Shown: in pieces, positions 1 through 60,515 of the stretch
How the letters are laid out: every line of letters begins with the position of its first letter
Numbering within the stretch: position 1 is the first letter of the stretch
Assembly (NCBI GenBank): GCA_900498215.1
Contig: LR026962.1
Span: 1,420,263-1,480,777, forward strand
Direction of reading: 5' to 3'
From: an uncultured Paludibacter sp.
Lineage (GTDB): Bacteria > Bacteroidota > Bacteroidia > Bacteroidales > Paludibacteraceae
Length of the DNA stretch: 60,515 nt
Program-made: the position numbers and the translations under genes
The notes under the pieces: model-generated
What the model was told of the DNA's origin: nothing
The model's input: the letters and a program-made list of their open reading frames with translations, nothing else
Database searches by the model: none

Positions 1-381
1 ATTCCGGTTGATGAATCTTTAGTTTACGAATGTGATACTCGAGATAAAGCCATAACGCTTACTCCCGAGGTGTTAAAAAGAGAAAATCCTCCCGATGCTT
101 TTTTTGCCATTAACGACCATACTGCAACAGGAATTTTATATGCTGTTAAAAGAGCTGGGCTCTGCGTCCCGGAAGATATATCCATTTGTGGATTTTCGGG
201 CGGAGATTTAGCTATTGCATGTGATCCTATGCTTACTACCGTAGAACAACATGGTTATGAGTTGGGCAGAATCGCAGCGCGTCTATTAATAGACAAGATT
301 AAAGGAATTACCCACGGACAATACACAAACAGAATTGTAAAAACAAAACTGATGGTAAGAGGAACCACGAAACCGATTTGA
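1..381 (+). CDS. LacI-family transcriptional regulator, C-terminal part
   Basis: The reading frame is open from the first base, so the gene starts upstream of the window; 126 codons remain before TGA. The residues match the periplasmic-binding-protein-like effector domain of LacI/GalR regulators: PPDAFFAINDHTATGIL, then PEDISICGFSGG, then a TTVEQHGYELGRIAARLLID segment near the end. The DNA-binding N-terminus is not visible. The family binds a sugar or sugar-phosphate and releases an operator. Because the next genes are a sugar transporter and two GH13 enzymes, I infer that it controls malto-oligosaccharide use. Family assignment is firm; the target genes are inferred from position. Confidence 0.88.
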   Translation: MPVDESLVYECDTRDKAITLTPEVLKRENPPDAFFAINDHTATGILYAVKRAGLCVPEDISICGFSGGDLAIACDPMLTTVEQHGYELGRIAARLLIDKIKGITHGQYTNRIVKTKLMVRGTTKPI

Positions 382-390
382 TTTTTCCAA

Positions 391-432
391 GTTTAGAGTT
401 CCGTGTTCCGTGTTTCGAGTTTTTAGTTCTAA
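391..432. repeat. Heptanucleotide tandem array, block 1 (six units)
   Basis: Six adjacent 7-nt units of form GTTYNNN (for example GTTCCGT twice in a row, then GTTTCGA) lie 10 bases after the LacI stop. Read on the minus strand the units are of form NNNRAAC, which resembles the CCCGAAA array at 571-598. The two arrays therefore face each other around the short remnant at 465-527. Confidence 0.8.
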
Positions 433-464
433 TTTTTTATTTCTAACTTTTAATTTTATGTGTT

Positions 465-527
465 ATGACTACCATTCAACATTTTGAGGATTTGGAAATT
501 AGGCAGGAAGCCCAAAAAGAACGATAA
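465..527 (+). pseudogene. N-terminal remnant of a four-helix-bundle (S23/IVP-type) protein
   Basis: A 20-codon frame beginning ATG encodes TTIQHFEDLEIRQEAQKER and then stops. The HFEDLE(I/V)WQEA pattern is the characteristic N-terminus of the small four-helix-bundle proteins related to 23S rRNA intervening-sequence proteins, normally about 120 residues long. Here only the first helix start is left, with Arg where Trp is usual. It lies between two oppositely oriented heptanucleotide arrays. Identification rests on one short motif, so it is moderately supported. Confidence 0.5.
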
Positions 528-550
528 TAACAAAAACAAAAAAAATAATA

Positions 551-2101
551 ATGAATAATATCACAACTAACCCGAAACCCGAAACCCGAAACCCGAAACC
601 AAAATTGAGTTTCTGGCAAATTTGGAATATGAGTTTCGGATTTCTTGGCATCCAGTTTGGATTTGCCCTACAAAACGCCAATGTAAGCCGAATATTTGAA
701 AGTCTTGGAGCTGACATATCGAATATTCCTATCCTATGGTTGGCAGCGCCTGTTACAGGACTTATAATACAACCTATTATCGGACATTGGAGCGATAAAA
801 CCTGGAATAAACTTGGCAGGAGAAAACCATTCTTCTTAACCGGAGCCATTCTGGCGTCTTCTGCTCTGCTTTTTATGCCAAATTCACCTGCCCTTTGGAT
901 TGCTGCCGGAACATTGTGGATTATGGATGCTTCTATTAATATTTCGATGGAACCGTTCCGGGCGTTTGTGGGCGATATGCTTCCTTCTGAGCAACGTACA
1001 CTTGGTTTTTCTATGCAGAGTTTTTTTATTGGATTAGGTGCTGTTGCGGGTTCTGCATTACCTTATGTATTAACAAACTGGTTTCAGGTTTCAAATGTTC
1101 CGTATGAAAATCAGGTAATTCCGGATACAGTTCGTTGGGCATTTTACATTGGCGGTTTCGTTTTTATTTTATCCGTTTTAGTTACCATTTTTTCCACTAA
1201 AGAATACTCACCGGAGGAATTAGAAAATTTTGAAACCGAAAATAAGCAAATCCTACAAGAAAAAGTTATAGATAAAAATGTTTCTCCGTCCAAATTTCAG
1301 AAATTCGGTTTACTGTTTAGCATTTTTGGACTTTTGATTGTTGCTTGGGTTTATTATTTTAAACAAGACGTTCAAATTTACGTATTGGGAGGATTATTTA
1401 TTTTGGTTTCAATTTTATTTTTCCTTACCGCCTTTTTCCGAAAAAAAGAAAGCAAGAATGGAATGACCGAAATTATGACCGATTTAATGAATATGCCTCG
1501 CACAATGGGACAATTAGCAGTTGTACAATTTTTTACTTGGACAGCTTTATTTGCTATGTGGATTTACTCTACGCCTGCGATTACTCAATATCACTACAAT
1601 GCAACCGATACTAAATCGGCATTTTATAACGAAGGAGCCAATTGGGTAGGAGTTCTTTTTGGAGCGTACAGTCTTTTCGCGGCGTTAACTGCGTTTCTCC
1701 TTCCGGTTTTGGCAAAAAAAATCTCCAGAAAGTATACACACCTTATCTCGTTGATAATTGGAGGAATAGGAATGATATCAATAATTATTTTTAAAGATCC
1801 GAAATTACTGTTAATCAGTATGTTTGGCGTAGGTATAGCTTGGGCGAGTATACTTTCTATGCCGTATGCAATGCTCACAGGCGCACTTCCGCCTGCAAAA
1901 ATGGGTACCTATATGGGAATTTTCAATTTTTTTATCGTTTTACCGCAAATTCTCGCCGCAACCATTTTAGGAAGTATCACAAAACATATTTTCCACAATC
2001 ATCCGATTTATACGCTTGTGTTTGGCGGCTGTTCGTTAATTATTGCAGGAATTCTCACATTGATTGTACAAGATAATGACGACCCTATACATAAGAAATA
2101 A
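551..2101 (+). CDS. SLC45-like MFS sugar (maltose-type) transporter
   Basis: 516 residues with about twelve hydrophobic segments. The N-terminal core LSFWQIWNMSFGFLGIQFG and the loop IGHWSDKTWNKLGRRKP (MFS signature between TM2 and TM3) are typical of the GPH/SLC45-like transporters found beside maltose and starch genes in Bacteroidota. A charged insert with predicted soluble residues (about 215-245) forms the central loop. Expected role: import of maltose or malto-oligosaccharides across the inner membrane, feeding on products of the two downstream GH13 enzymes. Codons 7-16 are made of four 7-nt repeats, so any copy gain or loss shifts the frame; the conserved protein starts only at about residue 19. 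Its stop codon overlaps a palindromic repeat (2100-2129). Confidence 0.85.
   Translation: MNNITTNPKPETRNPKPKLSFWQIWNMSFGFLGIQFGFALQNANVSRIFESLGADISNIPILWLAAPVTGLIIQPIIGHWSDKTWNKLGRRKPFFLTGAILASSALLFMPNSPALWIAAGTLWIMDASINISMEPFRAFVGDMLPSEQRTLGFSMQSFFIGLGAVAGSALPYVLTNWFQVSNVPYENQVIPDTVRWAFYIGGFVFILSVLVTIFSTKEYSPEELENFETENKQILQEKVIDKNVSPSKFQKFGLLFSIFGLLIVAWVYYFKQDVQIYVLGGLFILVSILFFLTAFFRKKESKNGMTEIMTDLMNMPRTMGQLAVVQFFTWTALFAMWIYSTPAITQYHYNATDTKSAFYNEGANWVGVLFGAYSLFAALTAFLLPVLAKKISRKYTHLISLIIGGIGMISIIIFKDPKLLLISMFGVGIAWASILSMPYAMLTGALPPAKMGTYMGIFNFFIVLPQILAATILGSITKHIFHNHPIYTLVFGGCSLIIAGILTLIVQDNDDPIHKK
571..598 (+). repeat. Heptanucleotide tandem array, block 2 (CCCGAAA x4), inside coding sequence
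   Basis: Four perfect CCCGAAA copies begin 20 bases after the ATG of the transporter gene. Seven is not a multiple of three, so slippage would switch the downstream frame on or off. The encoded residues (NPKPETRNPKPK) are not conserved in the transporter family. Confidence 0.9.
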
Positions 2102-2129
2102 GCCCCCTAAATCCCCCACAGGGGGACTT
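2100..2129. repeat. Palindromic GC-rich repeat after the transporter gene
   Basis: The sequence starts AAGCCCCCTAAATCCCCC and ends AGGGGGACTT. It includes the last two bases of the transporter stop codon. A closely related copy lies in the opposite orientation at 2251-2279, inside the next gene. It could also act as a weak transcription attenuator. Confidence 0.7.
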
Positions 2130-2177
2130 AATTTAAAGTTGAAAAACTAAATACTCGATTAATCATTTTTTACTCCT

Positions 2178-4289
2178 ATGAAAAAGCATTTTTATCTCAT
2201 CACAATCTTAATACTTCTATCTCAATTTCCAATTAGTGCAAAAATTGAAAAAGTCCCACAAGGGGGATTTAAGGGGCTTCAACATATTGAACCAACCTAC
2301 TGGTGGACAAATATGCGAAATCCCGAACTGCAAATTATGCTTCACGGAAAAGATATTTCAAAATACGATGTAACAATCAATTATCCGGGCATTATTATTT
2401 CAGATAAAAAAACTACCGACAATCCGAATTATCTTTTTTTATACATTAACATCAATAAAGAGACAAAAGCCGGATTTTTTAATATTGAACTCAAAAACGG
2501 AAAGAAAAAACAAATTGTCAAATACGAACTCAAGGAACGAAAACCAAATTCTGCCAATCGGGAAAGTTTTTCAGAAAAAGACAATGTTTATTTGATTATG
2601 CCCGATAGGTTTGCCAATGGAAATCCTCAAAACGACAGTGTAACGGGTTATTTTCAAGGAGTAAACCGTGGCAATTTGTCTTTTCGTCAGGGAGGCGATA
2701 TTGAAGGAATGATACAAAAAATTCCATATTTGGCCGATTTGGGAATTACCGCGTTGTGGACAACTCCTCTTTTTGACGATAACGACACGCAGTATTCCTA
2801 TCATCATTATGCCGCCACCGATTATTACAAAATCGATCCGCGGCTGGGAACCAATGACGATTATTTACGGCTTTCGGAAAAGGCTGCAAAATACGGTATC
2901 AAAATGATTATTGACGTTGTTCCAAATCATTGCGGAGGACAACATTGGTGGATGAAAGATATCCCGTCAAAAGATTGGTTTAATACGTGGACTACATATA
3001 CCTCTTCAAATTACAGAATTACAGCTTGGACTGATCCTCACGCAAGCGAAAGCGACCGTTACAAACTTACTCACGGCTGGTTTGCGCCAAATATGCCCGA
3101 TTTGAATTTGAGCAATCCTCTGCTTTTTGATTATTTGCGTCAGGTTTATGTGTTTTGGATAGAAAAAGCGGAAATCGCAGGAATGCGTGTAGATACGTAT
3201 CCTTACAACGATATTCACGTAGCAAGTAACTTTATTCAATCTATTTGCAACGAATATCCAAAGATGAACGTGGTTGGCGAATGTTGGGTAAAAACACCCG
3301 CCGAAACTGCATATTATCAAAGCGGAAATAATAATAAAGACGGTTTCGACAGCCATTTGCAAAGTGTGATGGATTTTATGTTAAAAGATAAATTAAGCGA
3401 AGTATTTAATGAAAATGAGGGCTGGGATACAGGAACAGCTAATTTTTACAGCCATTTCGCGCAGGATTTTGTCTATCCAAATACAAATATGATTATGAAT
3501 TTTGTTGATAATCATGATATTGACCGATATTCCATATCGGTAAAAGGAGATGTGAAAAAATACAAAATGGGACTGGCGATGCTCATTGCTTCGCGCGGTT
3601 ATCCTCAAATTTATTACGGAACCGAAATTATGATGGAGGGAATTCCCGGGGATTATCAGGGACATCGTTTTGATTTCCCGGGAGGTTGGAACGAAGATAA
3701 ACACAATGCTTTTACGGCGGAAGGACGTACGGAAAAAGAAAATGAAGTGTTCGACTATTTGAAATCGCTGTTGAATTATCGAAAAAATAATTCCGTGCTT
3801 CAATCGGGAAAAATGACCCAGTTTATTCCCGAAAACGGAATGTATGTTTTCTTCCGTCAAAACAGTGAAAAAACGGTGATGGTAATTTGCAATAACAACG
3901 AAAAAGAAACCGTTTTATCCACAGCACGTTTCACAGAATGTATCAAAAACTTCAAATCGGGTACAGATATTACTTGCGGAAAAATATATGATATTCAAAA
4001 TCAAATCAACGTGGAAGGAAAAACTGTTTTGTTGTTGGAATTAAGTTATGATGATATTCAAAATAAAGTTATGAATGGTTTTGAAATTTTAAAAAGTTTC
4101 AAAACCAAATTCAATTATGATGCAGAGTTGATAATTTTAAATGGAATTCCATATGGTGGTAATGAATTAAATAGAATTGAAATTAGTTTGAACGAGATTA
4201 AATCTATTGATTATTTACATCAACAAAAAATAAACAGCATTTCTGAAAAGCAATTTGAAAAAGGCGTCATTGTAATAGTAACGAAATAA
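2178..4289 (+). CDS. Secreted GH13 neopullulanase/cyclomaltodextrinase-like enzyme (SusA-like)
   Basis: 703 residues with a signal peptide (about 1-22, hydrophobic LITILILLSQFPISA). An N-terminal immunoglobulin-like domain with EPTYWWTNMRNPELQIM is typical of cyclomaltodextrinase/SusA enzymes. The GH13 barrel follows, with DVVPNHCG (region I), GMRVDTYPYND (region II, nucleophile D339), GECW (acid/base E368) and DNHD (region IV, D447). Expected role: periplasmic hydrolysis of malto-oligosaccharides, feeding the upstream transporter. Two oddities: residues 25-35 (KVPQGGFKGLQ) are encoded by a palindromic repeat inserted after the signal peptide, and about 85 residues after the catalytic part (from about 618) lack an obvious GH13 counterpart and run to the transposase cassette. 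Confidence 0.9.
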   Translation: MKKHFYLITILILLSQFPISAKIEKVPQGGFKGLQHIEPTYWWTNMRNPELQIMLHGKDISKYDVTINYPGIIISDKKTTDNPNYLFLYININKETKAGFFNIELKNGKKKQIVKYELKERKPNSANRESFSEKDNVYLIMPDRFANGNPQNDSVTGYFQGVNRGNLSFRQGGDIEGMIQKIPYLADLGITALWTTPLFDDNDTQYSYHHYAATDYYKIDPRLGTNDDYLRLSEKAAKYGIKMIIDVVPNHCGGQHWWMKDIPSKDWFNTWTTYTSSNYRITAWTDPHASESDRYKLTHGWFAPNMPDLNLSNPLLFDYLRQVYVFWIEKAEIAGMRVDTYPYNDIHVASNFIQSICNEYPKMNVVGECWVKTPAETAYYQSGNNNKDGFDSHLQSVMDFMLKDKLSEVFNENEGWDTGTANFYSHFAQDFVYPNTNMIMNFVDNHDIDRYSISVKGDVKKYKMGLAMLIASRGYPQIYYGTEIMMEGIPGDYQGHRFDFPGGWNEDKHNAFTAEGRTEKENEVFDYLKSLLNYRKNNSVLQSGKMTQFIPENGMYVFFRQNSEKTVMVICNNNEKETVLSTARFTECIKNFKSGTDITCGKIYDIQNQINVEGKTVLLLELSYDDIQNKVMNGFEILKSFKTKFNYDAELIILNGIPYGGNELNRIEISLNEIKSIDYLHQQKINSISEKQFEKGVIVIVTK
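2251..2279 (+). repeat. In-frame palindromic repeat copy inside the GH13 gene
   Basis: Starts AAGTCCCACAAGGGGGATTT and ends AAGGGGCTT. Its reverse complement closely matches the element at 2100-2129. It encodes VPQGGFKGL just after the signal peptide, where related enzymes run almost directly from the signal peptide into the EPxxWW motif. The insertion keeps the frame. Confidence 0.7.
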
Positions 4290-4290
4290 A

Positions 4291-4968
4291 AAAATGTCCT
4301 GAAGGGACATTTTAATTCAACCCAACGTAAAAACGTTGGGTAAACAAATAACAATAACCAAAGCCCTGAAAGGGCGATTGAATGCAACGTTGAATATGGC
4401 ACAATCGTTATCAAAACAATATATGCATATTATTTTTCACATTAAAACCACAAGTGTGAAAATCCGTTCAAAAGAAAAACAAGAATTGTACGCATACATT
4501 GGCGCTATAATCAAAGATAAGTAATCTATTCCGATTATTATTAATGGAGTAGAAGACCATATTCATATTTTATGTGTACTTTCTAAAAACATTTCATTAG
4601 CTGATTTTTTAGAAGACATTAAAAAATATAGCAGTCGTTGGATAAAAACAAAAGACTATTATTATAAAAATTTTGCTTGGCAAGGAGGATATGGAGGTTT
4701 TTCTGTTAGTCCTTCGTTGCACGATAAGACAAAGAAATACATTGAAAATCAGGAAGAACATCATAAAAAAATGACGTTCAGAGAAGAATATTTGTTGTTT
4801 TTGAAACAACACGATATTGAATATGACGAAAATTATTTGTGGACGGACTAAAAACGCCCCCTGCCTGCCGCAAGCAGGTTTCAGGGCTCATTTTATATGT
4901 TATCACGAAACCCAACGTTTTCACGTTGGGCTAAATTAATCCCGATAGTTATCGGGTGGCTTTCAGCC
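4291..4968 (+). mobile_element. REP-type hairpin cassette around an IS200-like (RAYT) transposase
   Basis: On the left are hairpins ATGTCC/GGACAT (4294-4310), CCCAACGT/ACGTTGGG (4321-4340) and GCCCT/AGGGC (4363-4375). On the right, an imperfect stem (about 4858-4888) is followed by CCCAACGT/ACGTTGGG (4911-4930), CCCGAT/ATCGGG (4941-4956) and GGCT/AGCC (4958-4968). The same CCCAACGT hairpin occurs on both sides of the transposase frame, as expected for a REP-associated tyrosine transposase with its cognate palindromes. The left hairpin starts one base after the GH13 stop and may double as its terminator. Confidence 0.65.
4396..4851 (+). pseudogene. IS200-like/REP-associated tyrosine transposase, interrupted by one stop
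   Basis: Starting at the ATG of MAQSLSKQYMHIIFHIKTT, the frame runs 42 codons to TAA at 4522-4524. It then continues in the same frame for 108 codons to TAA at 4849-4851. The continued part has the HUH motif DHIHIL, the WQGGYGGFSVSPS segment and KYIENQEEHH with the expected catalytic Tyr of the Y1 transposase family. Total length, about 151 codons, is normal. A single nonsense codon after KDK therefore breaks an otherwise intact gene. A sequencing error or readthrough is possible; a recently inactivated transposase is the simplest reading. Confidence 0.8.
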
Positions 4969-5002
4969 AAAAATATGATAAATAATTAATCTCTATAAAC
5001 AT

Positions 5003-7366
5003 ATGAAAACCAAACTTTCAATTATTCTATTTGCCGTTTTGACACTGTCAGCTTGTCAAAAACCGGCATTAAATCTTCCTGCCGATAATGAAAACAATCG
5101 AAATTTGAACACATTACTCACTTTGAAAATAGGTAATGATACTGTTTTCACTCAAGATTACATTCTCAATCCAAATGAAATTGACAGTGTAAGTTCCTTT
5201 GACGTAAAACCAGTTTTGACGGACAAAAAAACTAAAATGATGCTGAATGTTTCGCCACAAACACCTGCATTTTTTAACATAACTATTTGGGTGAAAGGAG
5301 TTCCATATTCCATACCGTGTCGAAAAACCGATAAGATTGATTATAAATTTACATTCGATCCGCAAGGAAAAACATACAAACGTGTTCAAATTGCCGGACA
5401 AATGAACGATTGGGCGCCAAATCTTTCACCTGATTTACAACTCAACGAAAAAGGAATTTATGAAGTTACGCTGAATTTAAGTCCGGGTTCTTATTTGTAT
5501 CAAATGTTGATTGACGGCGATCAAAACCACGATCCAAACAATCCGAATAAAGTGGATAACGGTTACGGAAAATTTAATTCCATTCTGCAAGTTGCCGGAA
5601 ATACCGATAAATATCCTGTATTAACTACTGACAAAATTGAAACCGGAAAATTTACCGTTATGGCAGAAAAAAATCCGTCAAAAGTATTTGTTTACTGGCA
5701 AAATTATTTGTTGCCCGAAAAGTTTGCAAAAATTGAAAACGGAATAATTTCCATTCATATCCCACAAGAAGCCGCCACGCTTGAACGCTCTTACATTCGT
5801 GTTTGGACAAGCAACGAATTTGGAGTAAGTAACGATTTGCTTATCCCGTTACAAAAAGGAGAAGTATTGACTTCCGCCTCTGAAATCACCCGTCAAGACC
5901 GACACGCGCAAATTATTTATTTTATGTTGATTGACCGCTTTAAGAATGGAGATACCACCAACGATCATCCGATAAATCGTCCCGATGTAAATCCCAAAGT
6001 GGACTTTTTTGGAGGAGATTTAGCCGGATTAAAACAAGTAATAGATTCCGGATATTTCAAAAATCTCGGAGTAAATACTCTTTGGATTTCTCCTGTCAAT
6101 CAAAATCCTGACGGACCTTACGGGTATTACGCGCTTATGAAAACCAAGTTTGCCGGATATCACGGATATTGGCCTGTTTCTTCCAGCAAAGTTGATTACC
6201 GTTTTGGTACAAATCAGGAATTGAAAGATTTAGTTGCAGATGCGCACACCAAAAATATGAACATTTTACTCGATTATGTTGCTCATCACGTTCACGAATT
6301 GCATCCGCTTTACAAACAGCATCCCGAATATTTTACATCGCTTTATCTTCCTGACGGGACATTGAATACCGAACGTTGGAACGACCAACGATTAACAACC
6401 TGGTTCGATACATTTATGCCGACACTTGATATGTTCAATCCAAAAGTAGTGGAAATGATGTCGGACAGCGCAATGTATTGGGTGAAAGAATTTAATTTGG
6501 ACGGTTTCCGCCACGATGCTTGCAAACACGTGAAAGAAGATTTTTGGCGTGCTTTAACCTATAAAATTAAAAAAGAAAACAACGGAAAATCACTTTACCA
6601 GATTGGAGAAACGTACGGAAGTCCCGAATTGATAAGCAGTTATTTAAATACGGGAATGCTTGACGGACAATTTGATTTTAACGTGTTTGAAGATGCCAAT
6701 GTGAGTTTTGCAGGCGTGGCTGTTCCCGATTTGCAACGTGTGAGTAATGCTCTTCAAAGCAGTTTCCGCACGTACGGAAGCCATAATTTAATGGGATATA
6801 TTTCAGGAAATCACGACAAACCACGCTTTATGTCGTACGCTTCGGGCGATTTGAAATACGGTGAAGACAGCAAAGCTGTCGGCTGGCAACGAAATATCGG
6901 AATTACCGATAGTACCGCTTACGATAAAATGTCGTTAATGCAAACATTCATTCTTACTATTCCCGGTATTCCTGTAATTTATTATGGCGATGAAATTGGT
7001 ATGACAGGCGCAAATGACCCTGACTGCCGCCGGATGATGCGTTTTGACGGTTGGAACAATCGTGAGAAAAAATTGCACGATATTGTTTCCCGATTGGCAA
7101 ATCTGCGTGAAAATAACCCTGTACTAATTTATGGCGATTTTATCAATCTTCAAACTTCGGTAGATTCGTGGGTTTATGCAAGAAAATACTTTGATAAAGA
7201 AGCGATTGTAATTATCAATAATACAAAACAATCGAAAGATTTTGAAGTGGAAATTCCTGTAAATCTTCAAAAAACATTGAAAGCCACATTTGGAAATAAT
7301 TTCACATTGACCAATGGAAAATTAAAAGTAACTTTGCCGGCATATAGTTCTGAAATTTTAATGTAA
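5003..7366 (+). CDS. GH13 alpha-amylase lipoprotein with an AMPK/CBM48-like starch-binding domain
   Basis: 787 residues. The lipoprotein signal peptide ends in the lipobox LSAC. Around residues 125-200, VQIAGQMNDWAP and GSYLYQMLIDGD show a CBM48/AMPK-like carbohydrate-binding fold. The catalytic GH13 domain begins near IIYFMLIDRFKNGD and has DYVAHHVH (region I), GFRHDACKH (D505), QIGETYG (E536) and SGNHDK (D605). It ends with a C-terminal beta domain. Expected role: cell-surface or periplasmic cleavage of starch or glycogen, supplying the transporter at 551-2101. The transposase cassette now separates it from the first GH13 gene. Specificity (alpha-amylase or maltogenic) cannot be fixed from the sequence alone. 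Confidence 0.88.
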   Translation: MKTKLSIILFAVLTLSACQKPALNLPADNENNRNLNTLLTLKIGNDTVFTQDYILNPNEIDSVSSFDVKPVLTDKKTKMMLNVSPQTPAFFNITIWVKGVPYSIPCRKTDKIDYKFTFDPQGKTYKRVQIAGQMNDWAPNLSPDLQLNEKGIYEVTLNLSPGSYLYQMLIDGDQNHDPNNPNKVDNGYGKFNSILQVAGNTDKYPVLTTDKIETGKFTVMAEKNPSKVFVYWQNYLLPEKFAKIENGIISIHIPQEAATLERSYIRVWTSNEFGVSNDLLIPLQKGEVLTSASEITRQDRHAQIIYFMLIDRFKNGDTTNDHPINRPDVNPKVDFFGGDLAGLKQVIDSGYFKNLGVNTLWISPVNQNPDGPYGYYALMKTKFAGYHGYWPVSSSKVDYRFGTNQELKDLVADAHTKNMNILLDYVAHHVHELHPLYKQHPEYFTSLYLPDGTLNTERWNDQRLTTWFDTFMPTLDMFNPKVVEMMSDSAMYWVKEFNLDGFRHDACKHVKEDFWRALTYKIKKENNGKSLYQIGETYGSPELISSYLNTGMLDGQFDFNVFEDANVSFAGVAVPDLQRVSNALQSSFRTYGSHNLMGYISGNHDKPRFMSYASGDLKYGEDSKAVGWQRNIGITDSTAYDKMSLMQTFILTIPGIPVIYYGDEIGMTGANDPDCRRMMRFDGWNNREKKLHDIVSRLANLRENNPVLIYGDFINLQTSVDSWVYARKYFDKEAIVIINNTKQSKDFEVEIPVNLQKTLKATFGNNFTLTNGKLKVTLPAYSSEILM

Positions 7367-7385
7367 ATCACTGGTAAAATAATTT

Positions 7386-7883
7386 ATGATACAAATCTCC
7401 GATAAAAAACTCGCTTCGGCTGCAGAAAAAGGAATGGACGAATTCCTGAAAGTATTTACCGATGCCTATTTAGAAGTTCTCGGCGGAAATCTTACCGCTG
7501 AAAATATGAATAAACTTAACGGGAACCAACACACGCTTCTCGCCTATCGTTTTCTTACCGAAGAATTAAACGATGGAGGTTTTGTGCAACTCATTCAAAA
7601 CGGTTACGGCGGATACATTTTTGGAAATCCTGTGGCAAAAGCATTGAAACTGATGGGCGCAGCGGAAATGGCAAAAATCATTTACAAGGCAAAAGAAATT
7701 TACGATGCCAACCGGGAGGAATTGGAACGTGAAACCACCGAAGAAGAATTCACGGCAATGTATGTAGATTTTGAGGTATTCGATGAGTTGGAAGAACGAT
7801 ATTTTGAAATTGAAGAGGAGCAAACAGCCATTATTGCTTCGTATGTGGATGATAATATTAAAGAATTTGGAGAGATTGTGTAA
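7386..7883 (+). CDS. DMP19-family (DUF4375) protein
   Basis: 165 residues, acidic, without signal peptide or membrane segment. The central LNDGGFVQLIQNGYGGYIFGNPVAKALKLMGA matches the DMP19/DUF4375 family, whose cellular role is not well defined. The name comes from a DNA-mimic protein, and the acidic C-terminus (ELEERYFEIEEEQ) would suit that, but this is inference. It starts 20 bases after the amylase stop and ends before a terminator, so it may be co-transcribed with the amylase. Confidence 0.75.
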   Translation: MIQISDKKLASAAEKGMDEFLKVFTDAYLEVLGGNLTAENMNKLNGNQHTLLAYRFLTEELNDGGFVQLIQNGYGGYIFGNPVAKALKLMGAAEMAKIIYKAKEIYDANREELERETTEEEFTAMYVDFEVFDELEERYFEIEEEQTAIIASYVDDNIKEFGEIV

Positions 7884-7941
7884 ATAATCAACTAACACTC
7901 ACATAATTATAATAAAAATCTTATCACTAAAAATAAATATA

Positions 7942-7977
7942 GTCTGTCAGTCTAATTTTCTGACAGGCTTTTTTATT
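7942..7977 (+). terminator. Rho-independent terminator after the DMP19 gene
   Basis: CTGTCAG and CTGACAG form the stem with an A/T-rich loop, followed by a run of six T. It separates the amylase/DMP19 unit from dnaK. Confidence 0.75.
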
Positions 7978-8058
7978 TCAAAATTCAAAAGACTGACATT
8001 TTGACATAAAATTACTCCATTTTGGCAAAAACACAGGATTTTCAATGATTTTTACCAA

Positions 8059-8074
8059 TTGGCACATCATTTGA
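8059..8074 (+). promoter_or_regulatory. Sigma-54-like promoter candidate upstream of dnaK
   Basis: TTGGCAC followed five bases later by TTGA resembles the RpoN consensus TGGCAC-N5-TTGC, with A replacing the final C of the -12 element. It lies about 70 bases before the dnaK start. No good TTG-N19-TAnnTTTG promoter was noticed in the same gap. Confidence 0.4.
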
Positions 8075-8142
8075 AAGATTTAATGTGTCTTAAAAAACAA
8101 AATTGAAACAAATAAAAAACAAAATAAATTTTATAACAAATT

Positions 8143-10068
8143 ATGGGAAAAATAATTGGAATTGACTTAGGTACCACAAACTCTTGTGTTGCCGTAATGG
8201 AAGGTAACGAACCTATCGTTATTGCAAACAACGAAGGAAAACGTACAACTCCTTCTGTAGTGGGTTTTGTAGATGGCGGTGAACGCAAAGTAGGTGATCC
8301 TGCTAAACGTCAAGCCATTACCAATCCTACAAAAACCGTATATTCTATCAAACGTTTTATGGGTGAAACGTATGATCGTTTGTCTAAAGAAATTGCACGT
8401 GTGCCTTATAAAGTAGTAAAAGGAGATAATAACACTCCGCGTGTAGATATTGAAGGACGCCTTTATACACCACAAGAAATTTCGGCAATCATTCTTCAAA
8501 AAATGAAAAAAACTGCCGAAGATTATCTTGGACAAGAAGTAACGGAAGCGGTAATCACCGTTCCCGCTTATTTTAATGACTCTCAACGTCAGGCAACAAA
8601 AGAAGCAGGCGAAATTGCCGGTTTAAATGTTCGTCGTATCATCAACGAACCGACTGCTGCCGCTTTAGCTTATGGCTTGGATAAAACCAATAAAGATATG
8701 AAAATCGCAGTTTTCGACTGCGGTGGGGGCACACACGACGTATCCGTACTTGAACTTGGCGATGGCGTGTTTGAAGTAAAAGCAACCGATGGCGACACTC
8801 ACTTGGGTGGTGATGACTTTGACCACCGAATTATTGATTGGCTGGTTGCAGAATTCAAAAACGACAATAGCGGAATGGATTTGAGTAAAGATCCAATGGC
8901 TATGCAACGTTTGAAAGAAGCTGCTGAAAAAGCAAAAATCGAACTTTCAAATGCCACTTCCACTGAAATCAACTTGCCGTATATTATGCCTGTGGATGGT
9001 GTTCCACGCCATTTGGTACGTACACTTACACGCGCTAAATTCGAACAATTGATTGATGATTTGATTCAACGCACAATTGACCCTTGTAAAACCGCTCTTC
9101 AAAAAGCAGGTTTAACAATCAATGATATTAATGAAGTAATTTTGGTTGGCGGTTCAACACGTATTCCTGCAATTCAATCTGCAGTGGAAAAATTCTTCGG
9201 AAAAACTCCGTCAAAAGGTGTAAATCCCGATGAAGTTGTAGCAGTAGGAGCTGCCATTCAAGGAGGAGTTTTGGCTGGTGATGTAAAAGACGTGTTGTTG
9301 CTTGATGTAACTCCGCTTTCGTTAGGTATAGAAACTATGGGTGGTGTGATGACCAAGTTGATTGAAGCCAATACAACTATTCCAACCAAAAAATCGGAAA
9401 CATTTACTACGGCTGCCGACAATCAACCTTCAGTAGAAATTCACGTTTTACAAGGTGAACGTCCGATGGCTTCACACAACAAATCATTAGGTCGTTTCCA
9501 CTTGGATGGAATTATGCCTGCTATGCGTGGGATACCTCAAATTGAAGTAACATTTGATATTGACGCGAACGGTATTTTGCATGTTTCGGCAAAAGATAAA
9601 GCTACCGGTAAACAACAAAGTATCCGTATAGAAGCTTCTTCAGGATTGAGCGATGCTGAAATCAAACGTATGCGCGAAGAAGCACAAGCCAATGCTGCTG
9701 CCGATGCACAAGAAAAAGAACGCATTGATAAATTGAACCACGCAGACAGCTTGATTTTCCAAACGGAAAAACAACTGAAAGAAATCGGAGATAAAATTCC
9801 GGCAGAGAAAAAAGCGCCTATCGAAAGTGCATTAACCAAACTGAAAGAAGCTCACAAAGCACAAGATTTAGCGGGAATTGATGCTGCCAGCAACGAATTA
9901 AACGCTGCATTCCAAGCTGCAAGTCAGGATATGTACAACGCTCAAAATGCACAAGGCGGACAAGCCGAACCACAACAGGATTTCGGCGGACAAGATTTCA
10001 GCCAGAATCAAGGTGGAAACAACCAAGAAGGTGATGTAACCGATGTGGATTTTGAAGAAGTAAAATAA
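8143..10068 (+). CDS. dnaK: Molecular chaperone DnaK (Hsp70)
   Basis: 641 residues, full length. The ATPase starts with [20 protein letters not shown] and contains the phosphate-2 loop [18 protein letters not shown] and the [11 protein letters not shown] motif. The substrate domain follows from [17 protein letters not shown]. The C-terminus is a Gln/Gly-rich tail ending [11 protein letters not shown]. It is the central ATP-dependent chaperone acting with DnaJ and GrpE. The final FEEVK codons and stop lie inside the 19-bp island repeat, so integration of the 29-kb element left the protein unchanged. Transcription now ends at an island-borne terminator. Confidence 0.99.
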
Positions 10069-10069
10069 A
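10051..10069 (+). other. attL, left attachment repeat (dnaK 3' end)
   Basis: TTTGAAGAAGTAAAATAAA. It covers dnaK codons FEEVK, the TAA stop and two further bases, and is identical to 39059-39077. Confidence 0.85.
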
Positions 10070-10100
10070 AGCCAAAAACAAGGATTAATATCCATACTCA

Positions 10101-10136
10101 AACCGCTGTAAACGCTTAGTTTACAGCGGTTTTTTA
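10101..10136 (+). terminator. Terminator downstream of dnaK, carried by the island
   Basis: Perfect 13-bp stem (AACCGCTGTAAAC with its complement), five-base loop GCTTA, then a T-rich tail. It lies inside the island, 32 bases past attL, and insulates dnaK from the integrase genes. Confidence 0.9.
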
Positions 10137-10158
10137 TTTTATTATTTATGCTTATCTA

Positions 10159-10189
10159 TTGTTATATTCGATTATTTTTCGTATATTTG
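10159..10189 (+). promoter_or_regulatory. Predicted promoter of the excisionase/integrase unit
   Basis: TTG at 10159-10161 and TATATTTG at 10182-10189 with a 20-base spacer fit the Bacteroidota housekeeping consensus (TTG, about 19 bases, TAnnTTTG). The leader to the start at 10276 contains imperfect direct repeats: GCGACTTAA/GCGACTAAT 22 bases apart, and two adjacent TACTTAT units. These could be recombination-directionality or operator sites. Confidence 0.55.
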
Positions 10190-10275
10190 CTACATATTTG
10201 TTACGCGACTTAAACAACAGTAAAGTGCGACTAATAAATACTTATCACTACTTATTCACTCTAAATACGATTGAT

Positions 10276-10833
10276 ATGCCTGGTAGTAAATTTATTCTTC
10301 CCAAGAATTGCGAAATCTGCGGTACTCAGTTTTATGCCAAAACTGTGTATTCAAAGTTTTGCTCAAAGAAATGTTCGGAGGCCGCAACCCGCAAAAAGAA
10401 GGCACAAGAAAAGCAAGAGGAACAACGCCAACAGTTAGCCGAGCAAATCCCAACCGACCGCCCTTATATCTCCATTGCTGAAGCTGTAGTTTTATTTGGC
10501 ATTTCAAGAGATACTATTTACCGCCAAATAAGAAAAGGCAATATCCCTGCTGTCAACCTTGGGGAGCGATTAACCCGCATTAGTCGGGTTCACATAGAGG
10601 CTATGTTTCCAAAGGTTGAAATTGCTAAAGCAATTCAACCAACAATAATAAAACAGGAAATCAGTTTTGACCCTGCCAATTGCTATACCATTGGCGAAAT
10701 CTCTCAGAAATACGGAATATCACTTTCCACCGTTGATAAAACTATTCGCAAGAATAGCATTCCCAAAAAACAGATAGGAAAATTTGTTTATGTTCCAAAA
10801 GTAGAAATCGACCGATTGTTTGCCCACAAATAA
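10276..10833 (+). CDS. Excisionase-like protein with zinc finger and two HTH_17 domains
   Basis: 185 residues from ATG (MPGSKFILPKNCEICG). An upstream in-frame start exists but would place the promoter inside the gene. N-terminal CEIC...CSKKC suggests a small zinc finger. A charged helix follows, then two MerR-like helix-turn-helix units: YISIAEAVVLFGISRDTIYRQIRKG and, about 70 residues on, CYTIGEISQKYGISLSTVDKTIRKN. Such proteins beside a tyrosine integrase usually act as excisionase or regulator. Twelve bases separate it from the integrase. The tandem HTH layout suggests binding to paired sites. Confidence 0.7.
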   Translation: MPGSKFILPKNCEICGTQFYAKTVYSKFCSKKCSEAATRKKKAQEKQEEQRQQLAEQIPTDRPYISIAEAVVLFGISRDTIYRQIRKGNIPAVNLGERLTRISRVHIEAMFPKVEIAKAIQPTIIKQEISFDPANCYTIGEISQKYGISLSTVDKTIRKNSIPKKQIGKFVYVPKVEIDRLFAHK

Positions 10834-10844
10834 AAAGCGGAACC

Positions 10845-12098
10845 ATGAAAAAGAAACTCGCAAAAACCAAATGTACTGTAAAGCTTCGCAAGTCAGAATA
10901 TCACAACGAATGGTATTTGATACTCGAGAGCTATCCTGTTTTTAATGGTACGGATAAACCTCAACGAATCATTGAGGCACTCAATAGAACAATAACAAGC
11001 CCGGTATGGGATAAAACAAGAACCGCCCGTACTTCTGCCGATGGGTCAAAAACATTTAAACCGAAAAGGGATGTAAACGGTATCATTCAATGTAAAAGCA
11101 CCATTGACCAGGAAGCCTGTGTTTTTGCCGATGGTGTACGCAGCATTCGCCAAAAGGAATATGACAACGCCGATTTATACACAGAAAAAGAAGCTGAACT
11201 TGCAGTTCAGAACCAACGCCAGCAAATAGATTTTATTGAATACTTTTCAAAGGTTTCAAAAGACCGCCACCGCAACAGCTCCCAGTCAATAATAATCAAT
11301 TGGAATCGGGTTGCAGAATTATTGAAACTCTTTACCAATAGTCAACCGCTTCCATTCTCTCAAGTAACCCTGAGCAAAGCCGAAGAGTTCCGTCGCTTTA
11401 TGCTTTCAGCTCCTTGTGGTGGCAAGAAAACAGGCACGGTGTCACACAATACCGCAGCCACTTATTACAGCATATTTAAAGCCGGATTAAAGCAAGCATT
11501 TATTGATGGATATCTGACTGTAGATATTTCAGCCAAGATAAAAGGTATACAAGACCAGGAAAGCCGCAGGGAACACCTTTCAGTTGAAGAATTAAATATA
11601 TTGGCAGAAACACCATGCGACCGCCCTATTTTGAAGCGTGCAGCCCTTTTCTCAGCCTTAACAGGCGTTCGCCATTGCGATATTCAAAAGCTCAAATGGA
11701 AAGAAATACAAGTTGTCGGCGAACAAGTCCGCCTCAACTTTACTCAACAAAAAACAAAAGGCGTTGAGTATATGCCAATTTCAGAACAAGCCTATCAGCT
11801 TTGCGGTGAACCCGGTAAGCCGGAGCAACTTGTTTTTGAAGATTTACCAGACCCCTCTTGGATTTCGGGTCCATTAAAGCGATGGATAAAATCTGCAGGA
11901 ATTACCCGAAATATAACATTCCATTGTTTCCGTCACACTTATGCAACCTTGCAGCTTGCTGGAGGTACAGATATTTACACTGTCTCCAAGATGTTAGGGC
12001 ATACCAATGTAAAAACAACACAGATATACGCTAAAGTTGTGGATGAGAAAAAACAGAAAGCAACCAAAGCAATTAAACTAAATATAACACCAGACTAA
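10845..12098 (+). CDS. int: Tyrosine site-specific integrase of the island
   Basis: 417 residues with an N-terminal arm-type binding region, a SAM-like core-binding region (about 125-225) and a catalytic domain. Active-site residues are R276 (TGVRHCDI), H360 and R363 (HCFRHTYATL), H386 (MLGHTNVKTTQIYAKV) and the nucleophile Y395. It would recombine the dnaK attB with the circular element. Its position close to attL, and the match of the island ends to dnaK, support this job. The general type is that of integrases of Bacteroidota mobilizable and conjugative elements. Confidence 0.95.
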   Translation: MKKKLAKTKCTVKLRKSEYHNEWYLILESYPVFNGTDKPQRIIEALNRTITSPVWDKTRTARTSADGSKTFKPKRDVNGIIQCKSTIDQEACVFADGVRSIRQKEYDNADLYTEKEAELAVQNQRQQIDFIEYFSKVSKDRHRNSSQSIIINWNRVAELLKLFTNSQPLPFSQVTLSKAEEFRRFMLSAPCGGKKTGTVSHNTAATYYSIFKAGLKQAFIDGYLTVDISAKIKGIQDQESRREHLSVEELNILAETPCDRPILKRAALFSALTGVRHCDIQKLKWKEIQVVGEQVRLNFTQQKTKGVEYMPISEQAYQLCGEPGKPEQLVFEDLPDPSWISGPLKRWIKSAGITRNITFHCFRHTYATLQLAGGTDIYTVSKMLGHTNVKTTQIYAKVVDEKKQKATKAIKLNITPD

Positions 12099-12105
12099 TA
12101 CTATC

Positions 12106-13101
12106 ATGAAAACAATCGAATCTATAATATCAAATGATCTACGCCCCTGGCTTGATAAAAACAATCAAGCAGACAATTTTTATACTCCGGAAATTAGAAA
12201 TACCCCGGCAGTTGCAGAAAAGTACAAGACAAATTATACGCTTGATTTCTCTATAACAGCTTTCTCTGATAAAATCAGATATTATCGTCGAATGATAGAC
12301 AACGACGTCACACAATTTCTTAATACTACGATTGAAGAGCTGGAAAACAAAACGGAAAATTTGATTTTGTTCAAACTAAAAACAAATAGAAGCAAACTTA
12401 ATTCATTACTAATAAACACCAATGAATTAATTATTCGTAAAGGTTATGAATTAAACTTGATTATTTCAAGACATGCAGAATTTAATATCGATCGCCAACA
12501 CAAAGAATCTACATATATTTTGAATTATACGCTTGTTTCATTGATTAAGTGCTATTTAGAACTTCAGAGCTATTACTCAAACTATATCAACCCGGACGAT
12601 ATGATGAATGTTGCCGATATTTACAGCAGATTATTAAATAAACCTCAGCCAGAGAACAGCTTTATCAAGGAAACGCAAATTATCAATGTTCTTCCTCTAC
12701 CAGATAAAGATTCCAAACCAAAAACCGAGATTCTTTCATTTAAATACAAGAAGATACACTTAAACAGTGGGAATATAACTGACCTCATGGATTCCCTAAA
12801 GAAAAATAGTTTTATTGCACAGGACACAAGTATTACTGATTTCAGACACTTGTTTTCAGGTGAATTTGTAGCAAAGCCGATCAAGTGGACTGGTGGTAAA
12901 AGTACTTTATCATATTTTATCAAGCTTATCAATAATCAATTAAAGGTTGTAACATATCCAAAAAACAGTTTATGGAAAGTTGTTTGTGCCTGCTTTGTGG
13001 ATGAAAATGAAAAACCTCTTGATGAATCTAATCTCAAAGATCAAAAAAAGCCGAAAGTAAAACTGTCCGAAATTGAAAAAGCCGCCAACCTATTAAAGTA
13101 A
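12106..13101 (+). CDS. Hypothetical island protein, possibly co-transcribed with int
   Basis: 331 residues, no signal peptide or membrane helix, starting eight bases after the integrase stop. The first 200 residues look largely helical (FSDKIRYYRRMIDNDVTQFLNTTIEELENK). The last 120 carry FRHLFSGEFVAKPIKWTGGKSTLSYFIKL, a W-T-G...YFIK pattern I have the impression of seeing in other Bacteroidota element proteins. I cannot name a family. The position between integrase and HTH genes suggests a role in element maintenance or regulation. Confidence 0.6.
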   Translation: MKTIESIISNDLRPWLDKNNQADNFYTPEIRNTPAVAEKYKTNYTLDFSITAFSDKIRYYRRMIDNDVTQFLNTTIEELENKTENLILFKLKTNRSKLNSLLINTNELIIRKGYELNLIISRHAEFNIDRQHKESTYILNYTLVSLIKCYLELQSYYSNYINPDDMMNVADIYSRLLNKPQPENSFIKETQIINVLPLPDKDSKPKTEILSFKYKKIHLNSGNITDLMDSLKKNSFIAQDTSITDFRHLFSGEFVAKPIKWTGGKSTLSYFIKLINNQLKVVTYPKNSLWKVVCACFVDENEKPLDESNLKDQKKPKVKLSEIEKAANLLK

Positions 13102-13102
13102 A

Positions 13103-13224
13103 ACTCCGCACTCCGCAGCAACCATAAAATCCATAAATAAAAAGATAAAAGACCAATGCTAAAACGTTGGTCTTTTTCTATTTATTAGCACCACTCCGCA
13201 CTCCGCACCCACTCCGCGCGGAGT
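13103..13224. repeat. ACTCCGC iteron cluster
   Basis: ACTCCGC occurs as a tandem pair at 13103-13116, a second pair at 13193-13206, a fifth copy at 13211-13217 and an inverted copy GCGGAGT at 13218-13224. The last two form a perfect 14-bp palindrome. A terminator sits between the pairs. The layout resembles iterons of a replication or transfer origin, or an operator array. Confidence 0.7.
13147..13177 (+). terminator. Terminator within the iteron region
   Basis: AAAAGACCAA pairs with TTGGTCTTTT across a short loop and is followed by more T. It ends the integrase operon. Confidence 0.8.
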
Positions 13225-13269
13225 GCATTTCCCTGTTTTAGCCCTCTCAGCAATAGTAATTTTGTTGCA

Positions 13270-13313
13270 AACAACGCTCGAAAATGAGGCTCTCGGGCGT
13301 TGTTGGAGCCTCA
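13270..13313 (+). ncRNA. Predicted H-type pseudoknot upstream of the HTH genes
   Basis: Two inverted repeats interleave. Stem A is 13270-13280 with 13294-13304 (AACAACGCTCG with CGGGCGTTGTT, one G-U pair). Stem B is 13285-13292 with 13306-13313 (TGAGGCTC with GAGCCTCA). The order A5', B5', A3', B3' defines a pseudoknot. It lies 27 bases before the ATG at 13341, so it may control translation of the HTH operon or mark a replication or transfer site. Confidence 0.5.
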
Positions 13314-13340
13314 AATTTTTAATGCATAAAAAATTTGAAC

Positions 13341-13706
13341 ATGCAAGAAAATTTATTGCAAACAGAAATTTCATTTAACGATATGCCACGAGCATTGGCA
13401 TATTTAATTGGCAAGGTCGAAAGATTAGAATCCTTGCTTAGTGCAACAAAGTCAGAATTGCCCGAATCTGACAAGTGGTTTAATTTACAAGAATTGTGCA
13501 GCTATTTGCCAGACAAGCCAGCCCGACAGACTGTTTACGGTTGGATTGGTCAAAAACTCATTCCTTATCACAAAAAGGGAAAGAAGCTCCAATTTCTTAA
13601 AAGCGAAATTGATGCTTGGTTGATTGGTGACAAACACAAATCAGTAGCCGAATTACAGGCAGATGCAGCCGCTTTTGTAGCCAATAAGAAAGGAGGTTTG
13701 AAATGA
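13341..13706 (+). CDS. Small HTH_17 (excisionase-family) DNA-binding protein
   Basis: 121 residues from the ATG at 13341; a TTG two codons earlier is a less likely start. After a short predicted coiled coil (IGKVERLESLLSATKSE), the segment WFNLQELCSYLPDKPARQTVYGWIGQKLIPYHKKGKKLQFLKSEIDAWL is the helix-turn-helix excisionase-like domain common in mobile elements of Bacteroidota. It overlaps the next gene by four bases (ATGA), so the two are translationally coupled. The likely role is regulation or excision. Confidence 0.75.
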   Translation: MQENLLQTEISFNDMPRALAYLIGKVERLESLLSATKSELPESDKWFNLQELCSYLPDKPARQTVYGWIGQKLIPYHKKGKKLQFLKSEIDAWLIGDKHKSVAELQADAAAFVANKKGGLK

Positions 13707-14065
13707 GCGAACCTAAAACTATTGGCGAAATCCTGACAGATTATTTTTTGAATAGTCAGGAACCCTTTGCAATTGCTTTTCGCAATCACTTTGCTGTAAG
13801 CAATCAGGGTACAAACTCATGTACTGTTTGCCCTGCAAGTCCTGCCAGTCCACTAACTGACAGGCTGGAAGATTGGCTCGACAATCAGGATGTTATGCAA
13901 ATTCTGCATATCAGCCCTCGCACATTGCAAACATTGCGTTCCAATGGCATACTGCCATTTTCACGCATAGGCAACAAGCTCTACTATCGCCGTTCCGATA
14001 TTTCCCGAATCCTCAACAACCATTACACAATGGTGAAAATCAAGTATTATGGAGGCAAGAAGTAA
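13703..14065 (+). CDS. Second HTH_17 DNA-binding protein
   Basis: 120 residues. The C-terminal half (LDNQDVMQILHISPRTLQTLRSNGILPFSRIGNKLYYRRSDISRIL) is a MerR-like helix-turn-helix of the excisionase family. The N-terminal half has no recognised domain and includes CTVCPASPASP. Starts in the ATGA overlap with the gene upstream and overlaps the next gene by 17 bases, so it is part of one operon from 13341 to 17162. Paired HTH_17 genes before primase/helicase genes are usual in Bacteroidota integrative elements. Confidence 0.72.
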   Translation: MSEPKTIGEILTDYFLNSQEPFAIAFRNHFAVSNQGTNSCTVCPASPASPLTDRLEDWLDNQDVMQILHISPRTLQTLRSNGILPFSRIGNKLYYRRSDISRILNNHYTMVKIKYYGGKK

Positions 14066-15038
14066 AGAGGCGATATTATCAAAAACTCATTATGGCATTG
14101 GAATATATGCACATATTTTGAGATTGTATTATCCTGACCAAACAGTCCTCTCCCTTTCGGGGAGGACTTGTTCTCCAACTAAAAACCCATTCAATGCCGA
14201 TAAATCGACATTGAATATTTATATCAAGAAGGAGAATGTATTGGGTAATGCCTTGGATAAAGAGTTTGCACGGCATTCTGATAGTGAAAACGCTATCCCT
14301 GCCGGTGATGCGTTCGACTTCGCCGAGCTTCACTATAAACAGTCGGAGGATGAATTACTGCAAACGCTAAATAAAGAAATGAACTTGCATATCGGTGAGA
14401 AATTCGATTTTTACGCCAATGGCAAAAAATCAAATCAAACTCCAGAGGCCGCACAAACTCAAAGCCCCTCTATTGGAGGGGTTGGGGAAGCTTTCTTCTC
14501 ATTCTTCAAAGCTCCAGTTCAGAATATCATTCCTCATAAGTCAATTTCTTTGCTTGATGCCTACAATTACATTGTCGGCGAATATGCAAAACAACGAACC
14601 GAAAAACTGAGGAGTATAAAAGAACCAAAGCAAGCACGACAATTCAAAGCAAACAACTTTGACTACTGCACTTTTTCAGGAGTTTTCACCTCCCGGAATG
14701 ATAAAAAGATAGTACAACACTCAGGTTTGATGGCGGTCGATTTCGACCACCTGCCAAACCTCGAAGAAGTCCGTCAGTCATTGCTTGTTGATGAATACTT
14801 CGACACGCAATTGCTGTTTGTCAGCCCTTCCGGCGATGGACTGAAATGGATAATCTCTATTGACACCAAACAAACAACACACAGCAATTACTTTGCTGCG
14901 GTTGCAAACTACATTCTTCAAACCTACGGTATTGAGGTGGACAAATCAGGGCGGGATATATCCCGCGCCTGCTTTCTTCCCCACGATCCAAACGCTTTTA
15001 TAAACCCTTTAATTTTAGAAAATCATGATACATTATAG
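14049..15038 (+). CDS. BT4734/VirE-N-like primase-type protein
   Basis: 329 residues. The N-terminus (ILRLYYPDQTVLSLSGRTCSPTKNPF) matches a short domain frequent in element replication proteins. The C-terminal half has SGLMAVDFDHLPNLEEVRQSL and LLFVSPSGDGLKWIISID, the BT4734-like/VirE N-terminal primase-polymerase-type region. The Asp residues of AVDFD suit a metal-binding site. It pairs with the helicase-like protein at 15363. Residues 138-149 (QSPSIGGVGEAF) are encoded by a GC-rich palindromic repeat and interrupt a poorly conserved linker in frame. Confidence 0.75.
   Translation: MEARSKEAILSKTHYGIGIYAHILRLYYPDQTVLSLSGRTCSPTKNPFNADKSTLNIYIKKENVLGNALDKEFARHSDSENAIPAGDAFDFAELHYKQSEDELLQTLNKEMNLHIGEKFDFYANGKKSNQTPEAAQTQSPSIGGVGEAFFSFFKAPVQNIIPHKSISLLDAYNYIVGEYAKQRTEKLRSIKEPKQARQFKANNFDYCTFSGVFTSRNDKKIVQHSGLMAVDFDHLPNLEEVRQSLLVDEYFDTQLLFVSPSGDGLKWIISIDTKQTTHSNYFAAVANYILQTYGIEVDKSGRDISRACFLPHDPNAFINPLILENHDTL
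14461..14492 (+). repeat. In-frame palindromic element, copy in the primase-like gene
   Basis: The core CCCCTC-TATT-GGAGGGG is followed by TTGGGGAAG. It is read as S-P-S-I-G-G-V-G-E. Same consensus as 15773-15806. Confidence 0.7.
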
Positions 15039-15360
15039 AAAAACAAAAACATACGTATTGGTTTCCAATCCAACCAAATCAGGACTTGCAGTAACAGAAA
15101 TGTACATAAAACGGGAATTCCTGATCTCAATCGAAACATTAGTTCTGATTGATCACAAAAGCAGTTCAACAAATCATTATCATTGGAATACTCTCACAAA
15201 AATCTGGGCAATCTTTTTGGTAGAACTACACGACAAAATTCACGGAGAAGAGAACGGAAAGATTGATTGGTTCAACACCCCAAAAGTCGTACTCCAGAGC
15301 AAGTTTGCCCTATTGTCACTTATTATTAAAGCACTCATTATTTACCATTTAATATTTTAG
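15025..15360 (+). CDS. Hypothetical protein between primase- and helicase-like genes
   Basis: 111 residues overlapping the previous gene by 14 bases and ending two bases before the next start, so it is part of the same operon. It has no recognised domain. The sequence includes VLIDHKSSSTNHYHWNTLTKIWAIFLVEL and a hydrophobic C-terminus (FALLSLIIKALIIYHLIF) that could be a membrane segment. Tight packing argues that it is a real gene. No function can be given. Confidence 0.5.
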   Translation: MIHYRKTKTYVLVSNPTKSGLAVTEMYIKREFLISIETLVLIDHKSSSTNHYHWNTLTKIWAIFLVELHDKIHGEENGKIDWFNTPKVVLQSKFALLSLIIKALIIYHLIF

Positions 15361-15362
15361 CC

Positions 15363-17162
15363 ATGAGCAAGAAAACATTTGATCCTGCCAAATGGCAGCC
15401 TACAGAACCCAAGAAGATAGAATCGCAAATATCTCATAATTCAGCTGCACTTTCCCCCTCTCCAAGTGGAGAGGGGTCGGGGGGGAGGTCTGATATTGAA
15501 ACAATTACCCAACGAATTGAAGCCGCTTCTGTTGATATTGCCCCTAATTATGCCGATTGGCGAGACCTTGGCTTTGCCCTCGCTGACGCTTTGGGCGAAA
15601 GTGGACGGAATTATTACCACCGACTAAGTCGATTTTATCCGTCTTATTCGCAAAGCGAAACCGACAAACAATACTCCGCTTGCCTTGCTTCGCACGGCCA
15701 CGGAGTTACAATCAAAACACTTTACCACCTGACTAAGTCAGCTGGTGTAAGCGTTTCCATTCCCCAACCTACAAAAAGCCCCTCCTTGGGAGGGGTTGGA
15801 GAGGTCAAACCCACGAAAGAAGAAACGGAGGATTTGGAGGAAATGCAGGAAACAAATCTTCCTACTTTTCCCGATGAAATTTACACAGACCTCCCGGGCT
15901 TACTTCAAAAGGTAGTGGCAAAGTCCAATTCGCCCGAAGATAGAGACCTCCTTTTGCTGGGGTCGCTTGTTGTGATTTCAGCCTGTTTACCTAAAGTTTA
16001 CGGCATTTATGCAGAAAGAGAAGTTTACCCGAACTTATTCCTTTTTGTTACGGCTCAAGCTTCCGCAGGTAAAGGTCGCTTAACGCTCTGCCGTAAATTG
16101 GTTGACCCGATACACAAATCACTGAGGGAAGTTTCAAAACTTGAATTTGAAGAATACCAAAGAAATCTAACCGAGTACGCAGCTACCAAAAACAAAGCTG
16201 AAACAGAACGTCCCAAAGAACCGCCGGTGAAAATGTTGGTCATTCCGGCCAACAACAGCGCAACAGGTGTATTTCAGATTTTGAATGACAACAACGGCTC
16301 TGGGCTAATGTTTGAAACCGAGGGCGACACGCTTGCACTCACTTTCAAAAGCGAACACGGAAATTATTCCGATGGTTTCCGCAAGGCGTTCCACCACGAA
16401 ACAATTTCATACAACAGGAGAAAAGACAGGGAATTTGTTGAAATCAACAATCCCCGTTTGTCTGCCCTTTTATCGGGTACACCCAAACAAGTTTCAACAC
16501 TCATTCCGAGTGCCGAAAACGGCTTATTCAGCCGCTTCATTTTCTATTTCATGAATATTCGTCCTGTGTGGAATGATGTTTTTGCTAACTCTTCCGACCA
16601 AACACTCGATAGCTATTTCAATCACCTTGGAATGCAATTCTTTGAGCTTTACAAGCACTTAGAATATCAATCCGAACCAATACGCTTTTGTTTGACTTTG
16701 GCGCAGCAACAGGCTTTTAATGCCTATTTCTCGCAGACACAAAACCAGTACCTTTGTTTGTATGGGGCTGATTACCTTGCCACCGTTCGGCGGCTCGGTC
16801 TCATTACATTCCGAATGGCTATGATACTTACAACTCTTCGGATTATGGACGATGGCAATATCTGTTCACCATTGGTTTGCCGGGATAACGATTTCAATAC
16901 TGCTTTATCAATGGTCAAAATACTTGTTCAGCACGCTGCTCAGGTATTTCAACAACTACCTTCCGAAGCTGTTGCAACACCTCCCAAGAATCAAAAACAA
17001 CAGTTTTTAGACGAACTCCCGAAGGAGTTCTGCCGGAAGGATTATTTGACCATTGCAAACAAATTAGGCATTCCCGACAAAACCGCCGAAAAGCACATAA
17101 AACGCTTTGCAGTCAATGGGTTGATAAATCATTATGCGCATGATAAGTACAAAAAGCCCTAA
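15363..17162 (+). CDS. PriCT-2/DUF3987 helicase-like replication protein
   Basis: 599 residues. After a low-complexity start, residues about 40-115 (APNYADWRDLGFALADALGESGRNYYHRLSRFYP...YSACLASHG) match the PriCT-2 primase C-terminal domain. The rest matches DUF3987, a P-loop-type helicase/primase-associated region (VTAQASAGKGRLTLCRKLV, an A-x-x-x-x-GK-like loop, then LSGTPKQVSTLIPSAENGLFSRFIFYFM). A small C-terminal winged-helix-like segment follows. It probably acts with the primase-like protein in element replication. Two palindromic repeats are read in frame (15450-15492 and 15773-15806) and flank the PriCT-2 domain. Confidence 0.78.
   Translation: MSKKTFDPAKWQPTEPKKIESQISHNSAALSPSPSGEGSGGRSDIETITQRIEAASVDIAPNYADWRDLGFALADALGESGRNYYHRLSRFYPSYSQSETDKQYSACLASHGHGVTIKTLYHLTKSAGVSVSIPQPTKSPSLGGVGEVKPTKEETEDLEEMQETNLPTFPDEIYTDLPGLLQKVVAKSNSPEDRDLLLLGSLVVISACLPKVYGIYAEREVYPNLFLFVTAQASAGKGRLTLCRKLVDPIHKSLREVSKLEFEEYQRNLTEYAATKNKAETERPKEPPVKMLVIPANNSATGVFQILNDNNGSGLMFETEGDTLALTFKSEHGNYSDGFRKAFHHETISYNRRKDREFVEINNPRLSALLSGTPKQVSTLIPSAENGLFSRFIFYFMNIRPVWNDVFANSSDQTLDSYFNHLGMQFFELYKHLEYQSEPIRFCLTLAQQQAFNAYFSQTQNQYLCLYGADYLATVRRLGLITFRMAMILTTLRIMDDGNICSPLVCRDNDFNTALSMVKILVQHAAQVFQQLPSEAVATPPKNQKQQFLDELPKEFCRKDYLTIANKLGIPDKTAEKHIKRFAVNGLINHYAHDKYKKP
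15450..15492 (+). repeat. In-frame palindromic element, first copy in the helicase gene
   Basis: CCCCCTCTCC-AAGT-GGAGAGGGG followed by a G-rich tail. It is read as S-P-S-P-S-G-E-G-S-G-G-R just before the PriCT-2 domain. Confidence 0.7.
15773..15806 (+). repeat. In-frame palindromic element, second copy in the helicase gene
   Basis: GCCCCTCC-TTG-GGAGGGG followed by TTGGAGAGG. It is read as S-P-S-L-G-G-V-G-E just after the PriCT-2 domain. Confidence 0.7.
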
Positions 17163-17196
17163 TCTCCAACTCTGCAAATTTCCCGGCCTAACGTTC

Positions 17197-17243
17197 TATC
17201 ACGTTTTTGGCAATACGGATTGTTTATTGCCAAAAATGTGATA
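17197..17243. promoter_or_regulatory. Long inverted repeat before the restriction/Argonaute operon
   Basis: Arms 17197-17214 and 17226-17243 pair at 17 of 18 positions (TATCACGTTTTTGGCAAT and its near complement) around an 11-base loop. It lies 35 bases after the helicase gene. It may terminate the replication operon, or bind the XRE regulator encoded next. A symmetric operator would suit that dimeric family. Confidence 0.6.
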
Positions 17244-17289
17244 TAAAAAATGTCACTGCTATTGTTGAAAACTTTTCTTATATGTCCGT

Positions 17290-17317
17290 TTTGTTTGTGA
17301 ATAATTGTCTATCTTTG
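17290..17317 (+). promoter_or_regulatory. Candidate promoter of the defence operon
   Basis: TATCTTTG at 17310-17317 matches the Bacteroidota -7 box. A TTTG at 17290 is the best upstream box but leaves only 16 bases between boxes, so the assignment is tentative. The start codon of the XRE gene is 124 bases further on. Confidence 0.4.
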
Positions 17318-17440
17318 TTCAAATTCTGACAATCCAAAAAGCAAAAAGTCTCGCAGCCAAAAGCAAATGTTGAGCTTGTTTCAATCTGCGCTGCGTGCAA
17401 TCGGCTTTATCTGAAACAAAAAGTCTAAAACAAAACGATT

Positions 17441-17725
17441 ATGTTATTTGCTAATAAAATTCGACAACTAAGAGAAGAGCGGAAGTTGCTGCAACGCCAT
17501 TTGGCTGCGGTACTGGATATGGATACACCGATGTTTAGCAAGATTGAACGTGGTGAACGTCCGGCTAAGCGTGAACAAGTGATTGCCATTGCTAAAATTC
17601 TTACTACCGATGAAAACGAATTGCTAACCCTTTGGTTGGCGGATAAAATTTTAGATGTAATAGAAAATGAAACTGAATTATCAGACCAGGCACTGAAAGT
17701 AGCTATTGAAAATAAAAGCAAGTAA
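17441..17725 (+). CDS. XRE-family HTH regulator of the restriction operon
   Basis: 94 residues. FANKIRQLREERKLLQRHLAAVLDMDTPMFSKIERGERPAKREQVIAIAKIL is a Cro/C1-type helix-turn-helix. The C-terminal helices (LLTLWLADKILDVIENE) likely dimerise. It precedes the type III methyltransferase gene by 17 bases. This is the arrangement of controller proteins that delay nuclease expression until methylation is established. I infer that role, with the inverted repeat at 17197-17243 as a possible operator. Confidence 0.85.
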   Translation: MLFANKIRQLREERKLLQRHLAAVLDMDTPMFSKIERGERPAKREQVIAIAKILTTDENELLTLWLADKILDVIENETELSDQALKVAIENKSK

Positions 17726-17742
17726 CAGACCAACATACACTT

Positions 17743-19644
17743 ATGATAAAAGATATTCTCCAACACAACGAGGCTTTAACTCCTAATAGCCAAACATTAG
17801 AAGTGTTACAAGCCCATTTCCCCCAATGTTTCAACAAAGAAGGGTTTTTCGATGTAGATAAATTCAAAGAGCTGATTAAAGCCGATGTGGACATAACCCA
17901 CGAAGGTTACGACCTCAACTTTCTGGGGAAAAACTATGCGAAATTATTGGCTTCGATTGATACTACCACCGTTATTCAACCCGACGTGGAGCACAATGCA
18001 AAACCCGAAAACGCCAACAGCCAAAATCTCTATATCAGTGGCGATAACTTAGATGGACTGAAACATTTGTTAAAATCCTACACTGGTGCGGTGAAATGTA
18101 TCTATATCGACCCGCCTTATAATACAGGTTCAGATGGCTTTGTGTATAACGACAATTTCAATTTTACACCGAAGGAGTTAATCGACAAACTAAGTATTAG
18201 CGAAGAACAGGCACAGAAGATTTTCGACCTCACCACCAAAGGACGTGCTTCCCATTCAGCTTGGCTTACATTCATATATCCTCGCTTGTTGCTTGCCCGC
18301 GACTTACTTACGTCCGATGGAGTTATTTTTATTTCTATTGATGACAATGAACAGGCTAATCTAAAATTGATTTGCGATAGTGTGTTTGGAGAGGAAGCTT
18401 TTGTGGCTCAGTTTATATGGAAAAGTAGACAAAATAAGGATAATCGTAATATCTCCGGCGTTTCCGTTGATCATGAATATGTACTTTGCTATACAAAGAA
18501 TAACGAAAGTAGGTCTCTAAGGGGAAGTGATAGGAAAGAGGAACAATATTCAAATCCAGATAATGACATTCGTGGTGATTGGGCAAGTGGAAACATGGCA
18601 GGAATATTATCTGAGAACGAAAGACCAAATTGTCATTATGATCTAATTAATCCCAAAACTGGAATTAATTATGGAAAACCCAAAATGGGATGGCGATATG
18701 ATCAAAAAACAATGGCCAGATTAATTTCTGAGGATAGAATTATATGGCCTGAAACTCAAGAAGGCAGACCTCGAAGAAAGGTTTTCTTGTCTGAGTTGTC
18801 AGATGTTCTTGCTGGTTATAGTTCAATAATTGGAAATAATGTGTTTACAAGAACAGGAACAAGCGAAATAAATGAACTATTTCCTGTAAAGTGCTTTGAT
18901 TTTCCTAAATCAATAATGCTGATAAAAGAAATTATAGATCAAACTTGTTCTGACAATGATATTGTTTTGGACTTCTTTTCAGGTTCAGCAACAACAGCTC
19001 ATGCAGTAATGCAATTAAATTCAGAAGATGGAGGAAAACGGAAGTTTATTTCCGTTCAGCTTCCAGTGACATTAGACCCTAATAATGCCAGTCAGAAAAC
19101 TGCTTATGAATTTCTACAATCAATAAATTTGCCTACGACATTGGATTTTATTGGCATGGAGCGTATCCGTCGAGCCGCTGAAAAGATTAAAACAACGCTT
19201 CATTCTGATATTGATTACGGCTTTAAACACTATACATTGGTAGAGCCGTCGGAAGATACAATTGATAAATTGGAAGAATTTAAGGATACGGAAATGTTTA
19301 CAAATAACGATACCTTATCGCTATTTGGCAAAGAAACTGTGCTCGAAACATGGTTGGTAAAAGATGGCTATGGCTTCGGGGCTAAGGTAGAAAATGTGAA
19401 ATTAGCCGATTACACAGCTTACTTGTGCGGCAAACACCTCTATTTTATTGAAGCGGGAATCAACGAAAACGACATGGTGGCATTGCTCGACCGATACCAA
19501 CAAGAGCCGTCATTCAGTCCCGAAAACATTGTGGTTTTTGGGTACAGCTTCAATTTCTCACAAACTGAAATGCTTCGCAAAAACCTGTTTGTGCTGCGTG
19601 ATACGCATAAAAACCTGAAAGCTAACTTCGATATCAGATACTAA
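17743..19644 (+). CDS. mod: Type III restriction-modification methyltransferase (Mod)
   Basis: 633 residues. DPPYNTG (from residue 123, methyltransferase motif IV) precedes the SAM-binding motif DFFSGSATTAHA (from residue 410), the order of beta-class N6-adenine methyltransferases such as type III Mod. The long segment between them (about 220-400) is the target-recognition domain; it looks more A-rich than the flanks, suggesting exchange of specificity. The C-terminal part with FKHYTLVEPSEDTIDKLEEF is typical of Mod. It starts 17 bases after the XRE gene and ends five bases before res. Modification sequence cannot be predicted. Confidence 0.95.
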   Translation: MIKDILQHNEALTPNSQTLEVLQAHFPQCFNKEGFFDVDKFKELIKADVDITHEGYDLNFLGKNYAKLLASIDTTTVIQPDVEHNAKPENANSQNLYISGDNLDGLKHLLKSYTGAVKCIYIDPPYNTGSDGFVYNDNFNFTPKELIDKLSISEEQAQKIFDLTTKGRASHSAWLTFIYPRLLLARDLLTSDGVIFISIDDNEQANLKLICDSVFGEEAFVAQFIWKSRQNKDNRNISGVSVDHEYVLCYTKNNESRSLRGSDRKEEQYSNPDNDIRGDWASGNMAGILSENERPNCHYDLINPKTGINYGKPKMGWRYDQKTMARLISEDRIIWPETQEGRPRRKVFLSELSDVLAGYSSIIGNNVFTRTGTSEINELFPVKCFDFPKSIMLIKEIIDQTCSDNDIVLDFFSGSATTAHAVMQLNSEDGGKRKFISVQLPVTLDPNNASQKTAYEFLQSINLPTTLDFIGMERIRRAAEKIKTTLHSDIDYGFKHYTLVEPSEDTIDKLEEFKDTEMFTNNDTLSLFGKETVLETWLVKDGYGFGAKVENVKLADYTAYLCGKHLYFIEAGINENDMVALLDRYQQEPSFSPENIVVFGYSFNFSQTEMLRKNLFVLRDTHKNLKANFDIRY

Positions 19645-19649
19645 GCATT

Positions 19650-22601
19650 ATGGAGCTAATTTTACAAACGGGGCTTACCCACCAGCAAAAAGCAGTTGAC
19701 TCCATTGCTGATGTATTCCTTAATTCGGGTATCAGCCAACCGAATCAATATTACAGTAATCCAAGCATTTCTCCCGATAGTATCCTTTTGGGGAATATAC
19801 AGGAAGTTCAGAAAGCCAATGAGCTTCACAACTCATTGCGTGTTCTTTCTAAAGAAGTGACACCGCTGCATTTGGATATTAAAATGGAAACCGGTACGGG
19901 GAAAACATACGTTTACACCCATTCCATTTATGAGCTACACCACCGTTATGGTATTAATAAGTTTATTGTGGTAGTTCCTTCGCTTCCAATCAAGGCAGGT
20001 GCCGAACAATTCCTTGGTGATGGATATGTTCAAAAACACTTTGAAAATACCTGTGGTTATGGAACTAAAATCGAACTATACACCCTAAAAGCACAAGCAA
20101 AGAAAAAAGGCAAAACCTTTTTCCCGAGTGCTGTACGTGCTTTTGTGGAGGGGTCAAATCAAACAAGCAACCGTATTTATGTATTGCTTGTCAATATGCA
20201 GCTATTGACAAACGGAAATATGCTTTCCCGTTCCGATTACGATTTTGGCGTTCATGGCTACTACCGTCCGTTCGATGCACTCGCTGCAACAAAGCCATTT
20301 GTGATTATGGATGAACCACACCGTTTTCAGCGCGACCAAAAAGCGTATGAACGGATAACTGAAGAATTAAAGCCACAATGTATTGTCCGTTTTGGAGCTA
20401 CTTTCCCCGACATTACGGTTGGTAAAGGAAAAAACAAAACAACGAAGAAAGATTATCTCAATCTTTTGTACGACCTCAATGCTTGTGATTCGTTCAATCA
20501 AAATCTTATCAAAGGCGTTGCGAAAGAACATTTTGAGCCGCTGTCTTCCAAAGACGAGAAAATCAAAATCACGAGCATTGAAAGTAAAACTTCAGTGACA
20601 TTTAATCATATTTCGGCTAATGGTCGCAGGTCTTACACATTGCAAACAGGCGATTCACTGTCTGTGATCAGCGAAGAACTCAAAGGACTTTCTATAACCG
20701 GAATAGGTAAGAATTTTGTGGAATTTTCCAATGGTCAGGAAAAGTTCACAGGTGAAGAATTTACAGTCGATATTTTTTCCGATTCGTACCAGGAACAAAT
20801 GATTCGACTGGCTATCCAACGCCATTTCGAAACGGAACGAGCCAACTTCGACCGCCCTTGTAAGATAAAAACACTGGCACTTTTCTTTATCGACAATATT
20901 GATTCCTATCGTGGCGATAGCAACGGCGATAAATGGCTTCACACAATCTTTGAGCAACTTTTAAAAGAGCGTATCGAATATGAGCTTACGCAAAATTGTT
21001 CGACCGAATACAGGGCTTATCTTGAAGCAAGCAAAGCCGATATTTCGGCTTGTCATGCCGGATATTTTGCCAAAGACAATACCGATACCGATGATAATAT
21101 TGCTGCCGAGGTAGATGAAATACTTCACAACAAAAAGAAGCTTTTATCTATCGTTACGGAAGATGGTTCGTTGAATACCCGCCGTTTCTTGTTCTCCAAA
21201 TGGACGCTCAAAGAAGGATGGGACAACCCGAATGTGTTTACCATTGTCAAGCTCCGTTCCAGTGGTAGCGACAACAGCAAAATACAGGAAGTGGGACGAG
21301 GCTTGCGTTTGCCCGTAGATGAGTTTGGCAATCGTATATCAAATGAGGAATTTATGCTGAACTACATTGTTGATTTTACCGAAGCCGATTTTGCCAATCG
21401 TTTGGTGGCGGAAATTAATGCTGAATTACCTGCCGAACAAGCTACTCATATTTCAACGGAAGAGTTGGAACGGGTTGCCAAACTTCGGAACGTTGATACC
21501 AACCAATTTATGATTGAGTTGATGACAAAAGGCTATATTGACTTTTCAAGAAAAATCAATATAGATAAAATCAACGATTTTTATCAGGATTATCCCGAGT
21601 TCAATACGCCACGTCTTGCAGGCACTAAAGTAATTGACAAGAATAAACAGGGAAAAAATACTGTTAAAGTCCGGGAAGCACGTTTCAATGAACTGAAAGA
21701 ACTCTGGGCGGCTATCAACAAAAAATATGTGCTTTTCTTCGATAACGATGTAGAGCAATCCATAGATAAAGACATTCAAACTCTGCTGAAGGACGGTGTA
21801 TTTGGCTTGCAGGAAATAACCACCGACCGCCAAACCATTAAGGCAGGAAAAGACAATGTGGAAGTAGTTGGCGAAGCAGGTGTAACTTATTTGATAAGTG
21901 GCAGGAAACTACCATACAATGCTTTTTTGAAACGCATTAATAAAGCTACCTCTATTCCAATCAACACGCTTCACAATGCCATTTCTATATATGCCAAATC
22001 CGAAAACGGATTTAATCAGGCATATATCAACGAAAGTTCAGCAGCAAGGTTTATATCCAAATTCAACGATTGGAAATACGACAATCTGAAAGGGCGTTTC
22101 AATTATAAACAAACAGAATATACACCCACTTCAACCAAACTAACGAATGCAGATGGCTCAGTTAGAGACGAAGTGGTTCAGGGCGAAATAGGTACAAATC
22201 TTTTGAAGGGCGAACCGTCAGCTAAATATCTTTATGATGTAATTGCTTATGATTCTCCATTGGAATGTAAAAATATCATGGAGGATATTCAGGAAGTTGT
22301 TGTATATGGGAAAATCCCACGTCGCAGCATTTCTATCCCTACCATTGGCAATGACACTTACAGCCCCGACTTTATGTATGTAGTGAAAAAAGCCAGCGGT
22401 GAAAAAGAATTGAATATCGTGATTGAAACAAAACAGGTGGAAGGCAAGTCTTCATTACGTGGCGAAGAAGCAATGAAAATAAGCTGCGCCGAAGAATTTT
22501 TCAATCAACTGACATTAGACGGATACAAAGTATCCTTTAAAACTCAACTTAATAACAACGGTGTCAAATCAATTATTGAGGAGATAGTGAAAGGGAATTA
22601 A
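19650..22601 (+). CDS. res: Type III restriction enzyme (Res)
   Basis: 983 residues. The SF2 helicase part has Walker A ETGTGKT (residues 80-86), the DEPH box (from residue 221, MDEPHRF) and KEGWDNPNVF followed by VGRGLRLPVDE (motif VI). The nuclease domain lies near the C-terminus with D907 (SPDFMYVV) and E926-T-K928 (IETKQ), the PD-(D/E)xK pattern of Res subunits. Full length and intact motifs suggest an active enzyme. With Mod it forms a complex that translocates or slides on DNA and cuts unmethylated inverted sites. The next gene follows 14 bases downstream, so the operon extends further. Confidence 0.95.
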   Translation: MELILQTGLTHQQKAVDSIADVFLNSGISQPNQYYSNPSISPDSILLGNIQEVQKANELHNSLRVLSKEVTPLHLDIKMETGTGKTYVYTHSIYELHHRYGINKFIVVVPSLPIKAGAEQFLGDGYVQKHFENTCGYGTKIELYTLKAQAKKKGKTFFPSAVRAFVEGSNQTSNRIYVLLVNMQLLTNGNMLSRSDYDFGVHGYYRPFDALAATKPFVIMDEPHRFQRDQKAYERITEELKPQCIVRFGATFPDITVGKGKNKTTKKDYLNLLYDLNACDSFNQNLIKGVAKEHFEPLSSKDEKIKITSIESKTSVTFNHISANGRRSYTLQTGDSLSVISEELKGLSITGIGKNFVEFSNGQEKFTGEEFTVDIFSDSYQEQMIRLAIQRHFETERANFDRPCKIKTLALFFIDNIDSYRGDSNGDKWLHTIFEQLLKERIEYELTQNCSTEYRAYLEASKADISACHAGYFAKDNTDTDDNIAAEVDEILHNKKKLLSIVTEDGSLNTRRFLFSKWTLKEGWDNPNVFTIVKLRSSGSDNSKIQEVGRGLRLPVDEFGNRISNEEFMLNYIVDFTEADFANRLVAEINAELPAEQATHISTEELERVAKLRNVDTNQFMIELMTKGYIDFSRKINIDKINDFYQDYPEFNTPRLAGTKVIDKNKQGKNTVKVREARFNELKELWAAINKKYVLFFDNDVEQSIDKDIQTLLKDGVFGLQEITTDRQTIKAGKDNVEVVGEAGVTYLISGRKLPYNAFLKRINKATSIPINTLHNAISIYAKSENGFNQAYINESSAARFISKFNDWKYDNLKGRFNYKQTEYTPTSTKLTNADGSVRDEVVQGEIGTNLLKGEPSAKYLYDVIAYDSPLECKNIMEDIQEVVVYGKIPRRSISIPTIGNDTYSPDFMYVVKKASGEKELNIVIETKQVEGKSSLRGEEAMKISCAEEFFNQLTLDGYKVSFKTQLNNNGVKSIIEEIVKGN

Positions 22602-22615
22602 TATACTTAGTCATT

Positions 22616-23110
22616 ATGGCTAATCTATGGAAACAACAAGGCATTCCGCATAAAGGTTGGACATTGGAAAATGTGTACGATGTGCGGGAAGATGGTCAAT
22701 CGGAAGATGAAGCCTCTTACGAAATTTGCATGATGTGTGGTCATGAGAAAATTCGTTATGTACATGTTGTTTCTCACCCCGATTATGGTAAAGAATTATT
22801 TGTGGGGTGTCAATGTGCGGAAAAACTGACAGGTGATTATGAGAACCCACAGCGCAGGGAAAAAGAGCTAAGAAATAAAACCAGTCGGCGAATCAGTTTT
22901 ATCAAACGGTCATGGAAAATAAGTGCAAAAGGTAATGAATATCTCAAGATTGACAACCACCACATTTTAATCAGCGAAGACACTAAGACACATAAATTCA
23001 CTGTAAAAATCGATGATAATTGGGGCAAAAAGCATTTTGATACCACCGAACAAGCTAAAGCCGCGGCTTTCAAAGGAATTGAATATTACAAAGATAAGGG
23101 GGAATGGTGA
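22616..23110 (+). CDS. Small zinc-ribbon protein between Res and Argonaute
   Basis: 164 residues with CMMCGHEKIRYVHVVSHPDYGKELFVGCQCAEKL, a four-cysteine (CxxC and CxC) zinc-ribbon-like unit at about residues 37-75, then a basic stretch (RRISFIKRSWKIS) and an alpha/beta tail. No signal peptide. I do not recognise a named family; similar small zinc-binding proteins occur in variable regions of Bacteroidota. It lies 14 bases after res and 40 bases before the Argonaute gene, all on one strand, which makes it a candidate accessory factor of either. Confidence 0.65.
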   Translation: MANLWKQQGIPHKGWTLENVYDVREDGQSEDEASYEICMMCGHEKIRYVHVVSHPDYGKELFVGCQCAEKLTGDYENPQRREKELRNKTSRRISFIKRSWKISAKGNEYLKIDNHHILISEDTKTHKFTVKIDDNWGKKHFDTTEQAKAAAFKGIEYYKDKGEW

Positions 23111-23150
23111 CATGAAGTGAAAAACTGGAATTACAACAAACTTAAATATT

Positions 23151-25340
23151 ATGGCCGAATCTCTTTTTACAAACACATTAGCCTTTGAGTTCCCTAAAGA
23201 ACCCAAAATCTTCTATTTCTCCAAAGAAGACAGAACAGGTGTACCACTAACAAAATTGAGTCACCAGCTATTTCCATGTAACATTAAAAAGATATTCCCG
23301 GATATATCCAATGCGGATATTATTTATACGTCATTCTGTAAAAAGTTAGATGGATTCAAGCCCTTATCAATAGACTTTGCCAAGGATAATTTTTCGCTTA
23401 TCAAAAGATACTATAACAGAGAAATCAAGCATTATTTTTCGGTAAAAAATATTTTGGTAGAGCCAACATTTATCAAAGACAATCAGGTTTGGCTTCACTC
23501 AACCGATGCTACAGCTAAAAAGATAAAAGGATGTGAGGTATATGATAGGTTTACAATCAAAGTAAATTACAATCACTTCTTCAATACACCTGAAATAGTA
23601 CTTTCGTACGACAGGCAGGCAAAGGTTTACAAAAAGTCTGTTGCAACCTTTCTCTCAGAGCATGATAATTCCAACGAAAATCTCTTTGATGTAACTCCCG
23701 AAAACGCCTTTAATCCGGCTGATTTACTTATAAAGGTCGTTTATGTCAGCTATTATGGCAATGACAATAAATACAAAAATATGCAGGTAACTAAATACAG
23801 TCGACTAAAAGAGTGGATAGAAAACGGAGAGGAAGTTGACTTCAAACACGTTTACCCCATAATCAACAATCGGTTGGGAGCTTTTCTCGGTTACGATGAA
23901 GAAGAGGAGGAAAACGGAAGCCAGTACATAAAGAAAAACCGTTACACAAAATACCTTTCTAAAATATTTGGCTTTAAAAACAAATACCTGTCAACGACTG
24001 AATTCAAAAAAATAATCCCCGTATCAGATACCTTTACACAGGTAACGCCGGGTACAACAAGTCCCGATAGTAAACAGCTTATTTTCGGTAAGAACAGAAG
24101 GGACATGATTCCTCAGCGAGGAGTGAATAACGGACCATTTAAGCAACCTCGCCATACCAACATACAAATGTTTTTCATTGTTCCCCGCGAGCACGTCACC
24201 AACACAAACGATTTGTCAACATATTTGCGCAAAGGGTATAAAGCATTTGGGGGTCTATTCAAATATACGGATGTCCCCGTCTCGTTAGCACCAAAAAATT
24301 TTAATCTTGCATTTGAAAACCTTGAGAATCCATTACCCGAGATTGAAAACAAACTCGATGATGTCGATTTCACAGGAGCAAAATACCTGGCCATTTACCT
24401 CACCCCCATTGGGAAAAACACAAAGGCAAAAGAACAGCGAAATATTTACTATAAGGTAAAGGAAGCATTACTTAAAAGAAATATATCCTCGCAGTGTATT
24501 GAAACAGACAAAATGCTAACCGTTCTGAAAACGGATGCAGAGAATGGCAAAGATGCTTTTGCATATACCTTGCAAAACATAGCCATTGCTATAAATGCCA
24601 AATTGGGAGGCACTCCCTGGCGTATCGCTGTTCCCGAATATCGTGAACTAATTATTGGTATAGGAGCTTTCAAACATACAGATACCAATGTACAATATAT
24701 CGGTTCGGCATTTTCCTTCGACAATACTGGAGCATTTAACTCCTTCGAGTATTTCCACAAAGATGAATTAAAAGAATTGGTCGGCTCTATCGAATCAGCT
24801 ATTATCGACTATCGAAATACGATTGCCAACCTTGAAAGACTCGTTATACACTATTACAAAGACATGCGCGAAGATGAGGTGGAAATCATTGAAGATATGC
24901 TCTACAATATAGGTGTAGATGTGCCTGTCTTTGTAGTCTCAATCAACAAAACAGAATCCGAAGACATAGTGGTTTTCGATGATAATTTTGCCGAGAAAAT
25001 GCCATATAGCGGACGATACATAAACTTAGGCAATAACACCTATTTACTTTGTAATAATACCCGCTATTCCGACAATAACACCCGTAGCATTGAAGGTTAT
25101 CCGTTTCCGGTCAAGTTGAAAATAAAATGTCATTCAGACAGTTCTTTACTAACTACGCCCACAATAAACGGGTTAATAGACCAGGTATATCAATTTAGCC
25201 GCATATATTGGAAGTCCGTAAAACAACAGAATCTCCCTGTTACAATCAAATATCCCGAAATGGTTGCTCAAATTGCACCCCATTTCACAACTGGTTCAAT
25301 TCCTTCAAATATTGGAAAAGATAACCTTTGGTTTCTGTAA
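23151..25340 (+). CDS. Long prokaryotic Argonaute with a probably inactive PIWI domain
   Basis: 729 residues. The MID domain has IYYKVKEALLKR (from about 432), a following SSQCIE, and the signature NAKLGGTPW (482-490), which together bind the guide 5' end. PIWI begins at RELIIGIGAFKH; the first catalytic Asp, expected in the pattern IGID, is Gly505. The later HRDG-type motif reads IHYYKDM (from 566), so the third acidic residue is Tyr569. The C-terminus ends with the aromatic/hydrophobic DNLWFL typical of Argonautes. The N-terminal 400 residues should hold the N, linker and PAZ-like domains but show little clear identity. Expected activity: guide-directed binding without slicing. Such proteins usually work with an effector; here the operon partners are a zinc-ribbon protein and a type III restriction system. 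Confidence 0.85.
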   Translation: MAESLFTNTLAFEFPKEPKIFYFSKEDRTGVPLTKLSHQLFPCNIKKIFPDISNADIIYTSFCKKLDGFKPLSIDFAKDNFSLIKRYYNREIKHYFSVKNILVEPTFIKDNQVWLHSTDATAKKIKGCEVYDRFTIKVNYNHFFNTPEIVLSYDRQAKVYKKSVATFLSEHDNSNENLFDVTPENAFNPADLLIKVVYVSYYGNDNKYKNMQVTKYSRLKEWIENGEEVDFKHVYPIINNRLGAFLGYDEEEEENGSQYIKKNRYTKYLSKIFGFKNKYLSTTEFKKIIPVSDTFTQVTPGTTSPDSKQLIFGKNRRDMIPQRGVNNGPFKQPRHTNIQMFFIVPREHVTNTNDLSTYLRKGYKAFGGLFKYTDVPVSLAPKNFNLAFENLENPLPEIENKLDDVDFTGAKYLAIYLTPIGKNTKAKEQRNIYYKVKEALLKRNISSQCIETDKMLTVLKTDAENGKDAFAYTLQNIAIAINAKLGGTPWRIAVPEYRELIIGIGAFKHTDTNVQYIGSAFSFDNTGAFNSFEYFHKDELKELVGSIESAIIDYRNTIANLERLVIHYYKDMREDEVEIIEDMLYNIGVDVPVFVVSINKTESEDIVVFDDNFAEKMPYSGRYINLGNNTYLLCNNTRYSDNNTRSIEGYPFPVKLKIKCHSDSSLLTTPTINGLIDQVYQFSRIYWKSVKQQNLPVTIKYPEMVAQIAPHFTTGSIPSNIGKDNLWFL

Positions 25341-25391
25341 AACTTATTGTTTTCTTCATAAGCGATAAAAAACGGTCTAATTCAGAATGTT

Positions 25392-25802
25392 ATGAAAAGT
25401 AATGACAACAAATTGCTGAATAAAAATGTAAAACCAACAGCCATGCGTGAATTAGTTTTAAACGCATTGCTTGAACAGAACGTTGCTATCAGCTTATCTG
25501 ATCTGGAGAAGAAATTTAATAGAGTAGACAAAGTTACTTTATATCGCACTCTCAAAACATTTGAGGAAAAGAAACTCATTCATAGTATTGATGATGGTAC
25601 AGGGGCTGTTAAATATGCTCTGTGTAAAGAAACCTGCCAATGTCACCCGGAGGAATTACATGTACATTTTTATTGTCTAAAATGTCAACATACATTTTGT
25701 TTAACTGACATTCCTATTCCGTCTATTAATTTGCCAGTTAATTTTAGCATAGAAAATATAAATATGGTTGTAAAAGGCGTGTGCTCAAACTGCAAGAAAT
25801 AA
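25392..25802 (+). CDS. Fur-family metalloregulator
   Basis: 136 residues. A winged-helix region (TAMRELVLNALLEQNVAISLSDLEKKF...KVTLYRTLKTFEEKKLIHSID) is followed by a metal-binding dimer domain with CHPEELHVHFYCLKCQHTFCL and a C-terminal CSNCKK, a zinc site of two CxxC pairs. It starts 51 bases after the Argonaute gene and 70 bases before a separate promoter for the metal-resistance genes. It most likely represses those genes in response to zinc or a similar divalent ion. The exact metal (Zur-like or other) is not deducible. Confidence 0.9.
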   Translation: MKSNDNKLLNKNVKPTAMRELVLNALLEQNVAISLSDLEKKFNRVDKVTLYRTLKTFEEKKLIHSIDDGTGAVKYALCKETCQCHPEELHVHFYCLKCQHTFCLTDIPIPSINLPVNFSIENINMVVKGVCSNCKK

Positions 25803-25811
25803 CTTTGCAAC

Positions 25812-25841
25812 TTGGTTGCATAAACTTTTATGTTATCTTTG
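25812..25841 (+). promoter_or_regulatory. Promoter of the metal-resistance cluster
   Basis: TTG at 25812-25814, a 19-base spacer, and TATCTTTG at 25834-25841 match the Bacteroidota consensus exactly. The first gene starts 31 bases later. The Fur-family gene immediately upstream is the obvious candidate regulator. Confidence 0.7.
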
Positions 25842-25872
25842 CGGTTGTTCTAACAGTTAGATTCTGATTTCT

Positions 25873-26268
25873 ATGAACAGAATGGTGAAAAATAGTAAGT
25901 TTGTATTAGTATTGCTGGCTGGTCTGGTAATACTACTTCATGCTACCATCCCTCATCACCATCACCTCGATACTAGCTGCGACCATAATTCTACAAATTC
26001 CACCACTAATCAAAGCCGTGGGGAATCTTCCTCGGAAGCCGATAAGCATTGTCACGCTCTCAATACTATTGTTATACAGAAAGTCAACCCAATAACTTTT
26101 GATAACAATACTGCCTCTAATTCTCTTTTATTTTTTATTACGCTCAATGAGGTAGTAAAATGCCACAACAAAGTTTTATTAACTTTCCACACAATTAAAG
26201 ATGTTGTTGTATTAAAACAGTATCTTTCATCCGAACCATCCTTTAGAGGCCCTCCTGCCTTAGCTTAA
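25873..26268 (+). CDS. His-rich exported or membrane-anchored small protein of the metal cluster
   Basis: 131 residues. An N-terminal hydrophobic segment (FVLVLLAGLVILLHATI) is followed by PHHHHLDTSCDHN, a Ser/Asn/Thr linker and KHCHALN. The cluster of His and Cys just outside the membrane suggests metal binding. The C-terminal part resembles small hypothetical proteins found beside CusA/CzcA pumps in Bacteroidota. It is first in the transcription unit. A role as periplasmic metal sensor or scavenger is inferred only from composition and location. Confidence 0.65.
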   Translation: MNRMVKNSKFVLVLLAGLVILLHATIPHHHHLDTSCDHNSTNSTTNQSRGESSSEADKHCHALNTIVIQKVNPITFDNNTASNSLLFFITLNEVVKCHNKVLLTFHTIKDVVVLKQYLSSEPSFRGPPALA

Positions 26269-26342
26269 TTTCTTCTTACTTAGTATTTTTATTTCTCTGA
26301 CAGAAATGTCAGATTACTGTTCACGTTTAAAATTTAACTCAA

Positions 26343-26810
26343 ATGAGTAAAAGAAAACTGACAAAGAAGGAATTGCTGGAAAAGAAGGTTATTGAAGATA
26401 GAAAATTTAATCGAACGTTACTAATCAGCTTTGGCTCATTTTTCATTTTAGCAATTTTTTTCAATATATTCATCGTTTTTAGATATGATACAAAATTTGT
26501 CTACCGTAAATATGCATTGTATAGCAAGGAAGTTTCACAAGAACTTGTTTGTATGAATGATGACAAATTACTGACCCATAAAAGTTTAAAACTTAATTAT
26601 AAAGGGAAAGACTATTTCTTCTGTAATCGGGACTGCTATGAACATCTTGTTAATCACTATAAGGAAGATGCATTTATTCCCGATCCTTTTTCCGGTGATA
26701 CTATTTGCAAAGCTAATGCTTTGATTGGATTGAAAAATCGGGGAGAACCTGAGATTGTTTATTTCCAAAATAGAAAGACATTTAATCAGTATTATAAATC
26801 AAAAAAATAA
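26343..26810 (+). CDS. Membrane-anchored protein with a TRASH/YHS-like cysteine module
   Basis: 155 residues. A Lys-rich N-terminus is followed by one membrane segment (LLISFGSFFILAIFFNIFIVF). The outer part has ELVCMNDDKLLTHKSLKLNYKGKDYFFCNRDCYEHLVNHY: C-x18-20-C-x3-C spacing with aromatic flanks, similar to TRASH/YHS metal-binding modules. A DxxSGDxICKA segment lies near the end. It sits between the His-rich protein and the efflux pump. I infer a metal chaperone or sensor that delivers ions to the pump; no firm family name. Confidence 0.6.
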   Translation: MSKRKLTKKELLEKKVIEDRKFNRTLLISFGSFFILAIFFNIFIVFRYDTKFVYRKYALYSKEVSQELVCMNDDKLLTHKSLKLNYKGKDYFFCNRDCYEHLVNHYKEDAFIPDPFSGDTICKANALIGLKNRGEPEIVYFQNRKTFNQYYKSKK

Positions 26811-26817
26811 ATGACTT

Positions 26818-26949
26818 GTGAAAAAAAAGAAAAATAAAATCCAGCTAAAACAAGTAATAAAATGGTTTTTCATTACTATCGCCTGTTTGATTATCATTTT
26901 TGGAATCTTTGCCAGAATTCAACACTTTTTTACAACACATTTAAAATAA
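26818..26949 (+). CDS. Small membrane protein (43 residues) upstream of the efflux pump
   Basis: The frame starts at GTG, reads K-K-K-K-N-K-I-Q-L-K-Q and then a hydrophobic helix WFFITIACLIIIFGIFA, and ends at TAA eleven bases before the pump gene. A Lys-rich start followed by one membrane span fits a small accessory protein of an RND pump. An ATG seven bases earlier is out of frame and stops after eight codons. The GTG start and small size keep confidence moderate. Confidence 0.45.
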   Translation: MKKKKNKIQLKQVIKWFFITIACLIIIFGIFARIQHFFTTHLK

Positions 26950-26960
26950 ATAATTAAATT

Positions 26961-29900
26961 ATGATAGAACGTATCATTCATTTTTCAATAAAGAATAAGT
27001 TTATTATAGGCTTATTTGTAATTGCATTAATTGGCTGGGGAACGTATTCGCTTACACAGCTACCTATTGATGCAACTCCGGACATAACCAACAACCAGGT
27101 GCAGGTTATTTCGCTTGCCCCATCGTTGGCGGTTCAGGAAGTCGAGAGCTCAATTACAGCACCTATCGAGGTAGCTATTGCCAATATCCCAAACATTATT
27201 GAGCTTCGCTCCATCTCACGTTTGGGCTTGTCGGTGACTACAATTGTGTTTAAAGACAATGTAGATATCTACTGGGCGCGGCAACAAGTAGGAGAACGGC
27301 TAAAAGAAGCCGAGGACATTATCCCGGCGGGTCTCGCAAAAATTGAGATGGCTCCCATTTCTACCGGCTTGGGCGAAATATACCAATACCGCCTTGCTGT
27401 AGAAAAGGGATATGAAAACAAATATACTCCAATGGAGTTAAGAACCTTGCAGGATTGGACGGTTCGCCGCGAGATGTTGGGAACTACAGGAGTGGCCGAT
27501 ATCAATAGCTATGGAGGATTTGTAAAGCAATATGAAGTAGCCATAAATCCCGAGAGACTCAGAAGCATGAACCTTACACTCACCGACATTTTCGATGCAC
27601 TCGAAAGAAACAACGAAAATACAGGTAGTGCCTATATTGATAAAAAGCCAACAGCTTATTTTATCCGTGGCATTGGGTTGGTAAAATCATTAGAAGATAT
27701 CGAAAAGATTGTTGTAAAGAGCAATTCATCGGGTATTCCTGTTTTAATTAGAGACATTGCCACCGTTCAATATGGAAATTCCACACGATATGGTGCTATG
27801 GTTATTGATAGTACAGAGGCTGTTGGTGGCGTAGTGATGATGCTCAAAGGAGCAAATGCCAATGAAGTTACAAAAAATGTAGAAACCCGCATTGAAACCA
27901 TTCAAAAATCATTACCTAAAGGGGTGAAGATTGAACCGTTTCTCAATCGTTCTGATTTAGTGGGACGTGCTATTAGCACTGTTGCCAGAAACTTAATTGA
28001 AGGCGCATTAATTGTTATCTTCATTTTGATATTGTTTTTGGGAAATATGCGAGCAGGGCTTATTGTTGCCTCAGTAATTCCACTTTCCATGCTGTTTGCC
28101 GTTTCCATGATGCAACTATTTGGCGTATCGGGTAACTTAATGAGTCTGGGAGCTATTGACTTCGGATTGATTGTGGATGGGGCTGTGATTATTGTCGAGA
28201 GCGTGGTGCATCGAATAACGATGAGTAAACACCATCATCCGGGCATCAAAAGACTTTCGCAGCCACAAATGGATGAAACAGTATTTGAGTCGGCAAAACG
28301 AATGATGAGTTCAGCAACATTCGGGCAAGTTATTATCCTGATAGTATATGTCCCAATTATGGCATTGGTGGGTATCGAAGGTAAAATGTTTCGCCCAATG
28401 GCACAAGTGGTGTCATTTGCGTTGATTGGTGCTACAATTCTATCATTGACTTATGTACCGATGGTTTCAACCTTATTCTTGAGTAAAAGCACTGAGCACA
28501 AGCCCAATTTTTCAGACAGGATGATGGATTGGTTTCACAAAATATTTAATCCGGCTATCAGATATGCATTAAATCACAAGCTGCTTGTTTCTGCTTCGGT
28601 TATTACCATTTTCATTGCAAGCTTGTTTGTCTTTAATAGTTTGGGTGGTGAGTTCATTCCCCAGCTCGAAGAAGGGGATCTTGCAGCGGGGGTAATTACC
28701 TTGCAGGGTGGGTCGCTTACCAATACGGTTGAGCAGGTTCAAAAAGCTAATAAAATCCTGCTTGCTAACTTCCCGGAAATAAAACATGTTGTTTGTAAAA
28801 TTGGTGCCGGCGAAATACCAACCGACCCAACACCTATGGAAACAGGCGATTATATTATTACGCTCAAAGATAAACACGAATGGACTTCGGCAAAAACCCG
28901 TGAGGAACTGGTGGAAAAGATGGAAGAAGCTTTGATTCCGTTGGCTGGCGTGAAATTTGAGTTTCAACAGCCCATTCAAATGCGTACCAACGAATTACTT
29001 TCTGGATCAAAACAGGACATTGCTATAAAGATATTTGGTGATGACCTGAATACACTAGCTGATAAAGCTTCGCAAGTGGAAAAAATCATTCAAAAGGTGC
29101 AAGGCGTTGAAGACATTAATGTGGAGAAAGTCACCGGACTGGCTCAGATTCAGGTTGAATATAATCGTGATCGATTGGCGCAATACGGACTTTCTATAGA
29201 AGAAGTAAACCGTGTCTTGCGTACTGCATTTGCAGGAAGTCAGGCGGGAGTAGTATTCGATGAAGAAAAACGGTTTGGACTAGTGGTACGAATGGATAAG
29301 GATTACCGCCAAAGCATTGACGATGTAAAAAACCTTTCAGTTGCTTTGCCCAACGGCGGACAGATTCCTTTTGAACAAATTGCCAATGTTGAAATAAAAT
29401 CAGGTCCTGCACAGGTGTCACGTGAAAATACGAAACGTCGTATAACCATTGGTTTCAATGTCCGTAACAGAGATGTACAGAGTGTCATAGCTGATGTGAC
29501 AAAACAGATTGATGCAAAAGTGCAACTACCAACAGGTTATTATGTAAAGTATGGTGGTCAATTTGAAAATCTTCAAGCTGCCAAGGCTCGTCTCGCTATT
29601 GCCGTTCCGGTAGCGTTGTTACTTATATTTGTACTGTTATTCTTCACATTTCATTCCGTAAAGCAAACCTTATTAATCTATACAGCGGTGCCGATGTCGC
29701 TCATTGGTGGCATCATTGCACTTTGGTTGCGCGGTATGAATTTCTCTATTTCTGCTGGAGTTGGTTTTATTGCTCTGTTTGGTATTGCAGTGCTCAATGG
29801 CATTGTGCTTATTGCCGAGTTTAACCGACTGGAAAAGGAAGAAGGAATTATAGATATTACCGAAAGGGTATTGAAAGGATTACACACGCGTTTACGACCT

Positions 29901-31355
29901 GTAATCATGACAGCTGCCGTGGCTTCGCTGGGCTTCCTACCTATGGCTTTGTCCACTTCGGCAGGAGCTGAAGTTCAAAAACCGCTTGCAACAGTAGTTA
30001 TTGGTGGATTAATAACAGCTACTTTGCTGACGTTAATTGTTTTGCCTATCTTCTACATATTCTTTTCAACTTTTTCATTCAGATCCATTTTTAAAAGAAA
30101 ATCAGTGAAAACCTTGTCAATTTTGTTGATGCTTGTGGTTTGTTCTGCGGGTTTTAATTCAATAAATGCGCAGCAATACAGAAGTATTAATCTGAAGCAA
30201 GCAATACAAATGGCATTGGATAGTAATTTATCGGTGCGTTCGTCAAAATATGCTGTTGATGTTCAAAAAGCCTTAAAGGGTGCTTCGTGGGACATTCCAA
30301 AAACTAGCATTGATGGGCAATACGGACAATTTAACTCCTACAGCAAAGACAATAGTTTTACCGTATCACAATCCTTTGCTTTTCCTACAGTCTATATAAA
30401 CCAAAACAAACTGGCTAAAGCTAATATCAAAAGCAGTGAATGGCAGCTAAAAACTTCACAACTTGAAATTGCCACGCAAGTGAAACAAATTTACTGGCAA
30501 TTAGCTTACCTGTATTCGAAGCAAAAATTATTCGCATATCAGGATAGTTTATATACTGGTTTCCAAAAAGCGGCTGAACTCAGGGCAAAAACAGGCGAAA
30601 CAAATCGGCTTGAAATGATTTCAGCCCGTTCGCAAAGTCTCGAAATTAAAAATCAGTTGCAACAGATTAATGCCGATTTGGTGATATATAATCAGAAACT
30701 GCAAACGATTTTAAATGTTGAAACAACTCTGTACCCTGCCGATACCGTGTTACACCGTATCGACTATTTACCTGCTGCCGACAAATCCGTTTTAGCTGCC
30801 AATCCTTCGGTTAGTTATATTAATCAACAAATTGAAGTGTCTCGACTAGAGAAAAAAGTGGAAAGCAGTCGCATATTACCCGATTTAAGTATCGGATATT
30901 TCAGCCAAACCATGCAGGGAACTCAGGAAATAAACGGAGTGCCACGTATATTTGGTACGGGCGACCGGTTTACCGGAATTCAGGCGGGTATTGCTGTTCC
31001 AATCTGGTTTGCACCTTATTCGGCAAAAGTAAAGGCTGCAAAGTTGAAAGAAAAAGTGGCTCAAACAAATGCGGAGTATTATTCAAAATCGCTTTCGGGC
31101 AGTTATCGTTCATTAATGCTTGAATTCAGCAAAAACAGCAATAGTGTTGATTATTATGAAAAACAGGCTATTCCTGAAGCTGATTTAATCATTGAGCAGG
31201 CTACACGAAGTTACAACGCCGGAGCAATGGATTACCTCGATTATATTCTGAGTCTGAATCGGGCATTAAGTATCAAACAAAACTACCTCGATGCACAGAA
31301 CAATTATAATCAAACCGTTATTTCAATAGACTTTATTACCGGAAAAATATATTAA
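26961..31355 (+). CDS. cusA: CusA/CzcA-type heavy-metal RND pump fused to a TolC/CusC-like outer-membrane factor
   Basis: 1464 residues. The first about 1050 form a heavy-metal RND pump: LPIDATPDITNNQVQV in the first porter loop, the TM4 motif DFGLIVDGAVIIVES, GEFIPQLEEGDLA, and a last TM helix ending LIVLPIFYIFFSTF. A second hydrophobic stretch (TLSILLMLVVCSAGFNSINAQQ) then acts like an internal signal peptide. It is followed by about 390 residues with INLKQAIQMALDSNLSVRSSK and the coiled-coil repeats of outer-membrane efflux proteins. The usual pump is about 1040 residues and the channel a separate protein, so this is a fusion. With the adaptor at 31407 it should export Cu, Ag, Zn, Co or Cd. 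Confidence 0.92.
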   Translation: MIERIIHFSIKNKFIIGLFVIALIGWGTYSLTQLPIDATPDITNNQVQVISLAPSLAVQEVESSITAPIEVAIANIPNIIELRSISRLGLSVTTIVFKDNVDIYWARQQVGERLKEAEDIIPAGLAKIEMAPISTGLGEIYQYRLAVEKGYENKYTPMELRTLQDWTVRREMLGTTGVADINSYGGFVKQYEVAINPERLRSMNLTLTDIFDALERNNENTGSAYIDKKPTAYFIRGIGLVKSLEDIEKIVVKSNSSGIPVLIRDIATVQYGNSTRYGAMVIDSTEAVGGVVMMLKGANANEVTKNVETRIETIQKSLPKGVKIEPFLNRSDLVGRAISTVARNLIEGALIVIFILILFLGNMRAGLIVASVIPLSMLFAVSMMQLFGVSGNLMSLGAIDFGLIVDGAVIIVESVVHRITMSKHHHPGIKRLSQPQMDETVFESAKRMMSSATFGQVIILIVYVPIMALVGIEGKMFRPMAQVVSFALIGATILSLTYVPMVSTLFLSKSTEHKPNFSDRMMDWFHKIFNPAIRYALNHKLLVSASVITIFIASLFVFNSLGGEFIPQLEEGDLAAGVITLQGGSLTNTVEQVQKANKILLANFPEIKHVVCKIGAGEIPTDPTPMETGDYIITLKDKHEWTSAKTREELVEKMEEALIPLAGVKFEFQQPIQMRTNELLSGSKQDIAIKIFGDDLNTLADKASQVEKIIQKVQGVEDINVEKVTGLAQIQVEYNRDRLAQYGLSIEEVNRVLRTAFAGSQAGVVFDEEKRFGLVVRMDKDYRQSIDDVKNLSVALPNGGQIPFEQIANVEIKSGPAQVSRENTKRRITIGFNVRNRDVQSVIADVTKQIDAKVQLPTGYYVKYGGQFENLQAAKARLAIAVPVALLLIFVLLFFTFHSVKQTLLIYTAVPMSLIGGIIALWLRGMNFSISAGVGFIALFGIAVLNGIVLIAEFNRLEKEEGIIDITERVLKGLHTRLRPVIMTAAVASLGFLPMALSTSAGAEVQKPLATVVIGGLITATLLTLIVLPIFYIFFSTFSFRSIFKRKSVKTLSILLMLVVCSAGFNSINAQQYRSINLKQAIQMALDSNLSVRSSKYAVDVQKALKGASWDIPKTSIDGQYGQFNSYSKDNSFTVSQSFAFPTVYINQNKLAKANIKSSEWQLKTSQLEIATQVKQIYWQLAYLYSKQKLFAYQDSLYTGFQKAAELRAKTGETNRLEMISARSQSLEIKNQLQQINADLVIYNQKLQTILNVETTLYPADTVLHRIDYLPAADKSVLAANPSVSYINQQIEVSRLEKKVESSRILPDLSIGYFSQTMQGTQEINGVPRIFGTGDRFTGIQAGIAVPIWFAPYSAKVKAAKLKEKVAQTNAEYYSKSLSGSYRSLMLEFSKNSNSVDYYEKQAIPEADLIIEQATRSYNAGAMDYLDYILSLNRALSIKQNYLDAQNNYNQTVISIDFITGKIY

Positions 31356-31361
31356 TTTCAC

Positions 31362-31395
31362 ACCTTTAGCCCCCTTTGGGGGTTGGGGGTCTAAA
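31362..31395. repeat. Palindromic GC-rich element between pump and adaptor genes
   Basis: TTTAGCCCCCTTTGGGGG followed by TTGGGGGTCTAAA. It has the same CCCC...GGGGTTGGGG consensus as the elements inside the primase and helicase genes, but here it is intergenic. Confidence 0.65.
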
Positions 31396-31406
31396 AAACA
31401 ATCATT

Positions 31407-32591
31407 ATGACAAAATATAAATTTATATCACCTATCATTATTCTAGCTGCTCTTCTCGCATTTTCGTCATGCAAAGGAGATAAAAAACAGGGTGTAGAAG
31501 CCAAAGAAACAGAAGTTATACCCGAAAATATTGTGGAACTGAGTGGCGATCAGGTAAAACTTGCCAACTTAGAAACGGGTGCAATTGAATTGCGTTCCCT
31601 AAGCGGAACCCTCAAAGTGAGCGGTGTAGTTGCCGCTGCACCTCAAAACATGGCTATGGTAAGCATGCCAATGGGTGGCTTTGTGAAAAGTACGTCCCTT
31701 ATGCCGGGTAATTCAGTCTCAAAAGGCCAAACGTTGGCTGTTATTGAAAACTCCGAATTTATTGATATTCAACAAAACTATCTCGAAGCAAAAAGCAAAC
31801 TTGAATATGCCGAGGCGGATTATAACCGACAAAACGAGCTATACAAGAGTGATGTTTCGTCAAAGAAGAGTATGCAATTAGTTACGTCCGAGTATAGAAG
31901 TCTGAAAGTGCAGGTAAAATCACTGGAACAAAAGTTGTCTATCTTAGGTATCAATCCCAATAAATTGAACGAAAACAATATCAGTAAATCCATTACATTG
32001 GTTTCACCAATTTCCGGATATGTAAAAACGGTAAATGTAAGTATCGGCAAATCGGTTTCGGCTTCCGATGTGCTATTTGAAATTGTAAATACCAGCAAAC
32101 TTTTCCTTCAACTTACGCTGTTTGAAAAAGATGCTGACAAGGTTTCTACCGGTCAAAAAATACGCTTTTTTATCAATAATGAAACCGAACAGCACATGGC
32201 ACTGATTTACCAAACCGCCAAATCCGTTGATGCCGATAAAACCTATAAGGTGTATGCAAGTGTTCAGGGGACATGCAAAAATGTATTGCCGGGTATGTAT
32301 GTAAATGCGGTAATTGAAGCCACTACCAGCAAAGTAACTGCTGTGCCTTCCGAGGCAATTGTGAGTTTCGAAGACAAAGACTATATTTTTGTTTTTGAAC
32401 GTAACAAAAATGAAAGCGGCAAACCTTTTACAGAATACCGAATGATACAGGTAAAAAAAGGGGTGACGGATGAAGGATATACCGAAATTACATTGCCCGA
32501 CAACTACAATTTTAAAACTGAAAAAGTCATTGTAAAAGGAGCATATAACTTGCTTTCGGCAAAGAAAAATGCAGGTGAAATGGCGTGCTAA
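31407..32591 (+). CDS. cusB: CusB-type periplasmic adaptor, lipoprotein
   Basis: 394 residues with a lipoprotein signal (lipobox FSSC at about residues 19-22). The membrane-fusion layout is clear: a lipoyl-like half GGFVKSTSLMPGNSVSKGQTLAVIEN, a helical hairpin (EFIDIQQNYLEAKSKLEYAEADYNRQNELYK), the second lipoyl half SPISGYVKTVNVSIGKSVSASDVLFEI, then beta-barrel and membrane-proximal domains. It bridges the inner-membrane pump to the outer-membrane channel part of the upstream fusion protein. It starts 51 bases after that gene, with only the palindromic element between. Confidence 0.93.
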   Translation: MTKYKFISPIIILAALLAFSSCKGDKKQGVEAKETEVIPENIVELSGDQVKLANLETGAIELRSLSGTLKVSGVVAAAPQNMAMVSMPMGGFVKSTSLMPGNSVSKGQTLAVIENSEFIDIQQNYLEAKSKLEYAEADYNRQNELYKSDVSSKKSMQLVTSEYRSLKVQVKSLEQKLSILGINPNKLNENNISKSITLVSPISGYVKTVNVSIGKSVSASDVLFEIVNTSKLFLQLTLFEKDADKVSTGQKIRFFINNETEQHMALIYQTAKSVDADKTYKVYASVQGTCKNVLPGMYVNAVIEATTSKVTAVPSEAIVSFEDKDYIFVFERNKNESGKPFTEYRMIQVKKGVTDEGYTEITLPDNYNFKTEKVIVKGAYNLLSAKKNAGEMAC

Positions 32592-32614
32592 TCAACCTCT
32601 AAAAAGAAACAATC

Positions 32615-32947
32615 ATGAAGGAAATAAAAGCATTTGTAAAGCCTTTTAAAGTAAATGACATTTTAAATCAATTACTTCAGGCAGGTTACCCAAACATAAC
32701 AGCCTCAATGGCCGAAGGAACAGGAAATTTTGCGAGCGATGAATCAACACTTTCAACTCATTTTTCAATAACGGATAGTAAAGTGGCCAAAATTGAAATT
32801 GTCTGTAATGATAGTGAGGTAGAAAATATTGTGAACATAATTTCCACTAAAGGAAGAACAGGAAATCCGGGTGATGGAATTATCTATGTCTCCGAAGTAG
32901 AAAAAGTGTACAAAGTGAGAACTGGCTTAGAAAACGGCGAAGATTAA
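32615..32947 (+). CDS. PII-like (GlnB-type) signalling protein of the metal operon
   Basis: 110 residues. MKEIKAFVKPFKVNDILNQLLQAGYPNITAS and the C-terminal TKGRTGNPGDGIIYVSEVEKVYKVRTG show the PII fold, the latter being its B-loop and C-loop region. The tyrosine-containing T-loop of classical GlnB (RGxxxEYxV) is replaced by EGTGNFASDE. PII-like proteins accompany Cus/Czc pumps in many Bacteroidota and are thought to sense metal or nucleotide. It starts 23 bases after cusB and is followed by a strong terminator, so it ends the operon. Confidence 0.85.
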   Translation: MKEIKAFVKPFKVNDILNQLLQAGYPNITASMAEGTGNFASDESTLSTHFSITDSKVAKIEIVCNDSEVENIVNIISTKGRTGNPGDGIIYVSEVEKVYKVRTGLENGED

Positions 32948-32956
32948 TTACCATGT

Positions 32957-32987
32957 AAATATTGCCCGGTTAAACCGGGCAATATTT
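32957..32987 (+). terminator. Strong hairpin ending the Cus operon
   Basis: Perfect 15-bp arms (AAATATTGCCCGGTT with its complement) around a single A. It has no long T run outside the stem, so it may work in both directions. Confidence 0.8.
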
Positions 32988-33040
32988 AACAAATCCTGAC
33001 TAATAATTATTTTTCTGCAAATAAACAAGACACTCTAAAA

Positions 33041-35128
33041 ATGAAAAAATACAAATTGAATAACTTAGATTGCGCTTCCTGCGCTTCTAAGATTGAAAAT
33101 AGCCTGTCAAAACTGGAAGAAGTAAAATTTGTAGCTGTAAATTTTGCGAACTCCACTATGACTATCGATACCGATAATCTGGATAAAGTTAAAGCGCAAA
33201 TTAAGAAACTCGAACCGGAAGTAGTTGTAGAAGATTTGAATGCTGAGAATACAACGATTTCTCAAAGTGAACTTGTCGAAAATAAAGAAACAATTATCAA
33301 AGCTATTTTGGGTATTTGTCTCTTAATTATAGGAATGGTATTTGAAAATCAAATACACAATACTCCTTATCATATCGGTGAATACCTGGTATTCGGAATT
33401 GGTTATTTAATCGTTGGTTGGGAAGTAATTTCGTCAGCGGTTAAAAACATTATCAGAGGCCAGTTTTTTGACGAAAAGTTTTTAATGACTATTGCTACCC
33501 TTGGAGCATTTAGCATTGACCAGATGCCTGAAGCAGTAGCCGTAATGTTATTTTATGTAGTGGGTGAATTGTTCCAGGATATTGCTGTAAATCGTTCACG
33601 GAAGTCAATCAAAGCACTGCTCGAAATAAAACCTGAATTCGCAAACTTAGTAATAGACGGTAACTCAACAAAAGTTTCACCCGAAAGCATTCAGGTTGGC
33701 GATACAATTATAGTGAAGCCTGGAGAGAAAATTCCGCTCGATGGAGAAGTTATCGATGGAAACTCTTTCGTAGATACTTCTGCTCTTACCGGAGAAAGTG
33801 TGCCGCGAAAAATGAAAAGAAATGACTTGGTTTTATCCGGAACAATCAATCAAACAGGTCTACTGACAATTAAAGTTACAAAATTATTCAGCGAGTCGTC
33901 TGTTTCGAAAATTTTAGAATTGGTCGAAAATGCTTCTTCCAAGAAAGCAGAAACAGAGAAATTCATTACCACTTTTGCCAAATACTATACGCCTGTAGTG
34001 GTTATCTCTGCTCTCTTATTAGCCATTTTGCCACCATTGTTGTTTAGCGATCAAACATTCAGCGAATGGATTTACCGTGCGTTGGTCGTATTGGTTATTT
34101 CCTGTCCATGTGCTTTGGTTATCAGTATTCCTTTAGGATATTTCGGCGGTATAGGTAGTGCTTCACGTAAAGGAATACTCGTGAAAGGCTCTAACTTTTT
34201 GGATGCACTCACACAGGTTACTACCGTAGTTTTCGACAAAACGGGAACCCTCACCAAGGGTGAGTTCAAAGTTTCAGAGGTAGTTACGTCCAACGGTTTT
34301 TCCAAAGAAGAAATATTGGAATACGCAGCTTATGCCGAAACCAATTCAAATCACCCGGTTGCTAAATCTATTTCCGAAGCCTTTGCAAAAGAGATTGAAA
34401 TACAAAGAATAAAAAAAGTTGAAGAAATTTCTGGACATGGGATTAAAGCGGTAGTTGACAACAAAATGGTGCTTGCAGGGAATGACAAGTTGCTTCATAG
34501 GGAGAATATTGATCACCCGGTTTGTAATGTGGAAGGAACAGTTGTACATATCGCCATTGATACAGTTTATGCCGGATATATAATCATTTCAGACACGTTG
34601 AAAGCTGATGCCATGGAAGCAATAGAGGCACTGAGAGCAAAGAATATTCAAACGGTAATGCTTACCGGCGATAACCAATTTGCAGCAGCTGCCTTCGCAA
34701 AAAAATTAAACATTGACAAATACTTCTTCGAACTATTACCCCAGGATAAAGTAAAACACATTGAAAACCTGATGCAGGAAAGTAAAGGCGGTAAAGTTGC
34801 TTTTGTGGGCGATGGCATAAATGATGCCCCGGTAATTGCTCGCGCCGATATTGGAATAGCTATGGGTGCTCTTGGCTCTGATGCGGCTATCGAAACTGCC
34901 GATGTGGTGCTAATGACCGATTCACCCTCTAAAGTTGCCACTGCTATAGATGTTGCAAAAACAACACGTACTATTGTTTGGCAGAATATCTATTTTGCCA
35001 TGGGTGTTAAACTTATTTTTATAATACTGGGTGTATTCGGGGTCGCCACCATGTGGGAAGCGGTTTTTGGCGATATGGGTGTAGCTTTAATCGCAGTTTT
35101 TAATGCTATCAGGATACTAAGAAAATAA
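33041..35128 (+). CDS. P1B-type heavy-metal-exporting ATPase (Zn/Cd/Pb type)
   Basis: 695 residues. An N-terminal HMA domain has LDCASCASKIE (metal-binding CxxC). The transmembrane metal motif S-C355-P-C357-ALVISIPLGYFGG is of the CPC type seen in ZntA/CadA. Phosphorylation occurs at D399 in FDKTGTLTKG. The HP motif is NSNHPVAKS and the hinge GDGINDAPVIARADIGIAMG. Expected role: export of Zn, Cd or Pb to the periplasm, complementing the Cus-type pump that moves ions across the outer membrane. A degraded copy of its last 70 codons lies 270 bases downstream, which points to a past duplication or recombination. Confidence 0.93.
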   Translation: MKKYKLNNLDCASCASKIENSLSKLEEVKFVAVNFANSTMTIDTDNLDKVKAQIKKLEPEVVVEDLNAENTTISQSELVENKETIIKAILGICLLIIGMVFENQIHNTPYHIGEYLVFGIGYLIVGWEVISSAVKNIIRGQFFDEKFLMTIATLGAFSIDQMPEAVAVMLFYVVGELFQDIAVNRSRKSIKALLEIKPEFANLVIDGNSTKVSPESIQVGDTIIVKPGEKIPLDGEVIDGNSFVDTSALTGESVPRKMKRNDLVLSGTINQTGLLTIKVTKLFSESSVSKILELVENASSKKAETEKFITTFAKYYTPVVVISALLLAILPPLLFSDQTFSEWIYRALVVLVISCPCALVISIPLGYFGGIGSASRKGILVKGSNFLDALTQVTTVVFDKTGTLTKGEFKVSEVVTSNGFSKEEILEYAAYAETNSNHPVAKSISEAFAKEIEIQRIKKVEEISGHGIKAVVDNKMVLAGNDKLLHRENIDHPVCNVEGTVVHIAIDTVYAGYIIISDTLKADAMEAIEALRAKNIQTVMLTGDNQFAAAAFAKKLNIDKYFFELLPQDKVKHIENLMQESKGGKVAFVGDGINDAPVIARADIGIAMGALGSDAAIETADVVLMTDSPSKVATAIDVAKTTRTIVWQNIYFAMGVKLIFIILGVFGVATMWEAVFGDMGVALIAVFNAIRILRK

Positions 35129-35190
35129 AAACAGCGCAATGCATTAATTTAGCTCTTAATACAATGAATAATTGACATAAGAATTTCAAA

Positions 35191-35397
35191 ATGAAATTTA
35201 TAACTAAATCTGTAATTACCTGTCCAAACTGTGGACACAAAAAAGAAGAAAAAATGCCGACAGATTCTTGCCAATACTTTTATCAATGTGAGAATTGCAA
35301 AACCGTTTTGAAACCCCAAAAAGGAGACTGCTGCGTGTTTTGTAGCTATGGTTCGGTAAAATGTCCCTTAATCCAAGAAAAGGAGAATTGTTGCTAA
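35191..35397 (+). CDS. Small Cys-rich protein (GDCCVFCS family)
   Basis: 68 residues with ten cysteines: CPNCGHKKEEKMPTDSCQYFYQC, ENCKTVLKPQKGDCCVFCSYGSVKCP and a final CC. The GDCCVFCSYG core marks a small conserved family commonly found near mercury, arsenic or P1B ATPase genes. It has no signal peptide, so it is presumably a cytoplasmic metal-binding protein or chaperone. It follows the ATPase gene by 62 bases. The family association is from recall and not proven here. Confidence 0.7.
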   Translation: MKFITKSVITCPNCGHKKEEKMPTDSCQYFYQCENCKTVLKPQKGDCCVFCSYGSVKCPLIQEKENCC

Positions 35398-35399
35398 TG

Positions 35400-35612
35400 A
35401 CAAGTTTACCTTCAAAGGTAGTAACTGCATTGACATTTCCATTAGGATAGGAACGATTGCTTGACAGAATATTTATTTTGTCAAGGCTGTAAAACTAATT
35501 TTCATTATTCTGGGTGTTTTGGCGTTGCAATCATAGTTGGAAGCAGTTTTTGTCGATATGGGTGTTGCTTTAATCGGGTCTTTAATGCTATTAGAATCTT
35601 ACGAAAATACTG
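35400..35612 (+). pseudogene. Decayed C-terminal fragment of a second P1B ATPase gene
   Basis: The DNA parallels the last about 210 bases of the ATPase gene at 33041 (compare 34916-35125). Matching stretches include GGGTGTTTTGGCGTTGCAAT against GGGTGTATTCGGGGTCGCCA, GATATGGGTGT, and CTTTAATCG followed by TTTAATGCTAT. Stops and frameshifts occur in every frame. It is a remnant of a duplicated or recombined copy rather than a gene. Confidence 0.75.
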
Positions 35613-35703
35613 TTTCGTAAGCTGAATGAAAAAATATATAATTACTTACTTAAAATCGGCAGATGGTTTTAATTTACTTTCTTTACACTTAAAAAATACA
35701 ACA

Positions 35704-36330
35704 ATGAAAACAATAATAAAAACAACTCTTGCAGCAATTTTACTACTTGCAACAAGTCAACTTTTCGCACAACGTGAAAAAGAAATTCAAAACAGTGAGG
35801 TACAAGGTATATATCTTAATGCAGATAATTTCAAAAGTGGAGAGCTTACACGTCCAACTGATAAACAACATGCAGGTGATAAAATAAAACTAAAACAATT
35901 CTTTATTTCGCCTGAAATCATTACTATTGAACAGGGTAAAAAAACTGTATTTTACAAAGACAGTATTTTTGCAATCCAACTTACCAATGGTGAAAATTAT
36001 CGCTTTATAAATCGGGATCCATACCTCATTGCCGATACCTCAAGTTTGTACATATACACACGCAAAACAGTTAAAGCTACAAGCAAACAAGTTGGCCCAC
36101 GTAGCACGTTCATTGCTGTACCTGTGACCTACTACTATTTCAGCTTTGGGAATCATAAAACCATTTATTCGCTCACGTTGGCAAACCTTCGTAAATATGT
36201 ACTTACCGACTCGGCTATCCACATGGCTGTTTGTGACAAATTCACTTCAGATGAAATGTTACAGAAAATCAATAAAAAGACTGGCCGTTTTGAATTGAAC
36301 GAAACAATACTTTCAAAACTCAATAAATAA
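35704..36330 (+). CDS. Exported hypothetical protein of the metal cluster
   Basis: 208 residues from the ATG at 35704, which begins a clean signal peptide (KTIIKTTLAAILLLATSQLFAQ). A longer in-frame start 26 codons upstream would hide the signal. The mature part is rich in basic and aromatic residues (TRPTDKQHAGDKIKLKQFFI, SKQVGPRSTFIAVPVTYYYFSFGNHKTIYSLTL). I do not recognise a family. It follows the decayed ATPase fragment and precedes the DUF302 gene by 19 bases, so it is probably co-transcribed with it. Confidence 0.65.
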   Translation: MKTIIKTTLAAILLLATSQLFAQREKEIQNSEVQGIYLNADNFKSGELTRPTDKQHAGDKIKLKQFFISPEIITIEQGKKTVFYKDSIFAIQLTNGENYRFINRDPYLIADTSSLYIYTRKTVKATSKQVGPRSTFIAVPVTYYYFSFGNHKTIYSLTLANLRKYVLTDSAIHMAVCDKFTSDEMLQKINKKTGRFELNETILSKLNK

Positions 36331-36349
36331 CCATTTAATTATAATCATT

Positions 36350-36736
36350 ATGGAATACTATTTTAGCAAAACGCTTAATGTTTCATTTGATGAAGCCATT
36401 AAGATAACTACCGAAGCCCTGAAATCAGAAGGCTTTGGAGTCATTTCAGAAATTCGTATGCACGAAAAACTGAAAGAAAAGTTGGATATTGATTTTAAAA
36501 AATACACCATACTTGGTGCATGTAATCCACCGTTTGCATACAAAGCATTGCAAGCTGAAGATAAAATCGGAACTATGTTACCATGCAATGTACTGGTTAT
36601 TGAACAAGCCGAAAACGAAATCGAAGTCGCTGCCGTCAATCCCATAGCCTCAATGCAGGCCATTGTAAATCCAGCATTAGGAGAGGTAGCGCAGCAAGTC
36701 ACAGATAAGCTAAAAAAGGTAATTGTTGATTTATAG
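36350..36736 (+). CDS. DUF302-family protein
   Basis: 128 residues matching DUF302: YYFSKTLNVSFDEAIKITTEALKSEGFGVISEIRMHEKLKEKLDID, then LGACNPPFAYKALQAEDKIGTMLPCNVLVIEQ. The family forms a small alpha/beta fold, often beside metal or sulfur genes, with unknown activity. The conserved ACNP and LPCN cysteines are present. It is the last gene before the long non-coding region, and the cargo block of the island appears to end here. Confidence 0.88.
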   Translation: MEYYFSKTLNVSFDEAIKITTEALKSEGFGVISEIRMHEKLKEKLDIDFKKYTILGACNPPFAYKALQAEDKIGTMLPCNVLVIEQAENEIEVAAVNPIASMQAIVNPALGEVAQQVTDKLKKVIVDL

Positions 36737-38096
36737 GTTGCTTTAAATTTCTAAATCCCAATGGAGGAAATAATCCATTTCCTCCATTTCCCCAATATCC
36801 TCTTTTCAATTTAAGCGGAAAAAGACGTTAATAATCCTGCCCACGCAGGTTTAAACCGAATAGGTAAAGCGGTCTTCGTCATTCCGCCACTTTGTTCACA
36901 AAAACATAGCCCCAAGGGTAAAACAAGCAGCCTGAAAAAAAATCTCCAGACTTCGCTACACTTCAGCTTGTATTTTTTCGGCTGCCCTTGTGGCTACCGC
37001 TTCCACACTCATTCCTGCGCTCCGGTAGGTGCTCGTCATGGCGTGTTAGCTTGTTTTGTTCACCACGTTCTGTCATTCCTCAGTCATGGTTGCACCTGCC
37101 CCCTAAACCCCATTAAGGTATTCGCTACGCTCATGTATTTTTAGTAGGGGTCAGCCACCATTTAGAGTTTTGCTCGCCTGCGGTCGCTCGTGCTGTTATG
37201 GTTTGTCACATTTTTTGCAGCTCACTTTCCCATGTTGGCATAGCCGTGTTTGCTTTCATTCCACAAGTTCCATTTCATGCTTCACACCGCTATTGCCAAC
37301 CGCACGCAAGAGCTGGCATTCATTCGCTCATTTCGTTTCATTCCACTCATTTCACTTTCAGGGTATATGTATTTTCCCGCCCACAAATCCTTGTGGTTGC
37401 AGCCGTGTTCCGTTTCACTCCACACCGCTTCACCACCGCACACATACACCCTTATCGTTCATTCGCTTCAATACACTCCATTCGTTCATTACTTCCAGCC
37501 CTTGCCTTTTCCAACGCACCGTTCGGGCAAAAAAAATGCGCCAAACCAGCTGCCGGCAGCACCCGTCCACCGCGCTCCGCGCTTCCTGTGTCCGGGGCAC
37601 TCGCTCCACTCGCAGCGGCTCGCACACAACGCACAGGCTGAATACTTCGTTCCGTTTCCCTACTCTCGCATTTCAGCCTTGCTATCCACGCTGGCTCAAG
37701 GCTGTTTTTACTATTCGGTTTAAACCTGCTTCTCCCACGCCAACCCCCGACCACCCACCCCTAAGAAAAAATGCAGTTGAAATATTGAAAATACTAATAG
37801 AGGGGGTGGATAGTACGACAAAAAAAATGTTCACAAAGATAACAGCAATAAAATGAGTCAGTAAAGGTCAAGCCCTTCGGGTTTTTGTCACAATCTCCAC
37901 ACCTCCCTTTGGTCGGGTAGTATTCTGACAAAAAACCTTGACAGCCTCAACGCTCCGTTTCACTTCGCTTTTTCTTGCAGTAAGAGGTGGTTTACATTTT
38001 CTTTTCCCTTTTCGTGTTTTTTCGCGAGGAAAACGGCAGGTTAAAGCAAAGAAGGGCAATAGCTTCCAATCTGATAATCTATCAATTAACTCACAT
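36737..38096. other. Long non-coding, A-poor, structured region near the right end of the island
   Basis: About 1.36 kb without a convincing gene. From about 36,900 to 37,760 the plus strand is rich in C and T and poor in A, which leaves overlapping open frames in all three plus frames. None has a recognisable domain. Short motifs recur (TTTCATTCCAC, TTTCACTCCAC, GCCGTGTT). A long-range hairpin GCAGCC...GGCTGC spans about 36,931-36,988. A weak terminator-like AAGCCC-TTC-GGGTTT lies at 37,870-37,884. It could be a transfer origin, a structured RNA or relic sequence. Confidence 0.5.
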
Positions 38097-38104
38097 TATC
38101 TTTG
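38097..38104 (+). promoter_or_regulatory. -7 box of a candidate promoter for the DUF6266 gene
   Basis: TATCTTTG fits TAnnTTTG; no clear TTG lies 19 bases upstream. The start codon is 78 bases further on. Confidence 0.4.
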
Positions 38105-38182
38105 TTCAAGACAAGGTCAAAAAGGGTTCTCCTCCGTACCAAGTCCAAATTAAACTATTATTCATTTTTAAATTTTCAAGGT

Positions 38183-38824
38183 ATGGGAAAGATTAATTTA
38201 GGTATTCTCGGAAGCTTCTCAGGTAAAGTGGGAAATGTCGTAGGTGGTAACTGGAAAGGTATCAGCTACATGCGTGCAAAAGCAACTTCAGTAAGTAATC
38301 CTCGCACAGATGGGCAGGTAAATCAACGTACTAAGTTCGCTTTAGTGTTGGCAATTTTGAAACCAATAACCGGATTCCTCCGTGTTGGTTACAAAAAGTA
38401 TGCAATCAAGCAAACAGCATTCAATGCTGCTATGTCTTACATTCTGAACAATGCTGTTACTGGCAGTTCCCCTGCTGACTACAGTGTTGATCTTGCCAAA
38501 GTGCTTGTTTCTCGTGGTAACTTAACCGGAGCGGTGAACGCCTTAGCCACCTCTGCAAATGGCGTTGTTACCCTGAATTGGGATGACAACTCTGGCAGTG
38601 GTACTGCAACCCAAACAGACAAAGCTCTGATTGTTGTTTTGAACCCAACAAGAGCCGAATCTGTATTTGATGCAGGTGGAAATCAAAGAGTCTCAGCTAC
38701 AGAAGATATTTCTGTTCCTGCTGATTGGGTTGGCGAAAGCGTTGAAGTATACCTGGGCTTCATTACCGCAGACGGTAAAGAAGTTGCAAACAGTGTGTAT
38801 TTGGGTTCTGTGACTGTTGCCTAA
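38183..38824 (+). CDS. DUF6266-family protein
   Basis: 213 residues from the ATG at 38183 (MGKINLGILGSFSGKVGNVVGGNWKG), the family's typical start; a longer frame exists but the conserved part begins here. GNVVGGNWKGISYMRAKATSVSNPRTDGQVNQRTKFALVLAILKPI is the family hallmark, followed by a beta-rich C-terminal half with AxxxxVxLNWDDNSGSG. Function is unknown; these genes are common in Bacteroidota accessory regions. It is the last gene of the island, and a terminator follows 29 bases downstream. Confidence 0.8.
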   Translation: MGKINLGILGSFSGKVGNVVGGNWKGISYMRAKATSVSNPRTDGQVNQRTKFALVLAILKPITGFLRVGYKKYAIKQTAFNAAMSYILNNAVTGSSPADYSVDLAKVLVSRGNLTGAVNALATSANGVVTLNWDDNSGSGTATQTDKALIVVLNPTRAESVFDAGGNQRVSATEDISVPADWVGESVEVYLGFITADGKEVANSVYLGSVTVA

Positions 38825-38852
38825 GCGTTGGCAAATGGTTTTCTTGCGAGAG

Positions 38853-38880
38853 CCGCCCTCAAAAGGGGCGGTTTTTTTTA
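38853..38880 (+). terminator. Terminator after the DUF6266 gene
   Basis: CCGCCC pairs with GGGCGG around a seven-base loop and is followed by eight T. Confidence 0.85.
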
Positions 38881-39058
38881 TTCTCCAGCTCTCAAATTCT
38901 GATATTTAGTGTATCTTTGCAGGAGGTTTATGTTTATCTATCAAGTAGGATATAAATAATTGACATACAGACTTATATATTTTATTTTTATTGCCTTTTT
39001 ATTTGTATCATATTTGCAACATACACTTGTATATTATTGAATATCAACATATATTACA

Positions 39059-39077
39059 TTTGAAGAAGTAAAATAAA
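39059..39077 (+). other. attR, right attachment repeat
   Basis: TTTGAAGAAGTAAAATAAA, identical to the dnaK 3' end at 10051-10069. It lies in non-coding AT-rich sequence, 182 bases before a gene unrelated to the island. Confidence 0.85.
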
Positions 39078-39110
39078 CTTCAAGATAATTAGAACCAAGA
39101 TATATAGAAC

Positions 39111-39152
39111 ACTTCCCGATTGAAGAAATTTCAATCGGGAAGTTGTTTTTTA
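39111..39152 (+). terminator. Original dnaK terminator, displaced by the island
   Basis: A perfect 14-bp stem (ACTTCCCGATTGAA with its complement) with a five-base loop and a T-rich tail lies 34 bases after attR. Before integration it would have been about 40 bases past the dnaK stop. Confidence 0.75.
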
Positions 39153-39216
39153 TAGCTTTTCATTCTCATAAATAATTATTATTTTTACACACAATTATTA
39201 ACTTAAAAAATATTTT

Positions 39217-40089
39217 ATGAAAAGAAAACTTTTTGTAACAGTATTAACCGCAATATTTGTATCAATAAACATTCAAGCCCAATTATTGTGAAAAATTTCA
39301 GGCAACGGATTAAATAAACCAAGTTATTTATTCGGAACACACCATTTAATAGAAAAAGAGCAAATCAAAAACTTTGATAAGGCACTTGAGATATGTAAAA
39401 ATTCAGATGCGGTAATAGGAGAAGTCGATATGACTAATATGCAAGCTATGCAAATGAAACTTATGCAGGGTAGTATAATGAACGACACTACTTGCAAAGA
39501 CCTAATGACTGAAGATGATTACAGATTGGTAGATAATGAATTCAAACAACTTTTGGGAGCAGGTTTAGATCAATTGGGAAAAATGAAACCTATGATGCTG
39601 AACACATTATATGTAGGAATAAATTATCTCAAAATTAATAATCTAACAAAACAACCAGAAGCCGTCGATGTAATATTTCAAAAAGCGGCTCTTGAAAACA
39701 ATAAAAAAACGCTGGCACTCGAAACTTTAGACCAACAAATAGATATTATATTTAATAGTATTCCTTTAAAACGTCAAGCAGAAATTTTAGTAAAAAGTAT
39801 AAAAGAAAAAAATAAAGGAGTAGAAGAATTGAAAAAGCTAAACATCTTATATTTAGCCGGTGATTTAGTTGAAGCGGAAAAACTCAATCGAGAAGACGAC
39901 AATATGACGCCTGAAGAAAGAGATATTTTAATTACCAATAGGAATAATAATTGGATGAGACAAATTCCAGAACTCATCAAATCCCAACAAAGTTTTATAG
40001 CGGTTGGGTTTTTACACTTAGCAGGGGAAACCGGATTAATAAATCAACTAAAAACAGCAGGTTATAATGTGGAATCTGTTGATTTATAA
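39217..40089 (+). pseudogene. TraB/GumN-family protein gene with an in-frame TGA
   Basis: ATG at 39217 starts a signal peptide (KRKLFVTVLTAIFVSINIQAQLL), which is cut by TGA at codon 25. The same frame then stays open for 266 codons to 40089. It carries KISGNGLNKPSYLFGTHHLI and a C-terminal FIAVGFLHLAGETGLINQLKTAGYNVE, the GTHH and (V/A)GxxHLxGxxGL motifs of the TraB/GumN family. In relatives the codon after AQLL is Trp, so TGG to TGA is the likely change. If expressed from an internal ATG the protein would lose its signal and first motif. Confidence 0.82.
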
Positions 40090-40116
40090 ACTATGACGAT
40101 TATCTTGTATAGAACA

Positions 40117-40153
40117 ACACTTCCCGAATGAAAGAGATTCATTCGGGAAGTGT
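40117..40153. terminator. Bidirectional terminator between convergent genes
   Basis: Perfect 16-bp stem (ACACTTCCCGAATGAA with its complement) and a five-base loop. It is closely related in sequence to the hairpin at 39111-39143. Confidence 0.85.
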
Positions 40154-40177
40154 TCTATTGAAATATCTACAAAACTT

Positions 40178-40828
40178 TTAACCAAAATAAAGTTCGCCGA
40201 AAAATTCGGGACGATGAAAATCGGGTTTTTCAGTATCGATAAGCGACCAAGTTACAAAATGCATTGAATCTGTATCATCTGCACATTTGTAGAAATTCCC
40301 TCGAATTTTTTCAGGTAGATTTTTACCGTCAAGTCCTATTAATTGAAATGGAATTTTTACCGTCAGTTCCCACTCAAACATTCCTTCTATTTCCTTGAAA
40401 GCTTTTGTGCCTAAAGAGGGGAAGCGCTCGATGCTTTTCATTTCATCCTCAGAAAATTTGATTATATCTTCTGTTCTACTTTTACGCACAGAAGCGCTAC
40501 AAGTGCCAATGCAATTGAACTCGAAATTCATATATTTTTCATCTCCCTCTTTCATACAGAAAAATTCCACACAACTATCTTCGTGTACAGGCGATGAATC
40601 TTTAGTATAAACCGCTTTTAACATTGTGCCTTTCACGGAATATTTGATAAACAAGGCTTGTGTTGAACGTCCTATGAAAAAATACGTAATAGGTCTGTAA
40701 GGATATTCTTTTGCCCAATTCACTTTTTCAATCACATCCAGTTTCCCTTTTTCTTCAAGTATTTCTCCAGCCAATTGTATGTCCGCGTCTTCCAATTTCT
40801 CAAGGTAAGGAATAGTAAGCTTCTTCAT
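40178..40828 (-). CDS. Carbohydrate-binding family 9-like protein
   Basis: 216 residues on the minus strand, without signal peptide. Pattern: WAKEYPYRPITYFFIGRSTQALFIKYSV, SPVHEDSCVEFFC near residue 80-95, YMNFEFNCIGTC, and near the C-terminus RGNFYKCADDTDSMHFVTWS. This is the beta-sandwich layout of CBM9-like/DOMON-type domains found as single-domain proteins in Bacteroidota. Possible role: sugar or haem-like ligand binding in the cytoplasm; unproven. It is convergent with the TraB-type pseudogene. Confidence 0.75.
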   Translation of the reverse strand: MKKLTIPYLEKLEDADIQLAGEILEEKGKLDVIEKVNWAKEYPYRPITYFFIGRSTQALFIKYSVKGTMLKAVYTKDSSPVHEDSCVEFFCMKEGDEKYMNFEFNCIGTCSASVRKSRTEDIIKFSEDEMKSIERFPSLGTKAFKEIEGMFEWELTVKIPFQLIGLDGKNLPEKIRGNFYKCADDTDSMHFVTWSLIDTEKPDFHRPEFFGELYFG

Positions 40829-40961
40829 AATATCTCCATAGTTGGTTTTCGTTGCAATATTAGTTATTAATTTTCATCCATCAATATTTAATCTTTGAAT
40901 TAATCAAAAATTAATCATTTTTCAGCGAAAAAACTTTAACATTTTAATAAAATAGAGCCGC

Positions 40962-40991
40962 TTGAATATTAAAATTGTTTCATTATCTTTG
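40962..40991 (+). promoter_or_regulatory. Promoter of the T9SS protein gene
   Basis: TTG at 40962-40964, 19 bases, TATCTTTG at 40984-40991. An exact fit to the Bacteroidota consensus, 34 bases before the start codon. Confidence 0.7.
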
Positions 40992-41025
40992 ACGACTTTT
41001 TCCTCATAAACTCCTAATTTTGCCT

Positions 41026-42387
41026 ATGTTATCTAAAATATTTACCCGTTTATTTTTAATCGCCTGTTTGATTTTTTATAATCTGCCTTTGTGGAGTCAG
41101 TCGTCTCCTAATCCATTAATTACTGAAATTCAGGTAACAAATGCAGACAGTGTTTACCGTTATCTGTTTTTATATAACGACAATCAGAATAAAACGCTGG
41201 AAACTAAATATGTAATGAAAAATGATGAATGGAAAAGACGCGAACAAATCGAATGGACGTATAACGATAATCTTTGTACCAATCAATATATCAGAAAATG
41301 GATTAATTCTCAATGGGAATTAGTGCATCAAATTAACTTTACTTACACGGATAATTTACCCGCCACAGAAACTCATCTTATTTTTGAAAACGGAACATAC
41401 ATTCCGGAAAGCAAACATTCCAAAGTTTATTCCGGTCAGAAAATTTTGGCAGAAATAGATTCAAACCGGATAAACTCCGCTTGGGTAATAACATCAAAAA
41501 CAGAATACAAATACAATGTTGTTTCAGGTAATTTAGACACATTGTATTTTTCCAAGTTTAATGACGGAATTCTCGATTCTCAATCAAGAGTAGACTTTAC
41601 ATACAACGGTTCGGCACAAATTCTAAAAGAAACTTATGCCGAAAAACAAGACACAAACTGGATAAACACTTTCCAAACCGTAACTTATTACGAACCGTCT
41701 TCAACAAAGAAAAATTATCAAATAAAGAAAGTTTGGAATTCATCTATAAAAAAATGGGAAAACTCACAGAATATTACTTACACATATAATACCGCAGGAT
41801 ATGTAAAATTCGAGACATATCAACAATGGAAAACTCAATTTTGGGAAAATAATATGCGTTATGAATATATTTACGACACAAATAACGCGCTGACAAAAAA
41901 AATAAATTATATGCCGGTTTTTGATGATTTCCGTCCGGTATCTTCCATTAATTATACTGATTTTCAATATGGAAAAGCATCCTTGATTGAGGCGAATTAT
42001 GAATTCTGGGGAGGAGAAACAGGCAGTTGCATCAATACATTTATTCCATATGAGTTTAATAATGAAAGCGAAATACAGTACGGAAGCAAAGTAAAAATTA
42101 GCTATATTCCGGTAAACGATACGGGAATATCTACTTTAATCGGTTCTGGAGAAAAAAAACAAATTGAAGTATATCCGAATCCTTCTATAGCTATTTTTTA
42201 TTTCAACACGCAGAAGTATGATGTAAAAAGTTGGACTGTAAGCGATATTTCAGGAAAAATTGTATTATCCAAATCAAACACAAACAATTCAGGTGTAATT
42301 GATATGGGCGATTTCAAGTCAGGCATCTATCTTTTACAAGTAAAAACAGCTCAAGGAATTCTGACACAAAAATTAATAAAAAAATAA
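41026..42387 (+). CDS. Secreted protein with T9SS C-terminal sorting domain
   Basis: 453 residues from the ATG at 41026 (MLSKIFTRLFLIACLIFYNLPLWSQ signal peptide, cleaved after WSQ). The mature part is Asn/Tyr/Trp-rich with repeated WxxxxxxTYTYN-like strands (WTYNDNLCTNQYIRKWINSQWE, FTYTDNLPATETHL, FTYNGSAQILKETY), suggesting a repeat beta-structure. The last 80 residues, with IEVYPNPSIAIFYFNTQ and VSDISGKIVLSK...SGIYLLQVKTAQGILTQKLIKK, are a type A sorting domain. It is therefore exported by the type IX system to the surface or medium. Function is unknown. Confidence 0.88.
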   Translation: MLSKIFTRLFLIACLIFYNLPLWSQSSPNPLITEIQVTNADSVYRYLFLYNDNQNKTLETKYVMKNDEWKRREQIEWTYNDNLCTNQYIRKWINSQWELVHQINFTYTDNLPATETHLIFENGTYIPESKHSKVYSGQKILAEIDSNRINSAWVITSKTEYKYNVVSGNLDTLYFSKFNDGILDSQSRVDFTYNGSAQILKETYAEKQDTNWINTFQTVTYYEPSSTKKNYQIKKVWNSSIKKWENSQNITYTYNTAGYVKFETYQQWKTQFWENNMRYEYIYDTNNALTKKINYMPVFDDFRPVSSINYTDFQYGKASLIEANYEFWGGETGSCINTFIPYEFNNESEIQYGSKVKISYIPVNDTGISTLIGSGEKKQIEVYPNPSIAIFYFNTQKYDVKSWTVSDISGKIVLSKSNTNNSGVIDMGDFKSGIYLLQVKTAQGILTQKLIKK

Positions 42388-42403
42388 AGTAAAATAAAGA
42401 ATC

Positions 42404-44494
42404 ATGTTTAAAAAATCTCTAATTATTTGTATGACAGCATTTACAGTTGCCGGTAATGCAATTGCAGGCAATCCATTTTTTGAACCGTACAACACGCCGC
42501 ATCAAACTATTCCGTTCGATAAAATAAAAACCGAACATTATATGCCGGCGTTTGAAGAAGGAATGAAACAACAAGACAAAGAAATTCAAGCCATTGTAAA
42601 TAATCCAAAAGCGCCTACTTTTGAAAACACCATTGCAGCGCTGGATAAGTCAGGCGAATTACTTGACAAAGTAAGTTCCGCTTTTTATAATTTGCTGAGC
42701 GCCGAAACCAACGACGATTTGCAAAAAGTAGCTCAGGAACTTTCACCTAAAATAACTGAACACGGAAATACAATTCGCCTAAACGAAAAACTTTTTGCGC
42801 GTATTAAAGCCGTTTACGACCAAAAAGACAAACTAAAACTTACCCCCGAGCAAAAAACATTGTTACAAGAAACTTACGATGGTTTTGCCGATAACGGAGC
42901 AAATCTTTCTGCCGCCGATAAAGAAAAATACCGCGAACTTTCCAAAGAACTGAGTATGCTTTCGCTTACTTTCAGTCAAAATGTTTTGAAGGAAACCAAT
43001 AAATATCAAATGGTTATTACCGACAAGAAACTTCTTTCGGGACTTTCTGACGATATGCTTGATATGCTTGCTTCCAACGCAAAAAAAGCAGGCAAAGATG
43101 GCTGGTTAATTGACCTGAAAACCACCAGTTACGTTCCGGTAATGAAATATGCCGATAATCGCGATTTGCGCCGCGAACTTTATATGGCAAATGCTACAAA
43201 ATGTATGTCAGGAGGCGAATACGACAACCGCGAAAACATCCGCAAAATTGCGAATTTGCGTTTGGAAATCTCCAACCTTCTCGGATATAAATCTTATGCT
43301 GAACACGCGTTAAAACGCCGGATGGCTGAAAACGAGGAAAATGTATATAAACTTCTCAATCAACTGCTTGAAGCATACAAACCTGTTGCCGAAAAAGAAT
43401 ATGCCGAAGTGCAAGCGTATGCCGATAAGAATGGCGCATATTTCAAAATTCAACCCTGGGATTGGTCTTATTACAGCGAAAAACTGAAAGCCGAAAAATA
43501 CAATTTGAACGATGAGATGCTCCGTCCGTATTTTGAACTGGAGAAAGTGAGACAAGGAATTTTTGATTTGGCAAACAAACTCTACGGACTGAAATTTACT
43601 CTAAACACAAAAATTCCGGTTTATAATCCCGAAGTAAAAGCATACGATGTTACCGACGCCAACGGAAAATTCATTGCGGTTTATTATGCCGATAATCATC
43701 CGCGTGAAGGTAAACGCGCCGGAGCCTGGATGAACGATATGAAAGCGCAATGGATGGAAGGAAAAACCGACAGCCGTCCGCAAATTGTAAATGTTACCAA
43801 TTTCACGCGTCCTACTTCAACCAAACCGGCATTACTTACTTTTGATGAAGTAACAACTATGCTTCACGAGTTCGGACACGGTTTACACGGGATGCTTTCA
43901 AAAACCACTTATCGTTCACTTTCATGCACTAATGTTTACCGCGATTTTGTGGAACTTCCCTCGCAAATAATGGAAAATTGGGCGGTACAAAAAGATTTCT
44001 TGGATATGTTTGCCTCGAATTATCTTTCAGGAGAAAAAATCCCCGCTGAAATGATACAACGCATTAAAGACGCCGATAATTTCAACGCCGCAAATTTCAC
44101 TTTACGTCAATTGAGCTTTGGATTGTTAGATATGGCTTGGCATACTTTAGAGCAACCTTATGAAGGAGATGTAATTGCGTTGGAAAAACAAGCAATGATG
44201 CCGACGCAAATATTGCCCGTAGTTGAAAACACTGCTATGAGCCCCACCTTTAGTCATATTTTCTCAGGCGGATATGCTGCGGGATATTACAGCTACAAAT
44301 GGGCGGAAGTGTTGGATGCCGATGCCTTTTCCGTATTCCAACAAAATGGAATTTTCGACAAGAAAACAGCCGATTCGTTCCGTAAAAATATTTTGGAAAA
44401 AGGAGGAACAGAACATCCGATGGTGCTTTATAAACGCTTCCGTGGGCAGGAACCAACAATTGACGCTTTGTTGAAAAGAAACGGAATAAAGTAA
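42404..44494 (+). CDS. M3-family metallopeptidase (dipeptidyl carboxypeptidase/oligopeptidase A-like)
   Basis: 696 residues with a signal peptide (LIICMTAFTVAGNAIAG). The zinc motif H488-E-F-G-H492 lies in TMLHEFGHGLHGML, and the third ligand region follows in YRDFVELPSQIMENW. FEPYNTPHQTIPFDKIKTEHYMPAFEEGMKQ at the N-terminus and HIFSGGYAAGYYSYKWAEVLDADAF at the C-terminus are typical of Dcp. Expected role: periplasmic release of dipeptides or cleavage of oligopeptides. It starts 16 bases after the T9SS gene and is followed by its own terminator. Confidence 0.93.
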   Translation: MFKKSLIICMTAFTVAGNAIAGNPFFEPYNTPHQTIPFDKIKTEHYMPAFEEGMKQQDKEIQAIVNNPKAPTFENTIAALDKSGELLDKVSSAFYNLLSAETNDDLQKVAQELSPKITEHGNTIRLNEKLFARIKAVYDQKDKLKLTPEQKTLLQETYDGFADNGANLSAADKEKYRELSKELSMLSLTFSQNVLKETNKYQMVITDKKLLSGLSDDMLDMLASNAKKAGKDGWLIDLKTTSYVPVMKYADNRDLRRELYMANATKCMSGGEYDNRENIRKIANLRLEISNLLGYKSYAEHALKRRMAENEENVYKLLNQLLEAYKPVAEKEYAEVQAYADKNGAYFKIQPWDWSYYSEKLKAEKYNLNDEMLRPYFELEKVRQGIFDLANKLYGLKFTLNTKIPVYNPEVKAYDVTDANGKFIAVYYADNHPREGKRAGAWMNDMKAQWMEGKTDSRPQIVNVTNFTRPTSTKPALLTFDEVTTMLHEFGHGLHGMLSKTTYRSLSCTNVYRDFVELPSQIMENWAVQKDFLDMFASNYLSGEKIPAEMIQRIKDADNFNAANFTLRQLSFGLLDMAWHTLEQPYEGDVIALEKQAMMPTQILPVVENTAMSPTFSHIFSGGYAAGYYSYKWAEVLDADAFSVFQQNGIFDKKTADSFRKNILEKGGTEHPMVLYKRFRGQEPTIDALLKRNGIK

Positions 44495-44519
44495 ATGATA
44501 TAATGCCAATAAATTTAAT

Positions 44520-44553
44520 TTTGCCAAAGTTTGAAACTTTGGCAAAGTTTTTT
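44520..44553 (+). terminator. Terminator after the M3 peptidase gene
   Basis: A 13-bp perfect stem (TTTGCCAAAGTTT with its complement, one-base loop), then a run of T. Confidence 0.85.
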
Positions 44554-44651
44554 TAAAGAAGAATTTTTTATTAGGAAATTCGCTAAATAAAATGTAATTT
44601 TGAACAAAATTCACAAATCTTAAATCGTAATTGAAAAAAAATATATCCACA

Positions 44652-46682
44652 ATGAAAAAACCATTTATTATGCTTGCACTTGCGGCAATTTTAGTTAGTT
44701 GCGGTTTCGCAAAAAAAGAATACAAAAGTTACGACGAATATCCCGTGTACAGCGGCGATGATTTGGAATTAACCTACGCTCCTACCGCTTCCAAATTTAG
44801 AGTTTGGTCTCCCACTGCCGATGCCGTAAAACTTTTGCTTTACGATAACGGATTAGACGGTTCCGCTTACCAGATGGAAGATATGCATCGCTCTAAAGAT
44901 GGAACTTGGGTAGCAAAAGTTGTCGGCGATTTGAAGGGGAAATTTTATACCTTCCAGGTAAAAATGGGCGATAAATGGTTGGATGAAACGCCCGGAATTT
45001 GGGCAAAAGCTGTAGGCGTAAACGGTAACCGCGCCGCTATTATCGACTGGAACGAAACCAATCCCGAGGGTTGGAATGCCGATAAACGTCCGCCTTTGAA
45101 AAGCGTTTCCGATGTTTCCTTGTATGAAGTGCACGTGCGTGATTTTTCCGTTTCTCCTAATTCAGGAATGAAAAACAAAGGAAAATATCTTGCATTTACC
45201 GAAAACGGAACACAAAACACTGCCGGAGAAAGTACCGGAGTGGATCATTTAAAAGAATTAGGCGTTACCCACGTTCACTTATTACCGGTTTTTGATTACG
45301 CTTCGGTGGACGAAACCAAACTCAACGAAAACAAATACAACTGGGGTTACGACCCGAAAAACTATAACGTTCCCGAAGGAAGTTACGCTACCGACCCTTA
45401 TAATCCTGTTTCGCGTATCAAGGAATTCAAACAAATGGTACAAGCGTTGCACAAAGCAAGAATCAGAGTGGTAATGGATGTGGTTTACAATCACACTTCG
45501 GCAGGTGAAAACTCTTTCTTTAACCTCCTCGTTCCTAAATATTTCTATCGTTTCAACGCGGACGGAACGTGGTCTAACGCTTCCGGTTGCGGCAACGAAA
45601 CCGCTTCGGAACATCCGATGATGCGTGAATTTATGGTAAAATCCGTTGCATATTGGGCAAAAGAATATCATATTGACGGTTTCCGCTTCGATTTAATGGG
45701 AATTCACGATATTGAAACGATGAACGCCATCCGTGCCGGTTTGGATAAAGTGGATAAATCCATTATTATGTACGGCGAGGGCTGGACTGCAGGCAGTTCT
45801 CCGCTACCCGAAGAAAAACGCGCCGTAAAGAAAAACGCGAGCAAGTTAAACGGTATCGCCGTATTCAGTGATGATATTCGCGATGCGCTGAAAGGCAGTT
45901 GGATGCACGCGGAAATTCCCGGATTTGTTTCCGGAACGGACAGTTTGGAAGAAAGCGTGAAATTTGGCATAGTTGGAGGCGTGCAGCATCCGCAAATTGA
46001 TTATACCAAGCCCATTTATTCCAAAGCTCCTTACGTGAGCGCACCAACACAATCCATCAATTATGTTTCGTGCCACGATGATATGTGCATGGTGGATAAA
46101 CTGCGCGAAAGCCGTCCCGCAGGAGCTACCGAACAGGAAATACAACGCTTTGATAAATTGGCGCAAACCGTTGTTTACACATCGCAGGGAATTCCGTTTA
46201 TTTATGCCGGCGAAGAAATTTACCGCAATAAAAAAGGCGTACACAATACGTATCAATCGCCGGACAGCATCAATCAAATTAACTGGGACAATAAAACCAC
46301 GTACAAAGATATTTTTAAATACTACAAAGGGTTGATTGAACTGCGCAAAGCGCATCCCGCTTTCCGTATGACAACTGCCGATGAAATAAAACAAAACCTT
46401 AAATTTATTGATTTAGGAGCAAAGAACGTAATCGCCTACACGCTGACCGACAATAATGACGCGTGGAAAAAGATTTTGGTCATCCTGAACGGCAACCGCA
46501 AATCGGAAAGAGTTGTTCTTCCCGAAGGCGTGTGGAGCGTAGTTTGCCACGACGGTTTTATTAACCCGAACGGTGTGTTGATGCAGATAAAAAACCAAAA
46601 CTTTATTGTGGCGCCGTCATCGGCAAGCATTATGTATTTTAGCGAAGAAAAACCGGAAACGCGCGCGGCGGACAAACCGTAG
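44652..46682 (+). CDS. Type I pullulanase, GH13 lipoprotein
   Basis: 676 residues from the ATG at 44652; an upstream TTG would lengthen it by seven residues. Lipobox LVSC follows the signal peptide. An N-terminal CBM48/pullulanase-type domain (SKFRVWSPTADAVKLLLYDNG) leads to the catalytic barrel. The barrel has the type I pullulanase signature YNWGYDPKNYNVPEGSYATDP, then DVVYNHTS, GFRFDLMGIHD (D347), YGEGWT (E376) and SCHDDM (D476). Expected reaction: hydrolysis of alpha-1,6 branches in pullulan or limit dextrins at the cell envelope. It complements the two GH13 enzymes in the first 7 kb but belongs to a separate unit. Confidence 0.93.
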   Translation: MKKPFIMLALAAILVSCGFAKKEYKSYDEYPVYSGDDLELTYAPTASKFRVWSPTADAVKLLLYDNGLDGSAYQMEDMHRSKDGTWVAKVVGDLKGKFYTFQVKMGDKWLDETPGIWAKAVGVNGNRAAIIDWNETNPEGWNADKRPPLKSVSDVSLYEVHVRDFSVSPNSGMKNKGKYLAFTENGTQNTAGESTGVDHLKELGVTHVHLLPVFDYASVDETKLNENKYNWGYDPKNYNVPEGSYATDPYNPVSRIKEFKQMVQALHKARIRVVMDVVYNHTSAGENSFFNLLVPKYFYRFNADGTWSNASGCGNETASEHPMMREFMVKSVAYWAKEYHIDGFRFDLMGIHDIETMNAIRAGLDKVDKSIIMYGEGWTAGSSPLPEEKRAVKKNASKLNGIAVFSDDIRDALKGSWMHAEIPGFVSGTDSLEESVKFGIVGGVQHPQIDYTKPIYSKAPYVSAPTQSINYVSCHDDMCMVDKLRESRPAGATEQEIQRFDKLAQTVVYTSQGIPFIYAGEEIYRNKKGVHNTYQSPDSINQINWDNKTTYKDIFKYYKGLIELRKAHPAFRMTTADEIKQNLKFIDLGAKNVIAYTLTDNNDAWKKILVILNGNRKSERVVLPEGVWSVVCHDGFINPNGVLMQIKNQNFIVAPSSASIMYFSEEKPETRAADKP

Positions 46683-46709
46683 CAAGTAAGAAAAAGATAC
46701 GCTGAATGA

Positions 46710-46867
46710 TTGCGCAAAATAGGTTATTTTTACAGTTTATTTTACAACCAATTTTATTACACATAACACAAATTGCGTAATTTAGTTTTAACATAAATAA
46801 CTATAAATAAAATAATTACAACCGAGTTGCGCATTTTAAGTATCCAAGCAAGAATTGCGTATATTTG
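46710..46867 (+). promoter_or_regulatory. Leader of the TIR operon with four TTGCGYA motifs and a -7 box
   Basis: TTGCGCA or TTGCGTA occurs at 46710, 46773, 46827 and 46855, all on the plus strand. TATATTTG at 46860-46867 is a candidate -7 box with no good TTG 19 bases upstream. The repeated motif could be an operator. Confidence 0.4.
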
Positions 46868-46871
46868 TGTG

Positions 46872-46885
46872 TTAGCTGAAAGGCT
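46872..46885 (+). repeat. Left arm of an inverted repeat flanking the TIR operon
   Basis: TTAGCTGAAAGGCT. Its complement, with one mismatch, occurs at 49750-49763 just after the last gene. Confidence 0.55.
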
Positions 46886-46921
46886 GAACAACATAACGTA
46901 CTTAAAACACTATTCATCAAT

Positions 46922-47515
46922 ATGATATTTGAAAGAGGACACTTTAAAACAAATAAAATTGTTAATCTGAATGAATCGATTAAAGAAACAAGAACATTTA
47001 GTAAATCGAAAACTGAATATAAACCAACAGTTTTTATTTCTCACAAACATAGTGATTTGGAAGACCAAGAAGAAGTAAAAGGAATTCTTGAAATATTTGA
47101 AGATTTAGGTGCTAAAGTTTATATTGACAGTATGGACAATAAAATGCCTAATGAAACTTCAGGAGAAACTGCACTTAGAATTAAAGAGGTAATCAAGTAC
47201 ACTAAAAAATTCGTTCTAGTTGCAACAGAGAAAGCTATAGAATCATATTGGTGCAATTGGGAACTTGGTATTGGTGATACACACAAATACATTGAGAACA
47301 TAGCAATTATCCCAATAAAAGATAAAGGAGAATATGACTTTAAATATAAAGGAAACGAATATCTTCAGATTTATCCAAGTATCGATTTTGAAGATGGTAC
47401 AAATCGCTATATGACTTCAAAAGAATTAATCCCAAGAGGATATTATGTATGTAAGCCTAAAAATAAAGACGGTGTCCGATATATCACACCTTTAAAACAA
47501 TGGTTAAATCAGTAA
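46922..47515 (+). CDS. TIR-domain protein, first gene of the four-gene operon
   Basis: 197 residues. The TIR domain spans about 35-165: TVFISHKHSDLEDQEEVKGILEIFEDLGAKVYID (first strand, AA loop and second strand) and KKFVLVATEKAIESYWCNWELGIGD. In the latter, E114 of the W-x3-E pattern corresponds to the catalytic glutamate of NAD-cleaving TIR enzymes. The C-terminal tail (about 165-197) ends KPKNKDGVRYITPLKQWLNQ. No signal peptide. Expected role: NAD hydrolysis or cyclic-ADP-ribose-type signal production, or recognition. The next gene starts three bases after its stop. Confidence 0.85.
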   Translation: MIFERGHFKTNKIVNLNESIKETRTFSKSKTEYKPTVFISHKHSDLEDQEEVKGILEIFEDLGAKVYIDSMDNKMPNETSGETALRIKEVIKYTKKFVLVATEKAIESYWCNWELGIGDTHKYIENIAIIPIKDKGEYDFKYKGNEYLQIYPSIDFEDGTNRYMTSKELIPRGYYVCKPKNKDGVRYITPLKQWLNQ

Positions 47516-47518
47516 ATT

Positions 47519-48679
47519 ATGTTTAAGTACCAGCTAATATTTTTAGGCACAATTAAGCCCTTGACAAGAAATCTGATTTCAAAATACTACGAGAAAATAG
47601 AGGATTTAAAACTTCAAAAAGAATTCTATGAGATTTACTTCAAAGAGCAATTAGATTCTTATAAGGGCAATCAACCAACATTTATCATTTACTTTGGTAA
47701 TGAAAATGGTGATTTTGAAGATTTAGCGGAAATAGAAATGTTGTTAAAAGATGGAAATATCGTTCTTCCAATTTTCTTTAATTCTTTTAGTCAAGAAATT
47801 CCTAAAATATTAAGTAATCAAAATGGATTGAAATATACAGAATATCAAAAAGACAAAATTGTTGACTTAGTACTCGAATCATTTGGCAAATTAAGAAGTA
47901 GTAGAAAAGTTTTTATTAGTTATAAAAGAGACGAATCAACGTCTGTTGCAATACAATTATATGAAGCACTTGAAAAGAATAATTTTGACGTTTTCTTAGA
48001 TACACATTCAATAAAACAAGGAGAGCCTTTTCAAGATGAATTATGGCATAGAATGACTGACTGTGATGTAATTCTTCTTTTAAATACCCCAAAATTTTTG
48101 GAAAGTGAATGGTGTGAAAAAGAAATTGCAGAAGCATCGGTTAAGCAAATAGGCATTATTCAAGCTATTTGGCCAAATCATAGACTAGAAAGAATGGCGG
48201 AAGTATGTTTTCCTTATACATTATCTGAAAGGAATTTTTTAAAAGGAATATATGATAACAAGGATACTTCCAAACTTAATGATGAAACCATTAATAATTT
48301 AGTTAATCAAGTCGAATCTATTCGTGCAAGAAATCTTGCTTCTAGACAAGATAACCTAATCACTGAGTTTCTTAATTCAGCCCGAAAATATGGCAAAAAT
48401 GTTACTATACAGCCCGAAAGATTCATCACCGAAGAAATCGATAATAATAAGAGAAGAATATTTATACCTTCAGTTGGTATTCCACAATCATTTGATTGCA
48501 ATACATCATCAGAACTAAAAAAAGAAATTAAAGAATATTCTGTTGAGGAAGTCTACTTAATTTATGATGATGTAAGAATTAGAGAAAAATGGTTAAATCA
48601 TCTTAGCTATTTAAATGAATACCTAGACGTAAAAACAATTAAAAAGCAAGAATTCGATTTATGGCTACAAAAGAACTAA
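47519..48679 (+). CDS. Three-part protein with a central TIR domain
   Basis: 386 residues. About 1-125 form an alpha/beta domain (YQLIFLGTIKPLTRNLISKYY, TFIIYFGNENGDFEDLAEIEMLLKDGNIVLPIFF) that looks like a second, divergent TIR or Rossmann-type fold. The canonical TIR lies at about 130-250: KVFISYKRDESTSVAIQLYEALEKNNFDVFLD and LNTPKFLESEWCEKEIAEAS, with candidate catalytic E202. The C-terminal about 80 residues (RRIFIPSVGIPQSFDCNTSSELKKEIKEYSVEEVYLIYDDVRIREKWLNHL) may form another small sensory domain. It overlaps the next gene by 19 bases, which implies translational coupling and shared function. Confidence 0.82.
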   Translation: MFKYQLIFLGTIKPLTRNLISKYYEKIEDLKLQKEFYEIYFKEQLDSYKGNQPTFIIYFGNENGDFEDLAEIEMLLKDGNIVLPIFFNSFSQEIPKILSNQNGLKYTEYQKDKIVDLVLESFGKLRSSRKVFISYKRDESTSVAIQLYEALEKNNFDVFLDTHSIKQGEPFQDELWHRMTDCDVILLLNTPKFLESEWCEKEIAEASVKQIGIIQAIWPNHRLERMAEVCFPYTLSERNFLKGIYDNKDTSKLNDETINNLVNQVESIRARNLASRQDNLITEFLNSARKYGKNVTIQPERFITEEIDNNKRRIFIPSVGIPQSFDCNTSSELKKEIKEYSVEEVYLIYDDVRIREKWLNHLSYLNEYLDVKTIKKQEFDLWLQKN

Positions 48680-49257
48680 AAAATATTTTTTTATCTGCCA
48701 GTATTCCGTTCAAGGAGAGACACGAAAAATATTATAATACGGCAGATATAATTGCAATTAGAGACTCTGTAATTGCTCTTGCCTCGCTCGTCATACCGAA
48801 ATACAGACTTATTTGGGGTGGACATCCATCTATAACTCCAATTATATATTATGTTTTGGAAAAATTTGAAGTAGAGATTCAAAGTCACGTTAAATTATAT
48901 CAATCAAGACATTTTGAGAAAATTTTTCCAATAGAAAATAAGGAATTTGAAACGGTAGAAATTACTGACGATTTAGGAGAATTAATACCAAGTCTGCGTT
49001 TGATGAGAGAAAAAATGTTAGGTGAAAATAAGTTTGAAGCAGGTATATTTATTGGTGGAATGGAAGGAGTTGAAGATGAGTATAATTTATTTAGTGAATT
49101 AAATCCAAATTCAATTATACTACCTATTGCGAGTACTGGAGCAGCAGCCAAAATCATTTACGAAAATAATATAGAAAGTTTTAAAAATGATAAACTCATT
49201 AAAGACTACGGCTATATGAGTTTATTTCAGGAGTTACTAATTGATAAAATTAATTAA
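48661..49257 (+). CDS. Stand-alone SLOG-type nucleotide-sensing protein
   Basis: 198 residues with a Rossmann-like SLOG pattern: IFLSASIPFKERHEKYYNTADIIAIRDSVIALASLVIP, then RLIWGGHPSITPIIYYVLEKF, and late FIGGMEGVEDEYNLFSELNPNSIILPIASTGAAAKIIYE. The GGHPSxTP and FIGGMEGVxDE elements are typical nucleotide-binding loops of this class. In Thoeris, ThsA carries a C-terminal SLOG that binds a TIR-made cyclic ADP-ribose isomer; here SLOG is a separate protein beside TIR genes. It overlaps the upstream gene by 19 bases, and the next start follows its stop by one base. Confidence 0.75.
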   Translation: MATKELKNIFLSASIPFKERHEKYYNTADIIAIRDSVIALASLVIPKYRLIWGGHPSITPIIYYVLEKFEVEIQSHVKLYQSRHFEKIFPIENKEFETVEITDDLGELIPSLRLMREKMLGENKFEAGIFIGGMEGVEDEYNLFSELNPNSIILPIASTGAAAKIIYENNIESFKNDKLIKDYGYMSLFQELLIDKIN

Positions 49258-49258
49258 T

Positions 49259-49750
49259 ATGGCAAAAAGACAAATATTTTATAGTTTTCATTACGACAAC
49301 GATGTATTTAGAGTTCAACAAATAAGAAACATTGGTGCTCTGGAAGACAATAAACCTGTTTCTGCAAATGAATGGGAAACTGTTAAAAGAGGTGGAGAAA
49401 CAGCAATAAAAAAATGGATTAATGATAATTTAAACTATAAAAGTTGCTTAGTTGTCTTGATAGGTTCAGAGACTGCAAATCGAAAATGGGTTAAATATGA
49501 GATTGAAAAGGCTTGGAATGACGGTAAAGGAGTATTAGGAATTTATATTCATAACCTAAACTGTCCACGAAACGGCAAATGCTCGCAAGGACCTAATCCT
49601 TTTCAAACTTTTACAATGGATAGAGATGGTAAATCTTTAGCATCAATAGTCAAATGTTACAATCCAAGCTATAACAATGCATACAATGACATTGCTAATA
49701 ATATTGAAAGTTGGATTGAAGAAGCAATAAAAATTAGAAACAATTATTAA
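49259..49750 (+). CDS. ThsB-like TIR (MTH538/DUF1863-type) protein
   Basis: 163 residues from the ATG at 49259 (MAKRQIFYSFHYDNDVFRVQQIRNIG), the usual start of this family; a TTG six codons upstream overlaps the previous gene and is less likely. YSFHYDNDVFRVQQIRN and SCLVVLIGSETANRKWVKYEIEKAWNDGKGVLGIYIHNL define the ThsB-like TIR, with candidate catalytic E81 in WVKYE. An internal CPRNGKCSQGPNPF insertion is also typical. In Thoeris this protein senses infection and makes the nucleotide signal. It is the last gene of the operon. Confidence 0.85.
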   Translation: MAKRQIFYSFHYDNDVFRVQQIRNIGALEDNKPVSANEWETVKRGGETAIKKWINDNLNYKSCLVVLIGSETANRKWVKYEIEKAWNDGKGVLGIYIHNLNCPRNGKCSQGPNPFQTFTMDRDGKSLASIVKCYNPSYNNAYNDIANNIESWIEEAIKIRNNY

Positions 49751-49763
49751 GCCCTTCAGCTAA
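49750..49763 (-). repeat. Right arm of the inverted repeat flanking the TIR operon
   Basis: AGCCCTTCAGCTAA, complementary to 46872-46885 with one mismatch. It includes the last base of the final stop codon and lies next to the group II intron remnant. Confidence 0.55.
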
Positions 49764-49769
49764 TCGAGT

Positions 49770-50043
49770 AGATGGTCGGTGAGCTAAGCTCACCGATGCA
49801 CCTCTCACACCACCGTGCGTACGGGTCTCGTACACGGCGGTTCGTCAAGACGAGGAAAAATTTTCAGGTAGTGTTCAAGAAAAGATAAATCTCATTTCCT
49901 GTTTTGCGGGCTTCTGTCTTTGTTTTGCAATAGATGCTAAAATCATCGGCATAGCGGACAAAAACCTTTTCTCCCGCCCGAGTCCTCGCGTATGGGAAAT
50001 AAATTAAAATTCCCTTGTCGGGTTTGATTTGTAAATTCCAGTA
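49770..50043 (-). mobile_element. Truncated group II intron
   Basis: On the minus strand a reverse-transcriptase fragment is followed by domain V: stem CCGCCGTG...CACGGTGG at 49810-49840 with the internal GTACGAGACCCGTACG hairpin. A domain VI-like hairpin CGGTGAGC...GCTCACCG (49776-49794) comes next. The 5' ribozyme domains and most of the protein gene are missing. Confidence 0.8.
49864..50043 (-). pseudogene. Group II intron reverse transcriptase fragment
   Basis: About 60 codons on the minus strand: YWNLQIKPDKGILIYF, then GEKVFVRYADDFSIYCKTKTEARKTGNEIYLFLNTT and a stop. VRYADDFSIY holds the polymerase YADD motif (49942-49953). The fragment stops soon after, where intact proteins continue through the thumb and maturase (X) domain. 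There is no start codon in range; the 5' part was lost. Confidence 0.85.
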
Positions 50044-50169
50044 ACCAGTGTACTATTTTTTACAATTAAAAAACATATCCGGAAAGGACAAGGTGAATGT
50101 ACTAACATTAAGTATTACTATAGATACATTGAAATTCAATGTATGGAGAGTAAAAATCAACGTTCGTCC

Positions 50170-50202
50170 ATTCTCGGGGTGACTTAAAGTCACCCCGAGA
50201 AT
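50170..50202. terminator. Perfect 33-nt palindrome
   Basis: Arms of 16 bases (ATTCTCGGGGTGACTT with its exact complement) flank a single A. It may be a terminator in either direction or a repeat element; no gene lies within 100 bases. Confidence 0.55.
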
Positions 50203-50312
50203 ATTATCAGGAACATCCGGTACGATAGACCAGATTTTTTGCAGCCCTTGCTGCCGCGCGATTTATTATTTTCTTACCACAGAGCGGTAACAACAGGTAA
50301 AAAAACGTTTCT

Positions 50313-50335
50313 ACTCCTCGTTTTTAACGAGGAGT
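50313..50335. repeat. Perfect hairpin in the non-coding region
   Basis: ACTCCTCGTT, a three-T loop, then AACGAGGAGT. Confidence 0.6.
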
Positions 50336-50439
50336 TAATGGTAGTTCGTTTAATGAACGATACAAAGAGCAACTGTCCGTTTGCCAAAAAGCGTTTGTAA
50401 ATTTATATCGGGGTGTTACACCATGGTATATTTCCAAGC

Positions 50440-50720
50440 GCTTTTCTAAAAAAACAGTTTACCCAATTGTATTTCGGGACGTGCTTTTTTAAAAAAACAG
50501 TTTACCCCATGGTCTGTTGGGACGTGCTTTTATACCTTCGGGTAGTTCCCCAATGGTCTATTTCCTGCCACAATGTCATATTGGGGAGTTCCCCAACGGT
50601 ACATTTCCGAGTTCTTTTTTAAAAAACAACTTACCCCATGGTCTGTCGGGACGTCCTTTTTTTAAAAACAGTTTACCCCATGGTCCGTTGGGACGTGCTT
50701 TTGTACCTTCGGGTAAAACA
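50440..50720 (+). repeat. Degenerate tandem repeat of about 43 nt, six units
   Basis: Each unit carries a CCCMATGGTCTRTTGGG-like palindrome, most followed by ACGTGCTTTTTTAAAAAAACAGTTTA. Units 2, 5 and 6 are closest; units 3 and 4 have lost parts. Two copies of TACCTTCGGGTA end units 2 and 6. The rest of the stretch from 49,990 to 51,052 shows no gene. It also holds a second pair of related stretches: GCGCGATTTATT at about 50,256 and GCGTGATTTATT at about 50,897. Confidence 0.7.
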
Positions 50721-51052
50721 TTAAAGTATTATAAAATAGAACTTTACATGTTTTTTATAATAAAATCAGCACAAAAAAACAAAGAAAACTGACATTTTGG
50801 CAGGCGATATTATCATTGTTTCAAGAGGTTTGACTTTGATTTATCGCTACGTCGACTTAAAATAAAGTGTCGTCCTTGTTATCGTGCGATTTTATCGCGT
50901 GATTTATTTATTTACCACACGTTACAAATGCCGAAAAATCGGCACAGGCAGCGCGGTAGCAGAGCGCCAGTTTGTACCGTTATTTTTTACAGTTGAATAA
51001 TCCTCCCGCGCCCGCTATATCTCTAAAAATAGATATTGTATTTTTTCTTGCC

Positions 51053-51082
51053 TTGCGGTTATAAATAAAAATTGTATTTTTG
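51053..51082 (+). promoter_or_regulatory. Promoter of the OPT transporter gene
   Basis: TTG at 51053-51055, 19 bases, TATTTTTG at 51075-51082. It leaves a leader of about 100 bases that contains the heptad array at 51140-51181. Confidence 0.65.
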
Positions 51083-51139
51083 TACATTTTCAGACAAAAG
51101 ACTGTTAGATAACAGAAATCAGAGTTTATTTAACAAAAC

Positions 51140-51181
51140 ACTAACTACAAACTACTGACTACTGACTATTGACTACAAACT
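51140..51181 (+). repeat. Heptanucleotide tandem array, block 3 (six units) in the OPT leader
   Basis: Six 7-nt units of form AYNRACT (ACTGACT twice, flanked by variants such as ATTGACT and ACAAACT) end nine bases before the ATG. The array is in the likely ribosome-binding region, so copy number would change leader length. Confidence 0.8.
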
Positions 51182-51190
51182 AAATAATCT

Positions 51191-53200
51191 ATGGAACACA
51201 AACAAGAAAAACCTGCAGGGCTTCCCGAAAATGCGTATCGTGAATTAAAAGAAGGCGAAGAATATAAACCGGTAATGCCTGCCGGTGGCAAATTTCCTGA
51301 AGTTACCAAATGGTCGGTGGCAATGGGACTGTTGATGGCAGTCATTTTTTCAGCCGCCGCCTATTCCGGATTGAAAATAGGACAAGTTTTTGAAGCTGCC
51401 ATTCCTATTTCAATTATTGCGGTAGGAGCTTCAGCCGCAGCGCGTAAAAAAAATGCGTTGGGACAAAATGTGATTATTCAATCGATTGGAGCCGCGTCGG
51501 GCGTTATTGTTGCCGGAGCAGTTTTCACCATTCCCGGTTTATATATTCTGCAAGCCAAATATCCTGAAATTCAAATTAATTTCTGGCAGATATTTTTCTC
51601 GTCGTTGCTGGGAGGTTTTCTTGGTATTTTGTTCTTAATTCCTTTCCGAAAATATTTTGTAAAAGATATGCACGGCAAACTTCCGTTTCCGGAAGCTACC
51701 GCCACTACCGAAATTCTGATGACGGGCGAAAAAGGCGGGAGCCAGGCAAAATTGCTGATTTTAAGCGGATTGATTGGCGGATTGTTTGATTTTTGTTTCT
51801 CGGCATTCAAACTTTGGAGCGAAGAAGTTACCACACGTATTCTTCCTTACGGCGAAGTGTTGGCAAACAAAGTGAAAATGGTGTTGAAATTCAATGTCAG
51901 CGCGTTGATTTTCAGTTTTGGTTATCTCGTTGGTTTGCGTTATGCTTTGATTATTACGGTAGGTTCGCTGCTCTCGTGGTTGGTGTTTATTCCATTGGTA
52001 AATGAAATAGGAAATTTGGCTGCTTCCGTTGGCGGAGGCGCAAATCCGTTTGCAGCGATGTCGCCCGAAGATATTTTTAAAGCTTATGTTCGTCCTATTG
52101 GTATCGGCGCTATTGCTATGGCGGGAATTATCGGTATTATTAAATCTTCGGGGGTAATTGGAAGCGCATTTAAACTTGCTTTCAATATGGGCGAAAAAAC
52201 ACATGCCGAAGTGAAACCGGAACGGACACAAAAAGACCTGAAAATGTCGTTTGTAATGCTTTTCATTTTCTTTACGTTGGTGGCAGTGTTTATTTTCTTT
52301 ATTTTCGGAATAAAAATCACACTCATCCAAGCTGTTGTGGCATTAATCACCGTAACGGTTATTTCTTTCCTTTTTACAACGGTGGCAGCCAACGCCATTG
52401 CCATTGTTGGAACCAATCCGGTTTCGGGAATGACATTGATGACGCTTATTTTATCTTCCGTTATTTTGGTCTCTGTCGGATTAAAAGGTTGGCAGGGAAT
52501 GGTCAGCGCGTTGATTATCGGCGGAGTTGTTTGTACGGCGCTTTCTATGGCGGGCGGTTTTGTTACCGACTTGAAAATTGGTTACTGGCTGGGAACTACA
52601 CCCGCAAAACAAGAATCTTATAAATTTCTCGGAACATTGGTTTCGGCGGCAACAGTAGGAGCGGTTATATTTATCTTGAATCAAGCGTATGGTTTTACTG
52701 CTTCCGCAACACATCCCAATCCAATGGTTGCTCCGCAAGCAAACGCGATGGCTGCCATTATCGAACCGTTGATGTCGGGTCAGGGTGTTAGTTGGGTGTT
52801 ATTAGGCGTTGGAGCCATTATTTCCGTATTGATAAATTGGTTGGGAATTTCGCCGTTGGCATTTGCTTTGGGAATGTTTATTCCGCTTCCGTTAAATACG
52901 CCGCTTGTAGTGGGAGGTTTATTAAATCATTGGTTTACAAAAAGTTCTAAAAACGCAAAATTAGCTAACGCTCGCGTACAACGCGGAATTTTGATTGCCT
53001 CGGGATTTATTGCAGGAGCGGCATTGTTTGGCGTAATCGGGGCGTTTATTATTTTCTTTACAAATAATACGGAAGCTTTGAATTTAGGCGTTTGGACTAA
53101 TCCGGAAGGAATTGGAGCACAAATTACGGCTGTAGTAGCATTTATAGCGTTAATTGCTTATTTCGTTTGGGAATCGTTTAGAGCGAAAGAAGAAGATTAA
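51191..53200 (+). CDS. OPT-family oligopeptide transporter
   Basis: 669 residues with about fifteen hydrophobic segments and a short soluble N-terminus (EHKQEKPAGLPENAYRELKEGEEYKPVMPA). Family signs: KWSVAMGLLMAVIFSAAAYSGLKIGQVFEAAIPISI, GKLPFPEATATTEILMTGEKGG, GGGANPFAAMSPEDIF and, late, HPNPMVAPQANAMAAII. Bacterial OPT proteins are proton-coupled and carry oligopeptides or metal-siderophore-type ligands; the substrate cannot be told. The only near upstream sequence is its promoter and the heptad array. A GH20 gene follows 52 bases after the stop. Confidence 0.92.
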   Translation: MEHKQEKPAGLPENAYRELKEGEEYKPVMPAGGKFPEVTKWSVAMGLLMAVIFSAAAYSGLKIGQVFEAAIPISIIAVGASAAARKKNALGQNVIIQSIGAASGVIVAGAVFTIPGLYILQAKYPEIQINFWQIFFSSLLGGFLGILFLIPFRKYFVKDMHGKLPFPEATATTEILMTGEKGGSQAKLLILSGLIGGLFDFCFSAFKLWSEEVTTRILPYGEVLANKVKMVLKFNVSALIFSFGYLVGLRYALIITVGSLLSWLVFIPLVNEIGNLAASVGGGANPFAAMSPEDIFKAYVRPIGIGAIAMAGIIGIIKSSGVIGSAFKLAFNMGEKTHAEVKPERTQKDLKMSFVMLFIFFTLVAVFIFFIFGIKITLIQAVVALITVTVISFLFTTVAANAIAIVGTNPVSGMTLMTLILSSVILVSVGLKGWQGMVSALIIGGVVCTALSMAGGFVTDLKIGYWLGTTPAKQESYKFLGTLVSAATVGAVIFILNQAYGFTASATHPNPMVAPQANAMAAIIEPLMSGQGVSWVLLGVGAIISVLINWLGISPLAFALGMFIPLPLNTPLVVGGLLNHWFTKSSKNAKLANARVQRGILIASGFIAGAALFGVIGAFIIFFTNNTEALNLGVWTNPEGIGAQITAVVAFIALIAYFVWESFRAKEED

Positions 53201-53252
53201 AGTTTTTATTTCTCGCAAAGTCGTTATTTAAAATCATTTTTATATAAATATC

Positions 53253-55574
53253 ATGAAAAAAACATTCTTATTTCTTATGATTTTTGGATTATTTTCCGTT
53301 ACAAGTATAATTGCTTCAAGCAATAATTTTGAAGTAGTTCCATTGCCAAATCAAATAAAAGTTTTAAAAGGCAGTGGATTTACATTGAATGAAAACACAA
53401 AAATTGTTTTCTCTAAAGGAAACGAAAAAATGCAAAAAAATGCATCGTTTTTGCAAGATTATTTATTTCAACTTACCGGTAAAAAGTTAACCACAACTTC
53501 AGGAGGAACTATTAAAAATGCGATTGTTTTAAAGTTAGGAAAACTGAAAACCAATAATGCTGAAGCATATCAAATAGTTGTAAGTAAAGACAATATCATA
53601 ATTTCAGGAAACACGGAAGCGGGCATTTTTTACGGCATTCAAACATTACGTAAAGCTACTCCTGCAGACGGTAGCGATGCAATTTACACATCCGTAAAAA
53701 TTGAAGATGAGCCTCGTTTTGGCTATCGCGGAGTACATTTGGATGTGGCGCGTCATTTCTTTTCAGCCGATTTTGTAAAAAAATACATTGATATTCTTGC
53801 TTTACACAATGTAAACACATTTCACTGGCATTTAACGGACGATCAAGGGTGGCGCATAGAAATAAAAAAATATCCGAAACTGACTGAAATAGGTTCAATG
53901 CGTAAGGAAACCGTTATCGGAAAAAACACGGGAGCGTATGATGAAACGCCTCACGGAGGATTTTATACTCAAGACGAAATACACGATATTGTAAAATATG
54001 CACAAGACCGCTTCATTACCATCATCCCCGAAATAGATTTACCCGGTCATATGTTGGCGGCTTTAGCATCTTATCCGTACTTGGGTTGTACCGGCGGACC
54101 TTATCAGGTGGCTACCAAATGGGGAATTTTTGAAGATGTATTGTGTCCCGGGAAAGAAACCACTTTCCAATTTGTAGAAGATGTACTTTCTGAAGTTTGT
54201 GATTTATTCCCGTCAAAATACATTCACATTGGCGGCGACGAATGTCCTAAAACACGCTGGAAATCGTGTCCTAATTGTCAGCAAAAAATTCAGGAACTGG
54301 GATTAAAAGACGATGCAAAACACGCCAAAGAATTTTATCTGCAAAGTTATGTTACCGAACGAGTTGAGAATTTCCTGAATTCCAAAGGAAAAAGCATTAT
54401 TGGATGGGATGAAATTATGGAAGGTAAATTGGCGCCCAATGCAACAGTAATGTCGTGGCGGGGAGAAAGCGGAGGAATTGAAGCCGCTCAAATGAAACAC
54501 GATGTAATTATGACGCCCAATACCTATCTTTATTTCGACTATTACCAAACCGATGATTTAACAAACGAACCGTTAGGAATTGGCGGTTTTTTGCCTGTGG
54601 AAACAGTGTATAACTATGAACCTATTCCAAGCAAGCTCAAACCGGAAGAAAAGAAATACATTTTGGGAGCTCAAGCCAATGTTTGGACAGAATACATTCC
54701 TACTTCAAACCGAGTAGAATATATGTTGCTTCCAAGATTAGCCGCGCTTTGCGAAGTTCAATGGACGCAACCCGAAAAGAAAAATTACAACGATTTTTTG
54801 AAACGGGCTATCTCTTTATTTCGTCAGTACGATGTGTACGGATACACGTATGCACGCCATCTTTTTGATGTTCAAACCACGCTTACTCCAAATTTAACCG
54901 ATAAAAAACTGGAAGTAACATTCAGCACCATTGACAATGCTCCAATTTATTACACGTTGGACGATTCGGAACCCACCGTGAACTCTTCTCTTTACAGTGA
55001 AACATTAAAATTGGATAAAAGTGCAATACTAAAAGCAAAAGTAATTCGTGAAAACGGTAAAGACAGCCGTGTTTATACCGAGAATATTTGTTTCAACAAA
55101 GCAACTCTGAAACCGATACGGTTATTAACCAATCCTTACTCAAATTATACTTTTGAAGGAGCCGGAATGTTGAACAATGGAATTTCGAGTAAAGACGATA
55201 ATTTCCGTAACAAACGCTGGATGGGATTTCAGGGAACAAATTTGGAAGCAATTATCGACTTGGAACAACCTAGCGAAATTTCAAAAGCAACCGTACGTAC
55301 GTGTGTTTACACAGCTGCGTGGCTGATGGATGCCAAAAGTTTCAAAATTGCAATTTCAGACGACGGGAAAAACTTCACGGAGGTTGCCGGATTAGAAGTA
55401 AATGTAAACGATCATTCTGAAAATTGGCGCGGAGTTTCTACTCATACCGTTACCTTCAAACCTTGTATAACACGATTTGTAAAAATTGTTGTTTCACCTG
55501 AAAATGAACTTCCAAAATGGCAAGGTTCAAAAGGGAAACCGTATGTATTTGTGGATGAAATTTCAATAGAATAA
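53253..55574 (+). CDS. GH20 beta-N-acetylhexosaminidase
   Basis: 773 residues with a signal peptide (FLFLMIFGLFSVTSIIAS). An N-terminal GH20b domain (EVVPLPNQIKVLKGSGFTLNENTKIVF) leads to the barrel: RYGVHLDVARHFF-type start, NTFHWHLTDDQGWRIEIKKYPKLTEIG, then the catalytic Asp-Glu pair D329-E330 in HIGGDECPKTRW, and late ANVWTEYI. A chitobiase C-terminal-like domain (about 550-620) and an F5/8-type discoidin domain (about 640-773) complete it. Expected role: release of terminal GlcNAc or GalNAc from host or peptidoglycan-derived glycans in the periplasm. Confidence 0.94.
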   Translation: MKKTFLFLMIFGLFSVTSIIASSNNFEVVPLPNQIKVLKGSGFTLNENTKIVFSKGNEKMQKNASFLQDYLFQLTGKKLTTTSGGTIKNAIVLKLGKLKTNNAEAYQIVVSKDNIIISGNTEAGIFYGIQTLRKATPADGSDAIYTSVKIEDEPRFGYRGVHLDVARHFFSADFVKKYIDILALHNVNTFHWHLTDDQGWRIEIKKYPKLTEIGSMRKETVIGKNTGAYDETPHGGFYTQDEIHDIVKYAQDRFITIIPEIDLPGHMLAALASYPYLGCTGGPYQVATKWGIFEDVLCPGKETTFQFVEDVLSEVCDLFPSKYIHIGGDECPKTRWKSCPNCQQKIQELGLKDDAKHAKEFYLQSYVTERVENFLNSKGKSIIGWDEIMEGKLAPNATVMSWRGESGGIEAAQMKHDVIMTPNTYLYFDYYQTDDLTNEPLGIGGFLPVETVYNYEPIPSKLKPEEKKYILGAQANVWTEYIPTSNRVEYMLLPRLAALCEVQWTQPEKKNYNDFLKRAISLFRQYDVYGYTYARHLFDVQTTLTPNLTDKKLEVTFSTIDNAPIYYTLDDSEPTVNSSLYSETLKLDKSAILKAKVIRENGKDSRVYTENICFNKATLKPIRLLTNPYSNYTFEGAGMLNNGISSKDDNFRNKRWMGFQGTNLEAIIDLEQPSEISKATVRTCVYTAAWLMDAKSFKIAISDDGKNFTEVAGLEVNVNDHSENWRGVSTHTVTFKPCITRFVKIVVSPENELPKWQGSKGKPYVFVDEISIE

Positions 55575-55656
55575 TATAGTTTTAACTGATCGGTAAAGAA
55601 GAAAACGCATTATCTGATATTGATAATGCGTTTTCTTTTATTATTTTCGGTAATTT

Positions 55657-55923
55657 TTATTTTACCACCTTCGCTTCCACTTCTTCCACTACCCTGACCG
55701 GTTCTCTTGACTCCGTTTTGGTTAAAAGCTTATTCAAAATTTCAGCAATAACAATAGGCACAGCTACGTTAACAATAGACTTTACCATTGGGGATTTTAC
55801 TCGGGAAAGAACAAGTAAACTACCCAAAGTAGCCCCAACTAACACACCCGTAGGCAGCTTGGATATTTCGTTCTTGACCATATCCAGTAATTCATTTTCG
55901 TTATAATTTATTTTATTTTCCAT
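55657..55923 (-). CDS. Small hypothetical membrane-associated protein
   Basis: 88 residues on the minus strand. Two moderately hydrophobic stretches (VLVGATLGSLLVL and IVNVAVPIVIAEIL) lie between a charged N-terminus (NKINYNENELLDMVKNEIS) and a Glu/Val-rich tail (EPVRVVEEVEAKVV). I do not recognise a family. It is convergent with the GH20 gene. Confidence 0.55.
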   Translation of the reverse strand: MENKINYNENELLDMVKNEISKLPTGVLVGATLGSLLVLSRVKSPMVKSIVNVAVPIVIAEILNKLLTKTESREPVRVVEEVEAKVVK

Positions 55924-56082
55924 AATATCTTTGTTTTGGTTTGTATGTATAACAAAAAAATAAAATAATATGTTTTAATTTAAAGATAAGGGGGTTCATG
56001 TACGAGAATATATTTTGACAAATTCTTGAACAAAATACCGTTCTCAAGAGTTTTATTATAAATCCTATAAAACATAAACTCT

Positions 56083-56298
56083 ATGACAAAAAACATGGGA
56101 CAAACCGACAGAATTATCCGTACGATAGTTGCTGTGGTACTTATCATTTTATTTTTCACAAAAGTTGTTACCGGAACGTTGGGAATTATTTTACTAATTC
56201 TTGCCATTGTATTTTTAATTACAAGCGTTATTAGTTTTTGTCCGCTCTACAAACCATTTGGGATAAAAACCACTTGTGAGAAAAAAGAAGAAGAATAA
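56083..56298 (+). CDS. DUF2892 (YgaP-like) small membrane protein
   Basis: 71 residues. MTKNMGQTDRIIRTIVAVVLIILFF, a second helix GTLGIILLILAIVFLITSVISFCPLYKPFGI and a charged tail match DUF2892, a two-helix inner-membrane protein often linked to rhodanese or stress genes. The conserved N-terminal (N)xGxxDRxIR and the SxxxFCPLY(K/R)xxGI are present. The function is unknown. A terminator follows 25 bases downstream. Confidence 0.88.
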   Translation: MTKNMGQTDRIIRTIVAVVLIILFFTKVVTGTLGIILLILAIVFLITSVISFCPLYKPFGIKTTCEKKEEE

Positions 56299-56322
56299 AT
56301 CGGAATAAAGGATTAACTCTAC

Positions 56323-56351
56323 AGCGGAAGCATCAACTTCCGCTTTTTTAT
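56323..56351 (+). terminator. Terminator after the DUF2892 gene
   Basis: AGCGGAAG and CTTCCGCT flank a six-base loop, followed by a T-rich tail. The rest of the 444-base gap before the next gene (to 56,742) is AT-rich. TATATTTG at 56648-56655 is a possible -7 box for the redox operon, without a clear TTG upstream. Confidence 0.85.
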
Positions 56352-56742
56352 TTTTTGTTCGTCCGAATTAGTTATGAATATCTTTCTTTACTTACATTTT
56401 AATATCATACTCGGAGCATAAAAAACTGCCTTTTAACATCCTAATTTTCCTGTAATGCGAAGTTCACTTTATTGATTCCCGTAAAATTGATATCAGAATG
56501 TTATAATCTGTAATCACATCATCTCTTTTACAATAAAAAAACACAAAAATCATATTTTTTTATTTTCATAAAACACTTAAAATCAGGATAATGAAAATTT
56601 ATTCAATTTAATTACGGAAAAATTTCTTTAATTCAAAGATTATTTATTATATTTGGGGCGTATTGGAAAATAATTCCTCAAATGGTTGTCAATCAAAAGT
56701 TAACAGTTATTTGTTACCATTTTTCTTTGAATAAAAAACATA

Positions 56743-57282
56743 ATGTCTATGGAAACACTTATGAATGCTCCGGTTTCTGAAGTTGTTCTTGATGAAATCA
56801 TCGAAAAACACAAAGGAAAACCCGGTATGTTACTCACCACTTTGGAAGAAGTACAGGAAAAAAATCCCTTAAAATATCTTCCCGGGGAAACGTTAAAGGA
56901 AATATCTCAAAAGTTAGATGTTCCTTACACACAAGTTTACAGCGTAGCTACGTTTTATTCTTTTTTTAATTTAAAACCGCAAGGTAAACATTCAATTGTT
57001 GTTTGCAGGGGCACTGCTTGCCACACAAAGGGTTCAAAAGCGTTGCTTGACGAAATTGCCCCTATTCTTGGTTTCAAACGAGAAGACGATGATTCCGAGT
57101 CATCTTTTACGACTCCCGACAATTTATTTACAATCAGAACGGTAGCATGTTTCGGTCAATGTGCGCAATCTCCCGTTATTGAGGTAGATGGCGTAATTCA
57201 CAGTAATGTGAATTCACAAAAACTGATGAAGATTCTCAAGAAAGTAAAAGAAGAAAAAACTTCGAAATCAAACAAAAATTGA
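56743..57282 (+). CDS. NuoE/HydC-like [2Fe-2S] subunit
   Basis: 179 residues. The thioredoxin-like [2Fe-2S] domain has four Cys: CRGTACHTKG (two) and ACFGQCAQSP (two), preceded by the usual helical start (PGMLLTTLEEVQEKNPLKYLPGETLKEISQKLDVPYTQVYSVATFYSFF). Homologous to the 24-kDa subunit of complex I and to HydC/HndA of bifurcating hydrogenases. With the downstream flavoprotein it transfers electrons from or to NADH. The gene is first of the operon; the next follows 29 bases after the stop. Confidence 0.92.
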   Translation: MSMETLMNAPVSEVVLDEIIEKHKGKPGMLLTTLEEVQEKNPLKYLPGETLKEISQKLDVPYTQVYSVATFYSFFNLKPQGKHSIVVCRGTACHTKGSKALLDEIAPILGFKREDDDSESSFTTPDNLFTIRTVACFGQCAQSPVIEVDGVIHSNVNSQKLMKILKKVKEEKTSKSNKN

Positions 57283-57311
57283 ATTAAAACTTTTCATTCA
57301 AAAATCTTATC

Positions 57312-60300
57312 ATGAAACCATCTCAACTTGAAATATTACAAAAACAAAATATAGAAAGAATTCTCCCTCCTATTCCAATGTTAATGGTAGGAATGGGAAC
57401 TTGCGGCATCGGTAATGGAGCCGATGTGGTTTACGCTCAGTTTCAAAAACAAATTTCAGAAACAAAATTTGATTGTAAATTGAAACAGACCGGTTGTTTT
57501 GGCTTTTGCGCCGAAGAACCTATTGTAATGCTTTATCAACCACAAAAACCAATATTAGTTTATAGTAAGGTGGACGAAAAAGATGCAAAACGCATTTTTG
57601 AAAACCTGATTAAAGGTAAAATACATAAAAATAAACTTCTCTGCAAAATTGACGACTGGGATTTTCTTACCTCAAAAGCAGAATTTGGAAAAGGATACGA
57701 AGAAATTCCACATTGGGACGAAATTCCATTTTTCAAAGGACAGAAAAAAGTTGTATTACGCCACGCCGGATTGATTGACCCGGAAGACATTCTCGATTAC
57801 ATTGCCGTTGGCGGATACAAGGCATTTACAAAATCGCTCACTGAATTACAGCCGGTTGAGGTCATAAATGAAGTGTTGGAATCAAAACTTCGCGGACGTG
57901 GCGGAGCCGGTTATCCTGCAGGAATCAAATGGTCGATGATGCAAAAACAGGAAGCAGACCAAAAATATATTATTTGCAATGCCGATGAAGGAGACCCTGG
58001 CGCCTATATGAACCGCAACGAAATAGAAAGCGATCCGCATATGTTGCTCGAAGGAATGCTGATTGGAGCTTATGCTATGGGAGCCAGCAAGGGAATAGCT
58101 TATGTAAGAGCGGAATATCCTTTAGCTGTAAAACGGTTGAAAAAAGCCATTGAGCAGGCAGAAAAACTGGGATTAATGGGTGAAAAAATTTTGGGTAACG
58201 GATTTAGTTTTACACTGGATATTGTGGAAGGCGCAGGAGCCTTTGTTTGTGGAGAAGAAACGGCATTAATTGCGTCTATTGAAGGAAAAGCAGGTCGCCC
58301 GTTGCCACGCCCGCCTTATCCTGCAAGCAAAGGATTGTACGGAAAACCTACCAATATCAATAATGTAGAAACATGGTGCAATGTTCCTGTTGTTATTGAA
58401 AAGGGAAGTAAATGGTTTACTTCCATCGGTACTGAAAAAAGTCCCGGAACAAAAGTATTCTCATTAGTAGGAAAAGTAAAAAACACAGGGTTGGTGGAAC
58501 TTCCGCTTGGTTCCAAACTCGAACAATTTGTTTTCAACATCGGCGAAGGTACCGGAACTTCTAAACAAGTGAAAGCGGTACAAACAGGAGGTCCTTCCGG
58601 CGGTTGTATTCCATTGGAATATTTCTCAACTCCTGTGGATTATGAATCGCTCGCCGGTATTGGAGCCATTATGGGTTCGGGTGGAATGGTTGTAATGGAT
58701 CAAGACAATTGTATGGTGGACGTAGCACGATATTTCCTTGAATTTAACGCAGGAGAATCGTGCGGAAAATGTACGCCTTGCCGTGAAGGTTCTGCACAGG
58801 CATTGGCTATTTTAACCCGAATTACAAAAGGGCAAGGAACGTTCGCCGATTTGGATATGTTGGAATTATTAAGCCGAAATATCAAAGATTCTTCGCTTTG
58901 CGCACTTGGACAAACTACGCCTAATCCCATCTTAACCACGCTGAAATATTACAGAAACGAATACGAAGAACATATTAGGGAAAAACGCTGCAAAGCAGGA
59001 ACGTGCGAATCACTATTTATGGCATTGTGTGAGAACAGTTGTCCGATGCACATGAATATTCCGGGATACATTGAGTTAATCAAAGAAGACCGATTGGAAG
59101 AAGCGTTTGAACTGACACTGCGTGATAATCCGCTTCCGGGAACAATAGGAAGAATATGCCACTTCCATTGCCAGATGCGTTGCCGCCGCGAAATGTTAGA
59201 TCAACCGGTTTCACAAGGCGAAATCCATCGTTATTTGGCAGATACAATGTATCAACTTGGAAAAGAAAACGAAATTTACAATAAATTAATCAAAGAAAAA
59301 CTTTCCCCGACCGGAAAACGGATTGCCATTGTAGGCGCAGGACCTGCAGGATTAACGGCTGCATTTTATCTTGTACGTCTTGGTCACGATGTTACTATAT
59401 ACGATGCTTTGCCTGAAGCAGGAGGCGTAGTTCGTTTTGGAATTCCGCAGTATCGCTTGCCAAAAGAAGTTTTACAAAAAGAAGTCAAACTCATCAAAAA
59501 ACTCGGCGTCAAATTCCTTTTCAATCAACGTTTGGGCGAAAATCTTTCGTTGGATAATCTGAAAAAAGAATTTGATTCTATTTATATGGCAATTGGGGCT
59601 TGGAAAGACATGGACTTGAATATTCCGGGCGAAAATGCCAAAGGAGTTTTTGCCGGAACTGAAATTCTAAAAGAAATGGCATTGGGCAAAACACCGAAGC
59701 TAGGTCAAAACGTGGTGGTAATAGGCGCCGGAAATGTTGCCATTGATGCCGCACGAAGCATCTTGCGTTTAGGTAAAGATGTTACTATTGTTTACCGTAG
59801 AGAAAAACGCGATATGCCCGCAAATGCCATTGAGATTTCAGAATCGGAAGAAGAAAAAATCAATTATCGTTTTCTGGCTGCTCCTAACGAGATTATCGCC
59901 AATAAAAATGGACGCGCCAAGGCATTAAAAATTGAAAAAATGTCATCAGGACACATTGATATGTCCGGAAGAAGAAAACCGATTGCTTCAGGTGTTTTTG
60001 AAGAAATTCCTTGCGATTCAATTATTTTAGCCATTGGAGAACGCGTTGATTCAAAGAAATTAGCCGAAAACAAGATGGAAGTAACAAAAGACGGACGAAT
60101 TATCGTTAATCCGTTCACTTTCCAAACTTCAGACCCGAAAATTTATGCCGGAGGCGATGCTGTAACCGGTCCTTCTACCGCAGCAGAAGCGATGGGAATG
60201 GCTAAAAAAGCGGCTGCATCCATTGACAAGATTTTAATGAATAAAGACAGGTTCTATTTACTGTTCCGTGATTTCAAATATCAAAATGTAGTGCCGATGA

Positions 60301-60446
60301 ATCCAAAGGCAAGCCCAAGAAATGTTGCGAGACGTCTTTCTGTGAGAGACAGAGTGAATAATTTCAACGAAGTTTCTTTCGGATTTACCGGAGAACAAGC
60401 ACGCAATGAGGTGGAAAGATGCTTGAGATGTGATGTGAAATGTTAA
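57312..60446 (+). CDS. NuoF/HydB-like NADH flavoprotein fused to a GltD/NfnB-type NAD(P)H domain
   Basis: 1044 residues. An N-terminal thioredoxin-like [2Fe-2S] segment (GMGTCGIGNGADVV...QTGCFGFCAEEP) is followed by the NuoF core: GRGGAGYPAGIKW (FMN/NADH), GAGAFVCGEETALIASIEGKAG, and C484-GKC-TPC490 of the N3-type [4Fe-4S] cluster. From about 565 a GltD-like N-terminal cluster domain (CESLFMALCENSCPMHMNIPGYIELIKEDR, then CHFHCQMRCRRE) leads into two nucleotide folds: IAIVGAGPAGLTAAFYL (about 671) and VVVIGAGNVAIDAARSI (about 801). HydB is normally about 600 residues. The fusion combines an NADH site with an NAD(P)H site, as expected of an Nfn- or Stn-type electron-bifurcating transhydrogenase. 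Confidence 0.88.
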   Translation: MKPSQLEILQKQNIERILPPIPMLMVGMGTCGIGNGADVVYAQFQKQISETKFDCKLKQTGCFGFCAEEPIVMLYQPQKPILVYSKVDEKDAKRIFENLIKGKIHKNKLLCKIDDWDFLTSKAEFGKGYEEIPHWDEIPFFKGQKKVVLRHAGLIDPEDILDYIAVGGYKAFTKSLTELQPVEVINEVLESKLRGRGGAGYPAGIKWSMMQKQEADQKYIICNADEGDPGAYMNRNEIESDPHMLLEGMLIGAYAMGASKGIAYVRAEYPLAVKRLKKAIEQAEKLGLMGEKILGNGFSFTLDIVEGAGAFVCGEETALIASIEGKAGRPLPRPPYPASKGLYGKPTNINNVETWCNVPVVIEKGSKWFTSIGTEKSPGTKVFSLVGKVKNTGLVELPLGSKLEQFVFNIGEGTGTSKQVKAVQTGGPSGGCIPLEYFSTPVDYESLAGIGAIMGSGGMVVMDQDNCMVDVARYFLEFNAGESCGKCTPCREGSAQALAILTRITKGQGTFADLDMLELLSRNIKDSSLCALGQTTPNPILTTLKYYRNEYEEHIREKRCKAGTCESLFMALCENSCPMHMNIPGYIELIKEDRLEEAFELTLRDNPLPGTIGRICHFHCQMRCRREMLDQPVSQGEIHRYLADTMYQLGKENEIYNKLIKEKLSPTGKRIAIVGAGPAGLTAAFYLVRLGHDVTIYDALPEAGGVVRFGIPQYRLPKEVLQKEVKLIKKLGVKFLFNQRLGENLSLDNLKKEFDSIYMAIGAWKDMDLNIPGENAKGVFAGTEILKEMALGKTPKLGQNVVVIGAGNVAIDAARSILRLGKDVTIVYRREKRDMPANAIEISESEEEKINYRFLAAPNEIIANKNGRAKALKIEKMSSGHIDMSGRRKPIASGVFEEIPCDSIILAIGERVDSKKLAENKMEVTKDGRIIVNPFTFQTSDPKIYAGGDAVTGPSTAAEAMGMAKKAAASIDKILMNKDRFYLLFRDFKYQNVVPMNPKASPRNVARRLSVRDRVNNFNEVSFGFTGEQARNEVERCLRCDVKC

Positions 60447-60465
60447 TTCTTAAATTTGTAGACAG

Positions 60466-60515
60466 ATGAAAATTAAAATAAACAATCAAGAAGTTCAGGT
60501 AAATGAAGGTATTAC
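60466..60515 (+). CDS. Start of a [2Fe-2S] redox subunit, cut by the window end
   Basis: ATG at 60466 begins KIKINNQEVQVNEGI, the first strands of a plant-type [2Fe-2S] ferredoxin domain as in NuoG or HydA. It follows the flavoprotein by 19 bases on the same strand. Only 16 codons are visible, so a [FeFe]-hydrogenase or a smaller NuoG-like subunit are both possible. Confidence 0.6.
   Translation, partial: MKIKINNQEVQVNEGI

Follow-up and report, generated by a model that had tools for sequence, protein, structure and literature searches.

The question raised by the locus described here is how a Thoeris-like set of genes could function when the SIR2 part of the classic ThsA effector is absent. 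The locus, a four-gene TIR/TIR/SLOG/TIR set at positions 46922–49750 on the plus strand, lies in a stretch of 60,515 nucleotides from an uncultured Paludibacter sp. that was analyzed as a whole (the window). The open reading frames read from the window and their Pfam matches agree with a preliminary description of this operon, down to the spacing of the genes and the positions of three catalytic glutamates. Gene 1 (46922–47515; 197 residues) encodes a small ThsB-like TIR protein with catalytic Glu E114 (TIR_2, 38 bits; ThsB_TIR, 22 bits). It is followed after 3 bases by gene 2 (47519–48679; 386 residues; TIR_2, 61 bits), with catalytic Glu E202, and this overlaps by 19 bases with gene 3 (48661–49257; 198 residues), which encodes a stand-alone SLOG protein (LD_cluster3/SLOG, 196 bits, with a STALD echo below threshold). 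Gene 4 (49259–49750), one base further on, encodes a second small ThsB-like TIR protein (ThsB_TIR, 99 bits) of 163 residues when counted from its ATG, with catalytic Glu E81; the mechanical reading frame starts at a TTG at 49241 and gives 169 residues, in which numbering E81 becomes E87. The scores of genes 3 and 4 thus bear out the earlier identification of a free-standing SLOG and a ThsB-like TIR. A SIR2-STALD ThsA was not found anywhere in the 3.16-Mb single-contig genome, where the sole STALD match is the gene 3 protein itself (22.6 bits, below the cut-off of 24), and the two places matched by PF13676 (TIR_2) in the whole genome are both inside the operon, which is therefore the only Thoeris-type locus that those searches found.

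What the operon is can be read from curated family models. In the June 2026 version of NCBIfam, gene 2 matches Thoeris_type3_ThcB4 (NF058526) with 449.2 bits against a cut-off of 220, and gene 3 matches Thoeris_type3_ThcA (NF058525) with 246.7 bits against a cut-off of 110; this type III name of genes 2 and 3 was overlooked in the preliminary description, and the two proteins are called ThcB4 and ThcA from here on. Genes 1 and 4 bear no NCBIfam subfamily name and match ThsB models of PADLOC (PDLC00423, 207 bits, and PDLC00433, 257 bits, respectively). PADLOC 2023 also rates ThcB4 as a further ThsB (422 bits), so that type III is missed if only that library is scanned. Every sequence feature of type III is present, namely a ThcA over its cut-off, a ThcB4 over its cut-off that adjoins ThcA, and ThsB-like small TIR proteins in the same operon; of the type I features, ThsB TIR proteins are present (genes 1 and 4) and a SIR2 + STALD ThsA is not. 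An enterobacterial plasmid copy likewise has ThcA and ThcB4 both above the curated type III cut-offs, and the type III call of ThcA holds in 9/9 members of a cross-phylum alignment. With an adjoining ThcB4–ThcA core and small TIR genes in common with type III Thoeris, and nothing that excludes membership, the operon belongs to a type already named in a public library. Membership follows from the curated-model scores, and we judge it probable that the operon encodes a type III Thoeris system that is intact and acts against phages, in which the small ThsB-like TIR proteins would provide the input to the ThcB4–ThcA core and a signal would act through ThcA on ThcB4 to deplete NAD; the individual mechanistic steps are those that we infer below. 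The library models for type III state no mechanism, and a literature search on type III Thoeris, ThcA or ThcB returned nothing relevant on mechanism. PMC13232231 cites a 2025 preprint (10.64898/2025.12.03.692087) that is the likely source for type III Thoeris, and the mechanism may therefore already be in print.

Residues R116, G132, G133, M134, G136 and E140 of the SLOG protein ThcA are kept in 24/24 sequences, and in a profile alignment E140 is paired with E403 of BcThsA, and R116 with R397 in 7uxt, a ThsA-type chain. In ThsA, 3'cADPR is coordinated by E403, R371 and K388 (PMC10022894); R116 of ThcA, which is aligned indirectly, is likely equivalent to R371 of BcThsA. When the AlphaFold2 model of ThcA (pLDDT 87.8) is ranked against the PDB, EcThsA comes out best, followed by a structure of the TRPM2 channel in complex with an ADP-ribose-type ligand. 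Conserved residues and modeled fold together point to ThcA as the probable receptor for an ADP-ribose-type signal. The same residues admit a second reading, in which ThcA is itself a catalytic effector whose LOG-like Arg/Glu site hydrolyzes a nucleotide pool once activated by a TIR-made signal (with ThcB4 among the makers), or in which ThcA destroys the signal and serves as an off-switch. Its R116, G132-G133, G136 and E140 resemble the phosphoribohydrolase motif of LOG, the R...GG..G...E pattern being similar to that at the active site in nucleotide hydrolases of the LOG type, and on that ground ThcA could be an enzyme; its fold matches include LOG and DprA structures, and the "A" of its NCBIfam name parallels that of the effector ThsA. 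Some SLOG domains are moreover enzymes on nucleotides (PMC9503650). However, the equivalent Glu in ThsA is a ligand contact and not a catalyst, the top structural matches of ThcA are ThsA and TRPM2, and the protein that constantly accompanies ThcA, ThcB4, has an invariant catalytic Glu of its own; a catalytic ThcA is the main rival reading, which we regard as unlikely, and ThcA is treated in what follows as a putative receptor.

In all three TIR proteins the catalytic Glu is invariant among aligned homologues (E114 in 16/16, E202 in 21/21 and E81 in 22/22). The closest solved chain to gene 1 is 8btn (54 bits), and those closest to gene 4 are 8wcf (219 bits) and ThsB1 9b7d (80 bits). Gene 1 is probably a sensor and/or signal-making TIR. 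In another Thoeris system the phage major head protein is bound by ThsB1, ThsB2 is recruited, and the signal is made by ThsB2 (reviewed in PMC12043709); by analogy, genes 1 and 4 could split the labor as ThsB1 and ThsB2 do. ThcB4 is a larger protein composed of an N-terminal alpha/beta domain, a central TIR domain (residues 129–234, approximately), a long helix and a C-terminal alpha/beta domain. Its AlphaFold2 model is of moderate confidence (pLDDT 76), and a Foldseek search with whole ThcB4 gave sensible matches to the TIR domain only (TIR-1, SARM1). The terminal domains (47519–47890 and 48400–48679) have no Pfam or confident PDB match; conserved positions outside the TIR domain are G10, P84 and P95 on one side and P317, G320, P322, W358 and H361 on the other, and it is possible that these domains are ThcA-binding surfaces. 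The comparative data described next single out ThcB4 as the likely NAD-depleting effector.

ThcA exceeds its cut-off in 6 of the 396 sampled Bacteroidota genomes, and ThcB4 does so in the identical six; by simple counting, the chance that six random picks from 396 would coincide is about 1 in 5 x 10^12. Relatives are also found in genomes of other phyla and in 29 plasmid records, and ThcA and ThcB4 are co-present on the same three IMG/VR viral contigs; phage records yielded no ThcA relative. With the window excluded, all 24 non-redundant loci that contain both genes have ThcB4 as the immediate upstream neighbor of ThcA, in the same orientation and adjoining or overlapping it. Two further loci (L015 and L018) reach a contig edge before the expected ThcB4, and in the genome of L018 a ThcB4 is present on another contig. 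The gene 1 and gene 4 proteins represent two (A and D) of at least three kinds of small TIR protein, the kind called C not occurring in this operon, and the full order A–ThcB4–ThcA–D is repeated in four Bacteroidota genomes, those of Lutibacter (L009), Sphingobacterium (L010), Flavobacterium (L011) and G264 (L019). Ratios of dN/dS against three distant relatives are 0.016–0.10 in the eleven gene comparisons for which they could be computed (gene 1 versus L010 was left out because synonymous sites are saturated). Recurrence of the order in four further genomes, together with these low ratios where computable, argues against a chance arrangement. Thus the co-occurrence that the preliminary description had proposed as a check is observed, and its view of the locus as a single Thoeris-like functional unit is upheld by the conserved order and by the invariable adjacency of ThcB4 and ThcA.

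The components do not evolve with equal cohesion. Pairwise distances of ThcA and ThcB4 are correlated with r = 0.95 when 23 loci are compared and 0.97 in the subset of 16 with a D-type TIR, whereas the corresponding correlations of the D-type TIR with ThcA and ThcB4 are 0.54 and 0.52, and the small TIR proteins differ between loci in number (1–4), kind, order, strand and position. The close tracking of ThcA with ThcB4 and the weak tracking of the D-type TIR suggest a fixed core to which exchangeable small TIR proteins are attached as inputs. This bears on an account that dispenses with a diffusible signal altogether, in which the TIR proteins and ThcA form one stoichiometric complex that is triggered by phage and whose NADase is switched on by TIR–TIR contacts. 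Self-association is the usual way in which TIR NADases become active, and the genes of the operon overlap or almost touch, both of which would suit such a complex; the variation of small TIR proteins between loci, however, is a poor fit to any fixed stoichiometry, and the invariant component is a SLOG with putative signal binding. We consider a signal-free complex quite unlikely.

Under the preferred reading of an ADP-ribose-type signal, three steps can be proposed. ThsB homology and the invariant Glu suggest that the TIR proteins of genes 1 and 4 would detect a phage component and turn NAD+ into a cyclic or variant ADP-ribose signal. The fold and conserved pocket residues of ThcA suggest that the signal would be bound there, in the pocket equivalent to the 3'cADPR site of ThsA. 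Finally, the adjacency of the two genes, their co-evolution and an invariant E202 suggest that ThcA with its partner ThcB4 would let the ThcB4 TIR domains assemble, hydrolyze NAD+ and abort infection. The simplest reading is then that ThcA–ThcB4 stands in for ThsA as the receptor–effector module. The complete scheme is a split-effector relay of two signal-making TIR proteins, a free-standing SLOG receptor and a third TIR protein that depletes NAD+, with input TIR proteins interchangeable between type I and type III cores; taken as a whole, it is advanced tentatively, at a little under an even chance.

The locus in Sphingobacterium athyrii (L010; NZ_QCXX01000003.1, 3382–9087) is a tandem of two Thoeris types, I and III, of which the type I set is complete. 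A kind A TIR gene, a ThsA gene (SIR2 + STALD; PADLOC, 640 bits) and a kind C TIR gene lie there immediately upstream of the type III set and on the same strand. Because kinds A and C flank ThsA, type I and type III appear to be served by the same TIR kinds. In four other loci, on Citrobacter, Serratia and Pantoea plasmids and on one viral contig, a gene for a patatin-like phospholipase lies between the small TIR genes and ThcB4–ThcA (L023, 2297–3910; L028, 3028–4719; L031, 2303–3916; L064, 2282–3904). The phospholipases of L023 and L064, the two that were scanned with Pfam, have an N-terminal SLOG (LD_cluster2) stretch, and that of L023 clears the NCBIfam CBASS_lipase cut-off; the phospholipase of these loci may be a second effector that reads the same kind of signal.

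The operon differs from its surroundings, with a GC content of 29.5% versus about 40% for flanking genes. By blastn, DNA similarity extends over 46871–49763 for the Lutibacter locus, 46861–49763 for that of Flavobacterium and 46906–49758 for that of Sphingobacterium, and the flanks are unrelated; the extent of the cassette is taken as 46861–49763 (plus strand), the block shared with the Lutibacter and Flavobacterium loci. A GC-poor cassette of 2.9 kb under strong purifying selection and between unrelated flanks argues for an intact, horizontally moving system, and on these comparisons the four genes are maintained proteins within such a cassette. Imperfect inverted repeats, TTAGCTGAAAGGC at 46872–46884 and TTAGCTGAAGGGC at 49752–49764, bracket it; pairs as good were obtained in 17 of 2000 random placements, and the 5' repeat TTAGCTGAAAGGC occurs once genome-wide. 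An integron cassette was considered and rejected, as about 1% of random placements do equally well, the 5' repeat has no second copy in the genome and the Lutibacter pair is unremarkable; a search for an integron integrase gave none above cut-off.

Immediately after the cassette, at 49763–50020 on the minus strand, there is a group II intron remnant (Rfam Intron_gpII, 39.6 bits versus a gathering threshold of 40; Rfam at gathering threshold reports no RNA feature), beyond which a reverse-transcriptase-like YADD stretch can be recognized by eye. The presence of a truncated intron next to the operon, and the lack of a known sensor specificity for this host, might suggest a decayed or domesticated remnant that has no defense function. 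However, all four frames are open, the catalytic residues are all there, and dN/dS is low against each of the distant relatives where it is computable; a degenerate remnant was rejected on purifying selection and intact active sites, and a loss of defense function is most improbable. Elsewhere in the window, 50413–50800 is non-coding and repetitive, a motif such as GTTTACCCCATGG recurring there in several near-copies, and a second island at 10845–25340 contains a tyrosine integrase, a PriCT/DUF3987 primase-like protein, a type III restriction-modification pair (17743–22601) and a Piwi/pAgo protein (23151–25340; PADLOC pAgo, 730 bits).

Among described systems other than type III, type I Thoeris shares with the operon ThsB-like small TIR proteins and a SLOG related to the C-terminal domain of ThsA, the Arg and Glu of the pocket being kept. 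Unlike type I, the operon is without SIR2, its SLOG is a separate LD_cluster3 protein and not STALD, and a larger third TIR protein, ThcB4, stands where type I has its SIR2 NADase. Types II and IV are alike in the proposed use of a TIR-made, ADP-ribose-derived signal and a signal-activated partner; in type II the effector is a TM-macro protein and the signal His-ADPR, and in type IV a caspase-like protease is paired with N7-cADPR (PMC12847820). The operon contains no TM-macro or protease gene, and Pfam gave no macro-domain match for any of its four genes. TIR-SAVED and TIR-STING systems of CBASS resemble it in logic only, as a nucleotide receptor driving a TIR NADase; there, however, a single polypeptide carries both receptor and TIR, and a cyclic oligonucleotide serves as the signal, whereas two proteins and an ADP-ribose-based signal are proposed here. 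No SAVED, STING or CD-NTase was matched by Pfam in the genes of the operon, and a SAVED-TIR model matches weakly and only in their TIR regions.

What is new here is a further member, the type itself having already been named. Thoeris is a main model of TIR immune signaling, which extends from bacteria to plants and animals. If the SLOG receptor is indeed separate and the killer probably a TIR protein, the output module of Thoeris would be swappable while the sensing TIR proteins stay, and the tandem locus of Sphingobacterium would offer a natural test of a signal shared by type I and type III.
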